A stretch of DNA of 64,000 nt from Mimachlamys varia (lineage: Eukaryota > Mollusca > Bivalvia > Pectinida > Pectinidae), in assembly GCA_947623455.1 (NCBI GenBank), contig OX392538.1:27341001-27405000 (forward strand), given 5' to 3'. The position numbers were made by a program, and so were the translations under genes. The notes beneath the pieces are model-generated. The model worked only from the letters and a program-made list of their open reading frames with translations. It did no database searches and was not told where the DNA came from. This document shows positions 1 through 64,000 of the stretch, in pieces (the stretch's first letter is position 1; each line of letters starts with the position of its first letter).

Positions 1-486
1 TTTTTTGTTTACTTTAGACTCGGCCATTATCTGATATTGTATATTATATTCCCTTATCCAAGTTTCTGGGTCCAGCAGTCAACCTTAGCAAAAGCCCGTC
101 CACCCAACCCTCACAGGGATCCTGACAAGGCACTACCCTGGACTTGTTTGTAGCCATGACGGTCCAAAAGCGTGCGCTTTCTGTCGGTATATTTTGGACT
201 TTTTGGCAACGTTTGGTATTCACGGTTGCAATCTGCTTTCTTGATCATATACACACAATCGAAAGTCAACATTTTTCCTCTAGTCATCAATCATTTGCCA
301 GTTGTTTGCCGAGTATGAAATATGTTGAAATATCTGTCTTTTCCTGTTCATTCGTTTGCGAATTTAGATAACGCCTTGCTTGAAACACATGTTGTATCTC
401 TCAAGGGTGTTACCCCATCCCCCCAGTCAGGATCCAGGGTCGATATTCTGATTGCGGTCAGCTCTAGTTCTATTATATACTACATC

Positions 487-556
487 TAAGCATTAAACAG
501 CATTCTGGTCAGTAATATAGGACCATACCATTGAACAGAATGCTGTTTAATGCTTA
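487..556. repeat. Perfect inverted repeat, 21-bp arms
   Basis: The arms 487-507 and 536-556 are exact reverse complements (TAAGCATTAAACAGCATTC on the left) around a 28-nt loop. It is a small fold-back element; no coding role is visible. Confidence 0.7.
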
Positions 557-1504
557 TTATTATTATTTTTTTTACAATTTTTTGATGATAAATTTATAAT
601 TATCTATATTAAATTTAAGTTAGACTTCTTATAAACGAAACAGCCAACTGCCAATATCGGCCGGCTATCGCCAACGTTATGATTATGACGTCACAATCGT
701 CATGACCAGGCCTTGGTAGTGTTACATAGTGGCAAGGTAGAGCAAATGCAAATAAATACCTTTATTAGATCAAGTATATAAAACATATTCAGAAAAAGGT
801 ACTCTCAGATACAGTCTGAGCTAGAACGTGCCTGGGCCTTTCCCGACCGACAAGACCTTCCGAACGTCCACTGCATTAAGTGGAGTTGAGGAGAAATTTG
901 AGTTGAGAGAAGGAAAACATATTCCGAAGAGAGTCCAAGCAGGCCAGCTATTGGGAAGTCCCCACTCTTCTCCCTAACACAGTTTGTGTAAAAAGGTGAT
1001 AAAAAAGACGTGATTTTTTTATCATTTTAAGTATATTGAGGTAACTAATCGCTTTGCATCTTCAATTTTCGTGGGACGAGATGTTTTAAAAGAGTTGAAA
1101 ATATGTTCATTATTGATGTCAGATAGTATTTTGTTCCAGTGAAAATTTTGTTCTAAGATGAAAAAGGGGTTGCTGTTTAGCTTTTGATTCTGGTGAGGTT
1201 TTCGAGGAATTCTTCAGGCTTCGTGCATCCTATCAGTCGTAAGTGTATCTACAGTGATGCTGTTCACATCTTTCCTGCGATCTAACAAGCTGTGCCGGAA
1301 ATGATCACCACTTATATCTGTTATACAGAGGTTCAATGTACAGTCAGCGATTTTAAACACCTCGGGCTACTCTACTCTTTTGAATTTTGCCATTGCCATT
1401 CTGTGTTTTTGTGTGTATGAATCTGACATTGAACATTTACTAGGGTAGAATTGTTCATGTTGCTCATCTGATTCATCGTGATTCGTCTCATTTCAACCCT
1501 GATC
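557..1504. other. Gene-free upstream spacer of copy 1
   Basis: AT-rich sequence with no ORF of note and no splice-compatible exon of the esterase family. Nothing recognisable was seen. Confidence 0.5.
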
Positions 1505-1658
1505 TAAGGGTCCTAGTTACGGCATGGACATATTATCCTACTTGTTCATGAAGTGAATTATTGCAAATGACAAAATGACAAAAATAAGGGTCCTAGTTAT
1601 TTCACGGCATGAACATGTTATCCTACTTGTTCGTGAAGTGAATTATTGCAAATGGCAA
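1505..1658 (+). repeat. Imperfect tandem duplication, period about 80 bp
   Basis: The words AGGGTCCTAGTTA, TTATCCTACTTGTTC and GTGAATTATTGCAAATG occur twice in the same order. This is a simple two-copy tandem duplication upstream of copy 1. Confidence 0.7.
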
Positions 1659-2063
1659 GAAATTATTTTCTTACAAATTGGGAGAACATAACACTAAACA
1701 TGAGGAATAACCAACAGCCATTTTCGCCAAAATATAAAAATATTAAAATGACTGTCAGGATGCAAGAAGCCAAACAAAAGTCTTGCATTTAGCACCAGAT
1801 TCAATACCAACAGCAATGCTAATAAAATGATAGCCAAATAACAATCCATACCGTCTTACATCGTTAAAGCATCAACTTTCAACTCTTTCAAAACATTCTT
1901 TCCAGACATACTAGGGTTGTTTATGCATTTGTAAAATACGACTAGAACCCTGGTGATGTATCCACAGTCTCCAGAACGAGCCTCTGCCTTTGAGTAGGGT
2001 TTGTTAGGTGTGCAAAGTATTGCTTGTGTTATATAATGATACATGTTTATATATTAATTGTAG

Positions 2064-2075
2064 ATCCTGCTCAAC
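2064..2075 (+). promoter_or_regulatory. Short 5' UTR leader after conserved 3' splice site (copy 1)
   Basis: A pyrimidine-poor but conserved acceptor (TTGTAG or TTATAG) directly precedes a 12-nt leader, ATCCTGCTCAAC, and then the ATG. The same arrangement occurs before copy 2 (leader from 13400) and copy 3 (leader from 29300); copy 4 has a 3-nt leader (from 38934). This implies a 5' UTR intron and supports the chosen starts. No transcript evidence is available here. Confidence 0.5.
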
Positions 2076-5000
2076 ATGGCCTGTGGGGGTATAGGTTGTC
2101 TTGTATTCCTGGCCGTGTGTTTTGTTGCCGTAGCCTACGTTATATACACACCTTTCCCGGGGGATGCCGTAGAACCCCATATACAGATGAGCATTTCCCT
2201 TTTTATTACTGCAATGTTCAAAATGGTACGTACAAGTGATTTCAACGTTAAGTATTAACTGTAATCAATTTGACGCGTTTTACTATAACAACAAATAAAT
2301 GAATGGACAGAGAATGGTACGATGGTTTTCAATTCTGAATAATAAATCGTATTCAAGCTTTGAATCCGTATCTATTTTTTTTGTCAATATCTCCATTGAC
2401 TTGGATAAAAATACATGTCCCCCGCCCCGTTGTTATCGCGAAGACGTATATACGCTTGTTAGTTTCGTTCCCTTAGTATTTATTGAAGGTGAACGTACTC
2501 ACACATGTTATTGCACCTATATAATTCTATTATCAATACAGCATACCAATAATTACGTAGTCACAGACCCACTATAGGAATATGGGGGGGGGGGGCAGTA
2601 AGGACTATATGGAGTGAGGCTATTATAGTATCATAGAGGTTCACCACGTGAGCCTGCTCCAACAATGAATGAACGGGATTTTTATCAAAGAAATTGAAAA
2701 TATTCGAATGGAATGAGACATAAGTTATAAAACTTAGAAACATCCTTTTCCATGAAGTAGAATATAAAATGGCAGACCTTGATATACAATATAACGATAT
2801 CAAAGCATTCAAATATATATACAAAAGAAAAACAACATTAATATTTATAGGTGAAATACACACTTTCGTATGTCATACAAGTACCAACAATTTATATCGA
2901 CTTTTATTATAATCTCTCATAATATGTTCCATGAACATGACTTATTACAAAACGTACAAATGTAGACAAAACGTCAATGGATACATGTACATACGTCAGG
3001 TTTGCCTATTCTCCCAATGCCAAACGTATAACCTATGCAATTCGACACCGCAAAAAGAGAAAATGTCATAAACCTCTGTGTTTGGCGCGGTATTTGAAGT
3101 TTCTTGGGAGTGAAATTACTGCAAAGTGTTATATTCTGTGCAAAACGGTTCTTTTGTCCTAAATACTAACAAGGAGAACCTGTTTTTTATATTACTAAAA
3201 ATATGTTGTCATTCCTTAAGTAGACAAATGGTGAATGCATGTATAGGCATCACCACATGCTCCCGAAAAAAACTAGAAGTAGGATAAAAACACGTAATCC
3301 TGAAACGTGACATTATCCGTTCCCTGAGCTGCATAAGGTATCGGTATCGTTTGTCAATTTTCGAAGTAATGAAACATCATTGTCCAACGAAGATTGATCG
3401 AGAACCACACACTATAATATCTTCCTTTTCTAATTTCAGTGCGATCTTCAGGAGTTTATTGGGTATAAAACATTTGCCGAATGTGCCAGGGATCCGTTCA
3501 ACATTAACTCTTTTCTCAACATCGGAGTATCTGATGACAATGTCCAGGTAAATACATGTAGCATGATGAAGAAAGCAAAACATCTTGATATCTGCTCTAA
3601 ATACGTAAAATAATATGACAAACTCATAATAGAGAAATATAGTACAGGCCCAGTGGGTGAGTATTTGAAAAAAATATATCAGGGAAACCCGAAGCGTCAA
3701 TACATTCTTAATCCAAATTCAAAAACGATAAAAGTAGGAGTAAATATGATCAAAGTAAAGATTTACACGGAGAGAATAAGGCCAAGTGTTCTGGAAAAGT
3801 CAACGCCCTCTGATTCATCGCCGACACCCGCCATATAAATCAATGTCCTTTCTTAGTAAATATCAAGTCCTCAAAGTGAGAACAGAGTCATCATTCTCAA
3901 TCCCAAAACGTAGGTTTATTAATGAGCATATTAAAAACGTCCACATTTATACTATATACGGATATAGAGTACATTGTGTATCGCACAAAGAGACTAAGAT
4001 GGCGAACGTAGAATTTGAACAATTTAAAAGTGTTATAACCGTAATATAATGTTATTAGCACCAACGCTGAACGATGAAGACGACGTTTGTTTACTTTTAT
4101 AACTAGCTACGAAACATATCAACCTTTTGACATCACTTTCAATACGATAAGTTTGAAGAATATGATGATACATGAAAGTTACTTACATAATAAAATATGG
4201 CCACCTTTTCAGGTCAGTGAAGAGTTGTTTGACGGTGTTAAAGTAAGGCTATATGTACCACGTGATCAAAATGTAAAACGCCCTCTACCGGGGATAATCT
4301 ACATCCACGGAGGCGGCTGGATCATTGGATCAATAGGTAAGATGAGCAGCAACCATGTTACATGGTATTTGTTTTTGTTTACAAGCATCAAGCTGCTTCC
4401 AGTTAGTATTTCTGGGAATATCTTGATTATATTAATGGAGTAAGCGTCATTACATTATATATTATTTTTTTCAACGTGTAAGTTTATTAAATGTAGAAGA
4501 AAACATTTCAATTTTTGTATAAGGTAGAGGGTGTCCTGATCGCCGGTCCATAAACTTGCATCTCCATAATTTAGGTCAATTTATTGATATTCTACAACTT
4601 TTTAGTAGAGGTGATATATGACTGATTAATGTAATGTTACTATATGATTATATGCTGTAATTTGATACGTTGACAATATACCGCAGTAGAAATAAACAAT
4701 ACTGAATATATAGTTACATGGTCATACATGTATAAGTATCAGGCTCAAATCTTATAAGGGTGTGTTCTCCGAACGCCAACATTTTTTTAACAATAGGTAG
4801 GTGTTGTTTTTGAGAACAATGGGAAGTCAATTATATACTGTTTCATAGAAACTGCCCTTTTCACCTTACCTGTGATTTACCTGTGAACTCACCTAACATG
4901 AGAATTAACTGTGGACAGTCAGTACAAGAAATGCATTAAATTTTACATTTTTTTTTTCCAATAATACAAAGATACAGATATAAAGAAAAAAAAAGAGAAT

Positions 5001-8000
5001 TATCAAATGAGTTATCAGCACATAATTGTATATAAAATACAATTCAGTGATAACCATATATTGAAGAAATAAAGAGAAATATAGAAAATTATTCAATAAA
5101 GTAATTAGTCTTAAATTGTTAGAAATTTGTTTTAAATATCTAGGAATTCTGTTGATAAATAACAGAAAATTCTTGACAACACAAGAGAAAATAGCTGAAC
5201 AAGGTTGAAAAGCTTAATTTGGAATTATGAATGTTTTTAAAAGTAAATATTTCAATTTCAAAACCCAACTTAGTTTTTTTTTACACTTTTGTAAGCAGCA
5301 TTTTAAATTATAGATCTAAAGTGCGGGGGTTTCATTAAGCGCCTTTTATTGAAAAAAACTGCATCTAAATTTTTGTAAGAGAATTTAGGGGTTAAGAAAA
5401 GTACGCCAAATATCATGATCAATCATGAATTAGGATGACTTTCATTTATTATTATTCGAAAGTTTATAATTTTCAAATATTTGCTTAAAGTTAAAAACTC
5501 AGACAATTGCATGTTACGATGAAATGGTTGAAAAGGGCGCTGAGTGGACAGATAGTATAAGAAACAATCTGTTAAGAATAGGTTCGGGATATGTGTAGCA
5601 AACAGAAAATACACAGAATGAAGATAAAGCATTCATCACTATTTAATTTGGAATGACAGATATTTTTCAACAGCAATGTATTGACTATATAAATGTGTCA
5701 TCAAAATGCATGTAAACTTCGAAAATTCATTAGTGGTAATTTTGTCTTTAAACCGTATTTAACAAAACCTATTTGTTTAAAGAAATAGCTAAAATCAGAT
5801 TGTCGTCTCATAAACTGAATATTGAAATGGGACAGTTTAATGTAATAGGCCTGGATCAAATTAATAGGATTTGTACGTATTGCGACAGTGGATTGTACCG
5901 TTTTGTAATAAAACGCAGTCATTATGAAAACCGTTTCATCAAACTGTATTACCATAGAAAACCTAATACGGAAAAAAATGTACAAATTTTTGAAACCAGA
6001 ATCTTTTCGAATTTAGGTAAATTTATTGTCCTCTGTAACAAAAGACGATTGAACACATTTTAATCTAGTAAAATACCTCTCTGCACTATCGCTACGGTTG
6101 TGTCTTGTGGTCTGTGCGTGTCCGAACTATATTGGGTTGTACATGTATCTATTTGTATTTTGCATTGTATATATGCACTTGTATGTATATATCTTGTACT
6201 GATAAACCGTAAGGTTTAAGGTAATAAATAAATTGAATGGTTAATGAGCTTACCTAATGAAAACAATAACTTTGATTACATAAACCTCACTTTATATGAG
6301 TATTGAATTATTGAGTAAGTTGGAATTTAATAAATCATACATATCCAAGCAAAACTGTACAAATTAGAATTAAGTAATCAAATTTTGATATTAATTGGCA
6401 TCAAGACCTTATAAAAATCAATCATCAAAACCTATTAAAGTATTCACCTATTATATACAAAAATATTTTTACAACAGTATCTTTTAAAAGTAGGAATTAG
6501 TCATAAAATAATTCAATGGTGAAATAGAAAGTTTTATTTTTTTTCTAGAAAATTATTAAGCATTGAATTTTAATTAATAATCACAAATCTTATAATAGTT
6601 ACATTATTTATTACTTACACAGTTTAATATTTCTGATTAAAAAAAGTATCATGAAGATAATTTATGATATTTTTTGGAATACTTGTGCCTGAGTACCAAC
6701 AGGTAACTTTTACAGGTAAATTTACCTGTTGGAACTGAGACTACTTTAAGGAAAAAGACTATAATCCCTATCACAACAAACTACCCTAAAGGCAAATTAA
6801 AAATGTTGGCGTTCAGAGATACACCCCTTATAAGGCATTAAGGTGATCTATGTCAAAATGTAACTTGATTATATCCAACGACTTTATACCGGTAATATAT
6901 TGGTTATAAGTTTCCATTGTATGTACGTTGGTATATTTACTCTACATGTAAGTTATTATAAATTATCCGCTCGCTGATATGTAGAAGCATGCAGTTTGTT
7001 GTAATTAGTGAAAAGATAATTATTGATACGTAAATTACTTTGTATTTTGACTTGATACATTAATGTAAACGTTCGTAATAACGTTAATAGCTGATTTTTA
7101 CATGCAGATGCCAATTTGTTCAAAGTCCAATATTTTTGCGCATTTTTAAACTAATTTCATTCAATCAATAACATTCATTTTCTTTTCCATTTATTCATTT
7201 CTCTTTTAATTAGGCTATTCCATGCTTTCTCTGTTCAATTTATATCTACGGGTGAATTTATTTCGCCATTATCTTAAAGATATGATCAAGTGAATGTGAT
7301 CGAAAATTGTATTTGTCAAGACATATTGATTTAAAGCTTCAATTTTCGACTTTTAGTTTTTTATATATATATTAAATATTATTCAATACCGCAATGACAC
7401 ATATATCCTTTTGAAATGATAATATCATCAATACGATTATTAAAAGTTTGTTTTCTTTTACTTCAATTGTATTACAGACATGTATGATGGACTCACCAGG
7501 GACCTTGCCACGTCTTTGTCGGCAGTCGTTGCGTCTGTTGAGTAAGGTTCATTTCTTTATATTTTCTCAATATTAGCCACGGAAACAAATACATTTGATT
7601 AGTTTAGATCCATAATTGAAAGACGGTTTTGTTTTCGCTTTAATAACTTTTAAAACTGTGCAGTTATGAATATTTTCAACCGCAATTTTACTTATCAATG
7701 CCATTTTTTCAAAGTAGTTTTACAAATGATTCAGCTTTTATATTAACTTTCCTGATATTTTAATGTTAATTCTTAGTTACCGACTGGCCCCAGAATATCC
7801 GTTTCCAGTACCGTTTGAAGACTGCTTAAAAGCCACAAAATATTTCATGGTCAACGCCGCGAAATTCGGGGTGGATGCCAGTCGGATCGCTGTAACAGGT
7901 AATTTTCCTTACAATGTTAAAGAACATTCAGCTAGCAATTAATTCATTACAAAGTATCCATTTTTACATACCATAGGATATTATCCACAGGGCATTGTTG

Positions 8001-9273
8001 CTTCGGCTTTATATAGATCAGTTAAAATTTTGTATAACACATACCTTGTCCACCGTTATGAAAGTGTTTATAAACAAAAGTACATTCATTTAGTCAGGGA
8101 GTTTTTCAGACTATTTATTTGAAGCAAATATTATATTAGGACGTCTTATTATAGCTTGCATAATTGATGTTCTTGATAAGCGTACTACTCACTGTAGCGA
8201 TATAATGAAAGAGTGAACATATTTAAGAAATGTTTTTGTAATTGCAAAATATATGTTGTTAAAAAATAAGACATTTAAAGACTATTGATTTGTTTAACTA
8301 CGCAAACAAGTGCTAAAATTCAACGCAACATTGGTTAAAGCAATTTCCTTAAAATATTGTTTGGTATTATAAAACAAATACTAATGCTGCAATTGCATAT
8401 TCTCATCTAAACGATAATATAGTGCTGACTATATTGTGTTGTCCGTTTGTTTTGTTGATTGATTCATATTGACCCTTTGAAGAATCTGATCAGGATTTTT
8501 ATAAGAAAAAACCATTTCTAAAACCATTTACTTAACTACACACCACTTATATTTGACCATTCAATTTTCAGTGATACTTTCTTTACAATATAATTTGACT
8601 GTATAGTACAAATTCAACGGATTTGATTTTTGTCGTAGGCGATAGTGCAGGAGGAAACCTAGCGATGGCTGTTGGAACTAAGCTATCTAAGGAAAGACAA
8701 CCCCCTCGACTCCTTGGGCTGATATACCCAGCTCTACAGATGGTGGACTTCAACACTCCGTCATACGTTTCCTATCAGTCGCTGCCATTTCTACTGCAGA
8801 AACGTCAGATGGTCAGCTTTTACACAATGTATGCATTTGGCAGCGATAATGATATAGAGAAGTATATGGAGAACAGGCACGTATCGGAAACCCTTAGACG
8901 TGCTACGGAGACTAAAGTGAGTGTGGATTTACTACCTGAAAAATATCGAAAGATTCACGTTGAAAAAAATACTGCAGTGGACACAACTTTGGCACGTAAA
9001 GTTGAGAAAACAATAAACAATATATATCTATGCCCTCTCTTACTTGATGACGATGAACTGTATGAATTACCAAAAACCTACTTGATGACTTGTGAATATG
9101 ATCCTTTGCGAGATGACGGTTTAATGCTTGCAAGACGATGGAAAGATATGTATTTCCCTGTGACCCACGTACATTGGGACGGTGTACAGCACGGCTTTTT
9201 CAGTGCAGGAGTTTCCAATCGTACCAGGGAAGCCGTCGACGACTTCATTAAGTACCTCAGAGCGGAACTGTAA
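2076..9273 (+). CDS. AADAC: Arylacetamide deacetylase-like esterase, copy 1 (6 coding exons, 400 aa)
   Basis: Exons: 2076-2225, 3440-3547, 4213-4336, 7478-7541, 7777-7898, 8639-9273. All have GT/AG borders with phases 0,0,1,2,1, and the sum is 1203 bp including the stop. Residues 4-24 are a hydrophobic N-terminal segment, as expected for a type II ER-membrane anchor with a lumenal catalytic domain. The alpha/beta-hydrolase (hormone-sensitive lipase family) signatures are HGGGW at 118-122, DYRLAPEYPFP from about 149, GDSAGG at 190-195 (nucleophile Ser192), Asp344 in CEYDPLRDDG and His374 in WDGVQHGFF. Spacing and length match vertebrate AADAC closely (about 400 aa). The family hydrolyses ester and amide bonds of lipids and xenobiotics; the substrate here is unknown. 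An N-x-T sequon lies at N383. Intron 3 (3.1 kb) holds a LINE remnant inside a TIR element. The start is the first ATG after a conserved acceptor at 2062-2063. I saw no disabling change. Confidence 0.93.
4752..6833. mobile_element. TIR element flanked by TTATAA, interrupted by a LINE fragment
   Basis: About 25-bp imperfect terminal inverted repeats are present: the left one starts GGGTGTGTTCTCCGAACGCC at 4758, and the right one reads, in reverse complement, GGGGTGTATCTCTGAACGCC, ending at 6827. Both contain GAACGCCAACATTTTT inward. TTATAA lies just outside each end (4752-4757 and 6828-6833). Because TTATAA is palindromic it could be a target duplication or part of the TIR. No transposase is present. 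The element sits in intron 3 of esterase copy 1. Confidence 0.6.
5133..6235 (+). pseudogene. LINE (non-LTR retrotransposon) ORF2 C-terminal remnant and 3' tail
   Basis: Reading across frameshifts and stops gives a series of segments typical of the ORF2 C terminus of jockey/CR1-type LINEs in invertebrates: FKYLGI near 5133, TTQEKIAEQG near 5175, FVSSILNY near 5290, LHLNFCKR near 5360, WTDSIRNNLLRIGSGYV near 5540, then an open stretch 5773-6063 containing RLSSHKLNIEMGQFN and NRICTYC. A TG/TA-rich 3' tail ends in AATAAATAAATTG near 6235. It is 5'-truncated and inactivated. The clade is not certain from this part alone. Confidence 0.75.
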
Positions 9274-9947
9274 TTTTACATAATTTCAATTAATTATAAA
9301 TTAAGTCCATGTTTACATATTCTCATGAAATGTAAGTTGAGAATGTTGCTCGAGGCACCATCAAGTAGTAAATACTCAAAACAATTTTGCCAGTTTGAAA
9401 ATAACTTGTTTTGTGTTTGTCATTTAAATGTTGTTTGCTGAATAATAAGCTCCTACCATTTCCAGTATTATGTAACTTTGTGATTCAACATTTTCTCGGA
9501 TGTTTAATACCAAAACATGATAAAATTTAAGTTTACTATAGGGCACTATTCATGAAATTGGTGGCATGCTTTAGTCTATGCTCTTGGTACTTCGTTTCAG
9601 TTAATTAAATCATTGGTACTGTACAAAGGTCATGAAAAACACTGGACACGTTTTTGTGCTTTAGGTCTGCTTAGAATGTTTTGATATTTCGTCACGGGGA
9701 ACACAAAGTCAAATTGAGCGCAGAAACTGAGATTGATCAAAATAACACAGTTTTTAGAGATTATAAGCGGATATGCTTATGACATTATATTAATTTAGCA
9801 AATATTAATTGACCATATGATTTTATTTTGTGTAATATTGATAGTTGAAAGAATTTATTTTGGTTTAGTTTGGTTCCTTTTTTATGAATCACTTTTATAT
9901 ATTACATGTACATAGATGAATAATAAAGAGGGTCCAAGTTAGAAGTG

Positions 9948-9953
9948 AATAAA
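9948..9953 (+). terminator. Polyadenylation signal AATAAA, copy 1
   Basis: It sits in the context GTGAATAAAGACCTACACA, which recurs after copies 2 and 3 about 0.5-0.75 kb past the stop codon. This marks the shared end of the 3' UTR. Confidence 0.55.
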
Positions 9954-9999
9954 GACCTACACAGATATATGTAACAATTACTTTCCTTTCATTTTCGTA

Positions 10000-10640
10000 T
10001 GTAGAAGATAGAGCTTTTTTCCCACACTTCATCATTTTATTCACAATTGTGCTAGATAAAAAGATACACTTTTCTCTCATATCTCGCCATGTTGGATAGA
10101 GTTTGCCCATGTAAGAAAGCTATGTAAGAAAAATCTATCTTACATAGCATTTCACGCGACGTGACGTCACAATGGCTCAACAATGACGTGACGTCACGAA
10201 TACGGTAAACTCTGATGCCGGAAAGAGAAAACGACGGCGTGATAAAATTAAAACCTTTCACAAAATTTTAACCATAAAGACCAGGAAGAGGAGATTAATT
10301 TTTCTGCGCAAACTTCGTTTGTAAATATAGGGTATGCTTAAACTCGCTGTCTAATTCGTTTTCGTCAAAAAAGCTCAAGGAAAAAGTTGAAATTTCAAAT
10401 GGAAGCCTGTTTAAACATATTTTCATGTTTTTCTAGCTTATTCGGGTAGTTGATATGAGAGAAAAAGACTCTTTCATTATGTGTGTATGTAGGATAGGGA
10501 TATTCCACCCTCGGGATCACAAAATGTGGTAAAACCCTCGGCAAGCCTCGGGTTTCACCACATTTTGTGCCCCCTGGGGTGGAATATCCCTATCCTACAT
10601 ACACGTATATGAAAGAGTCCTATAGTCTTTTTCCGGGTTA
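10000..10640. repeat. Interspersed repeat with a terminal fold-back
   Basis: The section 10041-10460 matches 59340-59740 in inverted orientation over several hundred bases (shared words: TATCTCGCCATGTTGGATA, TTTGCCCATGTAAGAAAGC, GTGACGTCACAATGGCTCAA). At 10468-10622 it ends in an approximately 70-bp-arm palindrome (GTAGGATAGGGATATTCCAC and its reverse complement). It is a non-autonomous repeat of unassigned class. The apparent ORFs in both copies begin with GTG and differ mostly at nonsynonymous sites, so they are not genes. Confidence 0.65.
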
Positions 10641-11224
10641 GGTAAAAAAAAACAGCTCTGCGTCTCTATCACGTCTTCACTTGATGCAGTGTAATCAGAG
10701 TAATGTAAAAAAATCGCCATATATTGCATATGGCATTTATGTTACAATTTATTTTAATTGCTAGCTGAATTTTCCATTAGGATATCTCGATTGAAAGGAT
10801 TCAGATGGGGTAGAAATATTTCCCGGTAATTAGACGAAACGACTTGTACCAGACTCTAGGCAGAGCTAAAATGCAATTTGAGAGCCTCAATAAAAACAAA
10901 AATTCAGAAAGAAATGACGCAAACGAGTAATAATCAACATATGGTACATCACGTGACTGAATCCTGCCTTCCCATTGGCTATACACATGGGTACTATAAA
11001 GCGGAATGCCCGCTCACCCAGGCACTATCAAATTTGGCGCGAATCTATTATGACGTCACTATTAAGCCACGTCACTATTACGTCGTGCTACTGTTCTGCT
11101 AGAACATGGCTGACTCTGGAAACGACCCAAAGCAGGCCATGGTCTTGCACAATAAAACTAGTTTTGGTGTATACAAGTGTATTTAAATGGAATTGTGATG
11201 TACTAAACCCATGGTGGCCCTGTT

Positions 11225-11325
11225 GAGAGGGCACTCTTGCCTCATAGTATTGTCTCGTGATGAGATAGCGCCCTCGCCTTCGGCTCAGGCACTATTCCAT
11301 CCTTCGACAATACTATGCTTAAGTT
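11225..11325. repeat. Imperfect fold-back sequence
   Basis: CATAGTATTGTC near 11249 is mirrored by GACAATACTATG near 11307, enclosing GGCGCTATCTC-like and GCCCTCGCC text. A possible small hairpin element downstream of copy 1; low information. Confidence 0.4.
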
Positions 11326-12417
11326 TCGGTCATGTACGTTTTGAACCCTCAATATACTTGTGTACAGTATAAAGTCCGTTTTGGTTCAGATCTACCCCTG
11401 TCGTTTTATTTAAACAGTTTTACCTGTACACACATGCACTTGCCCTATATAATGCTGATATCTGAAATTCAGGTCATGTACACATGTGTAACGGAACACA
11501 GCTCTTGCGCTGAAATACACCTGGACTCTTCACAATAAAACACGTAAGTTAATAGGTCTTCCTAACTTATATTGCTATGGAGTGTTTGGAGAAATCTTAA
11601 TTGCATAAACATGCAACCTATAATTATATCGTATTATGATGTTTTTGTAAGATGCAAGATCTCAGACAAGGAAGGGGTAGTGAGGAAGGTTCGTATGTAC
11701 ATGCACGTAGACATAGCGTTTGTTAACTTTGAACCCGTCCATAGACTGATATTATATACAGTATATTATATTCCCGTAACCCTCCTTGAGTCTTTACGCC
11801 AACACTAAAACTAAAAAACACTCTTCCACCCAACAATCTAACCGGGATCCTGACAAGGTCCTACCCTTAGCTTGTTTGTCGGCAAGCGGTCTTAATTCTG
11901 CACTTTCTTCCGATGAATTTCGGACTTGAGTCAATAGTAACCACCGTTGTAATCTGATACTAAGGGATGCACACATTCCTCCAAAGGGGTATTATTTTTC
12001 ATAGAGTAATCAGTATATCGCCATTGCTTCCATGCTATGGTATGAGGAATGTTTGAATATATATCTCTACTATGTCGTTTGCATATGTAAAGGTCCTTTA
12101 GTTAGAAACATATCTCAGGTGCGGTATCCCTTCTCCACCACGACCACCATCAACCCCATCCCCCCCACCCCCACCCAAACTTCCGCAATTCAGGATTCAG
12201 GAACGAGTCTCTTATTAGTGACAGCTCTTATACTATCAAAATTGCTACAGTGTGTTTATGGTTTTGGTAGTTACATAATAACATAATTAAATAAAAAAAA
12301 TAAGGAAATACTTATATTGTACCAATTTCATCCAAGTAAAAATTTTGTCACGAAATTTGGATTATTCAGCACAGCTTACAGACAGTATACATTATATAGA
12401 TATATTACATAATTAAT

Positions 12418-12602
12418 TACAGTCGACCCTCGTTATATCGACCTCGTATAACTCGAAGACCCTGTTTAATTTTAAGTATTTTGTCGGTCCCAACCAAACT
12501 TTACATTAGCATTAAAACTCATGTAACTTGAATACTCGGATAACTCGAAGCTTTGCCGTGGTCCGATGTTTCGAGATAACGAGGTAGCGAGATAACGAGA
12601 TT
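12418..12602. repeat. Tc1/mariner-pogo-like nonautonomous remnant
   Basis: Starts TA-CAGTCGACCCTCGTTATA, which fits TA target use and CAGT-type terminal repeats of the pogo/Tigger group. It then carries paired ATAACTCGAA motifs and ends in GATAACGAGGTAGCGAGATA. The matching right TIR is lost or diverged. A related decayed copy is at about 54895-55080. Confidence 0.45.
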
Positions 12603-12962
12603 GATAGCAAGTTGTTCGGCCAATCCAAACCGACAAAACTTATCCGACCGCTCATCAGCACTTACGTAGATTAGAAATTTAGAAAACTATAAAAGGTAAA
12701 ATTCATGTCGAGAAGAATCCAAGAAAGAGACTTGGAAAAGCAAGTTTTTGGAAGATACCCCTCTCGCTCACAACGCATGTTCTGAAAAAAATATCTGCTG
12801 AAGTAACATAAAACTCTTCATCTTCAGTTATATAGGTGTACATGTACATGGAATATATGTTTTGAATGAGTTGAAAGTGTGTCGAATGGTAATTTGTTTC
12901 AATCTAATATGGTAGAATTTAGAAAGGATTGCTGACTAGCATACGACCTAGTGTTTATTTTT

Positions 12963-13135
12963 AGGACCTCTGCTTGGATGGTGAATCCTATGTATAGTCT
13001 CAGTTGCCTAATGAATTTTCTAGAACATCTGTAAGCCATTCTACCTAGTGATTGTTTCTAGAACCTCGGAGGGGTTGGTGAATGCTAGGTATAGTCTCAG
13101 TTACCTAATTAATTATATAGAACATCTGTAAGCGT
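12963..13135 (+). repeat. Two-copy tandem duplication, about 115-bp period
   Basis: GGTGAATCCTATGTATAGTC and GGTGAATGCTAGGTATAGTC are each followed by TCAGTT-CCTAAT and AGAACATCTGTAAG. It lies upstream of esterase copy 2. Confidence 0.7.
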
Positions 13136-13411
13136 ACAGCTTCCGTACTGTCTGCCTTATCTGTAAAATGGGAGATACTTAGATTGCGATAAAAAAATGC
13201 GTACTCACTGTAGTGATATCATGAAAGAGTGAAAATATTTAAGAAAAAATGAGTAGAATTTGCCGTATAATTGGTCATGAAGATGATAATAAAAAAAAGA
13301 CAGGGAATTGTTCATTGTTTTCTTTCAAATTGTGAGAGCAAACCACTTACAATGTACCAGGAAGAGAACAAATAACCATTTTTTATATATCAATTGTAGA
13401 TCCTGCTCAGC

Positions 13412-16400
13412 ATGGCCTGTGGGGGTATACGTTGTCTTTTATTCCTGGCCGTGTGTTTTGTTGCCATAGCCTACGTTCTATACACACCTTTCCCGGAGGG
13501 TGCCGTAGAACCCCATATACAGATGACTGCATCTCTAACAATTGCTGCAATTTTCAAACTGGTGAGGGCAAATTGTATCGCTAAGCTTATTGTTTTTGTG
13601 TGTTTGATGCTTTGAACTTGAATAAATGAATAGAATGATAATATGAGATGGTAATCAGTTTTTGCACTTATCCTTCAAAATCAATGAATGCTAATACTGA
13701 AAATTGTGCTTAACCTCAATGAAGAAGATTATGTCAATAGAAACGTGACATATAATAAAGCAGTAGTATTACATACTTATCAACTTGTTTTTTTTCTGTC
13801 ACATTTTCCTTTGATTGTTTTAATATTTTACTTGTATATCATGATTGAAATTCATTTGTATGCAAAATGAATGTAACGGCTGACCATTTATCGCACTATG
13901 AAAGACGGCATTCAATCAATATATTTTACAATACTCTCATTGAACAAGCTTGATCTATGATCTATGAAAACCACGTGATACGTCTCGAGATCTATTGCTT
14001 TTCATACTTTTATGAGAATCATTTCTGTTGTTAATGTTCAAATAATGTTTGCAGCGCAAAAGTCAATATATTTATATGATAACAAATGTCAACAGTGTGT
14101 ACATATAATCATGTGCTCTTTAATGGTGCCTGAATGCATTCCAAAGTAGGTAAACTTGAATGTTAACCGTATATAGATAAAACCATATGCTCCTGCATGA
14201 TAATTGTATGGAGGTAGAATCATCAATAAAACCATACTTCTAACTCAAAATCAAAAAGAAATAAGAGACAAATGAACAAAGGAATATATTAAGAGCCGAT
14301 AGGAAATGTACCAAAAATAAGATTAGGTGTTTCGGAAAAGTTAGAGTTTTCTACTTCTTCGGTATGAAGTATTAACCATAAAACCACACGCAAACACCAC
14401 ATTATTATGCACCTGCATGGTGAACGTGTGTTAAATGAAATAACACTTGCTCCGGAAAAGTTATCGTATGTTTAGGACTCGCACGGGAACATCCTTTAAA
14501 TTTTGACCCCATATCAATCCGCCATCACATATCAAAATCTACCAAATGTATACATTTGGTAAAGTAAAATATCTATAGATTTCATTCAATGCAGAATATG
14601 TCAACAATTACCCATTTAGATTACTCAGAATCACTGTACTTAGCCGGAACAAATTTTCGGTAGGGACTACAAAAGTATGAAACACTTCATGATAGGCTGA
14701 TTTAGGTGTGTGAGTCCTTTACAAACCCACGTGTTCCGGAATGATGAACGTATGCGCCACTTGTGGCATTCTTCATGATATCGTTCGTCCATTCTGGCAA
14801 TAATGCAATATCGTAATTTTAAACAAAAACTCAAATGTAGAAGCCCCGTGTACCACATACTGTCGAGTACTTTATATCATCTGATTGTTTTTTTGCAGTG
14901 TGATTTTCAAGAGTATGTTGGGTATAAAACATTTGCCAAATGTGCCAGGGATCCGTTCAACTCTATGGTCAACATCGGAGTATCGGATGAAAATGTCCAG
15001 GTAAATAAGAATTCCGTCTTTTCGTATGGGTCTCATAAAAAGCTTAGTACATATGTATGGTATGTTTGAGTATGTGAGAGTGTGAGTATATTAGCGTGTG
15101 ATAGTGTGGGTTTGTGTGAGACTAGATAGATTATAAAGTTCTATGATCCTAATGTTATGTTATTTTTAAATGATAAGTATACAACATTAAGCTGAATTAT
15201 GAAGACTAAATTCAGTTTCTTTTATAACTAGCTACGGAAAACAACAACTACTTTCAATTCGATAGTTTTGAAGAACATGATGATACATGAAAGTTGCTTA
15301 AAAATATATCATGCCCACATTTTCAGGTCAGTGAAGAGTTGTTTGACGGTGTTAAAGTGAGACTATATGTACCACGTGATCAAAACGTAAAACGCCCTCT
15401 ACCGGGGATAATTTTCATTCATGGAGGCGGCTGGATCTTAAGTTCACCTGGTGAGATTTTTTAAAAAATCATGATGTTCGTTATTGTTTTAGTTAATCAT
15501 TCTACTTCCTGTAGGCATCTATAAGCAATATGATAATAATAATGATGACGTCAAAGCCATTGCATAACTTTTTTCATGCTTTAGTGCACTTTATGTAGGA
15601 GAAAAACTTTTAAATTTTAATGTTAGGTAGAAGCTGGACCGTCATCTGGTCCGTAAACTGACATCAGGATAATTTATTTATATCATTTTCACAGATCATT
15701 TTTACAGATTAAAATACCATTTATTCCTAAAAGATGACGTAACACACACATGCTGCATCTTTAAGTAATCGATACAGTATGCCGAAAAATTAATTACACT
15801 GCATCACACAGCTGTTTCGTCCTTCTCTGACTCACTTATAAACGCTGCTAATGTTACGCTGTAAACATAAACAAAACTGACGTTAAAGTGACATTGTCAC
15901 TTATTGATAAACAACATTCTGAAACGATATCCATATTTTATTAAATTAACTGTTAGATATTTTAGTTATGCGTTTAGTGATATATAGAGCATATCTAACA
16001 GTATCTTCAGTAATACTAAATATATTTCACGAGTGGGGCTAATATTTTTAAATTTTTCACAAGTGCGTAGCTATACTTTATTTTAGTATATATATATATA
16101 TGTTATAATAATAATAATAATATATAACATTTGTAAAGCATTTAATATATTGAAAGTTCGTGTTCGTGGTTACTACAATGTATATGTGTATGTGGTGATT
16201 CTTAGTCATTCATATCTTATATCCTATTTTCTTTTATTCACTCATTCATTCATTCAATGCTTCCCCTGCAATGTTAATTGCCGTGAATCTATAAGTGAAT
16301 TTAGTTCGAACATTGTAATCGGCACTGAGATGATTTATTTCTTTCTTTGTTAAATGAAGTTTATTTCGCCGAAAATTGTTTTCGTTTTGGGTTTCGAATC

Positions 16401-19400
16401 TCGTTATCTCACCGACACCATGGCTAAATCATGAGTGTTCCGAACATTCGAGTTACAAGTTTGAATGTATAGTGGGATGTTTTGACGGACCGACATGTTA
16501 TAAAGTTATACAATTTTGTCATATTTTTGCGTATTACAAATGTGTTATTTGAGCACTGTGTTTGGCTGTTAGATTCAATTGTTTTTAATGTAATGTCATA
16601 TATAGGACATTTACATGACGTCATGGACCTCTGCACGGGAGTCAAGATGACGGCGTTTTACATTTTAATCGTGTATGAATAATGACGTTTAACACGAATG
16701 AATAACACAAATCTAATGTGATATTTGTTTTAGAAGAATTTCGATTTCATATGAGATTTGAAACTCGTGATGATTTTTTTTCAATATTGATCTCGAATCC
16801 TTAAACCCGTATTATTTATTATCACACTATCTACACTGTAGAAATATAGATTATGACAGTACCATATTTGTAGTTGTGAATCTTTTATTTCAATTATATT
16901 ACAGACACGTATGATGGACTTACCAGGAACCTTGCTACGTCCCTTTCGGCAGTCGTTGCCTCTGTCGAGTAAAGTTCATTAACTGACATTTTCTTTAAAA
17001 AAAAAACAACAATGAAACGAAAGTTTTTAATCGACTAAAATCTATGATTGAAATACGTATTTGTTATCGAATTAATTCCATTTGAATTCTTTAATTATAG
17101 CAAGATTTAAACGCAAAGGAGTAGATTCACGAATAGCCCTTTTTGGCCCTGTCTTGAATATTTTTAATTTTTATACCACATACATGCATGAATGAAAGTA
17201 TAAAAAAAAACAAAAGTTTTTTATAAATGGGGCTTTGCATTCCTTAGCAACGGCCTTAGCAACGTAAGGTATTTTTTGCAAGGGAAATGCATAATTCCTT
17301 TTTCTTTCATCTTTCATTTCATGTTGATATAGGTTTTATCCTTTAAATGTGGTTTTGATAGCTTACATTAAAATGCGTTATTATTGGAATACCAAAATAA
17401 CTTGATATTGTAATGTGAATGCGAGTAATGTCCATAGCAACCATATTTATACCATAGCAACACTATTGCAGATGTCAAAATTTGGTATAAGATATTTTAT
17501 TAAATGTAAATTTGAAAAGTTCTATTATAATATCAAAGTTAGGAAAGGTATCGATGCCTATAATTTCAATGTTACTTCATAAGCGATACATCAGGCATGC
17601 ATGGTGTTGCTAATCCGGCTCTTGTCGGATGACATATGTTTACTGGCAACTTCAAAATGTGCATACCAGAAGACAAACTCCGAACACAAGAAAACGTGTG
17701 GTTCAGCAATAACAAATTTATTATATGGGACATTATTATCAACCAAATATAGTATTTAGATGCAAGACACATAGTAAACTATATGTCATTTAAACAAATG
17801 GCATTGATAACAATTTGTAAGAATAACAGTCAGATTCTAAGTGAATTTACAACGATATGCAACATATTTAAACTAAAATGGTAAACAGATCTGATAAACA
17901 TAGACTCATATCTGATAAACACAGACACAATACATACAATGATACAAATGTTAGTCATATCAGATTAAAAAAATAAAATAGAAATATGTGCCAGCTAAAA
18001 AGACCCTGCCACCACATGAAATTAGTTTTCCAAAAACTTTGACAATATTTTAATTTCGACCTTAAAAAAGGCAAAGATATGGCTGCCATTTTGTTTTTTC
18101 ACAAAAATATATACGCCACTGTCTTTGTATTGACAGACTATATACAGTATACAAAATGTACATACCATATATCATTTGAATCGGGCAAACTATAAATTTC
18201 AACCAATCAAAAGTCTCTATTTGGCAGCCACCTTGAATCGTAACCATGTTTTTTCATTGTTAATTATGAGTGCTGTCATAGTATCATCTATCCCATCAAG
18301 TTTCATTGGAATCCATATGACAGAACAAAAGTTATCACAGGATATGTTTTCAGCCAATCAAGAGGACGTCGTGGCCATCTAAGATGCTTGATACAGAAAA
18401 AAGGGAAAACTGCACAATTATAAATCATGCTTATTATATATGCAAGGCTTGGTGAAAATCACATTGGCAGTTATTTAGATAAGTTAAATGTAGTTGCATG
18501 CGACAGGACAGACATGGATAGCACTATATGCCCCCCCCCCCCCTCATATTCATTGTGGGGGGGGGGGGGCATAAAAAATCACAAGGGTTTGAAAGGAAAG
18601 ATGGAGTCCATGCAGGACAATAGATTCATGCAAACAGTTTTTTCTCGTTATACATGTCCGCTCATATTAATTTTTATTGAGGCTTACACATTTATATTTG
18701 AAAAAAGCTGGCGTCTGATATTGTGTGCGCTCTTAATGTACAATGATCATTTAAAAGGCTGTCTGGAAATTTAAAGGAAATGATGTTCATGGATAAATCA
18801 TTAACAACGTTTAATACTTATATTCAGGCAAAGTATAAACATATGATTCTGTCTGAAGTGTTTATGCGAAAACATTATTACATGCACTCTTTATCATATA
18901 GTACTAGTACAGAAGTCATTCTTCTATACCACTTGCACAACTATCACTATCAGACCCATCAACGACTTCTGGAATGGATTGCGCATCAAGAACACTTTTC
19001 CCCCAATCACAAACACCATGCGACCGGCAGTCTGAATACCGAGCTTTTCCAAGATACCACAAAATGGCAGCGATGTGCGAGCAAACACCGACTACTCTCG
19101 CGCCTGCACGGCATTTACAGTACCATGATTCTATGTTCACATCATTGTACTTTATCCACAGCAAGTACTTCTTTGATGAGGTATGGCGACTCTGTATTTT
19201 CACACGAATAAAACCACGATCTTCCTTGTGAATGTATATATCACTCTCCCCGTCAATGTGTTCTTGTATGTAACTGGAACTAAGTTTTAGCTGGTACGTA
19301 CCACACGTGATATTCCGAAGCTGGTCCTCATCTAACACAGGGAAGTCATTCAAGTCACTCTCATCTGATGCTTGCCAACAGGCAGACTTTCTCGCCAAAT

Positions 19401-22400
19401 CGTTCTCTTCGACAAAGAGCTTCAAGCTGTTTACTTGTCGAGATAGATACAACATCTTGGCTCCCTCAAGTTCCTCTTTATCTGGATCGTCACATGAGCT
19501 AAGTGGTCGGAAATATTTGTTGGTTATTGCACACACAATCTTGATGTAGTCCCCGATATAAGGCACCTGGTTCGTAGGAAGGGTGTGATCCAAGTATTTC
19601 CAACTTTTAATCCTTGCATTGGAGGACTCCACAACCCATCTCACCTACAAGATATATTTTATCTGAATGATGTCCATCAAATAAAGCAAAGCAAACACTT
19701 TATATTCAATGATGCATATATATATAATTATACTTGTTCTATGATATATATATATATATAATTAACTTGGAAGAAACAGGGTACGTACCTATCCTTTAAG
19801 GTTTATTTTCTACATTATACTGTTTTTAAATGTCAGTTCATTCCTGGAATTACATTATATCAAAGAAAATGTTGGGTTTTTTTTATTGTTTTTATAAGAA
19901 GTTTTTGATAATCATAGAAGACTGATATGGCAATAAAGAGTTCGCAGTGAATTCATATAGACAGTAACTCACCTTTGTGACCAATCTGCTCATGTTCGCA
20001 TCCTCAGTTGACATCTGTTTCTGTCCCTTCACCAGAAAACGTGGCATTTCTGCTTTGATTCCCAGGTCCTCCAGAAGTGAAATGGAATCCCTAAATCCCC
20101 TGTCCACAATGAAAATGTCATCCTCCTTTATCCAAGACCGGATGTCTTCAACATTGGTCTTAAGAATGTGGTTCAAAATTGACGCATCATTGTTCTTTGA
20201 ATCAGCCAAGTATGGTCCTAAAATGGAAATGTAATAACCACTTGTTGTGACGATTACCATTGGTTTCACTAGGGGCCTCCCTTTATGCATACTGTAAGAC
20301 CGTCGCTGGAAATGGAAGTTGTTGCTTTTATCAATAAATATATATGTGCCATCTAGCACAAGTATAACTTCTTGCTGTCCAACAGTTCCAAACAAAGTCT
20401 GTGCAAGTGGCCGTGTATGATTCTTAATGACCTCCTCGCGCGAGACATGACCAAACCCTAGATTATCAGGGACAAACTTTTTCATCAATGCTTTCCTTAC
20501 AGTTGATATGGCCCGACGAATACTTGCCTTTGAAACATTAAAGAGAGTTGCCAAAAACTTGTTTGACATTCCGGATTTCATCTTACATAGGAATACTGCT
20601 ACTGTTGTTCGCTGACTCCTTGCAGGAGTGTTTCTAATATCATCTTTCACAGTACCACATATGTCTTTAAAGTTCTCTTTGTCAAATCCAGTAAGCGAGG
20701 TATAATCAGCTTCTGATAATGAGTGGTCGTCATCAAAGTCTAGACGTGTATGCTGGTGTTTCTGGCATATAGCTCGCATTCGCTGTAACATATCCAATAC
20801 TGCTGTCCGGTTAAGAAAAGCATGATCAGCTGTCTTCAAATTCTTTATGGAATCCAATTCAAGAACACCATCTTTAAGATGACCTGGGCAACATCTGGTG
20901 CCTGCTGGTATCAGGATGTTGTGGCGAACGAAGACTGATGTCCGGCACTGAGATGGAACAACTATTAATTTTGGCCCGGGTCGCTTGCAGAATGAACAAT
21001 ATGCATGCGACTTAGATGTTGACTGGATTGGCAGATTAATTGAAGGCGGACTTGATGGCAGATACTTTTTCTGTGTTGGAGGATAAACGTTGTCTGTGTT
21101 GCCCTCAACTGGTGTTGTTTTCGGACGCCTATTCTCTTTATATCTATGTCTACATGTATTACAAATGATGTCGTTGTCTGCACTGTTGATTAGAAATGAT
21201 TTCTTCAAAAATTTCCTAAGTTCCTTTGTGACATTACGCCTCTCCTGCGGCTTTGTCCGTTTTGAACATAAGACACATTGGAATCGTCTTGGGATAGCAC
21301 CAGGCATTCTGCAGAAAAAAATGTATAAAAAAATACTCAGGAAAGTGTCTTGATATTAACATTATAGTGTTCGCTGATTCTTTAGGAATAAGTGTATCAC
21401 CATTAACTTGTTTTAAATACATGCTATTATATTGTGACCAAGACACTAGAAGAGTCTATTAATTAATACTCATTGCATTCAGTTCTTGATTAAGTTTTCT
21501 ATCTAAGATACACCTGAAGGCCATCGCAATGGTATTCGAGCTAAAGAAAAAATATTACGAAATTAACGTCTGATAAAGATGTTGTTTAAAATTGCATAAG
21601 AAAATATATTTGTTGATTGTACATTGTATGCATGTTCTGAAGGAAATAGGTTTCGATAAGGGAGAAAATAAAAGAAAAAAAAAGCACACTGCCTCAACCG
21701 AGAATCGATCTCGGGACCATGCGCATGAAAGTCTAATGCGTTAACCGCTACACCAGGGTGCAGAAACTTTTACATATTCCTGATTAAATTGCCCCTCGCA
21801 ATGTATCGCTTGTTTTTGTGACTTTTTCCCCGATTTATTTTCATCAAAATAATTCTCAATAGTTGGAAATGTAATAATAAAGAACTGTCAATGAAAATAT
21901 AATGGAAGAATTGCGCTAAACAAAAGTAATGAGTACGATCACAGACTCGCTATGTCACGTCAAGTGTCATATTCGGCCTTCGGTATCGCTAGAATAAACA
22001 GATGTTTTATCAAACTTTACAGCCTATTTTTGCATATCAAGTAAATGTATATTACTTTGAAGAGTATAACAATATGTAACCTTCATTAGACAAAACATTA
22101 TTCGATATAAACACGTGTACCATGACCATAAACAAAAGTCACATTTCGGGACGAGTTGTCCATCGTTCTTTGACAGATGACGGATCGATAGGCCAGGAGG
22201 ATTATAGGGTTCTTACCTGTGAATGATTACGACTCCAAACTTGTCGTAAATATCAACTATGGTGACTCTTCTTCATCTTCTTTATCCGTTTTGAACCATC
22301 ATACTAGGAGATTTACGTCAAAGGCAAACTGTATAGTGCTTGTAAATATGCAATGTTGTGAACAGCGCACTACAGTAGGCCTAAGCTTAGATCTAAGATC

Positions 22401-24964
22401 TATTAAGCTTATACTGCCGCACTCGAAAAAAAAATGATCCCGCAAAAATTAGCAAAAAATAACAGAACAATTAACATTTAGATTCTAGGTCTTAATAAAT
22501 CTTTGATTTATACAATTTTGGTTAAAAAAATAATATAATTTTTTCCCTGTCGCAAGTGTCCATTTCGAAACTGACATGGCAGGTTTACCGACCGGAAAAT
22601 GGACGTTTTTCAACCTGAAACTTGCAAACATTTACGAATTATCATATGGCACCATACCTCGCCCAAAAAACAAATTATATGACTGAATTGCAAAATGTTT
22701 ATTCTTTCTTTTGCAATATTTTTTTTTGTGGGCGAAGCATGGTGCCAATGTTAATTTTAGTAAAATATCTTGAAATTTGTTGTGAATTCAAGTCAAAATG
22801 CGTAACCATGGTGATTAATGACATGCGCAAAAAGAAAATACACTTTCTAAAACAAGAAATATTTAAGAATATTGTATCTTATATATATTCAAAGAAATTT
22901 ATACTAGTTATTTTGTTCTAAAATGTTTTTGAAAATTTCATAAAAACAGGGCCAAAAAGGGCTATTCGTGAATCTACTCCTTTACTATCATAATGTCATT
23001 TTGTGCAAAATTATTTTACAGATTTGTCAGCTTTTATATTAATTTTCCTTACATTTCCATGTTAATTTTAGTTACCGATTGGCCCCGGAACACGTCTTTC
23101 CAATACCATTTGACGATTGCTTAAAAGCTTCAAAATATTTCATGGTCAACGCTGAGAAATTCGGGGTGGATGCCAGTCGGATCGCTTTAACAGGTAATTG
23201 TCCCTTCAATGTTTAAGAACAGTAAATACCAACCGATTAATTTAGAAAAGTATTAATATTCATACATCATAGAATACAAAATAGTTAATCATTGAAATAA
23301 AAATCCAAGCACATTAATAATATTTCTTTTATTCTATATAGATGGTTATAACATATAATGTGTCCTCCGTCAAAATACATATATAAAAAAGTATACATTC
23401 ATTTGGTCGAGGAGATCCCATAGACTGTTTATTTGAAGCAAATATTATGTCATAAAATGACTTGCAATATGCGTACACATTTTAGCGATATTATGAAATA
23501 TTTAAAAATTCTAAAACTTTCATTCGTCGTTTACAAGTTAGACGTTTATGGAGTATTTTATTTCTCCTTAAAATAAGCAGTCAATGCTAAAATTCATCGC
23601 AAAATCTAATAAAGAATATGTCCTCCTGCAGATTTCTAGTACAATGAACCAAATGTTTTATTTTGAAACATACAAAAATATCTCTAAAACTTCCTTCGAT
23701 ATCCTGAGCTAAGATAACAATGGCGTGTTGATATGACGTCATCACTTTGTCATGTTCAGTCCTAGAGTGTTAACGGTTTGATAATAAATTCGAGAATACC
23801 GAAGCGTTAATAAAATGATAATCCTAACTCAAAATCGATTAAACTAGAGTGGCAATATAGAAACAAAAGAAAGATTTACATGGAGACTCTCGTAAAAGCA
23901 CAAGAGAATAAGACCAGGTGTTCCGGAAAATTGAGAATACTGCAGTGCGAACAAAACCATACTATGAACTCAAAATCAGTCAAGAAGGGACAAAATATGA
24001 ACGAAATGGATCTATTTACATGGCGGCGCTTGTAAAAGTAAAAGAGAATTAGACCAGGTGTTCCGGAATAGTAAGCGTCTTCTGCTTCATCGACGACACC
24101 CACCATGTAAATATTTGTAACATCCAAGTAAAATAGTTTCTAAAATGAGAAAATCACAACAAGTAAACACACTAATGAGCATACTCAAAACCTCAATATT
24201 TCATATCACTTAAAGATACAGGATATTTCTCAATGAGACAAAGACCATAAATCTAATCTATTATGTGATACGTGTTTCAAAGTTGTTCTTTTGTTAATAC
24301 CACAAACTTTCCTATTTATTTGGTAATAGGTGATAGTGCAGGAGGAAACCTAGCGATGGCTGTTGGAACTAAGCTAACTAAGGAAAGACAACCCCCTCGA
24401 CTACTTGGGCTGATATACCCAGCTCTACAGATGGTGGACTTCAACACCCCGTCATACGTTTCCTATCAGTCGCTTCCATTTATACTACAGAAAAACAGGA
24501 TGGTCAGTTTTTTCTTAACATATGCATTTGGCAACGATAATGACATAGAGAAGTATATGGAGAACAGGCACGTATCGGAAACCCTGAAACGTGCTACGGA
24601 GATGAAGGTCAGTGTGAATTTACTACCGGAAAAATATCGAAAGATTTCTGCTGGGAAACAAACCCCTGTACATACAACATTGGCTCTGAAAGTCGAGAAA
24701 ACAATAACCAATGTATACCTTTGTCCTCTCCTGCTTGATGACGATGAACTGTTTGAATTACCTAAAACCTACTTGATGACTTGTGAATATGACCCTTTGC
24801 GAGATGATGGTCTTATGCTAGCCAGGCGATGGAAAGATATGAACTTCCCTGTGACACATAAACACTGGGACGGTGTACAGCACGGCTTCTTCCATGAGGG
24901 CGGTACCAACGTTACAAAGGAAGCTGTGGACGACTTCATTGGGTACCTCAGAATAGAACTGTAA
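13412..24964 (+). CDS. AADAC: Arylacetamide deacetylase-like esterase, copy 2 (6 coding exons, 398 aa)
   Basis: Exons: 13412-13561, 14899-15000, 15327-15450, 16905-16968, 23072-23193, 24330-24964. Phases match copy 1 and the frame is uninterrupted. Exon 2 is two codons shorter than in the other copies. Catalytic elements are HGGGW at 116-120, Ser190 in GDSAGG, Asp342 in CEYDPLRDDG and His372 in WDGVQHGFF, with the same membrane anchor (MACGGIRCLLFLAVCFVAIA). An N-x-T sequon at N381 corresponds to N383 of copy 1. Residues after the DYRLAPE motif differ from the other copies (HVFPIPFDD rather than YPFPVPFED). Intron 4 is expanded to about 6.1 kb by a full-length DNA transposon on the opposite strand. 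The splice sites on both sides are intact, so the gene may still be expressed. Family role as in copy 1. Confidence 0.92.
15722..15840 (-). repeat. Decayed hammerhead-repeat fragment (intron 3, copy 2)
   Basis: On the minus strand it carries GGACGAAACAGCTGTGTGATGC and then the family tail up to GTTACGTCATCTT. The 5' half of the ribozyme core is lost and the cleavage-site residue is G, so it should be inactive. Confidence 0.6.
17245..17461 (+). repeat. Subterminal TAGCAAC motif cluster in the transposon
   Basis: TAGCAAC occurs at 17245, 17257, 17435 and 17455, just inside the left TIR. Short subterminal repeats of this kind often bind transposases; that role is inferred. Confidence 0.35.
18528..18573. 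repeat. Poly-C/poly-G inverted repeat
   Basis: ATATG followed by 13 C, a short AT-rich spacer, then about 13-14 G followed by CATA. It can form a G:C hairpin of about 16-17 bp, or quadruplex/i-motif structures. It lies inside the transposon, downstream of the transposase stop. Confidence 0.6.
18916..21307 (-). CDS. DDE transposase with C-terminal SWIM zinc finger (2 exons, 687 aa)
   Basis: Exon 1 is 21307-19973 and exon 2 is 19644-18916. The donor is AAG|GTGAGT and the acceptor TTGTAG|GTGAGA, phase 0. Domains in order: a zinc-binding-like N terminus with C11xxC14 and C49xxC52; a second cluster, C104xxC107 with C139/C140 and H143; a helix-turn-helix around 247-274 (SNKFLATLFNVSKASIRRAI); and a DDE_Tnp_4-type (IS5/PIF-Harbinger-like) catalytic core with Asp319 (LDGTYIFID), Asp402 (IFIVDRGF) and Glu451 (RWVVESSNARIKSW). 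A SWIM finger, C621-x-C623 ... C633-x-H635, follows. The exon junction falls between the second Asp and the Glu, so splicing is required for a full triad. Role: cut-and-paste mobilisation of the surrounding element in the nucleus. Exact superfamily is uncertain. A 3' splice site-like CTGCAG lies just before the ATG, so a 5' UTR intron is possible. Confidence 0.88.
21691..21761 (-). other. tRNA-like sequence inside the transposon
   Basis: On the minus strand, TGGTGTAGCGGTTAACGC resembles a tRNA D-arm/box A. CCGAG-ATCGATT-CTCGG is a perfect 5-bp T-stem with 7-nt loop containing box B-like text. A CGCAT/ATGCG stem lies between. The acceptor stem does not pair, the anticodon loop is nonstandard (9 nt), and a T-run follows. 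It is best called a tRNA-derived pseudogene or SINE head. Confidence 0.5.
22646..22749. repeat. Nested fold-back near the right TIR
   Basis: The outer arms ATGGCACCATACCTCGCCC (22646) and GGGCGAAGCATGGTGCCAAT (22730) pair with a few mismatches. Inside, TTGCAAAA pairs with TTTTGCAA. Possibly an inserted mini-element or a subterminal structure. Confidence 0.5.
23876..24125 (-). repeat. Interspersed repeat with TTTACATGG / CCATGTAAA ends
   Basis: The word series CCATGTAAAT ... GACGACACCCACC, AGAAGACGC-like, GTGTTCCGGAA and AAAAGTAAAAGAGAAT recurs at about 3765-3840, 14270-14360, 26319-26470 (opposite orientation), 31590-31760 and 50646-50810. The clearest copy, 26319-26416, is bounded by ATTTACATGGCG and CGCCATGTAAAT. 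Class unknown; possibly a MITE. Confidence 0.55.
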
Positions 24965-25484
24965 TCTATTACACAGTTGTTATTCCATTTCCTACAGGGC
25001 TTTCCACCAGCAAAGGTATATAAATTAAGTGTGGTATGATTGTTGATCAGGGCACATACTCCAACAAATGTGTTAGTTCCGGAAGTACATCCATATATTT
25101 TTTTTTTTTGTGTGTGTGTGTTTTGCTTCAGATGTTGTTCATGGTATGTAATTCTCTCATCATGGCAAATTACGTCATTCTGATATAACGTAGTTTTGCA
25201 ATTCTGCAAATATGGCATTTACATGTATTATTATTTTAATTTGTTTTACTTTTCTTATTTCATTATAGAAAGACTGGACTGTGGGATTGAGAACTTAGTT
25301 TGGGTACGGGTTTCATGAGTACCGGACCTCGTTAGGATAATAAAATTCGGATGTTATTAGCGGGAAAATATGAATAATTTAAGATATTTGTTGTGTTAGT
25401 CATAAAATTTGTTGACCTCATTTATTCCGATGTTTTGTAGTTGATTGCATCCATAAATAATGGAGGGGATCTAAGTTTAAAATT

Positions 25485-25490
25485 AATAAA
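25485..25490 (+). terminator. Polyadenylation signal AATAAA, copy 2
   Basis: The context TTAATAAAGACCTACACA is conserved with copies 1 and 3, 521 nt after the stop codon. Confidence 0.55.
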
Positions 25491-26318
25491 GACCTACACA
25501 AATAACAAGCGATTTTTCGTTTTTTTTTTAGTTTATGATTTTGTTGTTAATTTGGTTGGGTATTTTTAACGTCGTGTGGTAAAATGTATTTTAGCAGTTA
25601 GGAACACACAAAAAATCAAGGCTCCTGTTTGTTAACATAGATATATATATTTATTGTTCAACAGTTTTTGACAAACGGTTCAATCAGAGCTAACCAAAAT
25701 GTGCATGGAGTGCAATTTAAGCAGCAAAATACCGTATAGTATAGATAAGAAACTAGATCAAACACAAGCAAGTATAATTGTTTTTGTGTCACTGTTACAA
25801 TGAAACTATTTAAACTATATGTCACCTGCTGACGAACAACCTTATGGCCAAGGGAATCGGGAGATGCATGTTGATGAAGACTACCAATTTTATGGTCGAT
25901 AGGAGTCAACGAAGTTACAGTGGTCATCTGCAAGGGAGTTAAAACGTTTGGTACGTACTGGTACAAAGTACACACTGGTAAAATTATCTAATATTTATTA
26001 CATGTATTTAAACAATCAAACACTTCACACAGATAATGACGTATACGTATTTGCAATTCCAGAGACAGGTTGAAGCCAAATGGGAACAATAGCTTCAACA
26101 CCCAGAAGCATTTTTCAAGCATGTAATGGAACGAAAATATGGTCGCCATTTTTGTCTCATTGACAATATATTTTGCGTCTTATGGCTTGTCCTGTGTCTT
26201 GTGTGATATGAATATGGCAGTTTTGAATATGCTTATAACCGTGCTCACTTGTTGTTATTGACAATTATGACTTGGTTCTCATTTTGCAGACTAGATGTTT
26301 AGTTAAATGTGTCTAAGA

Positions 26319-26416
26319 ATTTACATGGCGGGTGTCGTGGATAAGCAGAAGACGCTTACTATTCCGGAACACTTGGTCTTATTCGCTTTTACTTTTACAA
26401 GCGTCGCCATGTAAAT
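26319..26416 (+). repeat. Best-bounded copy of the TTTACATGGCG repeat
   Basis: 98 bp bounded by perfect 12-bp inverted ends, ATTTACATGGCG and CGCCATGTAAAT. Similarity to other copies continues past the right end, so these may be internal palindromic sites rather than the true termini. Confidence 0.5.
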
Positions 26417-27821
26417 CGTTCACTTTGTTCATTTTTTGTCCCTGATTTTGAGCTCGGAGTATAGTTCACACTTCAGTATGCTCTATTTTATTTTCAACAA
26501 GATGCCTAAATGATTTACGGTCAACTGAGAAACGTTGTAGACACTTTCTGGGTAGTTCATTACATTGAGATGTGTTGAGGAGTCAATTTGAATGCAAAAT
26601 GAATGCAATACGTGTCATGTCACTAAATGATAAAAACTTATGAAAATATAATATTTTGCTATAGCGGATGTTGGTCATTACGTAGGAATTATTTCCTCCT
26701 GAAAATGGACAAACTAAACCCAACTTCACGATTTCAGCTATAAAAAAACGGATGGATAAGGGGTGCTGAATCGTCCTCCAGGTACTACAGCCGATTCAAG
26801 TACAAGAAGATAATCAGGGGCATTGTTAAAATTTTAAATTTCGGAACCCAAGGCCATTTGTTATCCTAGTATATAGATGAAGAGGGTGTAAAATTACTTT
26901 TAATTTATATTTTGTCCATCATTATGTGATTCCTACTTGGTGAGGTTCATGTTTATTAGTAATATGAATTATTTGAATAGTCTTTAAATCTTGTATCCTA
27001 AGGTAACATGACAGGTATAGTATTTCACTTTGTTTACACGTTGATTTCATAATGACATCTTAATGGAATTGAGGTGCCAGGATAACATTACTCTGGTGAC
27101 CGCTTAGTCTACTGTTATAATGATAAACCATTAGCGTTACATGATAATTAAAGACGGTATCACACTTCAATTTAATAATTGAAAAGAACAAATTAAATTT
27201 TAAAAAAAGCATTTGTGCCCTAGTATATTTATGTAAATTAGAAAAAAACTAAAGACACAATAAGCAATATCAAAACAAAAGCACAAGTGTGAAATCGTCA
27301 CAATGAAAATGGCAACACAGCAAAAAAGTATGACATCACAGACTTGGATCAAGATCCCTCAAAAACACCGGAAGTGAATTGAGAGTTTCGGAAGCGTCTA
27401 ACTCCCCACAAGTACACACTGTGATGTCTTTATGCTTAGTCAAGGATATTGGTACTCTATGTCACCAACATCAACATGAACAATTATTGCAAAAAAAATA
27501 TATATATATTAATGTCTTTAAAATGTTCTACATTGTACAATTAGCACGCACCGCCGGCAACATGTGAAATCTAAGCATTCAAGTTTCTAGCAGATTGCAC
27601 CTTAACGTGAGCACATGTACCTCTGATGTATTTGGTTTACTGTAAACAAACATTTTGTGTGTATTTAATGAAGATTTTACGTAAAGATACCATGTAGGCG
27701 TACTGTTGACTATAGCCTTGTAATGGAATAAGTACCAACCGGTTTATTTGAGTTTCACAGGGGCTGCCTTATAGTTAACCTTTTTGTATATTTTTTTCAA
27801 AGGAATATAAGCCTAACACAC

Positions 27822-27985
27822 AGAGTTGCTGCATCTTTTTAATTTAGTATCAGATACATATGCCGGAAAAATAATTACACTGCATCATACAGCTGTTCGT
27901 CCTCCAGGACTCGTCGGTGACACTAGGAGCAAACAAATGGAAATCGATTTTTTTAACTGTTGTAGAAGCAGAATCAAATTATCAT
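27822..27985 (-). repeat. Hammerhead-repeat copy upstream of copy 3
   Basis: Minus-strand ribozyme motif at 27882-27923: CCGACGA, then GTCC...GGAC, then GAACAGCTGTA, then TGATGC. It has lost one A of GAAA and a C3/U4 base, so it is predicted inactive. The paralogous position upstream of copy 4 is 37758-37945. Confidence 0.65.
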
Positions 27986-28444
27986 TTAGGTGAAGCAGTA
28001 GTTTTAAGGAACATGTATTTACATGTACATTTTAATTATTTTTATGGATTAACTTGAATTATATTTTTTATGTTATGGAGGTATAAAACAAAAAATGAGT
28101 GCACTTTAAATAAACCGCTTCGCGGTTTATGATGAGAGTACACTCCGAGTTTTTGTGTTATAATCCGAAAACATAGAAAATAAATAAGTAAATCTTTATA
28201 ATCTAATCTATAGCCTGCGAAAATTCAATTTAATGATGGACTCTTTTTTCCCTCAAATTATTACGCTGTCGCATCAGCCAATTAAAAACGACGTTATAAG
28301 CGGCGACGTCATTTTTAACATTATGGGCTGATAACACAACTTTTTAAGCCAGTAAAAATGCTTGTTTAAACAAGGTTAAATTTATGAGTTTGTAAAGAAT
28401 ACAATGCGCATACAGCGTTATATCGTCCTCCCGAAATAGTTGGT

Positions 28445-28585
28445 AGTGAAGCGGACGTACACCCACTCAAACTTGTCAAACTGGTAACGCACACAATATA
28501 CATGTGAAAAAAATCTAGGTCATACACATGAGTGAAGCTAACCGAGCCTTGTACAGATATATCCGGACCGGAGTTTCTACACAAT
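28445..28585 (+). promoter_or_regulatory. Candidate 5' UTR exon of copy 3
   Basis: This block aligns well with 38045-38181 upstream of copy 4 (shared words include CTAGGTCATACACA, GCCTTGTACAGA and ACAATGTAAGTTAATA). It ends in a consensus splice donor, GTAAGT, at 28586. Joined to the acceptor at 29298-29299 it would give a 714-nt 5' UTR intron. An ATG near the end (ATGAGTGAAGC) starts a short frame that is not in phase with the esterase, so it would be a uORF. Exon status is inferred from conservation and splice signals only. Confidence 0.4.
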
Positions 28586-28792
28586 GTAAGTTAATAACCT
28601 ATCCTAAACCTGATATTGTTACGCAGATTTTGAAAATATCTAACCATAAACATACATAATATACATTGCATTATCAATTGTTTGTTTCGGTATTTATACC
28701 GGAACCCATGTACGGTCTCAGCACAAGGAAAGGCGTAAGGGTGTACATATGCATGTGTGTAGTCGCGTAGACATGTTACTTCAAATTGCTCA

Positions 28793-29020
28793 TCGACTGA
28801 TACTGTATATAAGATTCCCTTATCCCTATTCTTTTATCCCTGGCTCCCACCCCAACCCCCGTCATAGAGATCCTGACATGGCCCTACCCCGGATCCGTCT
28901 GTGGCCAAGACACCCCACAGACTTCCTGGCGATCATGTTCGGACCTGTGTCATCGGTGTTCACCGCTGAGATCTGCTTATATTAGGATTGCACTCGCCAT
29001 CAAAGGGGTTTGCTTTTTAG
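28793..29020 (+). other. Conserved noncoding block in the upstream region, shared by all four copies
   Basis: A block with CCACCCAACCC-like text followed by GATCCTGACA and a CTACCC tract occurs upstream of each gene: about 47-240 (copy 1), 11740-11990 (copy 2), here (copy 3) and 38393-38620 (copy 4). It lies 0.4 kb upstream of the ATG in copies 3 and 4, and 1.5-2 kb upstream in copies 1 and 2. Open frames across it are not conserved, so I treat it as duplicated noncoding DNA, possibly regulatory. Confidence 0.5.
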
Positions 29021-29311
29021 CTATAGCAATCAGTTTCCTTGCAGCTTTAAGGTACTTTCCTTTCACCAAGGCGATCGGGATTGGATCCCCCAAACACACG
29101 TGGAAATGTATGAGGTCACATGCTCGACAACATGGGCTTTCTGCTGTACCCCTCTCCCCGCCCCACTTAAAGTCCAATTAAAAGCATACGCTACATATCT
29201 CTTGAATCTCTGCCAACGATATAAACAACAAACTCCTTCAATTTATTAGGTATGCAAGGTATTGATGTTGTTAATATAAAGTATTTTTCTGAATTATAGA
29301 TCCTGCTCAGC

Positions 29312-32300
29312 ATGGTTGCATCTTGTTTGATATTCCTTGCCGTATGTGTTGCTGGCGTAGCCTACGTCCTATACACAGCTTTCCCGGAGGATGCCGTAGA
29401 ACCCCACAAACAGCTGGCTGCATCTCTTACGCTTACTGCAATTTTCAAACTGGTGAGTGAAATAATAATTGCCTTTTTCTTTTTCATTCTATCATATTAA
29501 ATAAACATCTGCATGAAAATCCTAAAGAATATGTAACTAGTAGGAAAGTGATTATTCTGGGATATTTATGGTTATTGAATTATCAATGACCTAACAGGGT
29601 AACATGACGTCATGTTTGTTATTCGATGACAATAGATAGAGAAATCCATTGTCATCGATTTAACTGGCAATGGTTATCTATTGGTAAAGGTATTGCTGTC
29701 GAAATGAATGGAGTGTCGCACTGGGGGCACGAGTGTTTAGAGATAAATGTCTTTTGGCTGGGGATTTCATTTGTCAAACATAATTTGACCTACTGAGCTT
29801 CTAATGACCATGGCAAGAATAAACGTTTTGATTGTGAGGTAATTGTTTGGAATGTATTATGTTTTTAATGTCAATTACAATAATAAATAGTATAGTATAT
29901 GTAGTGAAATGGTAAGACCCTTTGTGACAAGGTGACAAGGGAATACTCTACTAAAGACAATAGAATGAGTAACAATCATTTGTCAACAATCATGAGTAAC
30001 AATGGTTTTGTTTTATATTAATTATATTTGTGATATATTTATCTATAATTTCGATTGCCCCGTTCAGTCGGGATGCCAATGTTATATTCCTTAAGATGAC
30101 GTAGTACACACATATGCTGCTCCTTTTAAATCAAATTAATCGAACGTTTTGATATGTATCCGTCTAATTTGTAAACAGAATCGTGATTCACACACGTATT
30201 CACACCGCTAAGACTGTACATAGTGGTGTGTTTGCTCATGCGGTAAAACACGGTACGCAATGTGTGCCCGCTCATGCGGTAAAACAATATATGATATGCA
30301 TGTTGTATCATTGGATGTTATGAGCAACATTAAATGCGTTTTTTAAAGAAGAACAAAAAAAATTCGAGAAACGATATGAACATGTATGCATTGAAGTATA
30401 TTTCTATATACTCATTATAACCAAATGTACAGTAGGTCACGTATTTTTTGTTTCAACACAGCGGGATCTTTGTGTGTGAATATATGATCCAAACATGAAG
30501 AATACACAGTTCCGATTTCAATACTTCATGACCTCACCGAGAGGTCAATATATCGTTCTGCCAGGTCCGTGGAATGTTGTTTGATTCCTCAGTGTAGTTT
30601 AGCCACAACAAACTCAAAACATTAGTCAAAAGTAATCTAATGCTGGTATCTCCGGTATTTTATTTTTCAAATATAACAAATAACTACAATCAAAATGTAT
30701 AATTATACGTGAGTACAATGTTACACTTATTCTTTATTTCAGTTCCTGTCGATTAAATTGTTGAAATTTATTTCTGTTTTTTTTTTATTATTATCATTAT
30801 TGTAATGGAAAATGAGTAAAAATTATAACATGTTATGTAATGTTATGTCATTCTTCGCATGAATTTTAGTTCTTGTCGATTAAATTGTTGAAATTTATTT
30901 CTGTTTTTTTTTATTATTATCATTATTGTAATGAAAAATCAGTAAAATTCATAATATGCTGTATATTGTATTGTATAATATTTTATCATCACGTTCAGCA
31001 GTGGTAATCCCCCATAGTAATTATATTGCCTGAGGTGTCTCAGAACTATACTTTCTGATGCAAATGTTAAATTTTCCAATACCATTTAAAGTTAATACAA
31101 TGGAACAGTGGAACCGAGGTGTTCCTGCATCGTAAGTTGCTAGGCATCAAAATGCTGTTAACGGAAATCCGAATTTAATATGATAATAAAGCACATCCGG
31201 ACGAGCGTTTTTAACAATATTTGACTGTTCTCATTTCAGTGTGATTTCCAAGAGTATATTGGGTATAAAACATTTGCCAAATGTGTCAGGGATCCGTTCA
31301 ACCTTACCCCTGTGTCAAACAATGGAGTGTCGGATGACAAAGTACAGGTAAATATATTAAAGGTAGATGTAAACATTTCATGTTCGTGATAATATTTAAT
31401 ATACAAAAGAAAACAAATCGAACTCTAATCAGGAAAATCAGAGAATTAAGTCTTTTTGTGTGCGATCATGAATAGCTGAGAACATGTGCATGCGTGCGTG
31501 CGTGCGTGTGTAACAGAGACATACAAAGGTCAAACCAGTATTCGACACCCTTTAAACTCCAAAAAAATTCTGTGATGCAAGTCCTAATACAAATAAATTA
31601 GAGAATACCGAAGCGTTAACAAAATCGTAATCCAAACTCAAAATTGATTAAATCAGGGGCAAAATATGAACAAAGGAAAGGATACATGGAGACCCTTGTA
31701 AAAGTATAGAATAAGAACAGGTGTTCCGTAGTGAACAAAGTTAGATGAAGCGGAGTATCAAACATTCCTCTGACAAATACAGGATAATGTTGTAACCATA
31801 ACAACTTGATACCTAAAATGTACGTCACCGATAATTACACAAACGTCAAGGTCAAAACTTATATCACGACTTCACGAAGGGAATGACGAGAACAACAGGT
31901 CGTTTACAACCTATTCCACTGCCATATTTTGTTGGATTTGAAAAACAACACCTTTGTAAAATGATATATATGCAGGTACTTCCAACCGGACATAATCATT
32001 GTTATAGAGACATTGTTCAGTCACAGCTATCGTCCTACAACTAATTTGCTCTACCTTTATACCAAATTGTATAATAATGATATAGCATATTGATATATTA
32101 ATTTTTTCAACTTTATTAGTAGTTTCCCCGCAACACGCATCGTACTAAAGATTTCAAACTTTTCGTCATATTGATATTATCAATAACGAATCTATACCCA
32201 AATCTAAATCATAAAGACAACGTTATATTAGATAATAAAAACGTACCAATAAACAAATCGTACTCTTTGAATGGTTCAATTTGAGGTTTTAGATAAAGAT

Positions 32301-34974
32301 AGGGATAATGTAATATAAACATTTGTTTAAAACATGATCTTCTATCCAGGTCAGCGAAGAGTTGTTTGACGGTGTTAAAGTGAGGCTATATGTACCACGT
32401 GATCAAAATGGAAAACGCCCTCTACCGGGGATAATTTATATCCATGGAGGAGGCTGGATAGTGGGATCACCAGGTAAGAATGGAAGACAACTTTCAAATT
32501 TGATTTTATTCAAACACTGATCTATTTCAGTTAACATAAATAAATAATATGATTTTATCGATGATAAAGTCACCAATCATTCTTAAGTACTCAAGTTTTA
32601 AAGTACAGTATTATGTTATGTCAAATATATTGCATTGCACTTAATAAAGATAAATATAATTTGTGTGTTATATAAGTTATGCCCATACGTGTATTATTTC
32701 TTTTACTCGAGGAAATTTGTATTTTAAAATACTTAGAGGCATAATTAAAAGCATTCATTTCAGTTTTAGTCACACATGATTTACCATTGCTAGGTGCCAA
32801 AAGGTGGAAATCGAAATGTTCTAAACTACTGAATAAGCAGAATAGTTACAGTTTGTAAAGGTGCGTAAATCGCCCTGCATTAGAAATGAGATTAATACTA
32901 TGTTGTTTATCTGAATTTTGTATTTCAATTATATTACAGACCAGTATGATGGACTTACCAGGAAGCTAGCCGCGTCCTTGTCAGCAGTTGTTGCCTCTGT
33001 CGAGTAACTTCCTCGTATTAATATTTTAATCACAAATAATTGTTCCTTATCAATTAAGATCAATGATTTAATTATATTCCGTTTTAGTGACCTACAGGGT
33101 GGTTTGTGAAGTTCTGCTAAAATTTGAATTTGACTGCCCTTGCTTTTTTCTCTCTCTCTCTCTTTAAATTGTATATTTGTTGTTTTTTTACATTAACTGT
33201 CCTCAAATTTTATTTTAATTCTAGCTACAGATTGGCACCGGAATACCCCTTTCCTGTACCATTGGAAGACTGCTTAAAAGCCACAAAATATTTCATGACA
33301 AACACCAAGAAATTCGGAGTGGATGCCAGTCGGATCGCTGTGGCAGGTAATTGTCAATACAATGCTACAGAAATACAGCTAGCAAGTTACTGGTGCTAAT
33401 TATTCAGTTTATTACAGCATAGGAAACACTGTAATTATTCAATGAAATAGAAAATCTCCATCACAAAGTTGATTGATCATTTATTCAAAATAGATGGTAA
33501 TAAAACATATTACATGTATGTCTTCTGTCATAGATGCGTTTAACAAAATAATAAATAATTAAAATTTTTGCGCTGTTCCCCAAAAATGTTCGTTTACATG
33601 CAAGCTTATTATATACATATAGTTTGAACGGTGATGCATCTCGTTTTACTAAAAAAAAAATTAGAATGACTCCGCTCTACAAACAAGCAATCTGTCAAAG
33701 TTCACTCCACTAGTGAATAGCCTAATAAAATATCAGTACAGTGAAATTTATGTCTAAAGAAAGTGTCAGTTGTCACCCTCAACACGAACAATTATTGCAA
33801 AAATGTATATATATATATACATGTATTTAAAACGTTCTACATTTTACAAGTAGCACGCACCGCAGGCAACATGTGAAATATGAGCATTCAAGTTTCTAGT
33901 AGATTGCAATGAGTTCCATACATACATATAAAAGTGACAATTTGTCACCATCAGTATTAATTTATTGATGAAACTTAGTTCGTATTCATAATACTTCACT
34001 TTATCAAGTTTGCAACTACCAATTAATATTCTTTATATTATTCAGATAATAAAACAATAATTTTCACATTACCGGATGACATGACAAGTTGTCCAACATC
34101 GTGAAACATATCAACATACATGAGCAGAATCTGTACACGTCATAGTTTTGTCTGTGATACATGCTTCACAATATCACCTGTGTGTATACCATCTTCTTTC
34201 ATGAAATATTTTTTTTAAAAAGCGCCTGAAAAAATACTTGCTCGTACAGCACACTTCGATAAATGTTTTTTTCTGTGACTGGTGTTTTAAAATATTGCTT
34301 GTGTGAATACCACAGAATTTTCTATTTATTTGGTAATAGGCGATAGTGCAGGAGGAAACCTGGCGATGGCTGTTGGAACTAAGCTAACTAAGGAAAGACA
34401 ACCCCCTCGACTCCTTGGGCTGATATACCCAGCTCTACAGATGGTGGACTTCAACACTCCGTCATACGTTTCCTATCAGTCGCTGCCATTTATACTACAG
34501 AAACATAGAATGGTCAGTGCGTACCTCTTGTATGCATTTGGCAGTGATAATGGTCTAGATAAGTACTTGAAAAACCAGCATGTATCAGAAGTCATGAAAC
34601 GTGCTACTAAAACTAAAGTAAGTGTGGATTTGCTACCAGAAAAATATCGAAAGGATCCTATTGAAAACAATGCAGTTATGGATATAAATTTGGCACTTAA
34701 AACCGAGAAAACAATTACCGATATATATCTCTGTCCTCTCCTTCTTCATGACAGTGCCCTGAAAGCATTACCAAAAGCTTACTTGATGACTTGTGAATAT
34801 GATCCTTTGCGTGATGATGGTCTTATGCTAGCCAGACGATGGAAAGATATAAACTTCCCTGTGACACATAAACACTGGGACGGAGTACAGCACGGCTTTT
34901 TCCATGAGGGCAATTCAAAACGTTCATGGGAAGCTGTGGACGACTTCATTAGGTACCTCAGAGCGGAACTGTAA
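29312..34974 (+). CDS. AADAC: Arylacetamide deacetylase-like esterase, copy 3 (6 coding exons, 397 aa)
   Basis: Exons: 29312-29452, 31240-31347, 32350-32473, 32940-33003, 33225-33346, 34340-34974, with canonical borders and 1194 bp in total. Exon 1 is three codons shorter than in copies 1 and 2 and begins MVASCLIFLAVCVAGVAYVL, a hydrophobic anchor. The catalytic set is complete: HGGGW at 115-119, Ser189 in GDSAGG, Asp341 in CEYDPLRDDG and His371 in WDGVQHGFF. The N-x-T site near the C terminus in copies 1 and 2 is NSK here, so that glycosylation site is absent. The segment after the Ser motif (YLLYAFGSDNGLDKYLKNQH and onward) is close to copy 4 and clearly different from copies 1 and 2, which supports a copy 3/copy 4 sister relation. 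Exon 5 reads on into intron 5 as an open frame, but the GT donor at 33347 and the GDSAGG exon show where the real junction is. Confidence 0.93.
30743..30955 (+). repeat. Two-copy tandem duplication in intron 1 of copy 3
   Basis: GTCGATTAAATTGTTGAAAT, TTATTTCTG and TTATTATTATCATTATTGTA recur in order with a period of about 130 bp. Confidence 0.75.
32795..32880 (-). repeat. Hammerhead-repeat body fragment (intron 3, copy 3)
   Basis: Contains GTGCCAAAAGGTGGAAATCG and AGGTGCGTAAA, the ribozyme-upstream part of the family on the minus strand, without the ribozyme. It is orthologous in position to 45125-45335 in copy 4, so this insertion predates that duplication. Confidence 0.55.
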
Positions 34975-35439
34975 TATATTTCATAGTTGTTATTAATTAC
35001 GCTTTGATTCCATGTCTTACAGGGCTTTCTGCTTGCAAAGGTTTACAAATGAGGTATGGTAAGAATGTTGATCTGGGCAAACGACGTCAATACTCAAAAC
35101 AATCGCGTCAGTTCTTAATGTATATTGTTTTTTGTTGTTTTTTTTTTTTTTGTTGGGGGGGGGGGGGGTGTTTTGCTTCAGATATTGTCCGTCGTGTAAT
35201 GTAATGGTCATATCATTGCAAATTATGTTTTTCTGTCTGCTATTACATAATTTTGAAATTATGCAAATCTGCCTATCTTTTGCTTTGTTTTGCTTTGTTT
35301 TGTTTGTTTGTTTGTTTGTTTTTTTTTGCTTTTTGTTGTTTTCATCATGGTGAAAACAATGTGGGATTGAACATTGAACATAATTAAGTTTAAGCATAAT
35401 ACCGGATTTCATGAACAGCCTTTGTTGGGATATATAAAG

Positions 35440-35575
35440 AAGACGTATCACACACACACACGCATGCTGCACCTTTTAAATAGTAACAGATACAGTATGT
35501 CGAAAAAGTGAATTAAAATGAATCATATAGGTGGTTTGTCTTTCAAGGACTCGTCAGTGATGCTAGAGGTTGTAA
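35440..35575 (-). repeat. Decayed hammerhead-repeat copy after copy 3
   Basis: The minus-strand motif at 35521-35563 has GCATCA and CTGACGA intact. Stem II is weakened and the stem III palindrome is lost (CCACCTAT), so it is inactive by inspection. Confidence 0.6.
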
Positions 35576-35719
35576 ACGGAGAAGCTGACGTTTTCACATT
35601 GTAGTGATTTTAGAACTTAATAAGATTTTAAAATATTGATTTGTGTTAGTAATATAAATTGTTGAACGGATTGAATCTAAATTTCTGTCATTGATCGCTT
35701 TTATATGTTGCAATAAATG

Positions 35720-35725
35720 AATAAA
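35720..35725 (+). terminator. Polyadenylation signal AATAAA, copy 3
   Basis: The context GAATAAAAACCTACACA is conserved with copies 1 and 2. A second AATAAA is at 35712-35717. Confidence 0.55.
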
Positions 35726-36056
35726 AACCTACACAAATAACAAGCGATTTCCCTTCTGTTTTTAGTTTATAATTCTGATGTTGATTTTTGATATGTTTAA
35801 ACGTCGTGTGTCAAAATGTATTTTAGCAGTTCGAAACACAAAATGAATAAAAGTTCTTGTTTTTATATACATATATCTATTGTTACGATAAAACTACATA
35901 CACTACATGTCATCAATTGACGAACAGCCATATGGGACAGGGAATAGAATATGACGTTTTGTTAATTTTTCTTTTAATGTAATTTTATGTTTATATTCTT
36001 TTTTGTCTCGATGAGGGCCACACACAGACTTTCTTATTTCTATGAATAGAAGGTTT

Positions 36057-36350
36057 ACGTAACACACACATATGCTGCACCTTTTGATTAAGTAAAAGAT
36101 GCAGTATGCGAATGTTTAGTCCCTCTAGGCCAAAAAGAGGTAATCAAAATGGTCCAAATTAATGTAGAAGTACAAAGGTCAGGTGCGTAAAACCCCTTTA
36201 TCTTACATGTAACTTATTCTTTGTAAATATTTGATTTTTAAAAGATGAGAATCAAATTTTTTTAAACTAATGTAGAAGTAGAGGGGTCAGGTGCCTAAAA
36301 CCCTTTATCTTAACTTTTTCCTTTTTAAATATTTGATCTTTATTCCTAGT
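36057..36350 (-). repeat. Hammerhead-repeat fragment with the ribozyme deleted
   Basis: It starts with the family end (TACGTAACACACACATATGC) and contains two tandem versions of GGGTCAGGTGC-TAAAACCC. The ribozyme section is missing. Confidence 0.55.
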
Positions 36351-37757
36351 AGTAGATATTTCTCTATATCTTTATTTGTAAATATGTTATGTGGTTCTTC
36401 CTGCTTGTTTTGAGAAAGATGGTGCATTGTATCAAATTGTTCCAGAAACGAGGCTTGGGCCCCAAAGAGAATATTAGCCAATGCTTAAACAAGATGCTCA
36501 AGGGAGTTACTGTAACGGTTAACTGAGTAATGTTGTAGATATTTTCTGGGTAAGTCTATTTCATTGAGATGTGATGAGGAAATCAACTTGTAAATAAAAT
36601 AAAATACAATATGTGTCATGTCACTAGCGGATAAACAATATGCAAATATGATATTTCGCTAATGACGATGATCGTCATTACGTAAGAGTTATTTCCTCTT
36701 GAAAATGGACAAACTATTTCCTGATTTCAGCTATATTTACGTTATCCTCTCTCCGAGGTAGAACGGATAGATTTGGGGTACTGACTCTTCCTCCCGACTC
36801 ATAGGTACTACAGTCAATTTACATGGATGAAAAGACAATCAGGTGCTTTGTTAAAACTTTTAAATTTTAGAACCCCCAGGCTATTTGACGCCCCCCCCCC
36901 CCTCCCCCATGGGATGGGAGAAAAAATTCCTACAATTTATTTTTTGTCCATTATCAGAATTATGTATATTTTCTTCTAGGTCAACATCATGCTTAATAGT
37001 AATATTAATTATTTGAAAAGTCTTTAAAATCTGTATCCTTTGGTAACATGACAGGTAAGTATTTCACTTTGTTTACATGTTGATTTGCTAATGACATCTC
37101 AATGGAATCGAGTTGCCAGGATAACATTACTCTGGTGACCGCTTAGTCTACTGTTATAATGATAAATCATTAGCGTAACATGATAAATAAAGAAGGTATC
37201 ACACTTCAATTCAAACATTGAGAAGAACGTTTTTTTTAAAAAGGCAGTTGTGCCCTTGTATTTATATTAATTGAAAAAAGATATAGGTAAAATAAACTTT
37301 AATATCAAAACAGAAGCAAATGTCGGAAAGCAAAGTCGTCACAATGAAAAGGACAACACAGCAAAATATATGACATCACGAAAATAAAGGGATAAAGAAA
37401 TTCCCCCAGAAACACCGGAAGTGAGTTAAGAGTACCAAAAGTGTCTGAATCCTCCGCATGTACTCGATGTGATGTCTTTCTTATCCAGCTTAGTTGAGGA
37501 ACTCGGTACTAAATGCCTATAATGTCTTTATCACCTACGCTGTCCCGACTATTGGTGATATGTTTGGTTTTCTGTAAGCACAGTTGTAAAAAAGATACTT
37601 TTTGCGAGTTTTTAAATATTGAGTATTTTATCAGTTAATTAACACATAGGCGTACTGTTGGTCTTAGCCTTGTAAATGCAATTGGTACTAATGTGTTATA
37701 ATTCATGAGCCGTCTTAAGATAATCTTTTTGGTCTACTTTTTCATACGAATATCAAT

Positions 37758-37945
37758 TTAACACACACACGTGCTGTCCTTTCCATTTTAGTAATAGACA
37801 CATAAGGCAAAATGGTAAAAAACACTGCAAGATACATCTGTTTCGTCCTGCTAGGACTCGTCAGTGATGCTAGTGGCCAAAAGGTGGAAATCGATTTTTT
37901 TAAACTTCTGTAGAAGCAAAAGGTTCAGGTCCGTAATACCCCTTT
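37758..37945 (-). repeat. Hammerhead-repeat copy upstream of copy 4
   Basis: The minus-strand motif at 37827-37870 has GCATCA, CTGACGA, GTCC-TAGCA-GGAC and GAA intact. Stem III is ACAGATGT (one change breaks the palindrome) and the 3' strand of stem I is TCTTGC, so self-cleavage is doubtful. The core is otherwise the best CTGACGA version in the window. Confidence 0.7.
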
Positions 37946-38044
37946 AATAACATTATTGCGAAGAAGTAATTTTAATGTATTTACATGATTGTACACTTTA
38001 GTTATAAGCTTACTATGAATCCGCTGCGTATATAGCATTGTTTT

Positions 38045-38181
38045 TCCCTCCGCTATATTCCGTAGTGATAGCGGACGTATACAAACTCAATGTACATGTG
38101 TATAAAATCTAGGTCATACACACATGAGTGACGCCAAGCGAGCCTTGTACAGAAAAATACGGACCGGCGTCTCTGCACAAT
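38045..38181 (+). promoter_or_regulatory. Candidate 5' UTR exon of copy 4
   Basis: Paralogous to 28445-28585. The donor GTAAGT is at 38182, and the matching acceptor would be 38932-38933, immediately before ATC-ATG of copy 4. The short upstream frame is again out of phase with the esterase. For copy 2 a weaker counterpart ends in a similar donor (GTAAGTTAATAGG) at 11544. Confidence 0.4.
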
Positions 38182-38763
38182 GTAAGTTAATACCCTATCC
38201 TAAACCTGTTATTGCTAAGTTTTTTTAATATTCTGCATGTTTATGGTTAGGTATATACATTGCATTATCAATTGTTGGTTTCGGTACAATACCGGATACC
38301 ATGTACGGTCGCATAGCAAGGACATGCACATAAGGTGTATATGTGCATATCTGTGTTCGAGTAAACATGTGCTTACTTACTTTAAATCGCCAATCGACTG
38401 ATAATGTACATACAATCTCCTTATCCCTACATTTGTATCCCTGGGTCCCAACCCAACCCCCTCATCGAGATCCGGACACGGACCTACTCTGGACCCTTTT
38501 GTGGCCAGGACGGCCCACAGGCCACCTGTAGATAAATTTTATACCTGTGTCACCGGTGTTCACCGTTGATATCATATCTGCTTATGTTAAGGATGCACTC
38601 GTCGTCGAAGTGGGTGGGATATTTTACCTTTAGAAAACATTTTGTTGTTTTTTTTGCTTTTGCTTTTTGCAGATTTTGCGCACTTGCCATCAAGGCGAAT
38701 ATGGTTCGATTCCCCAACAGCATGGGGAAAGACATTTGGTCACTTGTTCAACCACGTGCTGTG

Positions 38764-38804
38764 CCACTCCCCCCCCCCCCCCCCCCCCCCCACACACACA
38801 CACA
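38764..38804 (+). repeat. Poly-C tract followed by (CA)n
   Basis: About 25 C followed by a short CA run, about 140 bp upstream of the copy 4 start. Simple sequence. Confidence 0.9.
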
Positions 38805-38936
38805 ATTAGTGCAATTAAAATACACTCTACCTCTCTCTTCAATCTCTGTAAGTGTGTCCCCTCATCAACGACACATCAAAAGAACTATTGATATTGTTTG
38901 ATGGTGTTTATTTAATATCTTTCTCAATTTTAGATC

Positions 38937-41900
38937 ATGGCTGCATCTTGTTTTATATTCCTTGCCGTATGTGTTGCTGGCTTAGCCTACGTCCTATACA
39001 CAGCTTTGCCAGAGGACGCCGTAGAACCCCAAAAACAGCTAGCCGCATCTCTTCAGCTAACTGTAATTCACAAACTGGTGAGTGTAATTAATCACCTTTT
39101 ACTTTTTTATTTTATATAAAAAAAATGATATTGGAAATTTACCCAATTAATATCACTTTAAAAAAACATTGTACGAAAATCATAAAGAATATTAAACGAG
39201 TGGGAAAGTGATTGTTCCGGGTCGCTTATGGTCACTGCATAATCAATGAAGTATCATGACGTCACGTTTGCTGTTCGAGGACAACAGATAGAGAAATCCA
39301 TTGACATCGTTTAAACTGGCTATTGTTATCTATTTGTAAAGGTACAATGTATTACTATCGAATTGAATGGAGTGTCGAACTTGAGGCACGTGTGAACACG
39401 AAGGTTAGAGATAAATGTCTCTTGACTGGGAATTTCATGTGTCAAACATAGTTTGACCTACTGAGGTTCTAATGACCATGACATAATTTGTGTTTGGACA
39501 GGTATTTTTAGTAACAATAATAGGTAGTATAGTGTAAGCAGGTGAAATGGTGGTAGACCATTTGTGACAAGAGACAATCTTTATTAAAGATAATACAATG
39601 AGTATCATTTTTTTTGTATTAACACATTGTGATCTGTTTATGCTGTGTCAATGTTATTATAAATATATATATATATCCCCGTTCAGTTGTGATACTATTG
39701 TAACCGATCTAAATCCATCGTACGTATCAATTTATATATATCCAATTTGTAAACAGAAACGTAATGTATATGTGTATTCACACCGCCAAGAATGTACACA
39801 GTGGTGTGCCTGCTCATGCGGCGAAACACGGTTACAATGTGTGCTTCCTCATGTGGTAAAAACAGCGGTTAAAAAGACGTTATGAACACCCTTTAATGCG
39901 TCTAATAAAGAAGAATAAGAAATTTAGAAACGATTGTATATTTATGCATTTGATTGTATTTCTCCGACATTATAGCAAGTGTACAATTATATATCAATTA
40001 GTTACTGTTACTACACAGCGGAATTTCTGCGTGCGTGCGTGCGTGCGTGTTATCTACAATATCCAAACATGTGCAATGTATGGTCAATTAAACCTGCTAC
40101 ATAATTATATACAGTGTAGTGCAATTTATATTCGGACACGTACCTCCTTACTATAAATTCACTTATATGTATATAATTATTTGCTCATTCTTTCGATGAA
40201 ATGTGTATAAATTTCCTTAATCTATTTAAAGAAATGTATCACGTATTTTAGCAATGACATTGTTAAATAATAATAAGGAACAAATCAACGCCATGATTTT
40301 GTTACTGTGCATCTATTCGTCTGTTTCGGGAAATCTAAGCGCTTGAAAAGTATTAAAAACCTATCAAGAATTCAAAGGGAAATTGAAGTGCATGCTTTAA
40401 TTAGTTTATTATTATTATTACACTGTATATTACTCTAAATTGAAGTCTTAAATTTACTCATATATGTTTCATAAAGTCAACATCTTCGCAAACGATACGA
40501 TACCCTTGTGTTTCAAATTTGTGAGATATGTTAAAAGGTTAAATTTGTACAATAACTGAGGTTTGTGAAGTGTGAAATTTCGCAATAATCAGTTATATAC
40601 GTGGGGATCGCGTTTTTAACGACGACCTCATATAATGGGCTTCATACATGTTACATTTACATTCTGTGTTGTCTTCGCCTATATATTATTTGTCAACCCA
40701 GTTGTAGTATATCACACGGTATATATGTACTACATTTGTAGAATATCACACTGTATACATGTACTACAATTGTAGTATGTCATACTGTATACACGTAGTA
40801 CAATTGTAGTATATTACACTGTATACATGTACTACAATTGTAGTATATCATACTGTATACACGTACTACAAATGTAGTATATCATACCGTATACATGTAC
40901 TACAATTGTAGTATATCATACCGTATACATGTACTACAATTGTAGTATATCACACTGTATACATGTACTACAATTGTAGTATATCACACTGTATACATGT
41001 ACTACAATTGTAGTATATCACACTGTATACATGTACTACAGTTGTAGTATATCACACTGTAAACATGTACTACAATTGTAGTATATCACACTGTATACAT
41101 GTACTACAATTGTAGTATATCACACTGTATACATGTACTACAGTTGTAGTATATCACACTGTAAACATGTACTACAATTGTAGTATATCACACTGTAAAC
41201 ATGTACTACAATTGTAGTATATCACACTGTAAATATGTACTACAGTTGTAGTATATCACACTGTAAACATGTACTACAGTTGTAGTATATCACACTGTAA
41301 ACATGTACTACAATTGTAGTATATCACACTGTAAACATGTACTACAGTTGTAGTATATCACACTGTATACATGTACTACAATTGTAGTATATCACACTGT
41401 AAACATGTACTACAGTTGTAGTATATCACACTGTATACATGTACTACAATTGTAGTATATCACACTGTATACATGTACTACAGTTGTAGTATATCACAAT
41501 GTATACATGTACTACAATTGTAGTATATCACACTGTAAACATGTACTACAGTTGTAGTATATCACACTGTAAACATGTACTACAGTTGTAGTATATCACA
41601 CTGTATACATGTACTACAATTGTAGTATATCACACTGTAAACATGTACTACAATTGTAGTATATCACACTGTATACATGTACTACAATTGTAGTATATCA
41701 CACTGTAAACATGTACTACAATTGTAGTATATTACACTGTATGCACGTACTACAATTTGCAATGGTGCATCACATGACGTTATTATGACGCCATGCCGGA
41801 CTACGTAATATCAAAGCTTTGAACTCCACTTCAGATAATATGTAAAATGGCTTTGAATCAATCGCTTAGATTACACTGATTTACGTCAGGTTATTATGAC

Positions 41901-44900
41901 GTCATTTCTGGCGCCATCTTTGACTACGTTACGTCGACGCTTTGCACTCCTCCCCAGAAAACGTTCATAATGGCTTTTAATCAATCGCTTAGATGACATT
42001 GATTTAAATCAAGCTTTCCCATAAATAAACACCTACGGAAAAGTGAGAACGTTTACCAACTAAATCCCAAAGAAATAGACACAGACATATTTAAAAATCA
42101 TCTTTAATGTAAAATAAGCATGGAACTGTTCCCAAATTTAGTATACAGTCGATTTGAATACAGTTTTGGTGAATATTTATGGCGTAACTGGCGACATTCT
42201 TTTTATCTGTCACCCAAAGTGTATTCCTATCGACTGTACACTACATCTCGGAACAGTTCGATGCTTATTACTGTACAGTACGTATAGCATAGGGAGGGAA
42301 CTGTGTTCGCTCCGAATAAATTCAAATATAGGAATGCCTATTCTGATATGTTCCTCCCAACCAAAACAGATATTTAATTCACGGTGACGAGTGTCTTAAA
42401 TTTAAATACCCCGCTCAAATAGGTTATGCCTTTGCAAATCAATTATAATACCAATTTAAAGTGATTGCGATGGGTTTCTTTATTTATTACTTTCGATCAT
42501 ACATATTGCAACAAACATAATGACATAGCTTACTCTAATATGCTGTAAACCAACTCATTCTCGCGTTCGTTTAAAATTTGCGAAAATTAATTGCCGCCAT
42601 AATTGAGACGTGCATGTATGCTAACTGTAGGAATACTGTATTATACTGTTTTATTGCGAAATAAAGTCGTCGCGAAAGTAAGTTGATTTACATTATATTA
42701 CCGGGAAAGCAACATCCCCATACTAATTCAAAGGCGAACAATGTCCCAGAACTTTCCCCACTTCTGATGCATATATTAAAATGATCCTATACTATTTAAC
42801 CAAAGTTGATACACTAGAAGGGTGGCACCGAGGTGTTCCTGCACCGTAAGTGGCTAGGCATCAAAATTGTGTTAACAGAAATCAAAACTTGATATTATCA
42901 TAAAGCATAGTTTTTAACCATATTTGTTTTTTTTTAATTTCAGTGTGATTTCCAAGAGTATGTTGGGTATAAAACATTTGCCGAATGTGCCAGGGATCCG
43001 TTCAACGTTAACTCCAACTCGAACACTGTTGTGTCGGATGACAAAGTGCAGGTAAATACTATAATAAAGATAGATGAAAATAATCAATGCTCATGATAAA
43101 ATTAAATATGAAGGGGAAATAATGATGAACTCTAGTCTGAAATAATATATATTAAAGTCTTTTTGTGTGTGATCATAAATAGCTGATTACTATTTGTGTG
43201 TGCGCGCGAAATTTGTGTGCATGATAAAGACAATGGCCAAACCAGTATCTGATCCAGGGAACCTCTAAACAGATGCTTGTTATCCAATGGTAAAATGAAA
43301 ATAATTTTTTATCACTAGTTTCTATGAATCTTCCATACAATGTTAGATGGACCGGAGCAGCAATCACTCATCTGACAAATACATGGAAATGTTTTACCAT
43401 AACAGAGGGACGCCTACGTCACGCACATATCGTATGTCAAGGTCTAAACTTATATCATGAATATTATGAGTCTAGAATCCATATGCCAATTTTGTGTAAG
43501 TCCAAATCAGAAAAAAAAACCAGTCACTCGAATACCAAATTTCTCCTCGGGATACCAACCCTCGTATCCCCGGTATTCCGTCCGGGATACCAATCTTTCG
43601 CGTACATGTACCTGAATCAGTTCTTTTATAAGTTAGGCCCTGCTTATTATATTTGTTTCTGTCGTGACTTGGTTTATTAGGTAAGATGTCTGTGTGAGAC
43701 CAACCAAATTCCTTGGTGACCATTTATATATTTTTTTTCCATTTTTCATCGTACTAACTTTTACTTTACAGCATCGTTAGCCAGAATGTAGCATAAGGAT
43801 AGTTGAAAGTTATTTGAAAGTGAAAGTAGAATCCTAGAGCTGATCATAACGAAGGAAAAGTAAAATATCTTCTTGATTTTGCCAATACAGACGGGATACC
43901 AGATATTCAGGCGGGATACCAGATCACTGTATCATGGTATTCCGTCTGGAATACCATACTTTTCAGCTTAATTTCTACCCATGTATGTACTTCACTTACT
44001 GTAACTTCCAACCAGACATACTCGTTGTTATAGAGACATTGTTCAACATGTTCAGTCACAGCTATCGTCCTACAAATACTTTGCTCTACCTTTATGACTT
44101 TTTCATTAAGTATTACTCATTCACACAATTAAACATTTAATTTCTCAGCATTAAGCCAAAATAATCAATCCTTCGAGTATGCAACGTAACAACTATGACC
44201 TCATCATAATGATGACGTCAACAATAGGTATATGACATTCATTGCCTTAAGAATGAGTCGGTAGTTTTATATAGACGTAATTCCATGCAATGATAAATAT
44301 GAAATAATATAGCACATTGATATAATAATACTTTCCAATATATTCATATTTCCCCACGCCACATGCATCATACTAAAGGTTTCGAAGTTTTCATAATACC
44401 AATGTTATCAATAAAGAACTAAACCCAAATCTGAAACAAGACGATGTCATTGTCTTACTGTATTAGCTTATCATAAAGTACAAATCGTACCTGTCTGAGG
44501 TTCAATTTGATGGTTTTGAGATAATGATAGGGATACGTTAATATAAACATCTTTTATCCAGGTCACTGAGGAGTTGTTTGATGGTGTTAAAGTGAGGCTG
44601 TATGTACCACGTGATCAGAAGGTAAAACGCCCTCTACCGGGGATTGTTTACATACATGGAGGTTGCTGGATCGGAGGATCACCAGGTGAGTGTGGAAACA
44701 ACTTTCAAATTTAATTTTATTCAAACTCTTATCCATTTTTGGCTAACAATCATAATTAAAATGATAATCGTTGTTACAGAGGCATTGTTCAACATGTTCA
44801 ATCACAGCTATCGTCCTACAAATACTTTGCTCTACCTTTATGATTGGTATTATGACGTCACCAATCATTCAACAGTATTCAAGTATTAAGTTAATATATT

Positions 44901-47186
44901 ATGTTATTGAATACACATTGTATTGCACTCAATATATATAACAAAACATTTACCATATTACATGTAATTGAGTTTTTCACACACATTTTTTTTTCTTTTT
45001 TTCGAGAACTTATTGGTTTTAGTGTCCTTTAAGACATATTCAAAATTATTTATTTCAGTTTTAGTGTAACACGAATAACTATTGTCTTATAATCAATAGC
45101 ACAATTATAGCCATTATAAAAATGAACTTTGCACAAACACATGTGCTGTACTTTTTAATAGAGTTATAGGTACAGTTTATGGAAAATAATCAATTGCACT
45201 GCAGCAGCTGTTTCGTCATTCTAGGGTTCGTCAGTGATGCTAGGGGCCAAAAGGTGGGAATCGAAATGTTCTAAACTGCTGTATAAGCAGAATGGTTACA
45301 GTCTTTGTAGGTGTGTAAAACCTCCTCCATTAGACATGAGAATTAGATAAATACTATGTTGTTAATCTGAATCTTATATTTCAATTATATTACAGACAAC
45401 TATGATGGACTCACCAGGAAGCTTGCCACGTCCCTGTCAGCAGTCGTTGCCTCTGTCGAGTAAAGTCCTCGTTATCAATATTTTTATCACAAGTAATTGT
45501 TCGTAATCAATTAAGACAAATGATTGAATTATATTCCGTTTTAGTGATATCCAGGATGGTTTAATTTATGCTAAAACTTATGTCCTTGTTATTTTTCTCT
45601 CTTTTTTAATTTAATTTTTTTCCCATCGCTATCCTCAAATTTTATTTTAATTTTAGCTACCGATTGGCACCGGAATACCCCTTCCCTGTACCATTTGAAG
45701 ACTGCTTAAAAGCCACAAAATATTTCATGGCAAACACCAAGAAATTCGGAGTGGATGCGAGTCGGATCGCTGTGACAGGTAATTGTCAATATAATGTTAC
45801 AGAAATATAGCTAGCAAGTTACTGGGAACTAATTATTCAGTTAATTACATCATATTTAATTTCATCATATAAAAAAATTATTATTCAGTGAATGAAAAAA
45901 CTTTTCATTACAAATTAAATCTTTAATAGATTCGTCTAACACATTAGTATATTATGTTATATGTATGTATTATTTCCCAAACAAATATACGTGCAAGCTT
46001 ATATAGTAAATACACTGACGTATCTCGTTTTGACAATAATCCAGGTTTCAGAATAACTCCACTCACCAAGCATGCAACCTGCCAACGTTCATTCCACAAG
46101 TGATTAGCGTAATAAGATATCAAAGATGGTACAATTAATTTAATTTCTAAATAAAGTAGCAGTTGTCACCATCAATATCAACAATGAGAAAAGTCAAATA
46201 GCAATTTGTGTAACCGCACTGTAACAACATTTGCTATACCATTCAATAAATACTTCTTATATTATTTATATAACACGTAATTCTCACATTACAAGTTGTC
46301 CACCCTCGTTAGACACATCAACATACATTAGCAGAATTCGTGAATCCTGAAAACAATAAGTTGGTTCTATTTATAGTTTTGTCTGTGATACGTTCTATGA
46401 AAAGGGGTTTGCACCATATCATTTATGAAAAACAAATCTGTAATAAACCCCCTAAAACACATACTTTAATAAACTTAATCAATTCTGTGATATGTGATTC
46501 GAATAATTACTGATGTCAATACTACATAATTTCCTATTTATTTTGCTAAAGGTGATAGTGCAGGAGGAAACCTAGCAATGGCTGTTGGAACCAAGCTAAC
46601 TAAGGAAAGACAACCCCCTCGACTCCTTGGGCTGATATACCCCGCTCTACAGATGGTGGACTTCAACACTCCGTCATACATTAAATATCAGTCGCTGCCA
46701 TTTATACTACAGAAACACAGAATGGCCAGCGCGTACCTATTGTATGCATTTGGCAACGATAATGGCTTAGATAGGTACCTGGAAAACCAGCATGTGTCTG
46801 AAGCCATGAAACGTGCTACGAAAACTAAAGTAAGTGTGGATTTGCTACCTGAAAAATATCGAAAGGATCCTGTTAAGAACAATGCAGTTGTGGATACAAA
46901 TTTGGCACTTAAAGTCGAGAAAGTTATGAACAATAAATATTTTTGCCCTCTCCTGCTTGATGACGATGAACTGCATGAACTACCTAAAACCTACTTGATG
47001 ACTTGTGAATATGACGTTTTGCGAGATGACGGTTTTATGCTAGCAAGGCGATGGAAGGATATGTCCTTCCCTGTCACTCACGTACACTGGGACGGGGTAC
47101 AGCACGGTTTCTTCAGTGGAGGGAATTCTAAACGAGCAGAGGAGGCTGTTAACGACTTTATAAAGTATCTCAAAGCAGAATTATAA
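38937..47186 (+). CDS. AADAC: Arylacetamide deacetylase-like esterase, copy 4, with HGGC oxyanion motif (6 coding exons, 397 aa)
   Basis: Exons: 38937-39077, 42944-43051, 44562-44685, 45396-45459, 45657-45778, 46552-47186; the frame is open throughout. Anchor MAASCFIFLAVCVAGLAYVL. Ser189 (GDSAGG), Asp341 (CEYDVLRDDG, the form typical of vertebrate AADAC) and His371 (WDGVQHGFF) are present. The oxyanion motif at 115-118 is HGGC: codon TGC at 44668-44670 where the other copies have GGC. In this family backbone NH groups of the glycine loop stabilise the tetrahedral intermediate, so activity could be altered; that is an inference. Intron 1 is 3.9 kb and carries a 34-bp minisatellite array. The exon 6 acceptor is an unusual AAAG, but it is in the expected position. 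It has no paralogue downstream within the window. Confidence 0.91.
40029..40048 (+). repeat. (GCGT)n microsatellite
   Basis: Five GTGC/GCGT units in intron 1 of copy 4. A shorter run at about 31494-31508 is in intron 2 of copy 3. Confidence 0.8.
40701..41757. repeat. 34-bp minisatellite, about 31 copies, with palindromic units
   Basis: The unit includes TACTACAATTGTAGTA (a perfect 16-bp palindrome), TATCACACTGTA and TACATGTAC. Two sites vary between units, TATAC/TAAAC and CAATTG/CAGTTG. Roughly the first seven units and the last one carry more changes than the central units, as expected if the array is homogenised by unequal exchange. There are no spacers, so it is not a CRISPR. It lies in intron 1 of esterase copy 4. 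Confidence 0.95.
41766..42010 (+). repeat. Two-copy imperfect tandem duplication, about 125-bp period
   Basis: TTATTATGACG-CAT, GACTACGT, and ATGGCTTT-AATCAATCGCTTAGAT followed by GATTTA occur twice. It adjoins the minisatellite and contains TGACGTCA. Confidence 0.65.
42543..42692. mobile_element. Small MITE, CTGTAAACCAACT family, copy A
   Basis: The left end CTGTAAACCAACTCATTCTC and the right end, ending GTAAGTTGATTTACA, form imperfect TIRs about 150 bp apart. It shares ends and interior words (GCGAAAATTAAT) with 47931-48174. Confidence 0.6.
44020..44110 (+). repeat. Intronic segment duplicated at 44765-44850
   Basis: ATTGTTCAACATGTTCA, CACAGCTATCGTCCTACAAA and TTTGCTCTACCTTTATGA are found in intron 2 (here) and again in intron 3 (44765-44850) of copy 4. 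A single version is present in intron 2 of copy 3 (about 31985-32075). So one copy moved across exon 3 after the copy 3/4 duplication. Confidence 0.65.
45125..45335 (-). repeat. Decayed hammerhead-repeat copy (intron 3, copy 4)
   Basis: The minus-strand motif at 45197-45240 keeps GCATCA, CTGACGA and GACGAAACAGCTG. The outer part of stem II and the 3' strand of stem I are altered. Confidence 0.6.
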
Positions 47187-47240
47187 TGTTTTATTTTGAT
47201 TCACTACTTTGTAATTTGCATGACTGATGTGGATTTTTGC

Positions 47241-47246
47241 AATAAA
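47241..47246 (+). terminator. Polyadenylation signal AATAAA, copy 4
   Basis: Only 55 nt after the stop codon. The conserved GACCTACACA context of the other copies is missing here, so this short 3' UTR is an inference. Confidence 0.45.
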
Positions 47247-47525
47247 ATACAATTTTGATTGGGGGAGGTGGTACAGATACTTCTCTAATCCCGAAAGCTA
47301 GAACTGTCATAAGTAGGATAACGAATACCCTCTGTTGTTATTGATAGTATATATATATATATCATTTAATGACCTGGACACTGTGGACAAAAAACTAAAA
47401 CTGGAACTCGTGCTAGCTAGTTGGCGTTTCAGTTTACTTTATAAAAGTGTTACTCCTTTAGAAGGTTGAAATATTGAACAATATCGCCGATGCAGAGCCA
47501 CAAGATATATTTGTTATTCAAGTGA

Positions 47526-47830
47526 GAAGACGTAACACACACATATGATGCATCTTTTAAATTTAGTAATAGATACAGTATGCCGAAAAAATGAATTTAA
47601 CTGCACCATACAGCTGTTTCGTCTTCCTTGGACTCTTCAGTGATGCTAGGGGCCAAAAGGTGGGAATCCAAAATTTCTAAACAATTGTAGAACCAGAAGG
47701 GTCAGGTGCGTAAAACCCCTTTAATTTATGAATTTAAAAGTAAAATTTAACTAAATCTGTACTACGAAAATGTGTATATTATGTACCGTGCCACTACTCA
47801 TTTGAGATTAACTATGGCTATGGAGAGTTT
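47526..47830 (-). repeat. Nearly complete single-ribozyme copy of the hammerhead repeat
   Basis: The minus strand is colinear with about 62770-63086. It has the body (GGGTTTTACGCACCTGAC), then the ribozyme at 47603-47646 (GCATCA, CTGAAGA, GTCC...AGAC, GAA, ACAGCTGT, A, TGGTGC), then the tail to GTTACGTCTTCT. One stem II pair is lost; the remaining core is canonical. It lies 340 bp after the copy 4 stop. Confidence 0.75.
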
Positions 47831-47930
47831 TCCGGGTAAATTATTGTTCATAATGAGTTGTACATTTGCATGAAAACTGCATGAGGATAGATGAACACGG
47901 ATATCATTAAAAACGTAAACTTGGCGAGGT

Positions 47931-48174
47931 TACTGTAAACCAACTTATTTTCGCGGCGACTAAATTTCGCGTTTTCATATAAAACGACTATTTTGCGGCG
48001 ATTTTACTTCGCGATAAATACGGTTTTAAATCCTATGTACAGTGCAGTATAGTACTCCTTCGTTGGCAAACATCTGATTGAAAATAATTATTGGCGATAA
48101 CTTTTTTGCGAATATTAATTACTCGCAAAATACGCGAAAATTAATCGCACGCGAAAACAAGTTGGTTTACAGTA
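47931..48174. mobile_element. MITE with TA flanks, CTGTAAACCAACTT family, copy B
   Basis: Between TA dinucleotides, the left end CTGTAAACCAACTTATTTTC and the right end GAAAACAAGTTGGTTTACAG are near-perfect inverted repeats over about 23 bp. The interior is rich in TTCGCG and CGCGAA words. TA duplication suggests Tc1/mariner-type mobilisation. Confidence 0.8.
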
Positions 48175-49320
48175 TCCGAAAGAGTAAGCGACACTCGTTA
48201 TGTAAACTAGGTCACAACATAGTAAATGTCATTTACTGAGGTATCTTTTTTCATTTAAAAAAGTAGACATACATGTACTTATGAGCATATTTCAAAACGT
48301 ACTCCTTTATATCACATAAGGATACAGAATATCTTTTAATGACACCAAGAAGGTGATCACAAAGCGTGTTAGTAGTCTTCATCACGATGAAACAGCGTGG
48401 GAATACCAGGATGGACTAGCATGTACATTCTGTATGAATCAAGTATTATTTGCGGGCTCATATGAGCCTTCTACAGATATATTATATATTATCATTCGCA
48501 TGTCGATATTTCGCCCGAATACAGCGAAACAGCTGTACATATGTTTGCGCTATCATTTTTGTAAAAAATACATCTAGCTGCATTGTACATGCAATTTACA
48601 TGAAATCAACACTGAGTCGAGATATACCCAGTTCTCATACATACAATAAATTATGTGTATGTGTAACCTGTTTATTTAATGGGCACATATCGCCATTATC
48701 TGCTAAATGATCCTATTTAATGTGTGTGATACATTGTACTGGTATTTTAAGCAATTAATATTTACATATAGATTAAGACCATTCGGTTTAATCTGCTTGT
48801 TTTGTCATGTATGTCGATATCCATTTTGTCTTGATGTGAGCTGTAGAAGACCATCCCTTTTCTATGTATGGAAATGCGCTGACATTTCAGAAATTAATCG
48901 TCTACCGTTCATTTTGATTGACCAGCATTTTTATTTTTTTTTGTTTATTTAAGATATTGACTTGACATGCTAATGATATCGTGTAGCAAAAGAGTAAATA
49001 AATATATTTTAGTCACAGAAAGCTATACACATCATTGCTTTCCACTGAAACATCTAATCAGGCGTGACAATAAATGTTTTATAACATTTTCAGTACTTAG
49101 AATGATGGTCGCCTGTCATGTGAATAAAGACTGGAATCAACTGATTCCTGACACACTGATGATATATTGATTAGTTTAAATTTAGTTTATATTGATCCTG
49201 CATGTAAGTACTGATTAATTTCTTAGGATGCCATTATTTCACTTTACACAGTAATGGGGTAATTGTATCGTAAAAAACATTGGACAAGATCACTGGCTAT
49301 GGAATTGTTGAGTTATATAT
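48175..49320. other. Gene-free spacer
   Basis: No coding exon, RNA gene or clear repeat was seen. Short ORFs here lack recognisable motifs. Confidence 0.5.
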
Positions 49321-49356
49321 ATATATGTATATAAACTTTAAAAAAGAACAAAAGCA

Positions 49357-49422
49357 AGGCTCTTCTGCCTTCTCAGGCTTTTTCAGACCGCATGAAAAGC
49401 CTGAGAAGGCAGAAAGGCCTTG
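49357..49422. repeat. Fold-back with about 30-bp arms
   Basis: AAGGCTCTTCTGCCTTCTCA with GGCTTTTTCA, a 7-nt loop, then TGAAAAGCCTGAGAAGGCAG. It could form a long RNA hairpin with few mismatches. Confidence 0.65.
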
Positions 49423-49954
49423 AAGTAACGTCTTTGTTTTTTGTTTACTTTTATATTCAACTTCACAAGGAAAGCTTATTAAGTTATGTGGGTTTTGTCC
49501 GGGACCCCGGTTTTCTCCCACAATATTATGGAGTTTTGCATAAACACAATTGTATTAAATATACATGGATATTTTGAAGGCATACGCCTACAGTTTGTCC
49601 TATTTTGCTTTGTAACCAGACATTTAAAATGCATCATTTTTCAGGGAAAAAACGCCAATCTCATGATACCAGATATTTTAGAGCACAGCTGACACTATCA
49701 TATTGCCTATCTCCGACTGCGTGTCAGTCAAGCGTGACGACCCGACATCATTGTCGTACTTTTACGACTCGCACAACTAAATAATGTATCACGAGTTTTA
49801 CCTGACCTAAAATGTTAATTTACGGTTCAAGATTAATACTTGAGTACAAATGTCTATATTCTTACCTTATAAAGGTTTCCAATGGCACATTTTGTCAAGT
49901 TTTGTGGTATTTTTTTCTGCTTTTGACAACCGAAAATTTACATAACCGGTGAAA

Positions 49955-50095
49955 TGGAATGGGAACATGCTTTAAGTTTTGAACCCATTTTAATCCGCTA
50001 TCACATATTGATATCTACTAAAGTTTCCATTTTTGTTAAGTTGAATACCTATTTAAGTTGAATTTCATTCAATGTTTAACATGTAAACAAGTACC
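49955..50095 (+). repeat. Low-copy repeat shared with 14485-14640
   Basis: GGGAACAT-CTTTAA, TTTTGA-CCCAT, AATCCGC-ATCACATAT and TTTCATTCAATG occur in the same order in both places. Class unknown. Confidence 0.5.
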
Positions 50096-51763
50096 AAATA
50101 AAATTATACATTTTGTCTGCGTAAAGATGTATGGCGGAAAGCTTCCCATATTTACCGAAGTTGGCATTATGAAACATTTGAATGAGTGAATAATTTCTGG
50201 TAGCGCAAATGCATAGACAACATATCAAACCATTTGATTGTTTGAACTTCTTAGATATTCGGTATTGCTAATATAATACTTCAAATATAGCCATATTCAC
50301 TATATCTGTGTAGGTGACGGGGTTTCCCAGATTTAAACCAATACTTTCAACACTTTCCGATCCGAGGATCAACTTTTGAATACAATTTTGAGTTCCGTGA
50401 TGTAAAAGCAAAAACAAAGCATGTTTTGGAACAGTTGTCCTCCGTTGGGAGAGTGCTGAAAAAAATGAAACCATGGTTGATTAATTTTGGTTAAAGCGTT
50501 TATTCATTTCCACATTTGTTCATGTCCACGCAGTACACGTACGATCAGTAAATAAACGGTCATACTATTGTGTCCTATAGAGATATTCATTAAAGTTAGT
50601 TTGGTTCCCACTTTGAAAACTGATGTTCACTTGGATTTGACAAGAATTTACATGGCGGGTGTCGTCGATGAAGCGAAGCGCTTACACTTCCGGAACACCT
50701 ATTCTTAGTCCCTTGCACTTTTGATAGGGTCTTCCTTTGTTCATATTTTGCCTTAAGTTTAATCGTTATTAAGTTCGGATTATGGTTTTGTTAACGCTTT
50801 GGTATTCTCTAGCAGACGACAGCAATGCCCAGACTCCCATAATAGGGGGCAATGGTGGTTTTCGATTCGACCAAGGGGAACAACTCATACAACAATTCCG
50901 GTGTAACACTTTGCATACCAACGTGATACCCACATCTCAGAATTTCCTCGAAACTATGATGAAGTTGTTTATAGATGTTAAGGACGAAGTTCTCTAATGT
51001 GCAGATAAATTTTCAGATAAAGATACAACCGCCTGACACAAACGCACGACACCCACATCCAAGAACGTGCAGATGTCAAGGTCGAACGTCTGTTTGTTGC
51101 AGCTAGCTGCTTTTCACACCCACGCGACACATACATCTCAGATCGTGCAGATGTCAAGGTCGAACGTCTGCAAGACGTGCAGAAAGAATGACAGTCTGTT
51201 GCTCTTTACATCTATCCCTGAGGCATGAACTGATATAAAAATGCGTATATTTTGTATCAGGAGTTTCGTCAAAATTTTGAATTAATATATTGTTGTTAAT
51301 GAGCTACCGAATATAAGGATTCAACTTTAGTCAAAATACATACACAAAAATATTATCTTATTTATTTATAACCCTACATTGTGTTTTAGGTAATTATTGA
51401 TATGATTGGTTATCATATCATAGATACAGAGATCGACAATGCTCCCGTAACACCTTATAATTATATCATTACATACGTATCAAAGATGGTGATATTCAGC
51501 TATATGGCATTAAAGAGTGATATAGCATTTAGCTTCGAAAAATTCAAAAAGTGTTTAAGAAATTGCAGATTAGAATTCTGGCTAACGAGCTGAGTTTCTG
51601 CTTAATTTCGCAAATATTTGCAAATTTTTGAGATAAATAACATTGTACTTTTCAATATAAACATTTCTGAACTATTCCCAACTTCTAAGAGAAAAGCGGT
51701 AGTTTTAGATCTAGCACTATTGACACTTTCATTCGACGTTCAGAAGCATACATGATCTTAAAT

Positions 51764-52080
51764 GCACGGTGGTCTAGTGGTAGGACGTCGGGCTCGTGAT
51801 CGAAAGATTGCGAGTTCGAGTACCGGCCACAGCACTTATGTTGTATCCTTGAGCAAGATGGTTTACTCAGCTTGTTCCAGCCTACTCAGCAGTACATTGG
51901 TATGTAGTTGGGCAGTGGTAGACATTGTAGAATGTTAGCACCGGTTGTATGCTAACCAGGGAGTTGAGAACGATATTGGCTTTTGCCCTATAACCACTTC
52001 TAATGATTTTTGAACCGCTTTGAGATGTTCTTTAGATTGATATAAAGCGGTTTATATGAACCTCGAATTATTATTTTTAA
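51764..52080 (+). mobile_element. tRNA-derived SINE
   Basis: The head GGTGGTCTAGTGGTAGGACG (box A) with GCGAGTTCGAGTACCGGC (box B) is tRNA-like. It is followed by a body with TGTATCCTTGAGCAAGATGG, a motif common in marine-invertebrate SINEs, and a tail near TATAAAGCGGTTTATATGAA plus AATTATTATTTTT. Target duplications were not clear. Further tRNA-like box B text lies at about 52127-52155 and 52320-52350. Confidence 0.7.
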
Positions 52081-52369
52081 AAACAACGTGGTAATATATT
52101 GTACGTAAAGAAGCTTTAAAAATGTCCGGGTTCTAACCCCGGTCTGGCCGTGTCATCCCCTTTCTTTTTACATTTGACGCTAAATGATATATACACATGG
52201 AAGGTACAGTAGTATAGAGTCTTGTGTGTCTTCGGTGTTTACTCAAGGAGGAAGTAATGAAGTTGATTTAGATCGTGTATATCAGATGGCTAAATTTGTT
52301 GAGCGTCTGTCTAGATTTTGGAAGGTCCCAGGTTAGAACTCCGGTCTGGTCTTCCCCGTTACAAAAGGA

Positions 52370-54890
52370 AACCGTTTGTGCTATGCTAACACTGTTGAGA
52401 TGTTACGACTCTGTTCAATGACTAATGACTTTACATTGGAATAGTATTTGTTTATGTGTCAATTAATAATACAATAAGGTGAAAAGCACGACAAGTGTTA
52501 GCGCGAGCACAAAAAAACCCAACTCGAATCTTAATTAAAACAAATATGTTAATTAAAGGCCCAATATACGTAACTTTCGGCAAAACTTGAAGTGAAAATC
52601 AAGCTTAATATCTTATCATATTTATAGATTAAGCTAAGATTAACTGATATCAGCAATATTCAAGATGAATTCTTTCGTGGTTACCGGTACAGCAGCAGTT
52701 GAAACACGCTATTTGTAAACACGCGTCCATTTCTAACCGTCTTCTACCTTCGGTTTGTTGTTGAAGTTGGCCCCACCTGAATTATTTTCAATTCTTTGGA
52801 TTTATTTGTCCAGAGTTTCTTGTTAGTTACCGCTCAGGTTTACTTCGTTTTAGGCTTTGTTTTCAGAATTTTTCAGAATCACGAAAATTTCCCTGAAGTT
52901 ACGTATATTGGTCCTTTAAAGCCACTTCCCTTATCAAAGGCGTATGGACACGGTGGTACACACAAACACCTTCAAATATACTGTACCTTGTAGAATAGAT
53001 ATAATCAACACCCGTCTTGCATGTGTGTATAACAGAGTGGAAGATATTAGATATGGTCCGACTTTTCTCAAATATCATTGGCTAAAATATGGTCACGTGA
53101 ATGGCTATATTTTGTGATATTGACCTTTTAGAAACACCGAGTCAATATTGCATATATGACGTCATATTCATTGTGACGTCACAGTGCCCTTTTGTAAATT
53201 TCATGCTTTATCAAGATTGATTATAATGCAATGTTCAGTTTTTGCAAACACGTTTCATATCAAATATAAAAATTAAGGAACTTTATTTCTGTAAATATGG
53301 TGTTATAAATACACCTCTCACTTCTTGAGGTTAGTAAACTCTGACTTAGAATAAATTAGCGTCAAAAAAATGAAAAAAAGGCTTGGAGGATTGATATTTG
53401 CTAAAATATGCCACCATCCACGCTTCAGAACAATAACTATTCGCTGACGATGGCCATTGTTTGGTTCCTTCAAGATTTTGAAACATGGAACATATATGGG
53501 ATTCATTTCGCCTAATTATACAATATACAAATGTATTTTTTCTGACAAACTTTTGATTCTTATGATGCGCATTCGAAAATATTTGAAGGTAACGCAAACA
53601 CGGCGGCGCCCTGCAGTTGTGACGTCCGACATCGAACCGCGTCACAACCAGATCACTGTGTCAGTGCGTGTACTTAACGACCGTTATATATAAGGAATTA
53701 AATTCAATTAAAGTGCTATTAATATAATTTTATAACAGATTAATATGTGTTGTAATAAAGAAAAATAGTTTTGTTCACTGTGTACATTCTAAACTTATAT
53801 ATCTCCAAATATATATCTTTGAAGATTGAATGGGACTATATTATCTCAGTAACTACGACCATCATAGTTACCATTGTAGCAACCTGCTTCGAAAGTTGTT
53901 TTTTTTTTCTCTTCGTATAACACTTGAAAATTAATAATGATATAAAAATTGACTGCGTATACGGTAGTATGTTCGCAGTATTCACCATGGAGCGCTAACG
54001 GGCACCATAGAATATATGTTCGTTGCCAACTTCGGGCAAGGTACAATCCTTATTTATCCCACTGATGGCAAAACTCTCACTATCCCATTGGTTAAAACAA
54101 CTGTACATGACGTCCTGGACGATCCCGTTTCGGGTCACTAAAAATCTTTATCACGTCACTAAAACTTCGTATCACGTCAGTAACGAGTTATCGTTCCTGA
54201 AAGAATTCTCCGTTCAATAACAATCGACCACAGTACGGAAGATGAATTGGCCCAGAAACAACTGAAACTAAATCATGACAATACTTTAGATGCAATGAGA
54301 AAGCGGCCAGAATAGTGGAAGCTTATTTCAGCGAAAAGACACAGGAAACTATGTTTAATATGTGTGATGATGTGAGATTGGCGTAAATGTTGGGGCATTT
54401 ATGTGTTAATACCCGTACGGGAGACGGTTCAAAATATAAATCCAGATCATGTTTTTTTCTTAATAAATAACAGGGGTACAAGCCTTTAGCAGGATAATTC
54501 GTTACAAAGTTTGTTAATGACCTGATACAGAAAACTACCAGATACAAGTTTTTTTATACCCGATATTTTCCGTATCAGGTCACTAACAAACTACGTAACT
54601 AATATTACCGACCTGGAAGAATAAACAAATTGATGGTTAACACTTTATTCTACCTGGTCGTTATAACACCATATTGACCACAACAAAGGCCCATAGTTTA
54701 AAAGTATAACACAAGAAGCCGTCGATAAATAACTGAGTCAAACTTTTTTTTTCAATCACGTCATATATTCCACTGATATATAATACACATATTAACACTG
54801 AATATATACGAAAAAGAAAGATAAATCATTTACAAAGTGTAAAAAGACGATTAAAACGAGTATCTAAACTGTTACTTAACTGAATTGTAC
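52370..54890. other. Gene-free spacer
   Basis: No supported gene. It holds scattered TGACGTCA words (about 53157, 53173) and a short CACGTCA series (54150-54185). Nothing else recognisable. Confidence 0.5.
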
Positions 54891-54894
54891 TAGT

Positions 54895-55080
54895 ATATTA
54901 AAGTCGAAACTTGGTATCTCGAACTCGTGAAAATCGAGGACTTAGTTTAATTCGAAGTAATTCGCCGGTCTCGGCAAGTCTTCACACTAAGTATTTAACA
55001 TCACCTTACTCGAATACTCAGATAACTCGAAATTTTGCGTTGTCCAGATACTTCGAAACAACTAGGTTCGACGGTACATA
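54895..55080. repeat. Decayed copy of the 12418 Tc1/mariner-like repeat
   Basis: GGTATCTCGAACTCG, GAATACTCAGATAACTCGAA and a closing CGAAACAACTAGGTTCGAC parallel the motif order of 12418-12602. Confidence 0.4.
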
Positions 55081-55084
55081 ATTA

Positions 55085-58000
55085 TGTATTTAAAGTTTTC
55101 TTTTTGAACAGGTATATGCATATCGTCTGATTTCTCTTGATTACTCGATAGACCTAGTGTTTTAATGGGATTTCGCCCACTACCCGATCTGAACCAAGGG
55201 TTTTTTTAACACCACAAACATACATACCCGCCCAACAAAATGCTTAAGGAGGCTCAACCAATTCGCAATTAACCGCTAGATTTCCCAAAAAACATTCATA
55301 TGTTGATTATGCAACCAGGTAGAGATGATTTTGTGAAAATCAAAGCATTCCGATGACTTAATAATTTAATACCCCGTTTTCAAATACCAGGTACACAAAT
55401 AAGAAGCTACGTCACCACAAAACGAGAATCAAAACTTGTGTATTACGTAGGGTCGAGCGTCTATTCAAAAGGTCCTGACATAATGCTTAAACAATACAAA
55501 AGGTCCTCCGGACCTGACGAAGGACCTGAATTATGAACTTCCTTGTGAAGTTTATTGAGGGTGTGAGCTAAGGTTCAGAAATGGCTCCAAAACGAAAACA
55601 AATAATATCATACAGCATCGTGTCATATTTTATGGTGTTTATTTTGTTACTACTTGGCATTTGGAACTAACATACGCGGACAAAATTTACACACGAGAAA
55701 AGCTATGCACGGTGAAATACAGAACAAAAAGTGTGTTAATTCTGAGTAACATCTTTGAAGAAGTGCGTTACATATTTCCCGTTCTTGTGCACCTTATTAT
55801 TGTCAACATATTTTCGCCCACGAATTTTCATCAGAAGAGCAAACATTTTAAAGTGATTCGTAATATGTGAGATGAGGGGTAATATCGATATTTACCCTAT
55901 CAAAGGTGGGGTCTCCATATATATTGACCCCACCTTTATATGGCGGTTTAATGAATTTCACTCGTATTTTTTCTTGTTTTTGAAACTATGATATATAATT
56001 TGAACGTTTTGCGGTCTCCGTGAAAGCTGGGGCGACGTCCCGAGGCTGCATAACATTGTTGATAAACCATCATTTTTACATACAGCACGATGCCTTAGTA
56101 GGGGGGGGGGGTCGGAGTAAGGGGTATCTGTTCTTTGAAAGCAATGTTCTAAGCAATCATTTAAAATAACAACAGTATAAACATTAATCTTACCTTACAG
56201 ACGTATCCCATTGTTCGTTAAAGGGGTGTTTTGGTTACGGGTATTTTAACCCGCAATTTTGACACAAATTATGTACTTTTTACTGATTGTTGTTTTTAGT
56301 CATATTTAAAATGTAATTTAAGGGTGAAGGATGTTTGTCGCGTTTGTCGCGGTCAATACGTTGTTGTACGGACCTGGTAGAATGATATTAACCTCGAACA
56401 GCGTCCTCGGTTAATTGCGCTATAACAGGTCTATGAAACAGTGTATTGACCTCGAAAAAAGTTCTACGATTCGACAGCATGACGTCATTATTCTGTAATT
56501 TTCGGTTCGCCATTGTTATTTGCTTTGAGTTTACAGAATATTACAAGATAAGCGTTTCACAAAATGAAATATAATGCCTATACAGATATGTGGCATAGTT
56601 TTATTGAAAGGAATATCACACATGTGTTTTTTATATCTGCCGGCAAAGATAGCAATCGAGACCGTCAAACATTCAAATGGAGCTCTACATCTGTGCGCTA
56701 CGGGTTCTTATTGGTGTATTTGTAAGAAAACGAATTTAATCTGGAGTGCCAGGTTTTAAAATCACAATGGGTTTCGTAGAAATTCATATGAAAGGAATTT
56801 CAGAAATAGGAAATCTTAGTGTAAAATGCTCTTTTTCAGTTTACTTCATCCTCGATACCCAGGTGTTACTTTCACCTACTGTCGCTACTCTGGTTTATGT
56901 AAGGCTATGTGTGTGCCGCCTTGTTGATGAGGCCAGAAGACTAGTTTGATCATTTACTCTCAACATCAAAAGCATCCCACAGTCACATAGCTGTAAAATA
57001 TGACAGGATTTGTAGTCGGTTGCGGCTCCTTCGTACAAATGAAATATGTAATCTTCAAAGACAAATATCAGTTAAGCGATTGGTCAGATTTTTTTACCCG
57101 AGACCATTCGAACTGCTTTCTTCGTACAGTCAGTTTTAACATGACAAACATTAGGGTTATTATAGAAAGCATAATCACTGAATATCGAGGATGAGTTTGT
57201 TTATGCATAAATACATGTTTTCAGAAAAGTTCCGTCAACAACCGCTGATACATTTCTGTTTACGTACACATCATGATAAACATTCCTCATCTGTAAATGT
57301 AGCTTCGATAATCCATTGATCACAAAATGACCCCATTATCTGTTTAATGACGATATTACCCGACCTAAGAAGAGTAGCTAGTTGTACGCACCGAACCATG
57401 GCATCATCTCATTTTTCGTAGCCACATCAACGTATGTCTTTAGCTTGGGCACAAATAAGAATGAATCTAAACTCAGTCCCGTAAATTTGACACCCTTCTT
57501 CTAACCTTTTGTGTTTAAATAGTTTTACACTTGGTCCCATTGATAGTTTATTTTTGCTATAGTTTTGCGGTTACCAAAGTGCAAAATTTACATTTCATTA
57601 ATTTTTTTGGTTATCATGAATTATCGACAATGTTTAATTAAATAAACCACAACATTTATATGTTTATATCATAGACATCATAATGCTTATAAATATCCTC
57701 CCACAACTTCAGCAAAACTGGCTGCATCAACCATATTTACCACGGTGGGTCACGTTATCATAGTGATCCATTCAACTACATGTATTGGTGTGTATATTGC
57801 GACTAAAAGATATTTTCATGTTGACCCTAGCATAGCTTATTAAAATCGGTCGATGCATTTTGTTATCACGCTTACTTGAATATATTTATTTATGTAAAGG
57901 TGATCAAGTGCACTATACACGACCTTGGATCAACAGCTGTTATCTATGTGATGTGTGTTCGACATGTTGACATGCAATACATCCCTGCTACAACATGTAT

Positions 58001-59270
58001 ATACTGGCCTGTATATGGTAGATCAAAGGTCGAAAATCAGCTGCTGTAGTCACGCTACGAAACAGAGATACAACATGTAATGCAGTTTATAACCGCCTGT
58101 GTTTATAGACTTTCAAACTTTCGTTTCGTACATCAATCCGTTTATAAATTAATTACCGTCGAAACAGGAAATTTTGAATCAAAAATCAATGGTATTACAT
58201 CATAAAATGTGTGCACCGGATAGCTATAAAATCGAATTGATATTGTCATATCAAAGTGTCATTATATTATATATAACCTGTAAATATGTGATTTATTAAT
58301 GCAATGGAACATTTTTATTCTCATTTACTCTGAAATTTATTTTCAACATTTGTAATAGTATGAATATGTAAAATGTTCTTCCAAACAATCGAAGAAGTAA
58401 TTTGTTTCCAATTACAACGATGCTATAGCTGCTCTCCTTTGCGGAACACCGGAACAGGGTTCGTCTGTGACGTCATTGTTGAAAGGATGTTGTATTGGTC
58501 GTCACTGCGCTTGCATCTGGAACGCTAATAACACAACTGACGACAACATCAATGAATCAGAATAATAGTAGGTGTGCCGTCTATGGATTTCATGAACGGA
58601 TGACGTTTCCCTGAAAAAAAAAGACGGAAAACAAGCATCTATGTTTTCACATCATCTTTTTACTAGGTACGACTGGACCTCAAGGCAAAGTTAGAGTCAA
58701 AGTATAGACTTAGTTAGTCAAACATAGACTTAGTTTTCTCCCTTTAATATAAGAACGTGTCTTGCCAGCAGTTGGAATTAATGTTCTCTATAATTGCCCT
58801 GTATCCTGTCCATAATTAAATATCAAATACAACACAGACCAGAACTACAACATCTAATATATAAACAAGCAAGACAGCTGCTGAAATATCGATTTGCGTC
58901 GTGGGATTTGACAATGTAAGTACAGTTAATTTGATTTAGAAGGCAGATGTTATTGAAACTTCAGTTGAATAATCGGTATATCCCGTAATTTTCCGCTGAC
59001 ATTTGCTTTTACAAATTTAACGTATTTTCGATAACTTGTCCGGAAACACCGTTTTAACTGACAGGCAGATTTATTGAAACGCACTTCATTTGAATGATCG
59101 GTATAGTATTAAGTCGTGTACTGGCACTTTAATTTCAGATATTAACCATATTTGAGAGTTACGAAAGCATGGTCACTAAAGTATAAATAACCTACAAGCA
59201 TATGCGGGGGTATAAGTTGTCCTACGGAGGACAAATTTGTCAAATGGACGACTGTAGGAGAAAGAAAGTA
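55085..59270. other. Gene-free spacer
   Basis: No exon with family motifs and no RNA gene was seen. It contains a G tract at about 56101-56110 and ordinary AT-rich DNA. Small ORFs (for example 56574-56759) show no domain. Confidence 0.45.
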
Positions 59271-59279
59271 GAAGATCAT

Positions 59280-59740
59280 AAGACTCTTTCGTGACCAAGG
59301 ATGTAAGATGAAAATCCCTCGGGTGGAATTTCCCTATCTTACACCATTGGTCTCATATCTACCCGAATAAGCTCAAAAACCATGAAAATACGTTTTGTAA
59401 AATTTTGAACGTTTCCCTTGAGCTTTTTTGAAGAAAAATTAATATGCCTCTCTGGTTATTATGGTTAATTTTTTGTGAAAAACTTTAATTTCATCACGCC
59501 GTCGTTTTCTCTTTGCGGCATCAGAGTTTACCGTATTCGTGACGTCACGTCATTGTTGAGCCATTGTGACGTCTCGTCGCGTTATATGCTATGTAACATA
59601 GATTTTTCTTACATAGCTTTCTTACATGGGCAAACTGTATCCAACATGGCGAGATATGAGAGAAAGATTTTTCTTACATAGCTTTCTTACATGGGCAAAC
59701 TGTATCCAACATTGCGAGATATGAGAGAAAACAAACAGTT
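59280..59740. repeat. Inverted-orientation copy of the 10000-10640 repeat, with internal duplication
   Basis: It matches the repeat at 10041-10460 in reverse complement. At the right end, GATTTTTCTTACATAGCTTT through CGAGATATGAGAGAAA is repeated twice in tandem (59605-59730). Confidence 0.65.
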
Positions 59741-60239
59741 TGTGTTACTTAAAGATGTATTATCTGTGCTATCTGTATTGTAGTTCGGAGGCGTATAGAG
59801 ATATTATAATAACATTGTCCCTCATCTACAGAAATATAGGCCATGTAGCCGAGGAAAGAAAGCCAAACCATGCACATTACACAACACACGGAACAACACA
59901 GGTGGGCCTAGTGGCTTTATTACTACTGTACATCGGGCTCCATACCACAGGTATAATTCCTCTTTGTAAGTTCTCACTTATATTTAACCCAAAACCAATC
60001 ATACTAGCACCATTCTAGAACACAACATCAAATGTACACGCACACAGACTGTAGTTTCAACATCAAACAAATAATTATAAAACACACCATTGGTAAAAAG
60101 TATATTGCCAATATAGATATGCATGTATATGTTACATCTTACCATGTGATTACATACAATTATTGACTATCTATATAAATGTAGAATGTGATGTGGAATA
60201 TTTCTGTCATTAAATCGCCTACATGACTATGTCGGCAAG

Positions 60240-60780
60240 TCATAGTAAAAGAATCTTTGACCTCCTTGGTGGTGAAACAGGGGAATCTCAACCCGAGGGG
60301 AATGATTCTTAAGTTACCAAATACGAAGGCTTGCCGAGTGTTCTTAAACCTCATATTTATCTAATATTGACGTTATATCAATAAGTCAATGTTGATTTGA
60401 TGTGATGCGATTGTGTTGTTGAAATGACGTCATTTTATTGTTGCTATGACGTCATATAATTGTTACAAACGTGCAAAGAATCGTTCAACCCCTCGGGGTG
60501 AGACAGGAGAATCTAAACCCGAGGAGTAAGGTTCTTAAGTTGCCAAACACGAGGCTTACAGAGTTTTGTATTGTTGCCGTGACGTTATTGTATTGTTGCC
60601 GTGACGTCATCGTATTGTTGTTACGACGTCATACAATTGTTGAGAGCTTGTCTCAACTTAGGGTGAGATAAGAAAATCTCACACTGTATAAAGTGTGGAT
60701 ATCCCTGTCCAGGTTAAGAGACGAGAAAATCTCATATCGGCAAAAAAGTGTCGATATCCCTGCCCTGGGTAAGTGAATTA
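60240..60780 (+). repeat. Degenerate tandem repeats with CCCGAGG and TGACGTCA words
   Basis: Two blocks about 235 bp apart share AAAGAATC, GTGA-ACAGG-GAATCT, AACCCGAGG and TTCTTAAGTT-CCAAA-ACGA. A 20-30 bp motif, TATTGTTGCCGTGACGTCAT, repeats between 60424 and 60645. No coding potential. Confidence 0.55.
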
Positions 60781-62560
60781 TTATCTCGGCAAGACAACTA
60801 AGATGTGACTACGATGCAGACGTATATTCAATAAAGGGAGTCCCAGATTTTGGATCCCGGATGGGAGTTAGAGGACAACACAAGGTCAACACTGCAGTTA
60901 GGATGCAGTTTGATATTACCTAGTGTATATGTGCTTTTAATAAACTGCTTATGAACATCTTTAAATAAACATGCATATTAGCAAGAGTAACGAGTATGGA
61001 GCGTTTTAGATATTTCTTAATAAAATGCAGATCCCATTGTCGCTCTGTTACTCGTAGTAGTAGAGATGATGTAACACATACATGCTGTACCTTTTAAATT
61101 TAGTAATAGATACCGTATGCACATGGAATTGGGATAAGGATATGTATTCTAATAAGAATGGGTTTTGACACCTTAGGTATCACATTATAAAGATTGTGAC
61201 ACACAACGTTGATACTACGAGATAATATTACTGTACGTATATGATGTTTTTTACCTATTTTAATAAAACTTAAATTAACATCTATAAATAAACGAGCAAA
61301 AATGTGGTTTAGATCCATCTGATTAAAATGCAGGTCATATTGTCGATCCCTTACCCTCTGTATACACAGCTATTAGAAAGAAAATAAGGATTTGCATTTT
61401 AATAAGATTGGATCAGGTTGCACCGCGTGCATAAAATTGTAAAACTTGCGACCTAAAACATTGAAGATGGCGTAACACACACTTGTGCTGTTACGAGTTA
61501 ATATAACTGTACGTAGAAGAAGTTTTTTACCTATTATATTTGTGCTTGCAACAGGACAATTTCCTAACGTTTTGAAATAAACATAACCATTACCAGAGAC
61601 ATATCTAAATACATATCTGTAAGTCTCTGCTCTTACCAAGTACATTGATGTACAATAAGTATTCGGACAAATAATAGTTCTACTATATATTTCATGCATT
61701 TCGACAAATTGTCAATTAATTTTCACGACCGTAGACGATTTCAAAAGATATTGCACATTACCGTTTTATATTTACATTCGGCTGCAACCCACTCTATGAA
61801 CATTACCAGCAAAAATGCCTTTCATAAAAGTATGAAAGCAATGGTTCTCGAGACGTAGCACGTGGTTTCATTATGACGTCATAGATCAAGCTTGTTCAAT
61901 GAGTCTTCTCGCGCCGCCTCGAATAACATGGAGAATGCCCTTGCGTCAAACGCTCACATGGCTTTGGCGTCAATTTTATTTAAGCTGGGCTGTTCCGCCC
62001 AAGTCGTTTAAATGACGAAACATATACAAACGGAATTAATAAACTATTTATTGGAAAAAATATAAATGGGGTTGAGCAATTGTTACATAGCAATGGTGGA
62101 ATTACGTAAGAATGAAGAAGAAAACGTTGTCACACGTTGCTCACAAAAATGTAAATAACATATAATCGTGTATTTATTTTAGAAAAATTAATCGCTGGAA
62201 TTGTCTGTTGTAAATATCAGATGAAAGACTTTTAAAAAATGTGCATTAGTGTATCGAATTTCAAGAAAATCAATCGAAAGACGATGTCAAGAATATGCAT
62301 TGAACATAATATACATAACAAAAATATATTTCCGAATACTTATTGCACACCACTGTATTACGACCGCTTATGCCTGCTGTATTACAATAGTTCAATTAAT
62401 ATAAACGTATCAGGTAGCGATAATTATATATATATATAACTACTTTTTGATTGCATGTCTGTACCTTTGGCCGTTTAATACAATGAAGTGATGCTGACTC
62501 TATGTGCAATTGTCCACGTACGCGTTAAACTGTTCTGCCATATTTTTTACCTAATCTCTT
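60781..62560. other. Gene-free spacer with repeat fragments
   Basis: Contains short pieces of the hammerhead-repeat tail (about 61065-61115 and 61465-61490, without ribozyme). A block at about 61830-61910 matches 13925-14000 in inverted orientation (CTCGAGACGTAGCACGTGGT and AAGCTTGTTCAATGAG). No gene was seen. Confidence 0.5.
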
Positions 62561-62579
62561 CCGAAAGTTATCGTTCCTT

Positions 62580-62624
62580 GCACTCACTGAAGAGTCCTAG
62601 GAGGACGAAACAGCTGTATGATGC
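62580..62624 (+). ncRNA. Hammerhead ribozyme motif, left repeat
   Basis: Order: GCACTCA (stem I 5', with one extra base against the family's GCATCA), CTGAAGA (CUGANGA box), GTCC-TAGGA-GGAC (stem II), GAA, ACAGCTGT (palindromic stem III), A at 62618 as the cleavage-site residue, TGATGC (stem I 3'). All invariant core bases are present. Stem III has no loop, so folding needs a second copy. Confidence 0.75.
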
Positions 62625-62963
62625 AGTTTAATTCATGTTTTCGGCATACTTTTTCAATTACTAAATTAATAGGTGCAGCAAATGTGTGTGTTACGTCATC
62701 TTTAATTATAGGGGGTGGCAGACTCTGCTAGTGGATGTTTTAGTCCCCGAGGTTTGATGTAGCCTCCAAAGCCACAGTTAATCTCATCCGAGTAGTGGCA
62801 CGGTACATAATATACACATTTTCGTAGTACACTATTTGAAATTATACAGGACTAGTTTAATTTTACTTCTAAATTCATAAATTAAAGGGGTTTTACGCAC
62901 CTGACTGACCCTTCTGCTTCTACAATAATTTAGAAATTTTGGATACCAACTTTTTGGATTCAA

Positions 62964-63007
62964 GCATCACTGAAGAGTCCTAGGAGGACGAAACAGCTGT
63001 ATAGTGC
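62964..63007 (+). ncRNA. Hammerhead ribozyme motif, right repeat
   Basis: GCATCA, CTGAAGA, GTCC-TAGGA-GGAC, GAA, ACAGCTGT, A, TAGTGC. The core and stems II and III are perfect. Stem I has one mismatch and one wobble. Confidence 0.75.
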
Positions 63008-63086
63008 AGTTTAATTACTTTTTTTTCGACATAATATATCAATTACAAATTAAAATGGGTAGCATATGTGTGTGTTACGTCATCTT

Positions 63087-64000
63087 GCAAGTGATATCGA
63101 AATCAAGGAACGACAACTCTGGCTAGAGGTAGATTTAACATGGTGTGCAATGCAATGGGATTTAAATAGGACAGGCAGATATAAGATACGTATGCCAGAA
63201 ATGTACATCTACCTACTACAAATAATCATATATATATACATGTACATATTCATTCATTTTGAAATGACTGTTTGTATGTATGTATGTATGTATGTATATA
63301 CATTAAACATTATTATACCAATTTAAATGTGTTTTTGATAAGACAAAGACAAAACGTGTGAATTGCATAGTTTATATATCATTTGACAGTGTTAAGGCTC
63401 GACAAGACCCCTTAATGAAACAGTAAACATCCTCAACTATAACCCCTGAAATGAGTCCTATTCAAAGACCTCAATTCAAATCGGAACTTGAATGAAAAGA
63501 ATATAGTGTATTTGTACAATGGTTATTAAACAACTAAATTGCCAGTTTAAGATATATTAAAATCGAGTATCAGCGATGTTATCTTCATAACATCGCTCAT
63601 CAGAATTGTTACATATTGATCTCTTTTGCGACGCTACTGAGAACTCCGATATAACGTTTAATCAAAAGTTGTTTTTATATACCCAGGTCATGTGGAGCTT
63701 TCGATAGCTTTTGGTAGGGATGCCGCCCTCATATAGAGGTAGATGTTACCATGCAAAAGACTCGAATCAAAGTAAAATTAAATGGTAATATATTCAAATA
63801 AGCAGATCATAAAGAAAACAAATGCGAAGTACTAAGTAACCTTGATCGATAAATGTAGGTTGTATTTACGTTATTCAGAAAAAAATATACTTAATGCGGA
63901 CGGACGACTTGAGTATAAAAAATGAACTTCATAAAATGTCATTGCGTAAAATTCACTTATGTCAGCAACCTTGTCCTAGTTACTAGTTTGTATTACTGTA
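63087..64000. other. Gene-free right end with (TATG)n
   Basis: A TATG/GTAT microsatellite lies at about 63272-63298. The rest is AT-rich with no recognisable feature. Confidence 0.5.

Follow-up and report, generated by a model that had tools for sequence, protein, structure and literature searches.

The pair of hammerhead ribozymes at 62577-63086 very probably lies in a copy of a scallop family of non-autonomous, non-LTR retrozymes, whose members would be copied from a circular or uncut template beginning at a fixed site. Small ribozyme-bearing mobile elements of this kind are known from mussels and corals, and the locus by itself is an ordinary, partly decayed metazoan retrozyme in another host. 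From the sequence comparisons, what appears to be new is a set of arrays in related copies, in which hammerheads follow one another every 45 bp; we found no description of such arrays in the open-licence literature searched. Below, "the window" means the whole 64-kb stretch of DNA that was analyzed.

Two type I hammerheads bound a 383-nt unit

The features of the locus are as follows.

62577-63086, plus strand: probable tandem retrozyme copy, 5'-truncated unit 1 followed by complete unit 2 (direct repeats; profile matches at 62573-62701 and 62705-63085)
62581-62624, plus strand: first type I hammerhead (copy 1), with the predicted cut following A62618 (Rfam RF00163, 29.8 bits; descriptor)
62964-63007, plus strand: second type I hammerhead (copy 2), with the predicted cut following A63001 (Rfam RF00163, 27.1 bits; descriptor)
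62619-63001, plus strand: predicted 383-nt released RNA, circle or linear monomer (cleavage positions taken from the motif)
62703-63086, plus strand: full-length unit of 384 bp, in register with the common 3' end (TACGTCATCTT)

A sequence-only reading of the window had placed two direct repeats 383 bp apart in this region. Both are present, at 62584-62641 and 62967-63024 (91% identity, spacing 383), and the repetition continues at 62663-62702 and 63047-63086 (88% identity, spacing 384). That reading drew the element from 62580 to 63086; the 3' end is retained, but the homologous element starts at about 62577. Each hammerhead consists of CUGAAGA, stem II GUCC/GGAC, GAA, a short stem III (ACAGCUGU), the cleavage-site A (62618 in copy 1, 63001 in copy 2), and the second strand of stem I. 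The parts thus stand in the order and spacing that had been described, and both copies are matched by the Rfam Hammerhead_1 model.

A covariance search had been proposed as a check. In a search of 2.5 kb, Hammerhead_1 matched copy 1 with 29.8 bits (E 1e-4) and copy 2 with 27.1 bits (E 8e-4), but both scores lie below the gathering score of 34 bits, which is why a default Rfam scan of the window listed nothing. The model was matched over its full length with the motif opening at stem I, and the motif did not classify as type III. We also used a descriptor that requires the CUGANGA motif, a stem II with all 4 bp formed, GAA, and at least two pairs in stem III. It had three hits in the window, including both members of this pair, versus 0.013 per window in 300 dinucleotide shuffles.

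Stem I is perfect over 6 bp (GCATCA/TGATGC), as the sequence-only reading had it, but only when the 5' strand of copy 2 is combined with the 3' strand of copy 1. This combination is the ribozyme that forms when the two ends of the 383-nt unit are joined, and exactly the same ribozyme occurs at another locus (L018:2090-2133). Within each copy as transcribed, stem I is imperfect: copy 1 forms three of six pairs without a bulge, or eight with one bulged C, and copy 2 forms five of six. The closed 383-nt unit has a G+C content of 37%, and its longest ATG-initiated ORF around the circle is 37 amino acids. As judged from the motif, the locus would release a 383-nt RNA, which could then circularize.

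Both window units carry the CTGAAGAG/TAGGA type of ribozyme, and they are 82% identical. Unrelated copies are at least as close to each other, which speaks against a recent origin of the pair from one circle. We also considered a double compensatory change between the outer half-ribozymes of the pair, which would make it a mosaic of two units. The outer half-ribozymes do pair (8 bp plus a bulge, a value matched by 0.5% of random flanks). The mosaic was dropped because the copy 1 strand GCACTCA, which is the family GCATCA with an inserted C, pairs with its own 3' strand (8 bp plus a bulge). Between the two window units, the ribozyme core is conserved at 32 of 32 positions and the downstream sequence at 65 of 77 (p 0.012). 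Among the 28 pairs that can be formed from eight window copies, the core is better conserved than the downstream sequence in just five at nominal p<0.05, which argues against the retrozyme reading.

Inverted 25-bp sequences, 80% complementary, lie on both sides of the tandem element (62556-62580 and 63104-63128). We rejected them as terminal inverted repeats, as 49 of 5,000 random positions with the same spacing scored equally high. The left arm is probably in part element sequence.

Decayed single copies and genes in the rest of the window

A profile search of the 64-kb window gave ten further matches, all on the minus strand and mostly 5' truncated or decayed. The copies, including one from a second-round search, are listed here.

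47525-47827, minus strand: single 5'-truncated copy, hammerhead at 47603-47646 (27.9 bits)
37759-37978, minus strand: single 5'-truncated copy, hammerhead at 37827-37870 (25.7 bits)
45133-45330, minus strand: single copy, decayed hammerhead at 45210-45234
35438-35569, minus strand: single 5'-truncated copy, decayed hammerhead at 35533-35557
27812-27973, minus strand: single 5'-truncated copy, decayed hammerhead
15732-15833, minus strand: copy truncated within the hammerhead
36054-36306, minus strand: composite copy without hammerhead, upstream part doubled
32788-32890, minus strand: copy without hammerhead and 3' part, in surroundings paralogous to those of 45133-45330
61064-61120, minus strand: short 3' fragment
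61465-61491, minus strand: very short 3' fragment, weak match (second-round profile search, E 0.004)
30094-30135, minus strand: short 3' fragment

Most window copies hold one unit or less. Ahead of the fragments at 61064 and 61465 lies another common sequence (AGGTAAAAAAC..TACGTACAGT..ATATTA, 61010-61700, minus strand), perhaps a different repeat.

The window belongs to contig C12, in a genome of 975 Mb. A gene end at 24269-24961 shares 80% identity with an arylacetamide deacetylase-like protein from Mizuhopecten yessoensis, and the best 12 of its 94 listed matches come from Mizuhopecten, Pecten, Ylistrum, and Argopecten, which we take to be scallop genera. It is one of four similar arylacetamide deacetylase-like last exons that form a tandem cluster on the plus strand (8599-9273, 24269-24964, 34291-34974, and 46530-47186). 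An open frame of 487 amino acids at 19892-21355 (minus strand) resembles a transposase (DDE_Tnp_4, E 7e-7). ARAGORN found no tRNA-like gene in the window. Stop-to-stop ORFs with 120 or more amino acids number 13 in the window, and a Pfam scan of 6 of them found no reverse transcriptase.

Family copies share a 3' end and have ragged 5' ends

We built a family profile from nine units and counted 40 profile matches in the window and the fetched loci; internal matches within the L009 array were excluded, and the nine units themselves are among those matched. The family is dispersed and multicopy, with two matches also in 20 unselected 10-kb stretches (200 kb in total) versus 13 profile rows in the 64-kb window. 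Ribozyme scoring covered 73 of 133,848 first-look candidates. Among the 40 genome matches listed, 35 exceeded the Rfam cut-off, and the best reached 45 bits. The loci L001-L024 were picked by best ribozyme score and are an unfair sample of 5' ends and of ribozyme quality; a few of these loci also contributed units to the profile.

In 30 of the 40 profile matches, the 3' end falls within 15 nt of a single position, whereas the 5' starts scatter from position 2 to 321 of 380. The defined 3' end lies at CATCTT, with the tail GTGTGTTACGTCATCTT. The matches that end elsewhere are those of L014 and L020 (17 and 23 nt short), unit 2 of L016, one of L017, two of L021 (one at the edge of the stretch), two of L023, and window matches 32788 and 36240. 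At six tandem loci (the window, L016, L019, L020, L021, and L022), unit 2 starts at the end of unit 1 or a few bases past it; of these, L019 and L020 may represent a duplicated locus. At three tandem loci, the paired units are no more alike than unrelated copies.

Target-site duplications were not apparent. Over 17 insertions, the mean longest word shared by the two flanks was 4.41, versus 4.60 with shuffled pairing; the best single words were CAACTAC (L019) and CTTGCA (window). The ten window insertions likewise showed no excess. No relatives were found in viral contigs, in prokaryote genome contigs (searched with one exact 22-base pattern), or in phage records, as expected for an animal element. 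Two dispersed hammerheads (L013:1478-1521; L023:1213-1256, minus strand) have a G at the cleavage position. A G there should block cleavage.

Folding and covariation give limited signals

The closed unit is about as stable as its shuffles (circular fold z -1.0; 60% paired in both), which argues against the retrozyme reading. The minimum-energy fold of the circle includes a hammerhead-like arm. A double-hammerhead fold was computed at -36.3 kcal/mol versus twice -15.1 kcal/mol, and in such a model the helix III palindrome ACAGCUGU should favor paired cleavage by two hammerheads.

The compensatory changes in stems I and II that had been proposed as a check appeared weakly. Among seven window copies there was no covariation in either stem. 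Among 37 distinct hammerheads of the genome, the outermost stem I pair occurs as A-U (14), G-C (14), or G-U (4) or is unpaired (5), and its covariation score and number of doubly changed cells were reached by none of 500 shuffles. It is the one pair with a double change, and that count was reached by 368 of the 500 shuffles. Because the change follows subfamily, it counts as few events. For stem II, compensation was seen at one pair in one array, described below.

Related copies carry back-to-back 45-bp hammerhead arrays

Several of the 40 listed genome matches are spaced 45 bp or multiples thereof. The unit of these arrays is 45 bp long and consists of a complete hammerhead and a one-base linker. 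A pattern for the joint between neighbors (CGAAACANNTGTAN8CATCACTGA) had 290 exact matches in the genome, and a reversed control had none. The 100 joints listed of these 290 (contigs C1 to C8) fall into 18 loci, eleven of which have one or two exact joints only. With a spacer one base shorter, the pattern had one genome match, a 44-bp joint in L045. The arrays are at the following places.

L009:2183-3036: array of 19 units (tandem-repeat finder, 19.0 copies)
L010:1854-2200: array of 7 units (7.8 copies)
L011:1810-2572, minus strand: array of 17 units (17.0 copies)
L045:1340-1565: array
L046-L051: further arrays

The longest evenly spaced chains of these ten arrays total 143 units, with 5 to 23 per array; the chains of L011 and L047 are interrupted by units of other length, so that the counts for these two are lower bounds. 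CUGANGA is kept in 123 of the 143 units, and both core parts are kept in 113 by a loose test. A stricter test, which asks for the core, full stems II and III, and at least five of six stem I pairs, was passed by 15 of 19 units in L009, 4 of 7 in L010, 10 of 17 in L011, 19 of 22 in L046, 11 of 17 in L047 (where 46-nt units upset the register of the test), 18 of 21 in L048, 2 of 12 in L049, 6 of 18 in L050, and 3 of 11 in L051. By eye, from their flanks, nine of the ten arrays belong to a second retrozyme subfamily and L009 belongs to that of the window. The arrays seem to have grown inside a single-ribozyme element, since several (e.g., L045 and L049) start with its ordinary left strand and end with its ordinary right strand. 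Near the array of L009 is a separate 25-bp tandem repeat with 47 copies (L009:11-1221).

In nine arrays (all but L047), changes relative to the consensus of the respective array number 37/1380 in the core; the figures for stems I, II, and III are 107/1656, 53/1104, and 18/552, and those for loops II and III are 58/690 and 26/552. Loop II changes roughly three times as often as the core, with a nominal Fisher p of 2e-8 that is too small because the units share ancestry. Five distinct units of L049 have C-G at the second pair of stem II, a position at which 98 of the 117 units counted have U-A; both one-sided intermediates are present. The fourth pair of stem II is lost in L049, with G-G in eight.

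No report of back-to-back hammerhead arrays or of scallop hammerheads was recognized among the literature matches listed.

Discussion

In the mechanism that we propose, the mobile unit would be a 384-bp ORF-less sequence with one type I hammerhead, represented at the window locus by a 5'-truncated unit and then a complete one. The unit would be transcribed, and its RNA would be cleaved and closed. Reverse transcription would begin at a defined position, roughly 85 nt 3' of the cleavage site, and would often stop early. We infer this start and these stops because the copies have a common 3' end and ragged 5' ends, a pattern that reflects fixed-start, early-stopping reverse transcription in LINEs and SINEs. 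The template would be circular, or uncut at the cleavage site, because the copies run unbroken through that site. The enzyme is assumed to be supplied by a LINE or a Penelope-like element. In related copies, the ribozyme would have been expanded to 5 to 23 back-to-back 45-bp hammerheads, most likely by local duplication of DNA.

The same ends could be produced by a SINE-like element, in which a linear transcript has a defined 3' end (CATCTT) and the hammerhead is a passenger or a regulator. Read-through transcription, or the insertion of a second copy at the tail of the first, would then account for the head-to-tail pairs. Such an element fits the single 3' end with ragged 5' ends, the predominance of window copies with one unit or less, and the paired units that are no closer to each other than to unrelated copies at each of three tandem loci. 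We nevertheless consider it unlikely. The ribozyme is kept in many dispersed copies, albeit in a list chosen by ribozyme score, and the same tandem joint recurs in the window, L016, L019/L020, L021, and L022. The absence of a tRNA-like gene from the ARAGORN scan of the window also counts against it, as do the mussel relatives that were shown to be circular (PMC7229834). The locus might instead be the remnant of a Penelope-like element's pseudo-LTR, with no separate non-autonomous element, given that tandem type I hammerheads occur in those structures too (PMC7761336). We regard this as highly improbable: the 383 nt between the two ribozymes contain no ORF, complete 384-bp units are repeated elsewhere, no reverse transcriptase was seen among the 6 of 13 longer window ORFs that were scanned, and the helix III, which has two pairs and a tetraloop, sets the unit apart from the minimal Penelope ribozymes described in PMC7761336. 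A chance resemblance to a hammerhead would be compatible with the scores of both copies below the Rfam cut-off, but it has practically no standing against the descriptor counts in real and shuffled windows (3 versus 0.013) and against family members with up to 45 bits in the same genome.

The retrozyme reading is further favored by comparison with known systems. The non-LTR retrozymes of Mytilus galloprovincialis are repeats of 350 to 390 bp with type I hammerheads (Cervera and de la Pena 2020, PMC7229834), and according to the same source, self-cleaved axolotl and mussel monomers were closed by RtcB in vitro and circles are abundant in tissue. Like them, the scallop family has an ORF-less type I unit (383 nt), low G+C content, and tandem copies, and its helix III has the two pairs and tetraloop described there for invertebrates. 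The earlier identification of ORF-less tandem hammerheads as a retrozyme therefore holds in unit length, G+C content, ribozyme type, helix III, and layout. Hammerheads number thousands in the mussel genome (PMC7229834) and are many in that of the scallop. The scallop family differs in its common 3' and ragged 5' ends, for which we noticed no report in the passages of PMC7229834 consulted, and in the 45-bp arrays of its relatives. Further, most published retrozyme circles are highly self-paired, whereas the closed scallop unit pairs like its shuffles. Other points that count against the retrozyme reading are the sub-threshold Rfam scores and imperfect stem I of both window ribozymes, the missing covariation among the seven window copies, and insertions with no apparent target-site duplications.

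More distant systems share parts of this layout. Plant LTR retrozymes are also non-autonomous and ORF-less, with two hammerheads bounding a unit-length RNA, but they are described as bearing type III hammerheads and LTRs, together with a primer-binding site and target duplications of 4 bp (PMC7229834, PMC7761336), whereas the scallop ribozyme is type I. No LTR, primer-binding site, or polypurine tract was noticed in the scallop unit. Penelope-like elements and Terminons have tandem type I hammerheads that may cleave as pairs; they are autonomous, encode a reverse transcriptase, and have ribozymes without much of helix III (PMC7761336), unlike the ORF-less scallop unit. The satellite-like repeats of newt and axolotl are tandem type I hammerheads with a weak helix III that work as dimers, in units of 330 to 350 bp (PMC7229834), whereas the scallop array units of 45 bp are almost only ribozyme. 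Bacterial tandem hammerhead clusters likewise place more than one hammerhead in a transcript, but those described by Perreault et al. (2011, PMC3088659) lie in bacterial gene contexts, in constructs of about 2 kb with no back-to-back repeat.

The arrays themselves are probably plain DNA minisatellites that grew by slippage or unequal exchange in hairpin-prone sequence, with ribozyme activity uninvolved. Array-specific variants (TGGTGAA in L046, the stem II changes in L049, and TGGTATA in L009), slightly higher identity within arrays than between them (0.921 versus 0.889), and the several arrays that open with the left strand and close with the right strand of an ordinary single-ribozyme element point in this direction. 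The excess of changes in loop II over the core (58/690 versus 37/1380) and the compensatory changes in two stem pairs do not, and they suggest that the ribozyme structure was kept for at least part of the history of the arrays. Alternatively, the arrays might be working ribozyme satellites, whose transcripts would be diced to 45-nt RNAs, each almost purely a hammerhead, that close into minimal circles or act as pairs; rolling reverse transcription of the circles would lengthen the arrays. A single bare ribozyme would then be the replicating unit. Such satellites, which we consider unlikely, would be compatible with the like junctions in two subfamilies, with the better conservation of the core, and with the compensatory changes in the stems: against them, the array-specific variants are what DNA slippage would produce, and a 45-nt diced RNA should not be copied as a longer, array-bearing element. 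Minisatellite growth is the likelier origin, and it is compatible with the retrozyme reading of the window locus.

Taken alone, the window locus is one more retrozyme, in a scallop. The common 3' boundary and ragged 5' ends of its family suggest a start site of reverse transcription, and this bears on how retrozymes move. The arrays, with up to 23 hammerheads separated by a one-base linker, would be unusually dense natural self-cleaving RNAs if transcribed. They raise the question of whether an element with twenty self-cleaving sites can be copied through RNA or whether the arrays grow in DNA only.
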